A stretch of 24,472 bases of DNA from a virus. The stretch covers positions 1-24,472 of the IMG/VR virus record IMGVR_UViG_3300020057_000149. The stretch is one strand, 5' to 3'. Under the pieces are notes generated by a model, which was not told the origin of the DNA, did no database searches, and saw nothing but the letters and a program-made list of their open reading frames with translations. Position numbers and translations under genes: made by a program. Positions within the stretch are counted from its first letter, which is position 1. Every line of letters starts with the position of its first letter. This document shows, in pieces, positions 1 through 24,472 of this stretch.

Positions 1-1356
1 CTGCATGACCGTCACCCCGGAATCGCCGTACCAAGTGCTTGTGCCACCCGTCGCGGAGTTTTCCAGCCGTTGCACAAATGAAAAGCCAAGAGGCGCGATG
101 CCCGCGTAGTGTGCGTCGGTGGAGCGGCCGCCGTGGGTCCACCCGCCGAATAGCTGGGCGACGTTGGCGGCGCAGCGGTTGAGGCCAACCCCTGCCGCAG
201 CCGCGGGAGCACTGGCGTTCGCGACGATTTGCTTGTTGCGCACGCGCATCAATCCGCCTGCTAGACCGGTCACAAGCCAGCACTGCGCTACGCCGATATC
301 CGTATTGGCGTTGCTGGGTCGCCACGTATTGGTCGTGTACGACCAACTGTCTGTCGTGTCGACCGCAGACAGCTGCCGCAGCGTCTGATTGTAATAGTTC
401 CAGAGGAGTCGGCGATTCGCGCTGTCCTCGGTCTGACCGCTCGTCGGGCCCGTCATGAACGTTCCGAGGTATCGCCGCGTCAAATCGCCACTCTTCATGT
501 ACACGCCGTCTTGCAGCGTTAGCCCGGTCGTGCGGGCGACCGGGATGAGATACCACGTGCCTCCCGATGCCGAGGCGCCGTTGCCGACGCTGCCTTCGAG
601 GGTGAAGGTCGTCGTCGTGTTGCTCAGATACCAGATCTTGCCGTTGGGGGCGATATTGGTCACCGTGCCGTTGATCCCGACCAGGTCGCCGACGCTCCGG
701 CCGTGGCTGGCCGATGTGACAACGATCGGCGTGGCGTTGGTGCAGCCCGTGATGCTGCCCGTCGTCTGCCCGCCCGAATCCCACGCGGTCAACTCAAGCT
801 CTAACGTACCCGCATTGTCCCAAACAAACACATCGTAGATACGGAAGTTAGACGCCGGTACGGCGATGGTTAGCTGGCTGGAGGTGTATCGCTTCCACCG
901 CGTGCCGTTATACAGACTAAGCGAGCAGCCATTGTACGGCACAGCATAGATCGTGTTCGCACTGCTCCCAGTGACGTCGGTGATTGTGACAGCAATTCCG
1001 CTTGTCAGCGACAAGCGGAATTGGCATAAGCCAGGGTCTTCTCCCTGGATGGCAGCGGACGAAACAATGTAAACGTCCTTGGTGCCACTGGAGAGGGATA
1101 CTAGGGCATCGGAGTTAGACGATTCCTCTACCGACAGGCGGGAAAGGGTATCCGGTGAGCCACTGGTGACAATGCCCCAACCGACTTCGTACTCGTCTGC
1201 CGTGCGATGCACGATGATATAAGAAACAAGAGAGCCAGTGCCAACGACAGCTTTCAGCGTTTTGTGTTTGGCATCAATAACGCCGGCCAACGACAACGTG
1301 CCGGTGCCGGTCGTGGTCGATGTTTCCCACGCGCGATTGGAGAACTTTGCGGGCAT
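1..1356 (-). CDS. Tail fibre-like or distal tail protein, 3' end cut off by the window
   Basis: The frame is open from an ATG at 1356 to base 1 (452 codons, no stop), so the C-terminus lies outside the window. The N-terminus (MPAKFSNRAWETSTTTGTGT) resembles a start often seen in phage tail proteins, in which the ETSTTTGTGT stretch is followed by a small beta domain. Around residues 207-268 is a segment of the type VTSASHG.S.GD..GINGT with TFTLEGS.GNGA, similar to the small FCCH-like beta modules common in phage fibres. The rest is rich in Thr, Ser, Gly and aromatic residues, as in beta-structured fibres. It is the last gene of the leftward tail block. An exact 14-bp inverted repeat lies inside it at 993-1023. 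The tail assignment is family knowledge plus context; the receptor-binding role is inference. Confidence 0.72.
   Translation of the reverse strand, partial: MPAKFSNRAWETSTTTGTGTLSLAGVIDAKHKTLKAVVGTGSLVSYIIVHRTADEYEVGWGIVTSGSPDTLSRLSVEESSNSDALVSLSSGTKDVYIVSSAAIQGEDPGLCQFRLSLTSGIAVTITDVTGSSANTIYAVPYNGCSLSLYNGTRWKRYTSSQLTIAVPASNFRIYDVFVWDNAGTLELELTAWDSGGQTTGSITGCTNATPIVVTSASHGRSVGDLVGINGTVTNIAPNGKIWYLSNTTTTFTLEGSVGNGASASGGTWYLIPVARTTGLTLQDGVYMKSGDLTRRYLGTFMTGPTSGQTEDSANRRLLWNYYNQTLRQLSAVDTTDSWSYTTNTWRPSNANTDIGVAQCWLVTGLAGGLMRVRNKQIVANASAPAAAAGVGLNRCAANVAQLFGGWTHGGRSTDAHYAGIAPLGFSFVQRLENSATGGTSTWYGDSGVTVMQ
993..1023. repeat. Perfect 14-bp inverted repeat inside the fibre gene
   Basis: Arms at 993-1006 (CAATTCCGCTTGTC) and 1010-1023 are exact reverse complements around a 3-nt loop. 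They lie in frame inside the fibre-like gene. No U-tract follows on either strand, so it does not look like a simple terminator. Confidence 0.85.
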
Positions 1357-1479
1357 ATCATCCCTTAAAAGAGCCGACGGGTGTCGCACCCGCAATCTTA
1401 GCTACTCGCTGCCGCAGCCCATCCGCGGACCCTTTCGGTCGGTTGGGGAGTCGAACCCCACAAGCCCAGCTCTTGTGGC
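1357..1479 (-). other. Structured intergenic region with tRNA T-arm-like hairpins
   Basis: This 123-base gap separates two tail genes and has no ORF of its own. Read on the minus strand it holds a 7-bp/7-nt hairpin at 1458-1478, a T-arm look-alike at 1444-1460 (5-bp stem, loop TTCGACT), a small hairpin at 1428-1440 and a 6-bp hairpin at 1378-1392. A possible 9-bp closing stem pairs 1466-1474 with 1369-1377, including two G-T pairs. No complete cloverleaf could be drawn. It may be an mRNA processing or stability element or a tRNA-derived remnant. Confidence 0.5.
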
Positions 1480-1821
1480 CTACAGGTAGCCCAAGGAATT
1501 CAGGAAGGCGATCTGCTCCGGGGTTTCTCGCGGAACACGCGATACCGGAATCTCTTCCAGCTTCGCCTTGCGAACTTCTCGCAGTTGCGAGATGAGAATC
1601 ATCCCCGTCGTCCCGTCGTCGTTCACGGCGTGGAACTCCCCAGGCTCACTACCTCGCTTGTGCCAGATCCCGACCTTCTTGAGATCGAGATGGAAGCACC
1701 AGCTGCCCGGACGAACCTCGTCGACGAGGCGACCCGCTCGGGGATGCATCCGCGTCGTTCGTTCGACCTCGACCGAGGTGACTCCGTTTCCTACGACCTT
1801 CGATTCCTTGTCGCGAGCCAT
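1480..1821 (-). CDS. Conserved-looking small phage protein, function unknown
   Basis: A 113-residue protein that I do not recognise. The ATG at 1821 follows an AAGGAG ribosome binding site by 7 nt. The protein is charged and soluble, with no signal peptide or membrane segment. Its middle has a basic stretch (LKKVGIWHKRGSEPGEFHAV), and the C-terminus (TPEQIAFLNSLGYL) looks like a short amphipathic helix. It lies between a small structural-type protein and the fibre-like gene in the same direction, which suggests a minor tail or chaperone role, but this is context only. The ribosome binding site can fold into a small hairpin at 1822-1838 with GGA in the loop. Confidence 0.62.
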   Translation of the reverse strand: MARDKESKVVGNGVTSVEVERTTRMHPRAGRLVDEVRPGSWCFHLDLKKVGIWHKRGSEPGEFHAVNDDGTTGMILISQLREVRKAKLEEIPVSRVPRETPEQIAFLNSLGYL

Positions 1822-1879
1822 TTTCTATCTCCTTGAAACGATCAAAATTGAATAGGGTTGAATCCGGAGACTGCCTGAT

Positions 1880-2284
1880 TTAGTCGGCAGTGATTCGCGG
1901 GGTGATTTTGATGTTATCGCCGTTTTGCGTCATGGCGTACGGACCCGCAGAGAATCGCTCGGCCCACATCAGGATGCCGCTCGTCGTCTGCGTGACGAAG
2001 TAGCCATACATGGAAGTAACCGACGGAGCACCCGTGAAGGTGAAGGTCTGCTGCGCATAGGCAGCGTCCGACGGGGCGCCCGCGGTGACGACCCAGCTGG
2101 TGCCGGTCAGAGCAGCTTGCGAGTAGCCGCCGCTTGTCGCTGCGGTGTAGCTCGCGTGCGTGTCCGTCTCGGCCGGGGTGACGTTGCCCGTGTAGAGGTC
2201 GAGCTTCTGATTTTCGGGAGCTGTATGGTTGAGGAAGTTCTTCAACGCGAGAACCTCACCAACATTGGGGACGAGTAGTGCCAT
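1880..2284 (-). CDS. Small phage structural protein (tail-associated beta protein)
   Basis: A 134-residue protein beginning MALLVPNVGEVLALKNFLNH. The body is rich in Thr, Ser, Gly and aromatic residues, with segments such as TFTFTGAPSVTSMYGYFVTQ that read as beta strands. This kind of short protein occurs in phage structural blocks next to fibre genes; I recognise the style but cannot name the family with certainty. The start is supported by GAAAGGAAAC just upstream of the ATG. It sits between the Cys-cluster genes and the 113-residue protein. Its ribosome binding site lies in the loop of a possible hairpin (2284-2299). A virion location is inference. Confidence 0.65.
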   Translation of the reverse strand: MALLVPNVGEVLALKNFLNHTAPENQKLDLYTGNVTPAETDTHASYTAATSGGYSQAALTGTSWVVTAGAPSDAAYAQQTFTFTGAPSVTSMYGYFVTQTTSGILMWAERFSAGPYAMTQNGDNIKITPRITAD

Positions 2285-2294
2285 TTGTTTCCTT

Positions 2295-2510
2295 TCAAAT
2301 CATATCAGGACATTGAAGGCATGGTTGGAGTCGATATGGCGTGGAGACGATCGTGCATTCTCCATACAAGGTACATTTGTAGACGTTCACGGACTCATCG
2401 GGGGCCCGGCATCTGCCGCAGGGGACGGATCCACAGGGGGTATCGGAGATTCTATGATCGCAAGGGAAGTCGGCTGGAGATCTGTCCACCTTGGAGGGGT
2501 CGCTGGGCAT
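2295..2510 (-). CDS. Small Cys-cluster protein overlapping the upstream Cys gene out of frame
   Basis: A 71-residue frame from an ATG at 2510, overlapping the 2387-2833 gene in another frame. Its residue pattern looks real: CDHR near residue 17, Cys at 26, CGRC at 31-34, then VNVYKCTLYGECT and PCLQCPDM at the C-terminus. I associate the pattern of a CxHR start, a CxxC, a C-x(2-3)-H/Y-GECT block and a final CxxCxD with small putative metal-binding modules in planctomycete and planctomycete-phage proteins. The ribosome binding site is weak (GGTGG about 10 nt upstream), so it may be translated by coupling or by frameshifting from the upstream gene. The ATG choice is uncertain; a GTG eight codons in is an alternative. 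Confidence 0.5.
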   Translation of the reverse strand: MPSDPSKVDRSPADFPCDHRISDTPCGSVPCGRCRAPDESVNVYKCTLYGECTIVSTPYRLQPCLQCPDMI

Positions 2511-2833
2511 TGTTCTGTCCACCACGCGAGTTTGTTCAGCAGCACGCCTTCCGCGTTCGTCCCGCAGCCGCAGAGACCGCATGATCCCGTCTGACCAACT
2601 GGTCCTGGAATGAATTCTGGACACGCTGCGCACACCGAATACAATTCGACGATCTTCGCAGGGGGACGCACTGGACGCCCTGCCTTAACCCATTTCATCG
2701 CTGCTACTGACAGATTTTTTGCTTTTTTTGCAAGGGAGGGAGGATGGCGATTCGACTGCGTTTTAGCGGGCGAAACGTCCGCGGGCTTCGGCATCTGCTT
2801 GGGCGGTCGTTTTGATAGACGTTGAAAAGCCAT
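2387..2833 (-). CDS. Cys-rich putative metal-binding protein
   Basis: The N-terminal third is basic and rich in Pro and Lys. It is followed by CAACPEFI, then CGLCGCG, then LNKLAWWTEQCP, a pattern of three Cys clusters that suggests a zinc-binding fold and is common in small phage proteins. I prefer the ATG at 2833 (148 residues) because GGTGGGG stands just upstream; an in-frame GTG at 2842 has no clear ribosome binding site. After the last Cys the protein runs on for about 40 Pro/Ser-rich residues that overlap the 71-residue Cys-cluster frame, so an ancestral frameshift or a designed overlap is possible. Function unknown. The plus-strand promoter at 2822-2850 overlaps its start. Confidence 0.65.
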   Translation of the reverse strand: MAFQRLSKRPPKQMPKPADVSPAKTQSNRHPPSLAKKAKNLSVAAMKWVKAGRPVRPPAKIVELYSVCAACPEFIPGPVGQTGSCGLCGCGTNAEGVLLNKLAWWTEQCPATPPRWTDLQPTSLAIIESPIPPVDPSPAADAGPPMSP

Positions 2834-2850
2834 TTTCCCCACCCGATAAT
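2822..2850 (+). promoter_or_regulatory. Sigma70-type promoter for the plus-strand gene
   Basis: TTGAAA (2822-2827) and GATAAT (2845-2850) are separated by exactly 17 bases; each box matches the consensus at five of six positions. Transcription would start near 2857, about 43 bases upstream of the ATG at 2900. It is the only clear promoter facing right and lies over the 5' end of the minus-strand Cys-rich gene. Confidence 0.7.
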
Positions 2851-2899
2851 CTCATGAGTAACCCGGGCACACTATAACGCGAGCCAATCGGAGACGCAA

Positions 2900-3118
2900 A
2901 TGAACCCTTACGCATCACCTCAAACGATCAACACGCAACCCGGTATTCCTGTCAAATGGAAGCTGATTGGCTGCGTGCTCGTCGTCGACGCTTGCTTGAT
3001 TCCTCTCGGACACTGGGCGAATAAAGACCTGGGCGAACTCGCTGTCCGATTCGTGAACTGGCTGCCTACTGACGTCGCCGATCACTTCTGCGCCTTCCTA
3101 AAAGTGTTGACAGGCTAA
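2900..3118 (+). CDS. Small membrane protein on the opposite strand, candidate moron
   Basis: A 72-residue protein and the only gene on the plus strand. It starts MNPYASPQ, an N-terminus I know from many small membrane proteins of planctomycetes (MNPYxSP type). Residues 19-39 (WKLIGCVLVVDACLIPLGHW) form one hydrophobic segment, and the C-terminal part could be a second amphipathic helix. The ATG is preceded by CGGAG 6-7 nt upstream and by the promoter at 2822-2850. It ends convergently with, and overlaps by 4 nt, the stop of the 3115-3603 gene; no terminator is visible after it. A host-modifying or exclusion role is only inferred from its moron-like placement. Confidence 0.75.
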   Translation: MNPYASPQTINTQPGIPVKWKLIGCVLVVDACLIPLGHWANKDLGELAVRFVNWLPTDVADHFCAFLKVLTG

Positions 3119-3603
3119 GGGGCTGCTCCAGCGACAGCGGTTGCACTCACCGCATCACGACACCCAGCACACGGACCGAAGCTAGGTGGCTGGGCTTGGG
3201 GTTCCCAAGTGATCGACTCGCAATCGGTCGGGAAGCCCCCGAAGTTGTTCCAGGCATAAAAGTCGTCTCCGTCATTCCATTGCAGCAGCGTATTGCCTAG
3301 ATCCTGCGTGATGCGAATCGTGACCGTCGCACCTCCGACCACAAAGCTGTCGAGCCAGTTGCAAGGATCGACCTGTGGCAGCTTGAAGGTAGCGTTCATT
3401 CCGCCTCCATAGCAGCAACCGAACCCTGAGAACGTCACATCCATGTAAAGCGGTGTGATGCCTGCGCAAAGCGAGCAATCATCGCCTTCGGGGATCTCTT
3501 CTTCGCAGCAGTCGCAAGGATTGTCGGCAGCGTCTCCAAACACGAGATGCCCGTCCTTGAAGACGAGATGCCCATCCTTGAATAGAAGATGATCCCCGGC
3601 CAT
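3115..3603 (-). CDS. Structural-type protein with KDGHLVF repeats and Cys clusters
   Basis: I start it at the ATG at 3603 (162 residues), because the upstream extension lies inside the previous gene and GAGGAG sits 8 nt before this ATG. The N-terminus carries HLLFKDGHLVFKDGHLVFG, two exact 7-residue repeats preceded by a partial copy. Cys pairs follow (PCDCCEEE, DCSLC, GCCYGGG), and a C-terminal CAGCRD. No signal peptide or membrane segment is present. I do not know the function; KDGHLVF-type repeats seem to be a short beta-turn module used in some phage structural proteins. It is coupled to the 150-residue gene upstream, whose stop lies next to its ribosome binding site, and converges with the plus-strand gene. 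Confidence 0.66.
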   Translation of the reverse strand: MAGDHLLFKDGHLVFKDGHLVFGDAADNPCDCCEEEIPEGDDCSLCAGITPLYMDVTFSGFGCCYGGGMNATFKLPQVDPCNWLDSFVVGGATVTIRITQDLGNTLLQWNDGDDFYAWNNFGGFPTDCESITWEPQAQPPSFGPCAGCRDAVSATAVAGAAP

Positions 3604-3608
3604 TGCTC

Positions 3609-4061
3609 CTACTCCTCGTAGATCAAGTAGGCGCAGACGTTCACCGCCGCGGGGGCAGTGCAAGCGATACCCATTCGGCTCGCCCCTTTCATATGGGGGC
3701 GAATATCCTCAGGGAAATAGCGATCGTAGCGACCCCCTTGCGGATGGACGAGCTTCGATTCAATGATGTCCCCATAGGTCGGCTCGACCGTGCAAGTATG
3801 CTTGGCCGTGGACTGAATGGCCTCTGCCTGATCGTCGTCGAACTTCGCGGGGGTCAAGCTCGTCCCGGTCCCTGCACTCGTCGGGCGGAAGAGTTCACAC
3901 GTCACGGGCTCCGCTGCTGCGGTGACCCCGTCGAACGATACGCCCCATCCGATCAGCTTTCCTCGCTGATTCGTGGGCATGATTATCATGACCACGGTTT
4001 TTTTCGTGGCAACGCCCAGAGCCACGTCGCCTGTCTGCGCAGTCAGTTTCATTCCAGCCAT
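3609..4061 (-). CDS. Small phage structural protein, beta-rich
   Basis: A 150-residue protein starting MAGMKLTAQTGDVALGVATK, with AAAGGAG 7 nt before the ATG. It is rich in Thr, Val and Ala, with probable strands such as TVVMIIMPTNQRGKLIGWGV and a C-terminal NVCAYLIYEE. Proteins of this length and composition with a GWGVxFDG segment occur in the structural blocks of several phages, and I read this as a virion or head/tail surface protein without being able to name it. It lies between the large Cys-repeat protein and the KDGHLVF protein, all in one direction with gaps of 26 and 5 nt. Confidence 0.66.
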   Translation of the reverse strand: MAGMKLTAQTGDVALGVATKKTVVMIIMPTNQRGKLIGWGVSFDGVTAAAEPVTCELFRPTSAGTGTSLTPAKFDDDQAEAIQSTAKHTCTVEPTYGDIIESKLVHPQGGRYDRYFPEDIRPHMKGASRMGIACTAPAAVNVCAYLIYEE

Positions 4062-4087
4062 CGAATATCTCCTTTAGTTCAAGTAAC

Positions 4088-6124
4088 CTATCCGCTCGTG
4101 ATTGCACCGCCGCTTATGGTTCCAGGAGGTGATGCTGCGTCGTCGTCTTGCGGGAAGAATTGAATAGCAGGAGCTCCTGCAGCAGGTTCCGCGACGCATG
4201 GGCTACCTGTATCGGCAGTCTTGACCGATCCCTTACATCCCCCCTTGCCTGAAAGGATGACCTTCTTCGTTTCATACTTCAACGCATTCGATTCAACGAA
4301 GATCCGCTGAACAATCTCCTCCGTCCAAGTCACGACTGCGTTTTTGCACGTTTCGCAATCATCGAAGTCCGGTAGGTTCTCCGTATCGAAAGATCCCTGC
4401 CCAGTAAGTTCCGTTGTGGAAGACGTCTTGGACACCTTGTAACAGATGCCTTTATGCTTGACGTGCTTTCCGTCGAACTTGTGTAGGTCCTCGTCAGTCA
4501 CGATGTCAGGCATCGCTTCGGGATCATTGCCGCACTCGGCATTATGGCACTGATTCTGAAGGAGGTACTTCTGCGTGCCCCCGCACTCTGCACACGTTGA
4601 AAAGGCTTCCGTGTCCTCCTTGACTGTAAACGCCACCGCTGTCTCGTCCCAGACTTCCGTATCGTTCGTGATCGTCCAGCAGGAGTCGTCGTCCTCCTTG
4701 ATGATCTGACCAGTGCTAAATCCCAGCCCTGCGAGATCAGAGTAGGTGACCTTCGTCGTCTCCTCGTCGTCGCACTTCGTTAGCAGATAGCACTTGGCGC
4801 ATTCTTCGCACGACTCATAGGATTCAAGCAGCGCAACGCTGGTCTCCGCAGTGCTGCAGTCCTCTAGCGTCGCTGCGGAGATCGTATAGCATTTACCGTT
4901 GGAGTGGCGGACGACAGTCTGCGGATCGACTGGGGGATCCGCTTCGAGGTCTCCGTTAAGTAGGACACCCGAGTCGACTTGCTCCCCGTCGATCGTGACA
5001 GATTTGGCGAAGATAATGTCCTGGGCTTCCTCATCTTCCCAGGGCTCGCACTCTGACAGCTTGACGCATCCCCCGCCATCGCCCGATTCAATGCACGACT
5101 TGCAGCCTTGATAATACTTGGTGATGGAGTAGGACTCTGCGTCCGTGCAGACTTCCGTATTATTGAACGCTGTTGCCTGGTAGCACTTGGAATCATGGAG
5201 GAAGGTGTAGTTTAAGGAGATGACCAGTTCCTCGGTCTCTTCTCTTGTCAGCTTGCGAAGATCGTCCAAGGCATAAATGATGTCCTCGGAGTCGAGACAG
5301 TTCACGAGCGTCCAGCAGTATTCAACGCAGCCGGCACAGGTATCGTAATAATCGGTGTAATCGAACTCGCTGACCGTCTCGCACGTAGGCGACCGCGTGA
5401 CCGTGTAGCAGTAGCCATCCGCCTTGTTGCGGACGATCTTATTCTCCACGCTGGAGAGATTCTTCCGAGTGTAAATGATGACGGGAGGATCATCGTCGCC
5501 ACATTTCGTCAGCTTCCAGCAATTGCGACACGCATCGCAATCACCCATAAAATCTTCAATGGTGACGTACCCCGTAGCGGTTTCGGGGTCTGTCTCCGGC
5601 AGGCAAACGATCTCCCAACAGGTACCATCAAAGCGGGCGACATCTCCAACGTGTGCAGAAAGATCATTCAACACGACGAGATTGCCTCGCGTGCGCTTGC
5701 AATCCCTCAGCCCGTACGGAATGACGGGAACCGCTTCCGCTTGCCAAAAGCCCGCCTTGCTTCGCGTCACCTTGAAATAAAGGCAGTAAGGGATGCCGCG
5801 TGCTGACACGTTGTAAACACGCCGTTCCATAACGACGTCGCCGATCTGGACAACCTTAAGCTCAGTATCGCCTGTCTCACCAACACGAACTTGCCGGTAG
5901 AACTTACAGATAGCGGAGCCAGGAACGTCGTCGCTGATCGGATCAATCCACTCGTCCTCGTCCTTGATCTTCGCAATATAGGTCTCGGGAGATGGAATGG
6001 ACGTCTCCGGGAACTCGCCCGAATAGATGCCGCCGCCGTCCGCGGGCATCTTATTCACCGCGTCGATATTTCCCTTGAGACGTCTGCGATCCGCCTCGGT
6101 CAGGTAGTAACGCTTTTCCGCCAT
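4088..6124 (-). CDS. Large Cys-rich tandem-repeat tail-associated protein
   Basis: A 678-residue protein. The first ~160 residues, beginning MAEKRYYLTEADRRRLKG, form a non-repetitive N-terminal part, probably for virion attachment. After this come five to six degenerate repeats of about 65-85 residues. Each has a start like CWKLTKC or CYLLTKCDD, a middle GxCYxVT-type strand and an end like DTCAGC, ESCEEC, STCAEC or DDCETC. The C-terminus is Gly/Pro/Ala-rich. The Cys spacing fits disulphide- or metal-stabilised beta modules. It sits among distal tail genes, between the tape measure and fibre regions, so a side-fibre or host-attachment role is plausible but inferred. TAGGATG precedes the ATG, and the previous gene's stop lies inside that site. 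Confidence 0.72.
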   Translation of the reverse strand: MAEKRYYLTEADRRRLKGNIDAVNKMPADGGGIYSGEFPETSIPSPETYIAKIKDEDEWIDPISDDVPGSAICKFYRQVRVGETGDTELKVVQIGDVVMERRVYNVSARGIPYCLYFKVTRSKAGFWQAEAVPVIPYGLRDCKRTRGNLVVLNDLSAHVGDVARFDGTCWEIVCLPETDPETATGYVTIEDFMGDCDACRNCWKLTKCGDDDPPVIIYTRKNLSSVENKIVRNKADGYCYTVTRSPTCETVSEFDYTDYYDTCAGCVEYCWTLVNCLDSEDIIYALDDLRKLTREETEELVISLNYTFLHDSKCYQATAFNNTEVCTDAESYSITKYYQGCKSCIESGDGGGCVKLSECEPWEDEEAQDIIFAKSVTIDGEQVDSGVLLNGDLEADPPVDPQTVVRHSNGKCYTISAATLEDCSTAETSVALLESYESCEECAKCYLLTKCDDEETTKVTYSDLAGLGFSTGQIIKEDDDSCWTITNDTEVWDETAVAFTVKEDTEAFSTCAECGGTQKYLLQNQCHNAECGNDPEAMPDIVTDEDLHKFDGKHVKHKGICYKVSKTSSTTELTGQGSFDTENLPDFDDCETCKNAVVTWTEEIVQRIFVESNALKYETKKVILSGKGGCKGSVKTADTGSPCVAEPAAGAPAIQFFPQDDDAASPPGTISGGAITSG

Positions 6125-6130
6125 GACATC

Positions 6131-6673
6131 CTACTTTGAGAAAATGAACACATTGGCCTTCGTGCCCGGGACGCAAGCAGCGATAAAAACATTCCGAGGA
6201 TGCAAGACCTCGACGAACGCAAAGCGTCCGGGTCGAATGACGATGGGGTCCACGCTCGCTTCGCTCAAGTAGACGAGCAGCACGCTAGCGGTAATCTCGT
6301 CTTTCTCTTCCTGCGTCGGATTGCGTTGCAACGCTCGCCCTGCGCGATTCTCAATCAGTAGCATGCCCGGATTCTCAATCCAGCACTCCGCAGGAATCAG
6401 CGGGACCTTCTTAACCTCGAACTCAAGACGTCGGACCCAGGGCTGGGCTTTCGTCTCAAGCAGCTGGTTCCAGCGAGCGTCGACGCTCAAAGGAGCTTCC
6501 CCATGATGTTCGTGATGGACAACGCAGTTGACGGTCAAGCGGTCCTGCTCCTCAAGAGCGGGCTTCAATGGCATCGCCCTCGCTGCTTTTCGCAGCGTGT
6601 CAGCAACGGTGATGCGGCCCTTCTCGAGGATGTCTTTCAATTCCCGCTTGCGTCGATTCGCTTCGCTTCCCAT
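6131..6673 (-). CDS. Putative minor tail protein, function unknown
   Basis: A 180-residue protein with a basic, helical N-terminus (ANRRKRELKDILEKGR) and a C-terminal beta-rich part ending FIAACVPGTKANVFIFSK. AAGGAG stands 8 nt before the ATG. No signal peptide or membrane segment. I do not recognise the family. It is encoded 10 nt downstream of the 306-residue tail protein and 6 nt upstream of the Cys-repeat protein, so it belongs to the same cotranscribed distal tail block. A baseplate or fibre-connector role is a guess from gene order. Confidence 0.62.
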   Translation of the reverse strand: MGSEANRRKRELKDILEKGRITVADTLRKAARAMPLKPALEEQDRLTVNCVVHHEHHGEAPLSVDARWNQLLETKAQPWVRRLEFEVKKVPLIPAECWIENPGMLLIENRAGRALQRNPTQEEKDEITASVLLVYLSEASVDPIVIRPGRFAFVEVLHPRNVFIAACVPGTKANVFIFSK

Positions 6674-6683
6674 GGCTTGCTCC

Positions 6684-7604
6684 TTAGGTCAATGAACTGG
6701 GGATGCCCAGTGCGAGTAGGTTCGATTCGGTGTAGAAGTCAAAGGTCAGTTCCACAGGCTCGTCGAGGTCGCTCAACGGCTCGCCGTCTTTCAGAAAGAC
6801 CCGCGTATTTTCATCGTTGACATCCTTAAATTGGATGTAGTTTTGCGGGTTGGCTTTGTCGATACCCCCATCCGCAGTCCAGACCCCCTCGATCCACTGC
6901 CCACGGATCACCTTGTTGCCCTCGTCGACGATCTTCCGCGTGAACTTTTCAAAATCGACATCGAATTCATATCCGATGGTATAGTAGTAGGAGCACGTTC
7001 CATATAGCTGACGCTGCCACGAGACAGCGGACAGCTTGATCGAGCGTGCTTCGAGATCCCAAAGCGTCGCATCGTTGACCGTGTCCATCGCATAGCTGAA
7101 CAACCCGAGCGGCAAGGACAGCGAGTTGAATTCAATGTTGACGGTTGGTCGGTTGTAATCCCGCTCGACTTGCTTGCCGCGGAAGAGTTCAAAGGACGAA
7201 TTCTTGACAGCGTTGCCGTCCTTGTCGAATCGTGCTTCCTTCGTGTACTTCACGAACGACCCCGACAAGCGAGGAGGTTCGTCCAATGGATTCTCGATCT
7301 GCGTGTCCTGGCAGCGTGACAGCGGCTCGGTCGTAAACTTCTGCTCGCAGATCCAGAGCACGCAGGGCTCCCCCGGCGTCATCATCTGGAACTTCCAGTC
7401 CGGCCAGCAGAGCGCAGACGCATCACTATCATTTCCAAACGCCCAGGGAGACCCGATCGCGGGAAGTCCCGGGGTGTTCAGAATCGTTTGCGGGCCATCG
7501 TCGGGGTCCGTCGATTCGACAAGCCACTTGGCCGTGTACTCTCGATGGCCTTCCTTGTTGCGGCCGAGACCCCATTCCAACATTCCTAGGACTGCACTGC
7601 TCAT
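6684..7604 (-). CDS. Distal tail or baseplate-like structural protein
   Basis: A 306-residue soluble protein encoded immediately after the tape measure gene; its ATG overlaps the tape measure stop as ATGA, so translation is probably coupled. It begins MSSAVLGMLEWGLGRNKEGH and is rich in Trp, Tyr and Phe, with alternating strand-like segments (YYYTIGYEFDVDFEKFTRKI, VELTFDFYTES). In siphoviruses the gene after the tape measure usually encodes the distal tail protein. The length of about 300 residues fits that, but I see no diagnostic motif, so the assignment rests on position. It could also be a tail-associated hub component. Confidence 0.6.
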   Translation of the reverse strand: MSSAVLGMLEWGLGRNKEGHREYTAKWLVESTDPDDGPQTILNTPGLPAIGSPWAFGNDSDASALCWPDWKFQMMTPGEPCVLWICEQKFTTEPLSRCQDTQIENPLDEPPRLSGSFVKYTKEARFDKDGNAVKNSSFELFRGKQVERDYNRPTVNIEFNSLSLPLGLFSYAMDTVNDATLWDLEARSIKLSAVSWQRQLYGTCSYYYTIGYEFDVDFEKFTRKIVDEGNKVIRGQWIEGVWTADGGIDKANPQNYIQFKDVNDENTRVFLKDGEPLSDLDEPVELTFDFYTESNLLALGIPSSLT

Positions 7605-10600
7605 AGGTTCGCCGGGGCAAAAGTGTTTTTGTCGGGGTTTGTGTTGCGTGCGATGATCGTAAGGAGATCAACGACCTTCGTCTCATACTTCTCCTCACCG
7701 TCTCCTCCCTTGCCCTTCCCTTGCACGTCCTCAACGGGGATGGGCTTCTGGTCGTTAGGAGCGACGGGCTGCGGGGCTGGAGCAACCCGAGCAGCAGGCC
7801 CGATGTCGGGAGCGTGAAATTGCCCGGTGTAGATCATCTCGCGATACTTTGCGAGTCGATCAGCAGCCTCGAGCGTTCCGGCCTCAAGCGCGTCGAGCCC
7901 TGTCATGTTGACCTTGATCTTAATATCCTTGCTCAAGTCCTTGCGAGCGTCAGCCATTGCCTTCTGGAACTGCTCGGCAGTGAGGTGGCCCTTCTTCAAC
8001 ATGAGCTCCAATTCCTTCTGGACCTCATTGAACTTCTCCGCAGGGGTCAAGGACTTTTCGATGATCTGCTTTGCTTTTTCCTTGAGCTTCTTATCCTCGT
8101 CAAGGGCTTTGATTGTCGCAGACAACGCACGAGCTTCGGCAAGCTGGGCGTCCGTCGCTCCCTTCGTTGCCAGCTTGAAGATGTCAGCCTCCTCGCTCGA
8201 CATCCCGTAGGTGAGCACTTGCTCCTTGAGCTTCGCGGTCAGTTCTTCGATCTCGGTCGCAAGCTCGCTCACGAACTTATTGACCTCTTCCTTGAGCGGA
8301 GCCTTGTCGAGGACTGCCTTCGCCCCGTCGACGACACCGTCCGCGAGCTTCTGACCCATCTCCTGTCCTGGGATGGTCAGATTGAACTTGGGTCCTTCAG
8401 CAATGGAGCTCGTGAACGTGTCTAGAGGATTCTTGAGCTTGCCGGCCTGCTCGCCCATGATGTCGGCAGCAGTCTCGAGGAAGTTCAGATTGGCAGCCCC
8501 CTTATCAAAGTCACTGCCCATTTGCTTCGCGAGATCTTCCATCGAGAAGCTACCACCCGAGAAGGCTGCCTTCAGAGCCTCCCACGCGCTTTGAGCAAAC
8601 TTCACGAATAGCTCGCCCGCAGCTTTGATACCGCTCCAGACAGCTTGCAAGAATTCGACGCTGAACAAACGCTTGAAGAGCCCGACGAGCCATCCTTGCC
8701 ATGCGATGAACAATCGGAAAGCAGTCTCAAGAGCCACTGCCACGTAGCCGTAGAAGCTCGCGAAACTGATACCCCACAAGCTGACGAGATCAGTCAAGAG
8801 GTTAAACCAGTTCTCCCAAAGCCATGTGGTAAGGATCTCAATATTCTCGCTTAGATGCATCAGAAATCCGACAGCCGCGACAACGAACGAATAGACCTTC
8901 GCGGTAATCGTTTCCCAGATGTTCATTAATCCTTCGGCACCGACAATTTGATAAACGGCGTAGGCGATGGCCGCTCCGAAAGCGACGATCTGGGCTGCCA
9001 CTGACGCTAGCCCAACGGCCACCGCGAGTCCCACAGTCGTAATGCTCGCAAGCAAGGCGACGAACCCAGCGACCACGGTAACGATTGTTCCGAAAGTCAC
9101 GGCAAGCGGACCGAGCACCGCAAGTACCGCCGCGATACCGACGATGACTTGCTTTGCCGTGAGCGAGAGAGATTCCCACCATTTGATTCCCTCCTTAATA
9201 CGATCGTTCACCCACATAATCGCAGGCGCAAGGATCTTACCAATGTCCATCGCCACAACAATAAGTTGGTTCTGGAGAATCTTCAACTGATTGGAAAAGG
9301 ACTTCAACTGCTCATCGGACATTCGCTTGACAGCACCACCAGCCGATTGAAGGCCCTTTTCAAAGTCGCGAATCGCCTGCGACTGCCCAAACAACGCCTG
9401 GACAGCGGCCTTCGACTGCGAACGGAAGCCCAATTGCGAGAGCGTGGCTTGTCGCTGCTCGTCCGTCATGGGTCCCAGGGCCTTCTCAAGACCTCCGATG
9501 ATGTCAGCAACTGGCCTCATAGCCCCGCTAGCATCGTAGACGTCCATCCCGAGCTTTTTCCACGTCTCGCCGTGCGTTCGCACGCCGCGGTCAAGTTCGC
9601 GAAGCATGATGTCTAGCTTTTCACCAGCAAGCTCACCGCGGATACCAACTTCCGCGTAAGCCATCAGAATCGCAGTACCTTCCTCGAGCGACTTATTGAC
9701 GAGTCGCAGAGCAGAACCCGACTTGGTCGCGAGGGCTTTCGCGAACTGCTCTTGGGATGCTTTCGATCGGTTGGCAGCCTCAGTCACCACGTCAGCGACG
9801 CGAGCCATTTGTTTCATATTCTCGATCGGATCCTTCGACGTCAGGCCCATGATGCTCTGCGCGTCGCTCAACTGCTCGACAGCCTTCTCCATGCTTTGAG
9901 CACTAGCGGTGGCGTAATCTGCCACAATGGGTAGTTGCTTGATGGACTGCTCGGCAGTGTAGCCTGCTTGCGCGAGGAAGTAGAAAGCTCGGGCAGCTTC
10001 CTCAGGAGCGTTCGGGGTAATCTTCGCGATCGCGATGGCAGCCGCTTCCATCTGACCGCGTGTTTCGGTACTGACCTTTCCCATGATCGCGATCGACTCG
10101 GTCATGGTCTTGTCAAACTTCGCCATTTCCCGAACGGCGACAGACCCGAGCAGCGTCAGCGGAGCAGTAAGCCCCACAGTCATCCGCATACCGACGCTAG
10201 TCATCAGACCGCCAACACTTCGCAGCTGGCTCGCTGCCATGCTCATATACTTTTGAGCGGTCGCGAATTCTCGCCCCAGGGCCGCCACACCACGGGCATA
10301 GGTCTGGGACGAAATGTAGCCTCGCTGGTAGAGGGAGTTTAGCTCGGCGAGTTTCTTCCGATACTGTTCCGTGGGAGTCATCAGCGACGAGACTAGGCTG
10401 GTTGCTCGTGCCATGTCCGCATTGTGTCGCTCGGTCGCTTGCGCGACTGCTTTCTGGGCTGCGGCAACCTGCGGCAACGTGCTGCGAGCCGCAGCCATCG
10501 CCCGATTCCACGTTTGCCCAGTGATTGCACCTTGAGCAAGGAGGGAGTTCAGCCGCTTCGATTCTTCGGCAAAGCGTTCCGTGGGCGTCGCGACGGCTTC

Positions 10601-10783
10601 CGTAATGCGAGCACCCTCCGCAAGGACAGCGTTGCGAGACGCGATCGCCTTGTTGGCTTCGTTCTCGATCTGCTTGACCTTTTGGATGATTTGCTTTACC
10701 GACTCATCCATGACCTTGTCAAAGTCAGTCGCATCTCCCAGGATGCGGACAATCATGGTCTCGATCTCGGCGGCAGAACTCAT
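7601..10783 (-). CDS. Tail tape measure protein (TP901 family)
   Basis: At 1060 residues this is the longest gene, in the usual place after the tail chaperones; its length sets the tail length in siphoviruses. Residues ~190-530 match the TP901-type core as I know it, including a KFDKTMTES start, FLAQAGYTAEQS and the GAMRPVADIIGGLEKALGPM segment near 420-440. A long hydrophobic region follows at about 543-640 (IAAVLAVLGPLAVTFGTIVT), as expected for membrane insertion during DNA entry. A motif of the type TPTExF...LNSLLxxGxIT occurs three times, at about 66-98, 136-170 and 912-950. The gene begins with ATGA over the GT stop and ends with ATGA over the next start. Confidence 0.93.
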   Translation of the reverse strand: MSSAAEIETMIVRILGDATDFDKVMDESVKQIIQKVKQIENEANKAIASRNAVLAEGARITEAVATPTERFAEESKRLNSLLAQGAITGQTWNRAMAAARSTLPQVAAAQKAVAQATERHNADMARATSLVSSLMTPTEQYRKKLAELNSLYQRGYISSQTYARGVAALGREFATAQKYMSMAASQLRSVGGLMTSVGMRMTVGLTAPLTLLGSVAVREMAKFDKTMTESIAIMGKVSTETRGQMEAAAIAIAKITPNAPEEAARAFYFLAQAGYTAEQSIKQLPIVADYATASAQSMEKAVEQLSDAQSIMGLTSKDPIENMKQMARVADVVTEAANRSKASQEQFAKALATKSGSALRLVNKSLEEGTAILMAYAEVGIRGELAGEKLDIMLRELDRGVRTHGETWKKLGMDVYDASGAMRPVADIIGGLEKALGPMTDEQRQATLSQLGFRSQSKAAVQALFGQSQAIRDFEKGLQSAGGAVKRMSDEQLKSFSNQLKILQNQLIVVAMDIGKILAPAIMWVNDRIKEGIKWWESLSLTAKQVIVGIAAVLAVLGPLAVTFGTIVTVVAGFVALLASITTVGLAVAVGLASVAAQIVAFGAAIAYAVYQIVGAEGLMNIWETITAKVYSFVVAAVGFLMHLSENIEILTTWLWENWFNLLTDLVSLWGISFASFYGYVAVALETAFRLFIAWQGWLVGLFKRLFSVEFLQAVWSGIKAAGELFVKFAQSAWEALKAAFSGGSFSMEDLAKQMGSDFDKGAANLNFLETAADIMGEQAGKLKNPLDTFTSSIAEGPKFNLTIPGQEMGQKLADGVVDGAKAVLDKAPLKEEVNKFVSELATEIEELTAKLKEQVLTYGMSSEEADIFKLATKGATDAQLAEARALSATIKALDEDKKLKEKAKQIIEKSLTPAEKFNEVQKELELMLKKGHLTAEQFQKAMADARKDLSKDIKIKVNMTGLDALEAGTLEAADRLAKYREMIYTGQFHAPDIGPAARVAPAPQPVAPNDQKPIPVEDVQGKGKGGDGEEKYETKVVDLLTIIARNTNPDKNTFAPANL

Positions 10784-11133
10784 TTTTCCTCCTCGGGACG
10801 GACGCCCATTGATTGCAACCAGGCGCCCTTAGAGCGTGCGAGACGTTCCTCTGGCGAGAGATTCGACCAGTCGGCTTCGGGCTTGACGTCCTTAAACTTC
10901 AAGATGAAGGCGCCCATTTTCACACGCTTGGGATACTTCGCTCGACCGCGTACCACTTCGCACGCGATCTGGGCAAGGTAGTGGTCGGTCCTGCTTGGAA
11001 TGTTCCAGAGACGCTTGAGGAAAAGACGCCACTTCACAAAGTCGGTCGACGTCGTTTCCTGCTTGCATCGCTGCAAGCTCATCCCTAGCTCATGCGCAAG
11101 CAGGAGCCACTCCAACTCCTCGCCCGCTAGGAG
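10780..11133 (-). CDS. Tail assembly chaperone GT extension made by -1 frameshift
   Basis: This frame has no credible start of its own. It is entered from the end of the upstream G-like gene by a -1 slip on A AAA AAC at 11133-11139; reading then continues from CTC at 11133 to a TGA at 10780-10782, adding 117 codons and giving a fusion of about 265 residues. The T part includes LLLAHELGMSLQRCKQ and a conserved-looking WNIPSRTDHYLAQIACEVVR. In lambda-like phages the GT product recruits tail tube protein onto the tape measure; that role is family knowledge. The stop overlaps the tape measure start (ATGA). A TTG at 11115 gives a separate ORF but lacks a convincing ribosome binding site. Confidence 0.85.
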   Translation of the reverse strand, partial: LLAGEELEWLLLAHELGMSLQRCKQETTSTDFVKWRLFLKRLWNIPSRTDHYLAQIACEVVRGRAKYPKRVKMGAFILKFKDVKPEADWSNLSPEERLARSKGAWLQSMGVRPEEEK

Positions 11134-11576
11134 TTTTTTGCCTCTTCCTCTTCATCGGCTTTCTTCTCGGGATCGAGCCGGGACAGCTTCTTCGCGACCT
11201 TGTCCAACTGCTCGAGGACAGAGGCCGGCCATTTCTGCATGGTCGCCTGGGGCACAAACTTGCCCGTGGAATTGTCGACGAGGCAGAGTGCGAGCAGATC
11301 GGTCTGGACACCGTCGAAAGACTTCACGCCTTGCAGCTTGCCTCCGACGTAGTTCGCTCGCTTGCTCGACTTGGTGAAGAACATATCCCGACCCGCCCCG
11401 TCGAGTTCGACGATACGGCACGACATCTCGACGATCTTGGGCGAGTTGTCAGCGTCGAGGACGATCGTACCGTCCACTTCTTCGGGGACCTCGAACTTCA
11501 CGGGAACGGACTTTTTCACGAGCTTGAACACGAGCACGCCATCGGCATCCGGCTGGACATCTTCATGGTCTGACAT
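11127..11576 (-). CDS. Tail assembly chaperone G-like protein
   Basis: I start it at the ATG at 11576 (149 residues), where AAGGAAG stands about 8 nt upstream; an ATG at 11594 lacks a ribosome binding site. The protein has a beta-like N-terminal half and a charged C-terminus (DPEKKADEEEEAKNS) that ends right after the slippery heptamer. Length, position between tail tube and tape measure, and the frameshift into the GT frame together identify it as the lambda gpG counterpart, which acts with GT as a chaperone for tail tube assembly and is absent from finished virions. A strong hairpin at 11609-11650 precedes it. Confidence 0.84.
   Translation of the reverse strand: MSDHEDVQPDADGVLVFKLVKKSVPVKFEVPEEVDGTIVLDADNSPKIVEMSCRIVELDGAGRDMFFTKSSKRANYVGGKLQGVKSFDGVQTDLLALCLVDNSTGKFVPQATMQKWPASVLEQLDKVAKKLSRLDPEKKADEEEEAKNS
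11133..11139 (-). promoter_or_regulatory. Programmed -1 ribosomal frameshift site (A AAA AAC)
   Basis: The minus-strand codons GCA AAA AAC at the end of gene G contain the canonical X XXY YYZ heptamer in the correct phase. GAGGAAGAGG lies just upstream and could act as a stimulatory Shine-Dalgarno-like element. A 5-bp hairpin (CTCCT with AGGAG, 11116-11133) follows directly. The zero-frame stop is at 11127-11129, two codons after the slip. Confidence 0.88.
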
Positions 11577-11596
11577 TGGCTTGGCTTCCTTCATAG

Positions 11597-11650
11597 AAGA
11601 GAGAAAAGGCGACGGCTGGCGATCGAATCTCGATCAGTCCCAGCCGTCGC
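11597..11650 (-). terminator. Terminator-like hairpin between tail tube and chaperone G
   Basis: GCGACGGCTGG at 11609-11619 pairs exactly with 11640-11650, and a second 6-bp stem (11621-11626 with 11630-11635) sits within. On the minus strand the hairpin is followed by CTTTTCTCTCTTCT. It starts 39 bases after the tail tube stop. Partial termination here would lower chaperone and tape measure expression relative to capsid and tube. Confidence 0.75.
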
Positions 11651-11688
11651 AGAGCGTCACAAAACGCAGAGCAGCGGTCGAGAGTCGA

Positions 11689-12114
11689 CTAAGCTGCAGC
11701 AGTGTAGACGGGAGCCGTCTCCACGCCTGAATCGTTCTGGTTGCTGCAAATGATGGTGAAGTCCGCCGTGGGCTGCTCGCCCTCGACCGACTCGCCCGGA
11801 GTGAACGCATCCAGCCAGCCCCAGAAGGCAAGCGAGGCCCCGTCCGAAAACGTGATGGTAATCAGCTGGTTCTGGCCGATCATCGTCACGATGTCATTAT
11901 AAACGACGGGGTCGTAGGCAGCGGTTCCGCTGCACTCGCCCAGCGTCTTCAAGAGCTTCGGCGCCTTCGTGCGCCAGGTCGTGTTGCGCATCGTCGTGGT
12001 GTCATTCTCACCACCCGCCTCGATGCTCGGAGGCGTGACCGACTTCTCATAAAACGCCGGAGTGGCGAGCGAGAAGGTAATCAGTGTGGAAAAACCGTCG
12101 TCAAGACGACTCAT
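11689..12114 (-). CDS. Major tail tube protein
   Basis: A 141-residue protein with the size and composition of a siphovirus tail tube subunit, followed by the G/GT chaperones and the tape measure in the standard order. A segment like NDTTTMRNTTWRTKAPKLL is followed by SFSDG/FWGW-type strands (LITITFSDGASLAFWGWLDA) and GESVEGEQPTADFTI, which fits the tail tube beta-sandwich pattern I know from this gene position. Its ribosome binding site AAAGGAG lies in a possible small hairpin (12118-12130) with AGGAG in the loop. A strong hairpin follows the stop, as expected for a highly expressed structural gene. Confidence 0.82.
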   Translation of the reverse strand: MSRLDDGFSTLITFSLATPAFYEKSVTPPSIEAGGENDTTTMRNTTWRTKAPKLLKTLGECSGTAAYDPVVYNDIVTMIGQNQLITITFSDGASLAFWGWLDAFTPGESVEGEQPTADFTIICSNQNDSGVETAPVYTAAA

Positions 12115-12117
12115 GGT

Positions 12118-12130
12118 TAAACTCCTTTTA
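12118..12130 (-). promoter_or_regulatory. Ribosome binding site hairpin of the tail tube gene
   Basis: On the minus strand TAAA-AGGAG-TTTA forms a 4-bp stem with the whole AGGAG in the loop, three bases before the ATG at 12114. AAGGA in the loop fits the ANGGA core recognised by CsrA proteins. Confidence 0.4.
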
Positions 12131-12183
12131 TTCCTTTTCTTGGGTTCAGATCGCGAGCACGCTACGGGCGAGCACGCTCGTGG

Positions 12184-12783
12184 TTAGTTGTAGGCAGCCC
12201 CGACCCGCATCGTCTTGGCCGACACGTCCCCGTGGGAGAAGTAGACCACGGAGATCGTGTCCCCCGCGATCGGGTTGACATCACCGCAATCCTCATACCA
12301 GACATAAGCCAGGCTTGCCAGATCGAAAACGCGGGTCAGATCATTTTCGAGGATGATCGTACCCAAAGCGGACTCGCTGAACATGGTCAGGCCTACCATG
12401 TCGTCGCCCACGACGTTGAAGACCTCGGTCAGCGGCACCATGACCGTGACAGCCGTGGCAGCAGTCGGCAGAGCGTCGCCGGTGCAATTGTCGATGGGCA
12501 CGACGAGTGTCGCGACCGTGCCGGCCGACGGGCACACGGCTCGTTTGTTGACGCCGGCATCCACCCAATAGATATGCAGCAGATCACCGGTAAGCACGCC
12601 ATGGCTCGCTGCGAGCGTGAGCGACCCGGTATCCGCGTCCGTTCGCACGGTCAAGACACCGGTCTTCGCAGCCGGGACACTCTTTTCGACGACAACGCCG
12701 ACGTCAGCGGTAATGGACTTCTGCTCGGCAAACGTCTTGCCGCTAAGCCCAATGGACTTCGTAACGGTCATGGTAATCGACAT
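12184..12783 (-). CDS. Structural protein between tail terminator and tail tube
   Basis: A 199-residue beta-rich protein beginning MSITMTVTKSIGLSGKTFAE, with many Thr, Val and Gly residues and short strands such as VLTVRTDADTGSLTLAASHG. AAGGAG stands 7-8 nt before the ATG at 12783. No membrane segment or signal peptide. Its place between the terminator and tube genes and its composition suggest a virion component, perhaps a second tube-like or decoration protein, but I know no name for it. The 70-base gap after it holds an 11-nt direct repeat (GCGAGCACGCT) and no clear terminator. Confidence 0.65.
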   Translation of the reverse strand: MSITMTVTKSIGLSGKTFAEQKSITADVGVVVEKSVPAAKTGVLTVRTDADTGSLTLAASHGVLTGDLLHIYWVDAGVNKRAVCPSAGTVATLVVPIDNCTGDALPTAATAVTVMVPLTEVFNVVGDDMVGLTMFSESALGTIILENDLTRVFDLASLAYVWYEDCGDVNPIAGDTISVVYFSHGDVSAKTMRVGAAYN

Positions 12784-12796
12784 AGGACTCTCCTTG

Positions 12797-13222
12797 TCAA
12801 ACGGGGTTGATGGTCAAACGTGAGTTGATGGTGAACAACGGGCGCCGATTCTTGGGCTCATATCCGATATGGAACGGGTTGCCCGTTCGTGCTGACTGGA
12901 TCGAGTAGGTTTGATCTCCGACGATTGCGATCTCGCTGCGAAGGATCGAGTTCAGTGCAGCTTCCACGTCCTTCAGCTTCGTCCATCCTACGGGATAGGT
13001 TAGTGCTCGCAGCTTGATCTGGATCCTGGGATGTTCAATGCGTTCTCCGGTCGTCATGATGCGTCCGTCGGGGACTCCGGGCAGATCGTAGATGGACGCA
13101 GCGAGATCAGGAGAAGCGGGGAGAGACGACACGTAAATAGGCCAATCTCCGGCCAGCGAGAAAACACCCTGGGCGATGAGCCAGCGTGCTAAGATCTTCG
13201 CGGGTGGAGTGTTCAGAGGCAT
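12797..13222 (-). CDS. Tail terminator (tail completion) protein
   Basis: About 141 residues, starting at the ATG at 13222 or at a TTG at 13228 that overlaps the previous stop as TTGA; neither has a strong ribosome binding site, so coupling to the gp10-like gene is likely. A central stretch SIYDLPGVPDGRIMTTGERI followed by HPRIQIKLRA resembles the minor capsid/tail terminator family seen at this position in HK97-like phages. Such proteins form the ring that stops tail growth and joins the tail to the head. Order (connectors, gp10-like, terminator, tube) supports the call. Confidence 0.72.
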   Translation of the reverse strand: MPLNTPPAKILARWLIAQGVFSLAGDWPIYVSSLPASPDLAASIYDLPGVPDGRIMTTGERIEHPRIQIKLRALTYPVGWTKLKDVEAALNSILRSEIAIVGDQTYSIQSARTGNPFHIGYEPKNRRPLFTINSRLTINPV

Positions 13223-13224
13223 GG

Positions 13225-13578
13225 TCAATCACTGGTATCTAAAAGGATGTCTCGAATCTCTGCCTTGTGCTCGATCAAGATCCGCTCGAGGTACTTCGCT
13301 GTCTTTCCCGGAGCGTGCTGCGCGTCGAGATCCTCGTGAACGTAGATGGCGTAATCCATCGTGTATCCGACAATCCCAACGGTCTTCGACCCTTTGCCTT
13401 CCTTTCGGGTGAAAGCACTATTCCTAAGTGCCCCAGTGTCGACGGGCACAATCTTCTGGCTTTCCTTTTGAATGTAGAGGCACGTCCGAATGACGTTTCT
13501 TTCCTGTTGCTTCGCCTTTTGCTTCTTCAAAGCCCGGATTGTCTTGATGAGATGCGTTACCCCGTCAACGCGAGTCAT
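13225..13578 (-). CDS. HK97 gp10-like head-tail connector protein
   Basis: 117 residues with a basic helical N-terminus (IRALKKQKAKQQERNVIRTC), then VPVDTGALRNSAF, GYTMDYAIYVHEDLDA and APGKTAKYLERIL. The VDTGxLRxS motif followed by a YAxYVxxxxxxHAPGKTAKYLE-type segment is the signature of the HK97 gp10 family of head-tail joining or tail completion proteins. GAGG-type sites precede the ATG at 13578 (AGGAGG, 6-7 nt). It overlaps the next gene by a few bases, fitting a single translated cluster of joining proteins. Confidence 0.85.
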   Translation of the reverse strand: MTRVDGVTHLIKTIRALKKQKAKQQERNVIRTCLYIQKESQKIVPVDTGALRNSAFTRKEGKGSKTVGIVGYTMDYAIYVHEDLDAQHAPGKTAKYLERILIEHKAEIRDILLDTSD

Positions 13579-13587
13579 CGAAGCCTC

Positions 13588-13929
13588 CTACAGATAAACG
13601 GTTCGGAGGAACTCGCGAGCATTCAACTTGGGCAACTTCTCGACTCGCAGGATCTCCCAGGAACTCACATTGGCAAACGGATCAGCGTCAGCGTCCGCAA
13701 GCAACCCGAGCCAGAGAACCCCTCCGACTGCCAGGTCACGATCAACGTATACGCGAGCCTTGCTCATCACTTCGCGACCATCCATTGTGATGATCTGGGA
13801 AATGACGTCTTCCCATCGGCAAGCTATCTCGATCGCAGCAGCAGGAACAGGCTGTCCGAACTCGTTTGCAGCGGCTTGAGGAGCCCAATAGACTGCGGTC
13901 TGCTTCCGCATCCGGGTGATGATGCCCAT
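13588..13929 (-). CDS. Head closure (stopper)-type protein
   Basis: A 113-residue protein, ATG at 13929 with GAGGAG 7 nt upstream; that site overlaps the end of the previous gene. It starts MGIITRMRKQTAVYWAPQAA and contains RWEDVISQIITMDGREVMSK and ARVYVDRDLAVGGVLW, a small beta barrel-like pattern seen in SPP1 gp16/HK97-type head closure proteins at this position. The gene order, directly after an adaptor-like protein and before a gp10-like protein, fits. The family assignment rests on pattern and order rather than a catalytic motif. Confidence 0.68.
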   Translation of the reverse strand: MGIITRMRKQTAVYWAPQAAANEFGQPVPAAAIEIACRWEDVISQIITMDGREVMSKARVYVDRDLAVGGVLWLGLLADADADPFANVSSWEILRVEKLPKLNAREFLRTVYL

Positions 13930-13932
13930 GGT

Positions 13933-14364
13933 CTACTCCTCATCTTCGCAGCAGGTTTCATCGGAAATGAGCTGCCGACACTTGTTCCCTAGGAAGGAAA
14001 TGGTTGCAACGTAGGCTACCTTGCCTTCGTTTGCGAGCCTGTCTTGCAGAGCGAGCCCGCCCGCAGTGTCGAGACGCTTCGCCTGTTGCCCGTATCGCGT
14101 AACGTCTAGGCCCAGATCCACCTTCGACTCAAAGCGTTCACGAACGGCGCCGGCTGCCTCTTCTGATGCGCGAGGGGCGAGGATACAGAAGAAATGGGCA
14201 GACAACCACCGCTCGATCAATTCGAGCTTCGCGTCCGTATAGCCTGCTGTCAGACAGCACGCATCCACCATGGAGTTCGCTGCCTCGATGAAAGGGGTCA
14301 GGTCAGTCGAATCGTCATTGGAGACGATCGCTTCCACTGCCACTTGAGTCGTGCGAACTGCCAT
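13933..14364 (-). CDS. Head-tail adaptor protein (DUF4054/gp15-like)
   Basis: A 143-residue mainly helical protein: LTPFIEAANSMVDACC, then AKLELIERWLSAHFFCIL, then VDLGLDVTRYGQQAKRLDT. The pattern LIERWLxAHF plus the VTxYGQQAxxLDT segment is one I associate with DUF4054-type head-tail adaptor proteins, which bind the portal ring and widen into the neck. Its place right after the capsid block supports this. The C-terminus ends with paired Cys and acidic residues (CCEDEE). The portal itself is not in this window. Confidence 0.75.
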   Translation of the reverse strand: MAVRTTQVAVEAIVSNDDSTDLTPFIEAANSMVDACCLTAGYTDAKLELIERWLSAHFFCILAPRASEEAAGAVRERFESKVDLGLDVTRYGQQAKRLDTAGGLALQDRLANEGKVAYVATISFLGNKCRQLISDETCCEDEE

Positions 14365-14383
14365 GGGATGCTTCCTTGTGTTT

Positions 14384-14403
14384 GCCGGGTTTAACCGCCC
14401 GGC
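14384..14403 (-). other. Small GC-rich stem-loop between capsid-accessory and adaptor genes
   Basis: GCCGGG (14384-14389) pairs exactly with 14398-14403 across an 8-nt loop, in the 48-base gap between the acidic protein and the adaptor gene. No U-tract follows, so it may be an mRNA end or processing signal rather than a terminator. Confidence 0.35.
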
Positions 14404-14412
14404 GTCGGGTTG

Positions 14413-14916
14413 CTACTTGACCAGATCAGCGATGAACTTCTCAACGGCCTTCTTGCTCGTCAACTTGCTCGCGTTCTTCTTCACGTCGGGGCTGTCAGCC
14501 TCGGCAACGAAGAACTGGAGACCTTTCTGCAAGACCAACAGGTCGTTGTCCGTCGCGAGCTTGTACTCCGCGGACACGTCCTTGCCGAGCTTCGATGCTT
14601 TCGCGACGACAGCGGGAGCCTTCTTTTCTTCCTCTTCCTCCTCGTCGCCGTTGTCCTCGAGGTCGTCCTCGTCGATCAGTTCTTCTTCGTTTTCCTCGAC
14701 GGGGTCGATCTCGTCAGCCTTAGGCGGCGGGGGAGGGGGAGGGGGTGAGACCTTCTTCGCGTACCGCTCGGAGACTTCCTTGAACTTGTCCACTCCAAAC
14801 ATGGTGACCAGATCGCTCGCGGTTGCGATGACAGCGCCCGCGTGATAAGTCTCCTTCTTCTCGGCATGACAGCCGATCAGGAGTTTGAAGTACCGGACCT
14901 TGAGTGCTTTCGCCAT
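14413..14916 (-). CDS. Acidic capsid-accessory protein with a polyproline run
   Basis: 167 residues in three parts. Residues 1-55 are a small domain (VRYFKLLIGCHAEKKETYHA, then DLVTMFGVDKFKEV). Residues 58-65 are eight consecutive prolines, then a strongly acidic linker to about 98 (EENEEELIDEDDLED, EEEEEE). The C-terminal part (KDVSAEYKLA.NDLLVLQKG, LTSKKAVEKFI) looks helical. Such N- and C-terminal modules occur in proteins encoded between capsid and connector genes in other phages, but the function is unknown to me. Eight prolines in a row would be expected to need elongation factor P for translation. GAAGGAAG precedes the ATG. Confidence 0.66.
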   Translation of the reverse strand: MAKALKVRYFKLLIGCHAEKKETYHAGAVIATASDLVTMFGVDKFKEVSERYAKKVSPPPPPPPPKADEIDPVEENEEELIDEDDLEDNGDEEEEEEKKAPAVVAKASKLGKDVSAEYKLATDNDLLVLQKGLQFFVAEADSPDVKKNASKLTSKKAVEKFIADLVK

Positions 14917-14966
14917 GGCTTGCTTCCTTCTTGAGAAGATGCGTAAAAGGAAAGATCAGAGAACTA

Positions 14967-14988
14967 GGGAGGGTGGATGTCCCCTCCC
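14967..14988 (-). terminator. Stem-loop after the major capsid gene, weak terminator candidate
   Basis: GGGAGGG at 14967-14973 pairs exactly with 14982-14988, loop 8 nt. It lies 20 bases after the capsid stop in a 92-base gap. The downstream minus-strand sequence (TAGTTCTC) is only moderately U-rich, so it could be an mRNA stabiliser. Confidence 0.4.
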
Positions 14989-15008
14989 ATTGTCTCGTCG
15001 CTCGAGGC

Positions 15009-16091
15009 TTACGCCACGAGCCCGTGAACGATGCCGGTATTGCCGTTGGAGTCGGCACGATACTGCGGCACGAGGATGCAGAGGACCTTGAAATTGACCT
15101 TGAAGGGAGTCGGCTCCCACTGGACGGTCGTCATCTCCATGCCGACGACCGTGCGGATGATGTCGCTGCTCATCTGCACCAAGCAGATGGTCCCGGTGGG
15201 CAGATAGTCCAGGGTTTGCATGCCCTGGAAGCCATCGACCATCAGGATCCGCTTGCGCAGCGTGTTGTCGCCCTTGGCAGCCGAGTAGTCGGCGTCCAGG
15301 TACTTGTCCCACGAGGTGGAGTTGAAAAGCATCCACGGCCCGTAGTGGTACGCCAGCTGCGACTGCTCCTTCATGGCGAGCAGTTCGTCCAGCAGCACGT
15401 CGGGAGTCCAGCCCGGCGAAGCGGGACTGGTCAAGGTCTTGGTCATGCGGCTCGGGAAGGTCGTGAGACCGTACACGTAGCCACCGCCGTACTTGTACCC
15501 CGACGAGAAAGTGCCGAGATGCAACTTCTCGACAGCTTCCGAGACACGACGCGAGGCCAACTCGGCCGTGGTCGTGTCGAGCGGGCTGCCGCCGTTGCGG
15601 GAAGCGGCCAGCTGTCGCGTGTTGAAGCTGAAATCCTTGTGGATGATCGGCAGAGGCAGATTCGTGAGATCGAAGACCGGGCGGTCGTTCGGGGTCTCGG
15701 CCTCCGGGTTCATCGTGATGGACGCTTCGTTGATGTCCGTTTGGGTCTCGTGCTGCAAAACGGTCTTTCCGAAACCGTTCGGGATCACGTAGTTCAGACC
15801 GGCACCACGAACGGCGGACACGAAACGTAGACGAGGCTTGGCGACCTTGATGATTGCGGCATCCAGGTGCACCCAGTCGTCCTTGCGCAGAGCGGCAGTG
15901 ATGCCGGTATTCTGCACGCAGATGACCTTGTCCTCTCGCTTGCGAGTCTCCGGGTTGAAGACGTTCTGGAGAATGTAGCTCCGCCCGTCTTCACCCCGCC
16001 ACGGACGCAGGACGTCCGTGTCAAAGTCGTGGTCGAGCAGTGCATTGGCAACGCTGCCCTGGCCCTGCCCATTCAAAATGAAATCCAGCAT
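15009..16091 (-). CDS. Major capsid protein (HK97/encapsulin-like fold)
   Basis: 360 residues from the ATG at 16091, which has AGGAG 8 nt upstream; a TTG two codons earlier is less likely. It follows the protease-scaffold and decoration-like genes, the standard order. The C-terminal third has LRKRILMVDGFQGMQTLDYL then GTICLVQMSSDIIRTVVGME, like the A-domain end of HK97-fold capsid proteins in which a cargo/encapsulin-like VxxSxxIxRxVxGxE motif occurs. An N-terminal arm rich in Asn/Asp (NALLDHDFDTDVLRPWRGED) and a central SFNTRQLAASRNGG segment (E-loop or P-domain region) fit. The ribosome binding site can fold into a hairpin with AGGAG in the loop (16095-16109). Confidence 0.88.
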   Translation of the reverse strand: MLDFILNGQGQGSVANALLDHDFDTDVLRPWRGEDGRSYILQNVFNPETRKREDKVICVQNTGITAALRKDDWVHLDAAIIKVAKPRLRFVSAVRGAGLNYVIPNGFGKTVLQHETQTDINEASITMNPEAETPNDRPVFDLTNLPLPIIHKDFSFNTRQLAASRNGGSPLDTTTAELASRRVSEAVEKLHLGTFSSGYKYGGGYVYGLTTFPSRMTKTLTSPASPGWTPDVLLDELLAMKEQSQLAYHYGPWMLFNSTSWDKYLDADYSAAKGDNTLRKRILMVDGFQGMQTLDYLPTGTICLVQMSSDIIRTVVGMEMTTVQWEPTPFKVNFKVLCILVPQYRADSNGNTGIVHGLVA

Positions 16092-16094
16092 GTT

Positions 16095-16109
16095 CAAAAC
16101 TCCTTTTTG
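16095..16109 (-). promoter_or_regulatory. Ribosome binding site hairpin of the major capsid gene
   Basis: CAAAA-AGGAG-TTTTG on the minus strand forms a perfect 5-bp stem with the entire AGGAG in a 5-nt loop, three bases before the capsid ATG (16091). AAGGA is a match to the ANGGA core of CsrA sites, and a csrA gene is present at 23263-23607. Confidence 0.45.
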
Positions 16110-16168
16110 TTGTTGTCGTCGACTTACGTGCCGGCGATCAGTGAACCAATCAGAAGCGGGCAGGGAGA

Positions 16169-17104
16169 CTACACGCAGCGAGCTTGGATGAACGCCTCGG
16201 CGGCAACGGCCGAGTTATCCACGGCTTCCTCAGCCATGAACAACACTGCCGAGGGGGTGACCCGCTCGATCGTGATGGTCTGGGCCTGAATCGCGACCGT
16301 GCAAGTGGCGGTGGTAGCCGACCACGTGGCACTCGCCTTGATGACCTTGGTCGCGGTCGTGTCGATCGTGGTCGAGCCGAGGAAGAACGGCAGAGCAGTC
16401 GCCGTTCCGGGAACGCCGTTCGCCACAAACCCGTAGGCGACGAACGTGCCCGAGGCACCGATCGTCCGCACGACGAGGTTGATCTCCCATTCAACCACGT
16501 CGCCGGCCGTCGCATTGACGGCAGCGGTCGCGGTGATGAGTTGCGAACCGATATAGAACTTCACGGTCAGAGTGTCGGTGCCAGCGGCAGCAGACACGAC
16601 AGCGAAGCCCTTGATCTTCAAAATGTCGCCGACCTGCAGGAAGTTCGCGGGGACCGTGTAGGTCTGCGAAAAATCCTGTTCGGTCGAGACCGAGTTGGTC
16701 ACGTCGGTCGACGCGGCAGCGCTCGCGTACAACGTGTGGCTGCCATTGCTCGACGGCTTGACCAGCGTTCCATCGCCGTTGCTAATGAGCGTGTCGCCCA
16801 CCACGACTGCCGAAGCATTTGCGGGGAGACGACAGAGGAACAGATCCCCGGGGATGGGCATCTGGTACGGCACGACATCATCGACGGCGTAGGCGTCCAT
16901 GATGTTTCGATTGGCGTTCTGGTAGCCGCTCAACCGATCCTCGATCGCAACGAGGACAGGACCGTTCCCGCCGTAGGTCGCATGCTTGAGAATCTTGCCG
17001 TCGCTGTCGAGCTTGCCCATGTGGCCCGGCTTGATGATCCCCGAGGCAACCGCCTCGCGGTACCGGCCGTGAACGATCAGGCCGATGGTGTTGGGAGTGG
17101 TCAT
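16169..17104 (-). CDS. Capsid decoration or head-fibre-like protein
   Basis: 311 residues from the ATG at 17104, chosen because AAGGAGAG stands just upstream; an in-frame start 20 codons earlier lacks a ribosome binding site. The N-terminal ~130 residues (TIGLIVHGRYREAVASGIIK, PGHMGKLDSDGKI, LVAIEDRLSGY, PGDLFLCRL) look like the compact beta domain of phage head decoration proteins (DUF2190 type) encoded next to the capsid gene. From about 140 on it is Thr/Ala/Val-rich and probably a jelly-roll-like domain (VGDILKIKGFAVVSAAAGT, VVEWEINLVVRTIGASG). Surface display on the capsid is inferred from position and composition. Confidence 0.72.
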   Translation of the reverse strand: MTTPNTIGLIVHGRYREAVASGIIKPGHMGKLDSDGKILKHATYGGNGPVLVAIEDRLSGYQNANRNIMDAYAVDDVVPYQMPIPGDLFLCRLPANASAVVVGDTLISNGDGTLVKPSSNGSHTLYASAAASTDVTNSVSTEQDFSQTYTVPANFLQVGDILKIKGFAVVSAAAGTDTLTVKFYIGSQLITATAAVNATAGDVVEWEINLVVRTIGASGTFVAYGFVANGVPGTATALPFFLGSTTIDTTATKVIKASATWSATTATCTVAIQAQTITIERVTPSAVLFMAEEAVDNSAVAAEAFIQARCV

Positions 17105-17174
17105 TAAAACTCTCCTTGGGTGGTGTTGTTTGAACGCTATGGAAAAAGTGATGCGAGACGACACGCCCAGAAGA

Positions 17175-17693
17175 CTACTTGGGCAGATCGTAGCTCAACG
17201 GAGTGCGGGGCAGGGGAGCTTCGTTGTGGACGGTCGGGGACACGCTGACGGGACCGCCCTGGGCGCCTGCGTAGTTCAAGACGGGAGCAGGTGCCGAAGA
17301 GGCGACGGTCAAAGCGACCATGCCTTTCAGCTCCTCGATCGGACGGGTCATCAGATGGGCCTTCGTGAAGATGTTCGACTTGTTGGCGACAATCTTGTCG
17401 GCCAGGTCGGACTTCGCGGTCACTTCGGCAGCCATCGAGTTGCGAATGCTCGCGGCAACCTCGGGATGCATGCCGGCGAGCGTTTCCTCGATGGAGGGAA
17501 CCTTGTTCACAACGGGGGCGACGACGGGCTGCAAAATCGCCGGGGTCGTCGGGGGAGTCTGCTCGGGCTTCTTGGTCGTGTTCGCGACGAGCTTGGTCAG
17601 CTTCTCCTCGCTGAACACTTCGAGGGTCACGCGATCCGCTTCCTCGAAGGCGCCGTTGGCGACCAGCGAGTCAATCAGGAGCTTCTTGGACAT
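17175..17693 (-). CDS. Nested scaffold protein from an internal in-frame start
   Basis: An in-frame ATG at 17693 (codon 298 of the protease gene) has AAGGAG 9 nt upstream, giving a 172-residue product with the scaffold part only (MSKKLLIDSLVANGAFEE to the common stop). A second ATG at 17732 also has AGGAG 6 nt upstream but lies in a 9-bp hairpin. This is the arrangement of lambda C/Nu3, in which a protease gene contains a separate start for the scaffold. Two supporting facts are sequence-level (ribosome binding sites and position at the domain border); production of the short form is inference. Confidence 0.62.
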   Translation of the reverse strand: MSKKLLIDSLVANGAFEEADRVTLEVFSEEKLTKLVANTTKKPEQTPPTTPAILQPVVAPVVNKVPSIEETLAGMHPEVAASIRNSMAAEVTAKSDLADKIVANKSNIFTKAHLMTRPIEELKGMVALTVASSAPAPVLNYAGAQGGPVSVSPTVHNEAPLPRTPLSYDLPK

Positions 17694-18584
17694 GGGTAAT
17701 GTCTCCTTGGTGGGGGTGTTGGAGACGCTCATTAGCGTCTCCTGATTCAGAGTCAAATAGGAAGTCGAGCGATAGACTTCCTCAGGGCTGTCACCGATCG
17801 TCGTTTTCTGATCGCTCGACGTGTAGGACAGTTTGTAGGACGTGTCCTTCAGCCGGTATACAAACCAGCTGTCGAATACGGCCTCGATATAAGCGTTATA
17901 GCCCTCACGGGCTTGGAGAAGGGAGTAAAGTTCGGTCGTGATCTCTCCGTAGGACTTGAGGTTCGTCACGATCACGCCGGCGCCTGAAAGGGCGTGCAAG
18001 CGTGCTCGATCAAACTCGTCCACCTCGACGACCCCGTCCGCGTTGCGAAGCAAGCCAGCACCCGCAGCAAGCGAGCACGCTCCGACTTGATCGGGGAGGA
18101 TTGCAAGATGATCCGGCTGGAAGTTGCGAACGATACCCTTGTAGGCAACCCCCGCGAACTCACCTTCCGCTACATCGATCTCGCAGCCCAACCCAGTGCT
18201 GATCTCGACTGCCTTATTGGCAACGAGGTTTTCGATAATCCGCTTGTCGATCTCGCAGCAGCGAGCGACATCGATCCATGCTTCCGTCTTGAGCTTGGGT
18301 CCCTTATACGTGGTGTTGAGAATGACTCCCACCTTCCGCGTGTTCAGGATGTGCGGGTCACACGCGCTCGCCCCTTCCGCAGGGTGATAGACGACAAGCG
18401 GTTTATGATTCCACACGCTCGGGGCTTTCCCAAGCTCGGCGCCCGAATAGAAGAGAGGTCCCGCGCTGCCGTTCAGCACGCCCTCCACGATCATCACTGC
18501 CGGGACCACGAGATGCTCGCGGCCTTCCAGTTGTTCGTAGCGGCTTTTGCCGCCGAGGTTCATGATGAATCGGACATTTTTCAT
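17175..18584 (-). CDS. Prohead maturation protease fused to scaffold
   Basis: A 469-residue protein opening the virion operon. Residues 1-~190 are a DUF2213-type protease domain: PLVVYHPAEG, VEISTGLGCEI, then PDHLAILP with a His at 159 and GACS with a Ser at 171, the likely catalytic His and Ser of a herpes/HK97-type maturation protease. Residues ~285-469 look like a scaffold: helical, charged, with a PVVAPVVNKVPS linker and a Pro-rich C-terminus. Inside, two ATGs (285 and 298) have ribosome binding sites, so free scaffold is probably made too. The start at 18584 follows GGAGAAG and the promoter at 18611-18639. Confidence 0.85.
   Translation of the reverse strand: MKNVRFIMNLGGKSRYEQLEGREHLVVPAVMIVEGVLNGSAGPLFYSGAELGKAPSVWNHKPLVVYHPAEGASACDPHILNTRKVGVILNTTYKGPKLKTEAWIDVARCCEIDKRIIENLVANKAVEISTGLGCEIDVAEGEFAGVAYKGIVRNFQPDHLAILPDQVGACSLAAGAGLLRNADGVVEVDEFDRARLHALSGAGVIVTNLKSYGEITTELYSLLQAREGYNAYIEAVFDSWFVYRLKDTSYKLSYTSSDQKTTIGDSPEEVYRSTSYLTLNQETLMSVSNTPTKETLPMSKKLLIDSLVANGAFEEADRVTLEVFSEEKLTKLVANTTKKPEQTPPTTPAILQPVVAPVVNKVPSIEETLAGMHPEVAASIRNSMAAEVTAKSDLADKIVANKSNIFTKAHLMTRPIEELKGMVALTVASSAPAPVLNYAGAQGGPVSVSPTVHNEAPLPRTPLSYDLPK
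17721..17742 (-). promoter_or_regulatory. Hairpin masking an internal start between protease and scaffold
   Basis: GGAGACGCT at 17721-17729 pairs perfectly with 17734-17742; the 4-nt loop carries the ATG of codon 285 and the stem includes its AGGAG. It lies just upstream of the second ribosome binding site (17703-17708), so it would hide the first start and leave the second free. Confidence 0.6.
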
Positions 18585-18610
18585 TGGAACTTCTCCATGT
18601 GAGGTGGCAC

Positions 18611-18639
18611 AATCTATGGACGACTTGTCGGCGTGTCAA
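18611..18639 (-). promoter_or_regulatory. Promoter of the head and tail operon
   Basis: On the minus strand a perfect TTGACA (18634-18639) and TAGATT (18611-18616, four of six) are separated by 17 bases. Initiation would fall near 18604, about 20 bases before the protease start. It lies directly after the stop of the membrane coiled-coil gene, at the border between the exported-protein block and the virion genes. Confidence 0.65.
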
Positions 18640-18642
18640 CAC

Positions 18643-19131
18643 CTAGCCGATGGGCAAAGGGGTCGCGGACGGTGGATCGTCGTCTTCCGAATGGGGGAGA
18701 ATCGTAGTTGGACTGGAAAGACGTCGTTTGATCTCACTATCGCTTGCAAGCTGCTGCGCCTGATGGGCAGCCATTTGCACAAGGAGTTCTGCGAGTTCTG
18801 CCTGCCTCTCTCGCGAGATAATGCCTGATTTTCGCGCGTCGAGGATCTCTTGTTTGAGCGACAGGATTTTCTCATTGAAGCCATTCGCTGTCTTGAATGC
18901 TTCGCGACTGACCTCAGTATTCTTGTCGACGTTCTGGTTGATCCCCTTGGCAAGCTCGTCCGTATGGGTGATGAGCTTGCGGGTTTGCTCTGCGATCTCT
19001 TGCTCCCGACGGACTCGATCCTCTGCATCCCATTTCCGGTTCCGCTTTTCTCGCCACGCCGAAAAGACAGCCGTGAAAATCGTCATTATCATGGTAATGA
19101 CTGCAATTGCAGTCGAGGGATCCGATTCCAT
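18643..19131 (-). CDS. Membrane-anchored coiled-coil protein, possible holin-like or spanin-like
   Basis: 162 residues. Residues ~7-25 (TAIAVITMIMTIFTAVFSAW) form one transmembrane segment followed by a basic stop (REKRNRKW). Residues ~35-130 are a long charged helix with heptad-like spacing (EQEIAEQTRKLITHTDELAK, EKILSLKQEILDARKSG), ending in a Pro/Ser/Asp-rich tail. GGAG precedes the ATG at about 10 nt. The architecture, one N-terminal anchor plus coiled coil, occurs in lysis proteins and in other phage membrane proteins; no diagnostic motif decides. It is the last gene of the exported-protein block. Confidence 0.6.
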   Translation of the reverse strand: MESDPSTAIAVITMIMTIFTAVFSAWREKRNRKWDAEDRVRREQEIAEQTRKLITHTDELAKGINQNVDKNTEVSREAFKTANGFNEKILSLKQEILDARKSGIISRERQAELAELLVQMAAHQAQQLASDSEIKRRLSSPTTILPHSEDDDPPSATPLPIG

Positions 19132-19162
19132 CGAAAAGACTCCAGAAGACTAGGAAAGAGGA

Positions 19163-19195
19163 ACGTCTCGCGAGTAAGTCACGCTCGCGAGACGT
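19163..19195 (-). terminator. Terminator-like hairpin after the DnaJ-type zinc protein
   Basis: ACGTCTCGCGAG at 19163-19174 pairs exactly with 19184-19195 (12 bp, 9-nt loop). On the minus strand TTCCTCTTTCC follows. It starts 20 bases after the stop at 19215. The U-tract is interrupted, so termination may be partial. Confidence 0.6.
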
Positions 19196-19214
19196 CTCGA
19201 GGCATCCATCGCCT

Positions 19215-19661
19215 CTAGCGACCTAGCAGCCTTCGGAACGGCCCCGATGAGGAGGGGCGTCCGCTGCTCGATCGTGTACTGGTACTGCACTGACCGCTGG
19301 CACAATCACCGGCCAGAGCTTTTGAGGGAGTCGACGCGCGAACGGAAGGGGGATCTACCGGAGCCTGTCCGTTCGGAAGACGAGGGACGACAGCTTGAGC
19401 ACCCCCGGGGCTCGTCGTTTTCTTGCCTGAGCCCTTGCATACGGGGCACACGACGAAAACCGTCCCATCTCCCAGTTTCCCCACCCCGTCGCAGTTATCG
19501 CAGACGCTAGAGGGCTTTACGGGCGGATTAGGGGTAGGAGACGGCTGAGGAGAGGGGCTCGCGTGCAAAGCAACGATCCCAGCAGCAAGTTCGAGGAACT
19601 CGCCCGCAGCAGCCGGAGACGCGATCGAGCACACGAGCACGAGGACCAGTAGACGTTTCAT
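19215..19661 (-). CDS. Secreted protein with one DnaJ-type zinc-binding pair
   Basis: 148 residues. Residues 1-20 (MKRLLVLVLVCSIASPAAAG) are a signal peptide; the VLVCS could also serve as a weak lipobox. A Pro/Ser linker follows, then CDNCDGVGKLGDG at 54-66 and CPVCKGSGKK at 72-81: two CxxCxGxG motifs, one zinc site of the DnaJ type, separated by only ten residues. The C-terminus is Ser-rich with a CASGQC pair and ends in a basic FRRLLGR. It is not a DnaJ because there is no J domain. Export plus a zinc ribbon suggests an envelope role, but the substrate is unknown. It lies between the small 94-residue gene and the membrane coiled-coil gene. Confidence 0.7.
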   Translation of the reverse strand: MKRLLVLVLVCSIASPAAAGEFLELAAGIVALHASPSPQPSPTPNPPVKPSSVCDNCDGVGKLGDGTVFVVCPVCKGSGKKTTSPGGAQAVVPRLPNGQAPVDPPSVRASTPSKALAGDCASGQCSTSTRSSSGRPSSSGPFRRLLGR

Positions 19662-19698
19662 GGGTTCTCCCTTGAAGGAGGGATGAGCGACGACGAGA

Positions 19699-19983
19699 CT
19701 AGCCGCCAGGTGCGGGGACAGTCACAAAGTCGAACATTGGGGAAAGAGCATCGACGAGGTCCGCGGCAGTGTCTTCTTCCGAATCGAAAGCGTCCCCGCC
19801 TACGGAAGTCACGGAAGCCAGCGGCAAGTCAAACGACCCGAAGCCTGCCCCGCAGATCTTCACGAGATCGCTTGCCGCTGCGACGATGCAATAGGCACCG
19901 GGCGTGAAGATGGCGATGGTGACGTCAGCGTCATCCGTGATGATGACATTGGTCGTGGTGGTTGTGTCCTTGCTGATCTTCAT
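19699..19983 (-). CDS. Small phage protein of unknown function
   Basis: 94 residues from the ATG at 19983, which has AGGAG 9 nt upstream; a longer in-frame extension would run into the preceding intergenic hairpin and is rejected. Sequence begins MKISKDTTTTTNVIITDDAD, then beta-like VTIAIFTPGAYCIVAAASDL, and an acidic C-terminus (DSEEDTAADLVDALSPMFDF). No signal peptide. I do not recognise it. It sits between the cysteine peptidase and the secreted zinc protein, separated from the peptidase by a short terminator-like hairpin. Confidence 0.6.
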   Translation of the reverse strand: MKISKDTTTTTNVIITDDADVTIAIFTPGAYCIVAAASDLVKICGAGFGSFDLPLASVTSVGGDAFDSEEDTAADLVDALSPMFDFVTVPAPGG

Positions 19984-20011
19984 TTCGCGTCTCCTAGGTA
20001 AGGGGTGTTTC

Positions 20012-20031
20012 AAAAGGGCCTTCCGTGGCCC
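20012..20031 (-). terminator. Short terminator-like hairpin after the cysteine peptidase
   Basis: GGGCC at 20027-20031 pairs with 20016-20020 around a 6-nt loop, and TTTT follows on the minus strand (20012-20015). The 103-base gap (19984-20086) between the peptidase stop and the next gene holds nothing else clear except GC-rich repeats of GCTCGC. Confidence 0.5.
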
Positions 20032-20086
20032 ACGACACGCATCCTTGCGGCCGCTGCGGGCGAGCCAGTGCCCAGCGAGCGGGACT

Positions 20087-21160
20087 CTAACCGACCAAAA
20101 GCGAGAACTCGGGGAGCTTCTTCGCGGGCCATCCCGCAGCACCCGAGAGGGCAAGGCAAAGGCGATTCTTGACATCGCTCCACCGGGCCCAGAAAGCTCC
20201 TTCGGGGATGTCAATATTCGTCCCCATGATGCGACGCGGACCGGTGTTCCACTTGCCCCAAGAATTGAGGATGAGGACGAGCGGCTCCCCATACTTCGCC
20301 ACAATGATGTCACGCTCGTCGACCCCGATCACTGCAAGCGCGTGCGACCAGCTTCCGCTGCGACGACTCACACCGTTCTCGTCACGCTGATTGGAGAAAC
20401 CCTCGCCGCCGCACGTTGTCAGCCCGAAGCCGTTCGCGAGGTAATCACACCACTCGCGAAGCGAACGCAATCGCGTGGCAGTGCGAATCAAGTGCTCCTG
20501 GCCAGCCTTCGTGAACTCAGGAGGGGGAGCCGTTCGACCGTACTGACCGGCGAGCTTGCCTGAATACTTGCGAAGATCGACGTTTATCTCCGGATAGTTG
20601 TTCCGCAGCCAAAGCCCCGACTTACTGCAAGCGATTTGGGCCGCCGCGTCGCACGACCAGCCATCGCCTGAGTATCCTCGATACCAGTAGATGGCTTCCG
20701 TGGAGAGGGCTCCATTTTTGATACCGTCGGGATCGATGATCGGGGCGCCCTCGATCTTCCCAGTGACCTCGTCAGGCTTGCCGCTTGCAATGTCGCAAGC
20801 CATCGTGAGCAGAGCGGCATTCTTCGTGGAATGGGCGACACAATCGCCTCGTTGCTGCGCAGCACCGGGCCAGCACCCCGGGAAAAGCTGCTCGACAAGA
20901 CGGTAAGGGATGACGAGCTTGCCTTCGCCTGCTCCCGTCAGCGAGTTTGCGTCCGAGACACGTCGACCGTCCAGATCCCCGAAAGGCTGGGCGACGATGA
21001 ACGACTCGAAAACTTCTGTCGCAGCAGGATCGTGCCAGACACCGGCATAGCCGTCCTTGTAAGTCTGCTCGATCTTCTCGGGAACGAGATCGACAGCACC
21101 TTCAGGCCACCACGAGAACGATCGCGGAAGGAAAGCAGATTTGGGACGAATCAAGGGCAT
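20087..21160 (-). CDS. Papain-like (C1 family) cysteine peptidase
   Basis: 357 residues. The papain triad can be placed: QQRGDCVAHS gives the oxyanion Gln (102 or 103) and nucleophile Cys107; GSWSHALAVIG gives His273; LILNSWGKWNTG gives Asn299 in the NSWG motif. No signal peptide is obvious; the N-terminal ~90 residues may be a propeptide or a docking part. GGAG stands about 7 nt before the ATG. Family membership is well supported. Whether it is an internal head protein, a lysis or envelope-degrading enzyme or a host-directed protease is unknown; its neighbours are exported proteins, and no peptidoglycan hydrolase is nearby. Confidence 0.85.
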   Translation of the reverse strand: MPLIRPKSAFLPRSFSWWPEGAVDLVPEKIEQTYKDGYAGVWHDPAATEVFESFIVAQPFGDLDGRRVSDANSLTGAGEGKLVIPYRLVEQLFPGCWPGAAQQRGDCVAHSTKNAALLTMACDIASGKPDEVTGKIEGAPIIDPDGIKNGALSTEAIYWYRGYSGDGWSCDAAAQIACSKSGLWLRNNYPEINVDLRKYSGKLAGQYGRTAPPPEFTKAGQEHLIRTATRLRSLREWCDYLANGFGLTTCGGEGFSNQRDENGVSRRSGSWSHALAVIGVDERDIIVAKYGEPLVLILNSWGKWNTGPRRIMGTNIDIPEGAFWARWSDVKNRLCLALSGAAGWPAKKLPEFSLLVG

Positions 21161-21180
21161 GACTAGCTCCTAAGATGAGA

Positions 21181-21204
21181 AAGAAGAAAGGGCATCCTTG
21201 CCCG
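21181..21204 (-). terminator. Terminator-like hairpin between secreted protein and cysteine peptidase
   Basis: On the minus strand GGGCA-AGGA-TGCCC (21191-21204) is followed by TTTCTTCTTTCT. It lies in the 55-base gap just after the stop at 21216 and before the peptidase start. Confidence 0.6.
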
Positions 21205-21215
21205 TTGAATCCCTG

Positions 21216-22019
21216 CTATCGCGAGCACGCCCAAGCAACCGCTTGGGTGAACTCGATCGCACGCCCCGAATTGTAGGCACCATCCTCTGCCCCGAACGCT
21301 GTCGCGAAAGACTTCTCCAGAGCAGCAGAGAACCCCGGAAAGGCATTCTGCAAGCCTGCTCGCGTCGTGACTGCGTTCGCATAGGTGGTAATCGTACCCT
21401 TGAGGGCCCCTAAGCCCGCAGGAGGGGGACTCGACAGCAAGATGGTCGAGAGATCCTGCCACGCTTCTCGCCACTTCGCAGCCTTCACAGCGTCCCCTTG
21501 CAGCATGACGGCCTTGATCGGGGCAACCAGCTGCTGCATTTCAGCAGACGGCATACCTAGCGGGGGCAAGGGCTGCGGCTGAGGTTGGGGGTTCGGTTGC
21601 GGGGGCACGGGGTTCGGTACCGAACCTTTAACCGTAAAATCGGCAGTGTAACGGTTCAGTGTGAATGCCAGTGCGATCTTCACCTTCTCCGGCTTCGCCT
21701 TGCTCGCGTCGTCGGGGAACGCAGGATCGGGCACGAGCACGAGGAGCTCGCGATACTGCTGCGACGCAACGGTGGCCTCGAGCCAGTGATCCCCCGGGGG
21801 AGCCCAGATGAACAACTTATCTCCCTGTCCGGGGAGCGTTTCATACTGCACCTTGCCGCTCGACACTCGCCAGGTAATCTGGACGTCGGTGTCCTTCGAT
21901 TCGGGAATCTTGCACGTGGCAATAATGGGGTCGTAGAGGTCGACCTCACGCTGGACACTGATCTGCCCGAACGCAGACGAGCAGCAGAGCACGAGGGCAG
22001 CAAACAAGGGAAATCGCAC
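21216..22019 (-). CDS. Secreted protein with proline-rich linker, function unknown
   Basis: 267 residues, starting at a GTG (22019) with AAAGGAA 7-8 nt upstream. Residues 1-19 (MRFPLFAALVLCCSSAFGQ) are a signal peptide, probably cleaved after AFG. Residues ~20-130 look like an Ig-type beta domain (VDLYDPIIATC, VQITWRVSSGK, FIWAPPGDHWLEATVASQQY). A PNPVPPQPNPQPQPQPLPPL linker joins a helical C-terminal domain (residues ~155-267) with two Trp-rich helices and a C-terminal AWACSR. Family unknown to me. It is flanked by terminator-like hairpins, so its transcript may be tuned separately from the genes around it. Confidence 0.7.
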   Translation of the reverse strand: MRFPLFAALVLCCSSAFGQISVQREVDLYDPIIATCKIPESKDTDVQITWRVSSGKVQYETLPGQGDKLFIWAPPGDHWLEATVASQQYRELLVLVPDPAFPDDASKAKPEKVKIALAFTLNRYTADFTVKGSVPNPVPPQPNPQPQPQPLPPLGMPSAEMQQLVAPIKAVMLQGDAVKAAKWREAWQDLSTILLSSPPPAGLGALKGTITTYANAVTTRAGLQNAFPGFSAALEKSFATAFGAEDGAYNSGRAIEFTQAVAWACSR

Positions 22020-22048
22020 GGCTTGATTCCTTTGAGTTGAGAATGAGG

Positions 22049-22078
22049 AAAAGGTAGGGGAGTCAGCACTCCCCTACC
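22049..22078 (-). terminator. Terminator-like hairpin between the two signal-peptide genes
   Basis: GGTAGGGGAGT at 22053-22063 pairs perfectly with 22068-22078 (11 bp, 4-nt loop), and TTTTCC follows on the minus strand. It lies in the 90-base gap after the stop at 22110. Confidence 0.65.
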
Positions 22079-22109
22079 CTAGATAGGACGAATCGATCGA
22101 GTCAGGTGG

Positions 22110-22733
22110 CTAGATGGTAAAGCGTGCTCGCGTTCGTCTCATCATGTTGCGGATCGGCTTTCGTCGCTCGCCAGACCGATCATTAATGATTGCAGCAGCG
22201 ACAGGCCGAGGTTTGTCGACACGCGACGGACAGTTTCCACCCGCACAAGGCAGGGAGTAAGAGGCGGGGATGAACGATTCAAACCGATCGCGATGGAACA
22301 CCGTGTCCGGCAACTTAGGGGTCCCGTCGGGATGGATCGCTTGTCGTTCTTCCGGCTCGAGGATCGTAATCAAGGTCAGGATGAGCTTGAGTATCTCGGC
22401 CTTGTGCTCTTTCAGGAAGGAGAAGAAGTCTTGAATCTTGCCGCCCGCTTGAGCGTCGTAGGACTCTTGAGTGCCGGCGAAGGCTTGCTCGAAAATGCTG
22501 TCGTCATCGACTGCCTTCAGCAGTGCCTTCTTAGTAGCGGGATCGTCTTGTCGCACGGCTTGCACTCGCAACCAGGACTTGAAGATCGCCCGGCGAAAGA
22601 TCTTACTTTCGCGCATCGCGGCGGGTTCGTATGTGCTGTAGATCACTTCCTGACGCTGCGGCGTGTCTTCACGCTGCGGGATGGGGGCTGCCATCGCGAG
22701 CATCGCGACGACGTATAGGAGACTTTCTTTCAT
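22110..22733 (-). CDS. Exported protein with CAGGNC pair, function unknown
   Basis: 207 residues from the ATG at 22733; AGGATAGG precedes it, and a longer frame upstream overlaps the previous gene. Residues 1-17 (MKESLLYVVAMLAMAAP) are a signal peptide. A charged helical middle follows, then a hydrophobic helix (EILKLILTLITILEPEE, ~113-129), a CAGGNCPS pair near 168, and a very basic C-terminus (RRKPIRNMMRRTRARFTI). The hydrophobic helix plus basic tail would allow membrane contact, but the role is unknown. It is followed by a terminator-like hairpin. Confidence 0.66.
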   Translation of the reverse strand: MKESLLYVVAMLAMAAPIPQREDTPQRQEVIYSTYEPAAMRESKIFRRAIFKSWLRVQAVRQDDPATKKALLKAVDDDSIFEQAFAGTQESYDAQAGGKIQDFFSFLKEHKAEILKLILTLITILEPEERQAIHPDGTPKLPDTVFHRDRFESFIPASYSLPCAGGNCPSRVDKPRPVAAAIINDRSGERRKPIRNMMRRTRARFTI

Positions 22734-22782
22734 GGACCTATCCTCGAACAAATGGTGAATGGTTTGGAAATGCGTGGAGCCT

Positions 22783-23121
22783 TCAGATCGGGGCTTGGTG
22801 AACCTTGTCGCGAAGGGCCTCGAGCATCGGGCGGACCATCGTGATGAGGTTGGGATCGACCAGCATCCGCTCGGCGAAATCGTTGATGAACGGAATATTG
22901 TACGGAACGACATAGGTGGCGACGGCCCATTCGGCGTCGCGGACCAGCTGCTCGAATTCTTCCTCGCTGTCGCTCGCGATCGAGCCCACGACACTCTCGA
23001 GGACCTCCATCGCTTTCGCAGCGAGTCGCAGGCACTCGCTCGGAGTGAACTTCGCATCGGCACCGGCTTGACGGAATTCGTTTAGAGCGTTCTCAAGAGC
23101 GGGACGAAAATCGATGGCCAT
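22783..23121 (-). CDS. Small helical phage protein of unknown function
   Basis: 112 residues from the ATG at 23121, which has GGAG 8 nt upstream; the longer frame to 23220 would translate a strong hairpin and has no ribosome binding site. It begins MAIDFRPALENALNEFRQAG and has a mainly helical pattern with an FTPSECLRLAAKAMEVLESVV segment, acidic middle (DSEEEFEQLVRDAEWAVATY) and a hydrophobic NIPFINDFAERML stretch. No signal peptide. I do not know the family. It lies between csrA and the exported-protein run, with a 141-base leader holding the hairpin at 23163-23211. Confidence 0.64.
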   Translation of the reverse strand: MAIDFRPALENALNEFRQAGADAKFTPSECLRLAAKAMEVLESVVGSIASDSEEEFEQLVRDAEWAVATYVVPYNIPFINDFAERMLVDPNLITMVRPMLEALRDKVHQAPI

Positions 23122-23162
23122 CTTGCTTCTCCAAAGGACAAAGGGAATGAGTATGCCTCTCG

Positions 23163-23211
23163 ACCGCCCTGCTTGTCGTTCACGGGAGGTGTTAGGACAA
23201 GCAGGAGCGGT
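23163..23211 (-). other. Long stem-loop in the gap after csrA
   Basis: ACCGC at 23163-23167 pairs with 23207-23211 and CCTGCTTGTC at 23168-23177 with 23196-23205: a 15-bp stem with one bulged base (23206) and an 18-nt loop. On the minus strand the loop reads TAACACCTCCCG, including the anti-Shine-Dalgarno core CACCTCC. An outer 6-bp stem (23157-23162 with 23223-23228) is possible. No U-tract follows, so it is not an ordinary terminator. The rest of the 141-base gap (23122-23262) shows nothing else clear. Confidence 0.6.
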
Positions 23212-23262
23212 GAGAAGCAAGCCGAGAGAATCTAAAGAGGTGAGGGGTTGGCAGTCAATAGA

Positions 23263-23607
23263 TTACCACATCCCCTCAAGCGGACTCGAACGAGGCAGGG
23301 GAGCTTCGGTGTGCGACTCCACGCCCTTCGCAGCGGCCTCATAAGCATCGGAGAGACGCGAATTGAGGTCACACGCTTGCATTTCGACGTCCGCGAGCTC
23401 CGCGAGTTTGCGGAGCTCGAAAACTTCTTCGCGATCGATGCGAACATGGTCAGGAGCAACGCTGCCGATCCTTACCTTGTCGCTGCGAAGCTGGACCACC
23501 GTCAACGTGATGCGGCATCCTTCACCGTGCTCGGCGAGCATCTTGACGGTCTCGGGCGAGAGGCTATAGATGATTTTCTCGCCATTCTTCCGTGACAGAA
23601 CCAACAT
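23263..23607 (-). CDS. csrA: CsrA-type RNA-binding translational regulator with insertion and tail
   Basis: 114 residues from the ATG at 23607, one base after an AAGGAGG-bearing hairpin. MLVLSRKNGEKII matches strand 1 of CsrA, with Leu4 and Arg6, and ITLTVVQLRSDKVRIGSVAP followed by VRIDREEVFE matches the rest of the core; Arg59 corresponds to the RNA-binding Arg44 of E. coli CsrA. Between them are about 15 extra residues (YSLSPETVKMLAEHGEG), and a ~45-residue charged tail follows. CsrA normally has about 61 residues, so both additions are unusual. CsrA binds GGA in RNA hairpin loops and usually blocks ribosome binding. The gene lies 16 nt after the DUF3820-like gene. Phage or host targets are unknown. 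Confidence 0.88.
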   Translation of the reverse strand: MLVLSRKNGEKIIYSLSPETVKMLAEHGEGCRITLTVVQLRSDKVRIGSVAPDHVRIDREEVFELRKLAELADVEMQACDLNSRLSDAYEAAAKGVESHTEAPLPRSSPLEGMW

Positions 23608-23608
23608 T

Positions 23609-23622
23609 GCAATCCTCCTTGC
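23609..23622 (-). promoter_or_regulatory. Hairpin with GGAGGA loop over the csrA ribosome binding site
   Basis: GCAA-GGAGGA-TTGC on the minus strand: a 4-bp stem with the ribosome binding site in the loop, ending one base before the csrA ATG. AAGGA spans the stem/loop border. This is the geometry of CsrA autoregulation sites; the stem is short, so it needs the protein or other contacts to be stable. Confidence 0.5.
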
Positions 23623-23623
23623 G

Positions 23624-24004
23624 CTACCGTTGCCTATCCATGAATCGTTTACAACCAACGTACCGCTTCAACTGCTGCGTGAACTCTCCTTCCAGTAAGC
23701 TGACAAAGTAGGAAGGGGCGACGTCGCCTACCTTCGAGTTACGATGGATGCCGAAGGGCATGACAGTATCCTCAAAACGCGATGCCTCGCGATCGCTCAT
23801 CTTGTCACTGGGCCCATCCATCACGAGCTTCATTCCGAGGTGTGCTGCTGCTTGCGTCGCAACGCACTCCCAGAAGCGGTCCTCATCGACCGTAACATCT
23901 CGGGTCGAGTGCATCCGCATGGAGTCTTGAGCGAAGGAAAGGCATTCACTGGCAGCGAGACGCGCTGCCATGTTAGCTTTTATCTCCAGTTTATCCTTGC
24001 TCAA
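23624..24004 (-). CDS. DUF3820 / ExoX C-terminal-like domain protein
   Basis: 126 residues from a TTG at 24004, chosen because AAGGAG stands 7 nt upstream; an internal ATG 11 codons in has a poorer site. The C-terminal third (from ~82: MPFGIHRNSKVGDVAPSYFV, then LLEGEF...LKRYV) matches the short DUF3820/ExoX-C pattern of MPFGKxKGxxxxDVPxxYLxWLL with a basic patch in which Arg/Lys substitutions occur. This small domain occurs in exonuclease X and many phage proteins and probably binds nucleic acid. The N-terminal part is helical and has no exonuclease motif, so no nuclease activity is claimed. Directly upstream of csrA. Confidence 0.75.
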   Translation of the reverse strand: MSKDKLEIKANMAARLAASECLSFAQDSMRMHSTRDVTVDEDRFWECVATQAAAHLGMKLVMDGPSDKMSDREASRFEDTVMPFGIHRNSKVGDVAPSYFVSLLEGEFTQQLKRYVGCKRFMDRQR

Positions 24005-24052
24005 GTGTTGTCTCCTTGTTCTAGAATCACGCGGTGATCTGCTCAAGATTCA

Positions 24053-24157
24053 TTAGCACCCTCGGCACATGGTCCTTGTCCTATCTGCGAGTATGGTCCC
24101 CAGCCTCTTCGCTTCGTTTTCTGCGGACCTAGCGTCTCGGATCAACTGATGTGCCAC
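24053..24157 (-). CDS. Possible small ORF, overlapping the next one
   Basis: 34 residues from a GTG at 24157, or 30 from a TTG at 24145 that overlaps the previous stop as TTGA; it ends in TAATG, which offers an 8-codon ORF. The sequence is charged and helical (DARSAENEAKRLGTILADRT) and reads like real protein, but no ribosome binding site is clear. If real, it depends on coupled translation. Confidence 0.38.
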   Translation of the reverse strand: MAHQLIRDARSAENEAKRLGTILADRTRTMCRGC

Positions 24158-24243
24158 GAGTGTGCGACAGTGTTATAGGTTGTCGCTCGAATCACCGCAG
24201 CAACGCGAAACGCAATCGCAGCAGGATGCTCGGCCATTATCAT
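24142..24243 (-). CDS. Possible small ORF coupled to the cut-off gene
   Basis: 33 residues from an ATG at 24243 that overlaps the stop of the preceding gene as ATGA. It begins MIMAEHPAAIAFRVAAVIRA, short and hydrophobic-helical with no recognised motif. The 4-base overlap is the main support; length is too short for family assignment. The bases 24005-24052 after these ORFs hold only a small palindrome (ATCAC-GCG-GTGAT, 24026-24038). Confidence 0.4.
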   Translation of the reverse strand: MIMAEHPAAIAFRVAAVIRATTYNTVAHSWHIS

Positions 24244-24472
24244 CGTCTCCCAGTATAGGTGTTCCAATCACTGTTATTCTCCCCAGGGATTGCCGTAGGG
24301 CAGACGGGGGAATAAACGGTGACTTTCTTCTCGGTCGCACGACACGCAGGCTTTCGTCCACTGATGACGGCCTCGAGTGCGCTGCGAAGTGATCGGGCTA
24401 GCTGCAAAGGCAGGATAATTTCGTCCTGAACTTGCCCACCTTGCTCAATTATGAGGTGGATCGTTAGAGCTT
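24240..24472 (-). CDS. C-terminal part of a gene entering from the right edge
   Basis: An open frame of 76 codons from 24470 to a TGA at 24240-24242, without a start in the window. The first part alternates hydrophobic residues (LTIHLIIEQGGQVQDEIILP) and continues LARSLRSALEAVISG, a mixed beta/helix pattern; the C-terminus is polar. The stop overlaps the next ATG. I do not recognise it. With so little of it present, no function can be given. Confidence 0.55.
   Translation of the reverse strand, partial: ALTIHLIIEQGGQVQDEIILPLQLARSLRSALEAVISGRKPACRATEKKVTVYSPVCPTAIPGENNSDWNTYTGRR

Follow-up and report, generated by a model that had tools for sequence, protein, structure and literature searches.

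Within the CsrA family, a helix inserted into the core is described in the literature found for Pseudomonas only, in RsmN and RsmF (e.g. PMC3791407). The RsmN helix of 16 residues lies between strands 2 and 3, sterically blocks the pairing of these strands in one sheet and redirects the chain. The result is a dimer of docked, non-swapped monomers in which the RNA-binding surface is preserved. RsmN and RsmF still dimerise and bind GGA RNA; RsmN-like proteins have no C-terminal helix and end after strand 5 (PMC3791407). The high-affinity site of CsrA is an ANGGAX hexaloop on a stem, with the GGA at loop offset 2 (PMC4005645), and two-site bridging by CsrA spans distances of 10-63 nt and is best above 18 nt (PMC7652899). 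The gene has been reported in 30 of 2517 phages, and phage and plasmid csrA alleles are already known (PMC7366521). Phage csrA itself is not new.

The stretch of DNA analysed here, the window, comprises a whole IMG/VR virus record of 24,472 bases, linear and probably a fragment. Judged from its genes it is a tailed-phage contig, the tape-measure, head-maturation-protease, neck and major-capsid genes being on the minus strand. The csrA gene (Table 1) is found within about 870 bases of the contig end. A 99.8% identical contig covers positions 7293-20128 only, so that a single contig supports the csrA region. The gene upstream has no Pfam or PHROG match; the short distance from its stop to the csrA start indicates that the two probably form one operon, and translation of csrA may be coupled to that of the upstream gene. 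Fifty records that share the capsid gene were searched. None contains a csrA like that of the window, and a single record (G039, via L043) contains a csrA above the cut-off, encoding an ordinary protein of 78 aa. Because of this rarity the csrA of the window is taken to be accessory. The only capsid match in genome contigs (59% identity) is on a 5.6-kb contig in a Thermoplasmata MAG, which is possibly a binning error or a real link to archaeal viruses. Viruses of Halorubrum and Haloarcula have the capsid family in common with the window, at 22-27%.

Table 1. Features of the csrA locus, with positions in the window.
Feature	Position	Strand	Basis or remark
csrA-family gene, 114 aa, ATG start	23263..23607	-	PF02599 profile match and AlphaFold model
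Insertion of 15 residues, about residues 15-29	23521..23565	-	alignment with CsrA/RsmA
Predicted helix within the insertion, residues 18-27	23527-23556	-	DSSP of the model; fold matches 4kji, 4krw, 4k59
Long C-terminal helix, residues 60-98	23314..23430	-	model; absent from RsmN/RsmF
Weak inverted repeat GCAA-GGAGGA-TTGC around the Shine-Dalgarno sequence, 14 nt	23609..23622	-	sequence; one base before the ATG
AAGGAG, ANGGA motif overlapping the Shine-Dalgarno sequence, candidate CsrA site 1	23615..23620	-	sequence
ATGGAT, ANGGAX motif in the 3' end of the upstream gene, candidate CsrA site 2	23636..23641	-	sequence and class enrichment
Upstream gene, 126 aa, TTG start	23624..24004	-	no family match; stop 16 nt before the csrA ATG

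The csrA gene of the window is real. A Pfam profile search matched its product to PF02599 with E=3e-12 and 46.7 bits, the cut-off being 27, which bears out the clear CsrA core noted in the preliminary description. The NCBIfam cut-offs for the CsrA equivalog were missed (37.1 vs 73 bits for NF002469 and 34.8 vs 70.1 bits for TIGR00202). In the alignment the protein retains L4, S5, R6, R59, which corresponds to E. coli R44, and E61. Eight residues (M1, L2, L4, R6, G48, A51, R59 and E61) are invariant across 61 phage CsrAs, among them the Arg44 equivalent and the strand-1 contacts L4 and R6. The frame is open and is preceded by a good Shine-Dalgarno sequence. Since the RNA-contact residues are kept, the gene does not look like a dying copy; it probably encodes a working regulator, with predicted RNA binding, rather than being in decay. 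The C-terminal tail, put at about 45 residues in the preliminary description, is indeed long and extends about 50 residues beyond the core in the alignment.

The length of the insertion was obtained by alignment to the CsrA/RsmA proteins of E. coli, B. subtilis and P. aeruginosa; the N-terminal half is 15 residues longer than that of E. coli CsrA. An AlphaFold monomer model, built with the 61 phage sequences (mean pLDDT 91, pTM 0.62), has strands at residues 2-7, 12-16, 34-40, 44-50 and 55-59 and the two helices listed in Table 1, which gives the topology b1-b2-alpha-b3-b4-b5-alpha. The insertion had been assigned to the connection between strands 1 and 2. Its size of about 15 residues was correct; its place in the model is after strand 2, between strands 2 and 3. 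When the monomer model was compared with the PDB by Foldseek, the only significant matches were RsmN (4kji, 4krw) and RsmF (4k59), with E values of 2.6e-4 to 1.6e-3, a probability of 1.00 and 35% identity; the best match to an ordinary Csr/Rsm protein was RsmE (2mfc), with E 2.1. With TM-scores of 0.66-0.70 on the target and an rmsd of about 3.6 A, the structural agreement with RsmN and RsmF is moderate, and the match to RsmN is remote, so that the path of the chain may differ from that of RsmN. The sequence alignment of RsmF/RsmN to the window protein spans strand 1 to strand 5, with an E value of 0.10 for the window protein alone and 1.2e-4 for a profile of this protein and its relative on contig L202, described below. 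Ordinary CsrAs align by sequence from residue 30 onward only. In the pairwise alignment with RsmF, 34% of 67 columns are identical (32 bits), and gaps flank the insert on both sides. Matches of the N-terminal fragment to TAL effectors were rejected as artefacts of summing over repeats, at about 2 bits per repeat. The insertion leaves the predicted monomer fold intact and matches the helix of RsmN/RsmF, and the profile, alignment, model and fold matches together support a modified, apparently intact CsrA carried by a phage.

The likeness to RsmN and RsmF of Pseudomonas aeruginosa comprises the helical insert between strands 2 and 3 (about 16 residues there, 15 here), a fold that in the monomer model is closer to RsmN than to RsmA/E, the critical conserved arginine (R62 in RsmN, R59 here) and an Arg/Glu pair, which is the salt bridge R8-E64 in RsmN and corresponds to residues R6 and E61 here. 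There are also differences. The window copy is phage-borne whereas RsmN and RsmF are Pseudomonas proteins; the inserted helix of RsmN ends in Gly-Ile, in place of which a gapped alignment puts Gly30-Cys31; and RsmN ends after strand 5, whereas the window protein runs on into a helix of 39 residues. With the ordinary, domain-swapped CsrA, RsmA and RsmE it has in common the five-strand core, the RNA-contact residues and the C-terminal helix, but these proteins are without the helical insertion. On account of the Gly-Cys pair and the long C-terminal helix, the protein is classified, by its predicted structure, as a member of the CsrA family with an RsmN-type insertion and not as an RsmN.

How common this architecture is among phages was examined by several searches. 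One pattern-based scan of viral contigs confirmed at least 232 phage CsrAs. Among 185 distinct phage CsrAs listed, which were ranked by likeness to the window protein or RsmF and are therefore not a random sample, 138 have no insertion, about 35 have one of 1-6 residues and two have one of 15 residues. The two are the window protein and that of L202, a 245-kb viral contig, so that the search for phage homologues with the same insertion, proposed in the preliminary description, yielded one. The L202 protein has the insertion at the same place and is 43% identical over 63 aa, but it is without the long C-terminal helix; its insertion is weakly helical in a weak structural model, and a fold search from that model matched no Rsm protein. 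Other phage-encoded CsrAs, including RsmM of P. aeruginosa phages and PHROG 9500 and 5527, are likewise carried by tailed phages, but those found mostly have no insertion or one of at most 6 residues. Translated matches to RsmF were absent from 50,697 phage and 72,556 plasmid records, and tblastn of the window protein against the phage collection gave nothing at E<=0.01. Scans of viral and genome contigs with patterns from a single protein returned no relatives, because the patterns fell on variable parts. A separate case was noted on contig L236 (3001-3429, plus strand), where two tandem CsrA domains, the second with an insertion of its own, are found in one open frame, possibly a single-chain CsrA pair. 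In the csrA leader of L236 a canonical AAGGAG loop is closed by a hairpin stem of 5 pairs.

These comparisons bear on a possible, though not a likely, alternative, in which the protein is a domain-swapped CsrA of the ordinary type whose surface insertion is harmless and whose likeness to RsmN/RsmF is due to convergence in an insertion-tolerant loop between strands 2 and 3. The short insertions of the listed phage CsrAs are common at the same place, the protein shares little sequence identity with RsmN, the modelled C-terminal helix is an ordinary CsrA feature, and the insertion of L202 is weakly helical in a model that matched no Rsm protein. Against this, no other fold match comes near RsmN and RsmF, a helix at this position in RsmN is a steric obstacle to the pairing of strands 2 and 3 in one sheet (PMC3791407), and the lengths of the insertions agree. 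An environmental phage with the inserted-helix architecture, together with the insertion of the same length in L202, points to an older or a repeated origin of the rearranged fold and to its use by phages.

The leader of the gene had drawn attention because the Shine-Dalgarno sequence is in the loop of an inverted repeat, which was regarded as the geometry of CsrA autoregulation. The repeat is present before the ATG, but the geometry was not borne out. Alone, the hairpin folds at -2.2 kcal/mol, and at lengths of 46-124 nt the csrA leader of the window does not exceed its own shuffles in stability (z about 0.2-0.8). Hairpins of at least 4 pairs with a GGA in a loop of 5-8 nt were found at 8.7% of 1254 control starts, which were ordinary ATG starts with a GGA-type Shine-Dalgarno sequence from the same loci. 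The GGAs of the GGAGGA loop are at offsets 0 and 3, unlike that of the ANGGAX hexaloop, and this loop register is not enriched in phage csrA leaders. An Rfam search gave no match. The hairpin is close to chance expectation; as it is weak, off-register and unremarkable among ordinary starts, what had been the strongest argument for autoregulation fails by itself.

A better basis is provided by the second ANGGA motif. The GGA of ATGGAT is separated from the downstream Shine-Dalgarno GGA by exactly 18 nt, within the range that CsrA bridges, although a single upstream site is common by chance (ANGGA is present 8-40 nt upstream of 13.9% of control starts). The class of phage csrA leaders, 113-136 non-redundant loci, was compared with other starts of the same loci; the leader test contained 113 non-redundant leaders, with the window left out, and 1243 control starts. 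The NNGGAN hexaloop with at least 3 Watson-Crick pairs, a register fixed beforehand from the literature, was about threefold enriched (12.4% of csrA leaders vs 4.1% of controls, p=6e-4 by one-sided Fisher test on related sequences, as in all the leader tests), and the enrichment persists without the coding bases and under a stricter redundancy filter. The registers with p<0.05 were this hexaloop, the 5-nt loops with offsets 1 and 2 and the 8-nt loop with offset 3, the last of which overlaps the hexaloop register in part by construction. Loop types matching these registers have been described as CsrA-bound (PMC4005645). The 16 other loop registers, when pooled, were not enriched. In 24% of csrA leaders vs 12% of controls, about a twofold enrichment, the Shine-Dalgarno GGA is preceded by another GGA at a distance of 15-21 nt; the p value of 3e-4 is indicative only, since the gap bins were chosen after the 18-nt gap of the window had been seen. 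At this upstream spacing AGG, GAG, GGC, GGT and TCC were not enriched in csrA leaders, and GAA, which is partly contained in GGA-A, was enriched at 1-7 and 15-21 nt.

The class-wide enrichment proves no single case. Combined with the upstream ANGGAX motif it nevertheless makes autoregulation of the window csrA plausible, and this part of the preliminary description is reasonable once the hairpin is replaced as its basis. Of broader reach is the finding for the class: taken together, phage csrA leaders bear sites of the CsrA type at the ribosome binding site, so that autoregulation of phage CsrAs can be tested directly.

The explanation that we consider rather likely is that a tailed phage here encodes a functional translational repressor of the CsrA type, which has a helix-inserted, RsmN/RsmF-like fold and probably limits itself through two ANGGA sites. 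The family, the intact frame, the inserted-helix fold prediction, the kept RNA-contact residues and the class-wide leader enrichment were computed; from these we infer the dimeric form, the RNA binding, the autoregulation of the window copy and targets in phage or host. By binding to GGA motifs in ribosome binding sites, the dimer would occlude these sites and block the initiation of translation. On its own leader it would probably bridge the two candidate sites and so limit its own synthesis. It seems unlikely that the protein acts mainly on the host without autoregulation, by competing with or poisoning host CsrA or by sequestering host RNAs; the known phage and plasmid alleles (PMC7366521) and the unremarkable hairpin would suit such a role, but the position of the ANGGAX motif and the enrichment in the leader class point away from it. 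A more elaborate form of the repressor, which we consider unlikely though conceivable, would be an insulated GGA regulator: the inserted helix would produce an RsmN-like non-swapped dimer that exchanges no strands with the domain-swapped host CsrA, autoregulation would proceed by bridging of two sites, and the C-terminal helix would be a new docking surface. A decaying or non-functional csrA copy is very improbable, as the open frame, the good Shine-Dalgarno sequence, the full set of RNA-contact residues and the confident fold outweigh the missed equivalog cut-off and the dispensability indicated by the capsid-sharing records.

Other possible regulatory sites were seen in the window. Three other starts (2284, 12114 and 16097) have GGA hairpins with 4 or more pairs and a register of the bound type; the control rates predict roughly 0.7 such starts. 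The 134-aa gene at 1880-2284 (minus strand) has its start in a 5-pair hairpin, ATTTG-AAAGGAAA-CAAAT, with the GGA centred; stems like this occur at 5 of the 1254 ordinary starts. The gene is a possible target of the phage CsrA, but it is one of about 28 genes that were examined. At the capsid gene (16097, minus strand) the Shine-Dalgarno sequence is inside CAAAA-AGGAG-TTTTG; a CsrA site at this start was rejected, as relatives of the capsid gene do not retain it. The gap downstream of csrA (23122-23265, minus strand) folds far better on the transcribed strand than its shuffles (z -5.5, 0 of 200). Positions 23122-23131, the ten bases before the ATG of the next gene, with its Shine-Dalgarno sequence, are the exact complement of 23212-23221, a complementarity reached by 12 of 20,000 shuffles, while other starts in the window reach at most 6. 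A search for this hairpin in 2.9 million viral contigs gave 9 matches, which were taken as chance. A competing partner, 23154-23161, takes up the arm at 23212-23221 in the larger share of the ensemble (0.85 vs 0.15), and the two mutually exclusive helices could thus switch the ribosome binding site of the next gene.
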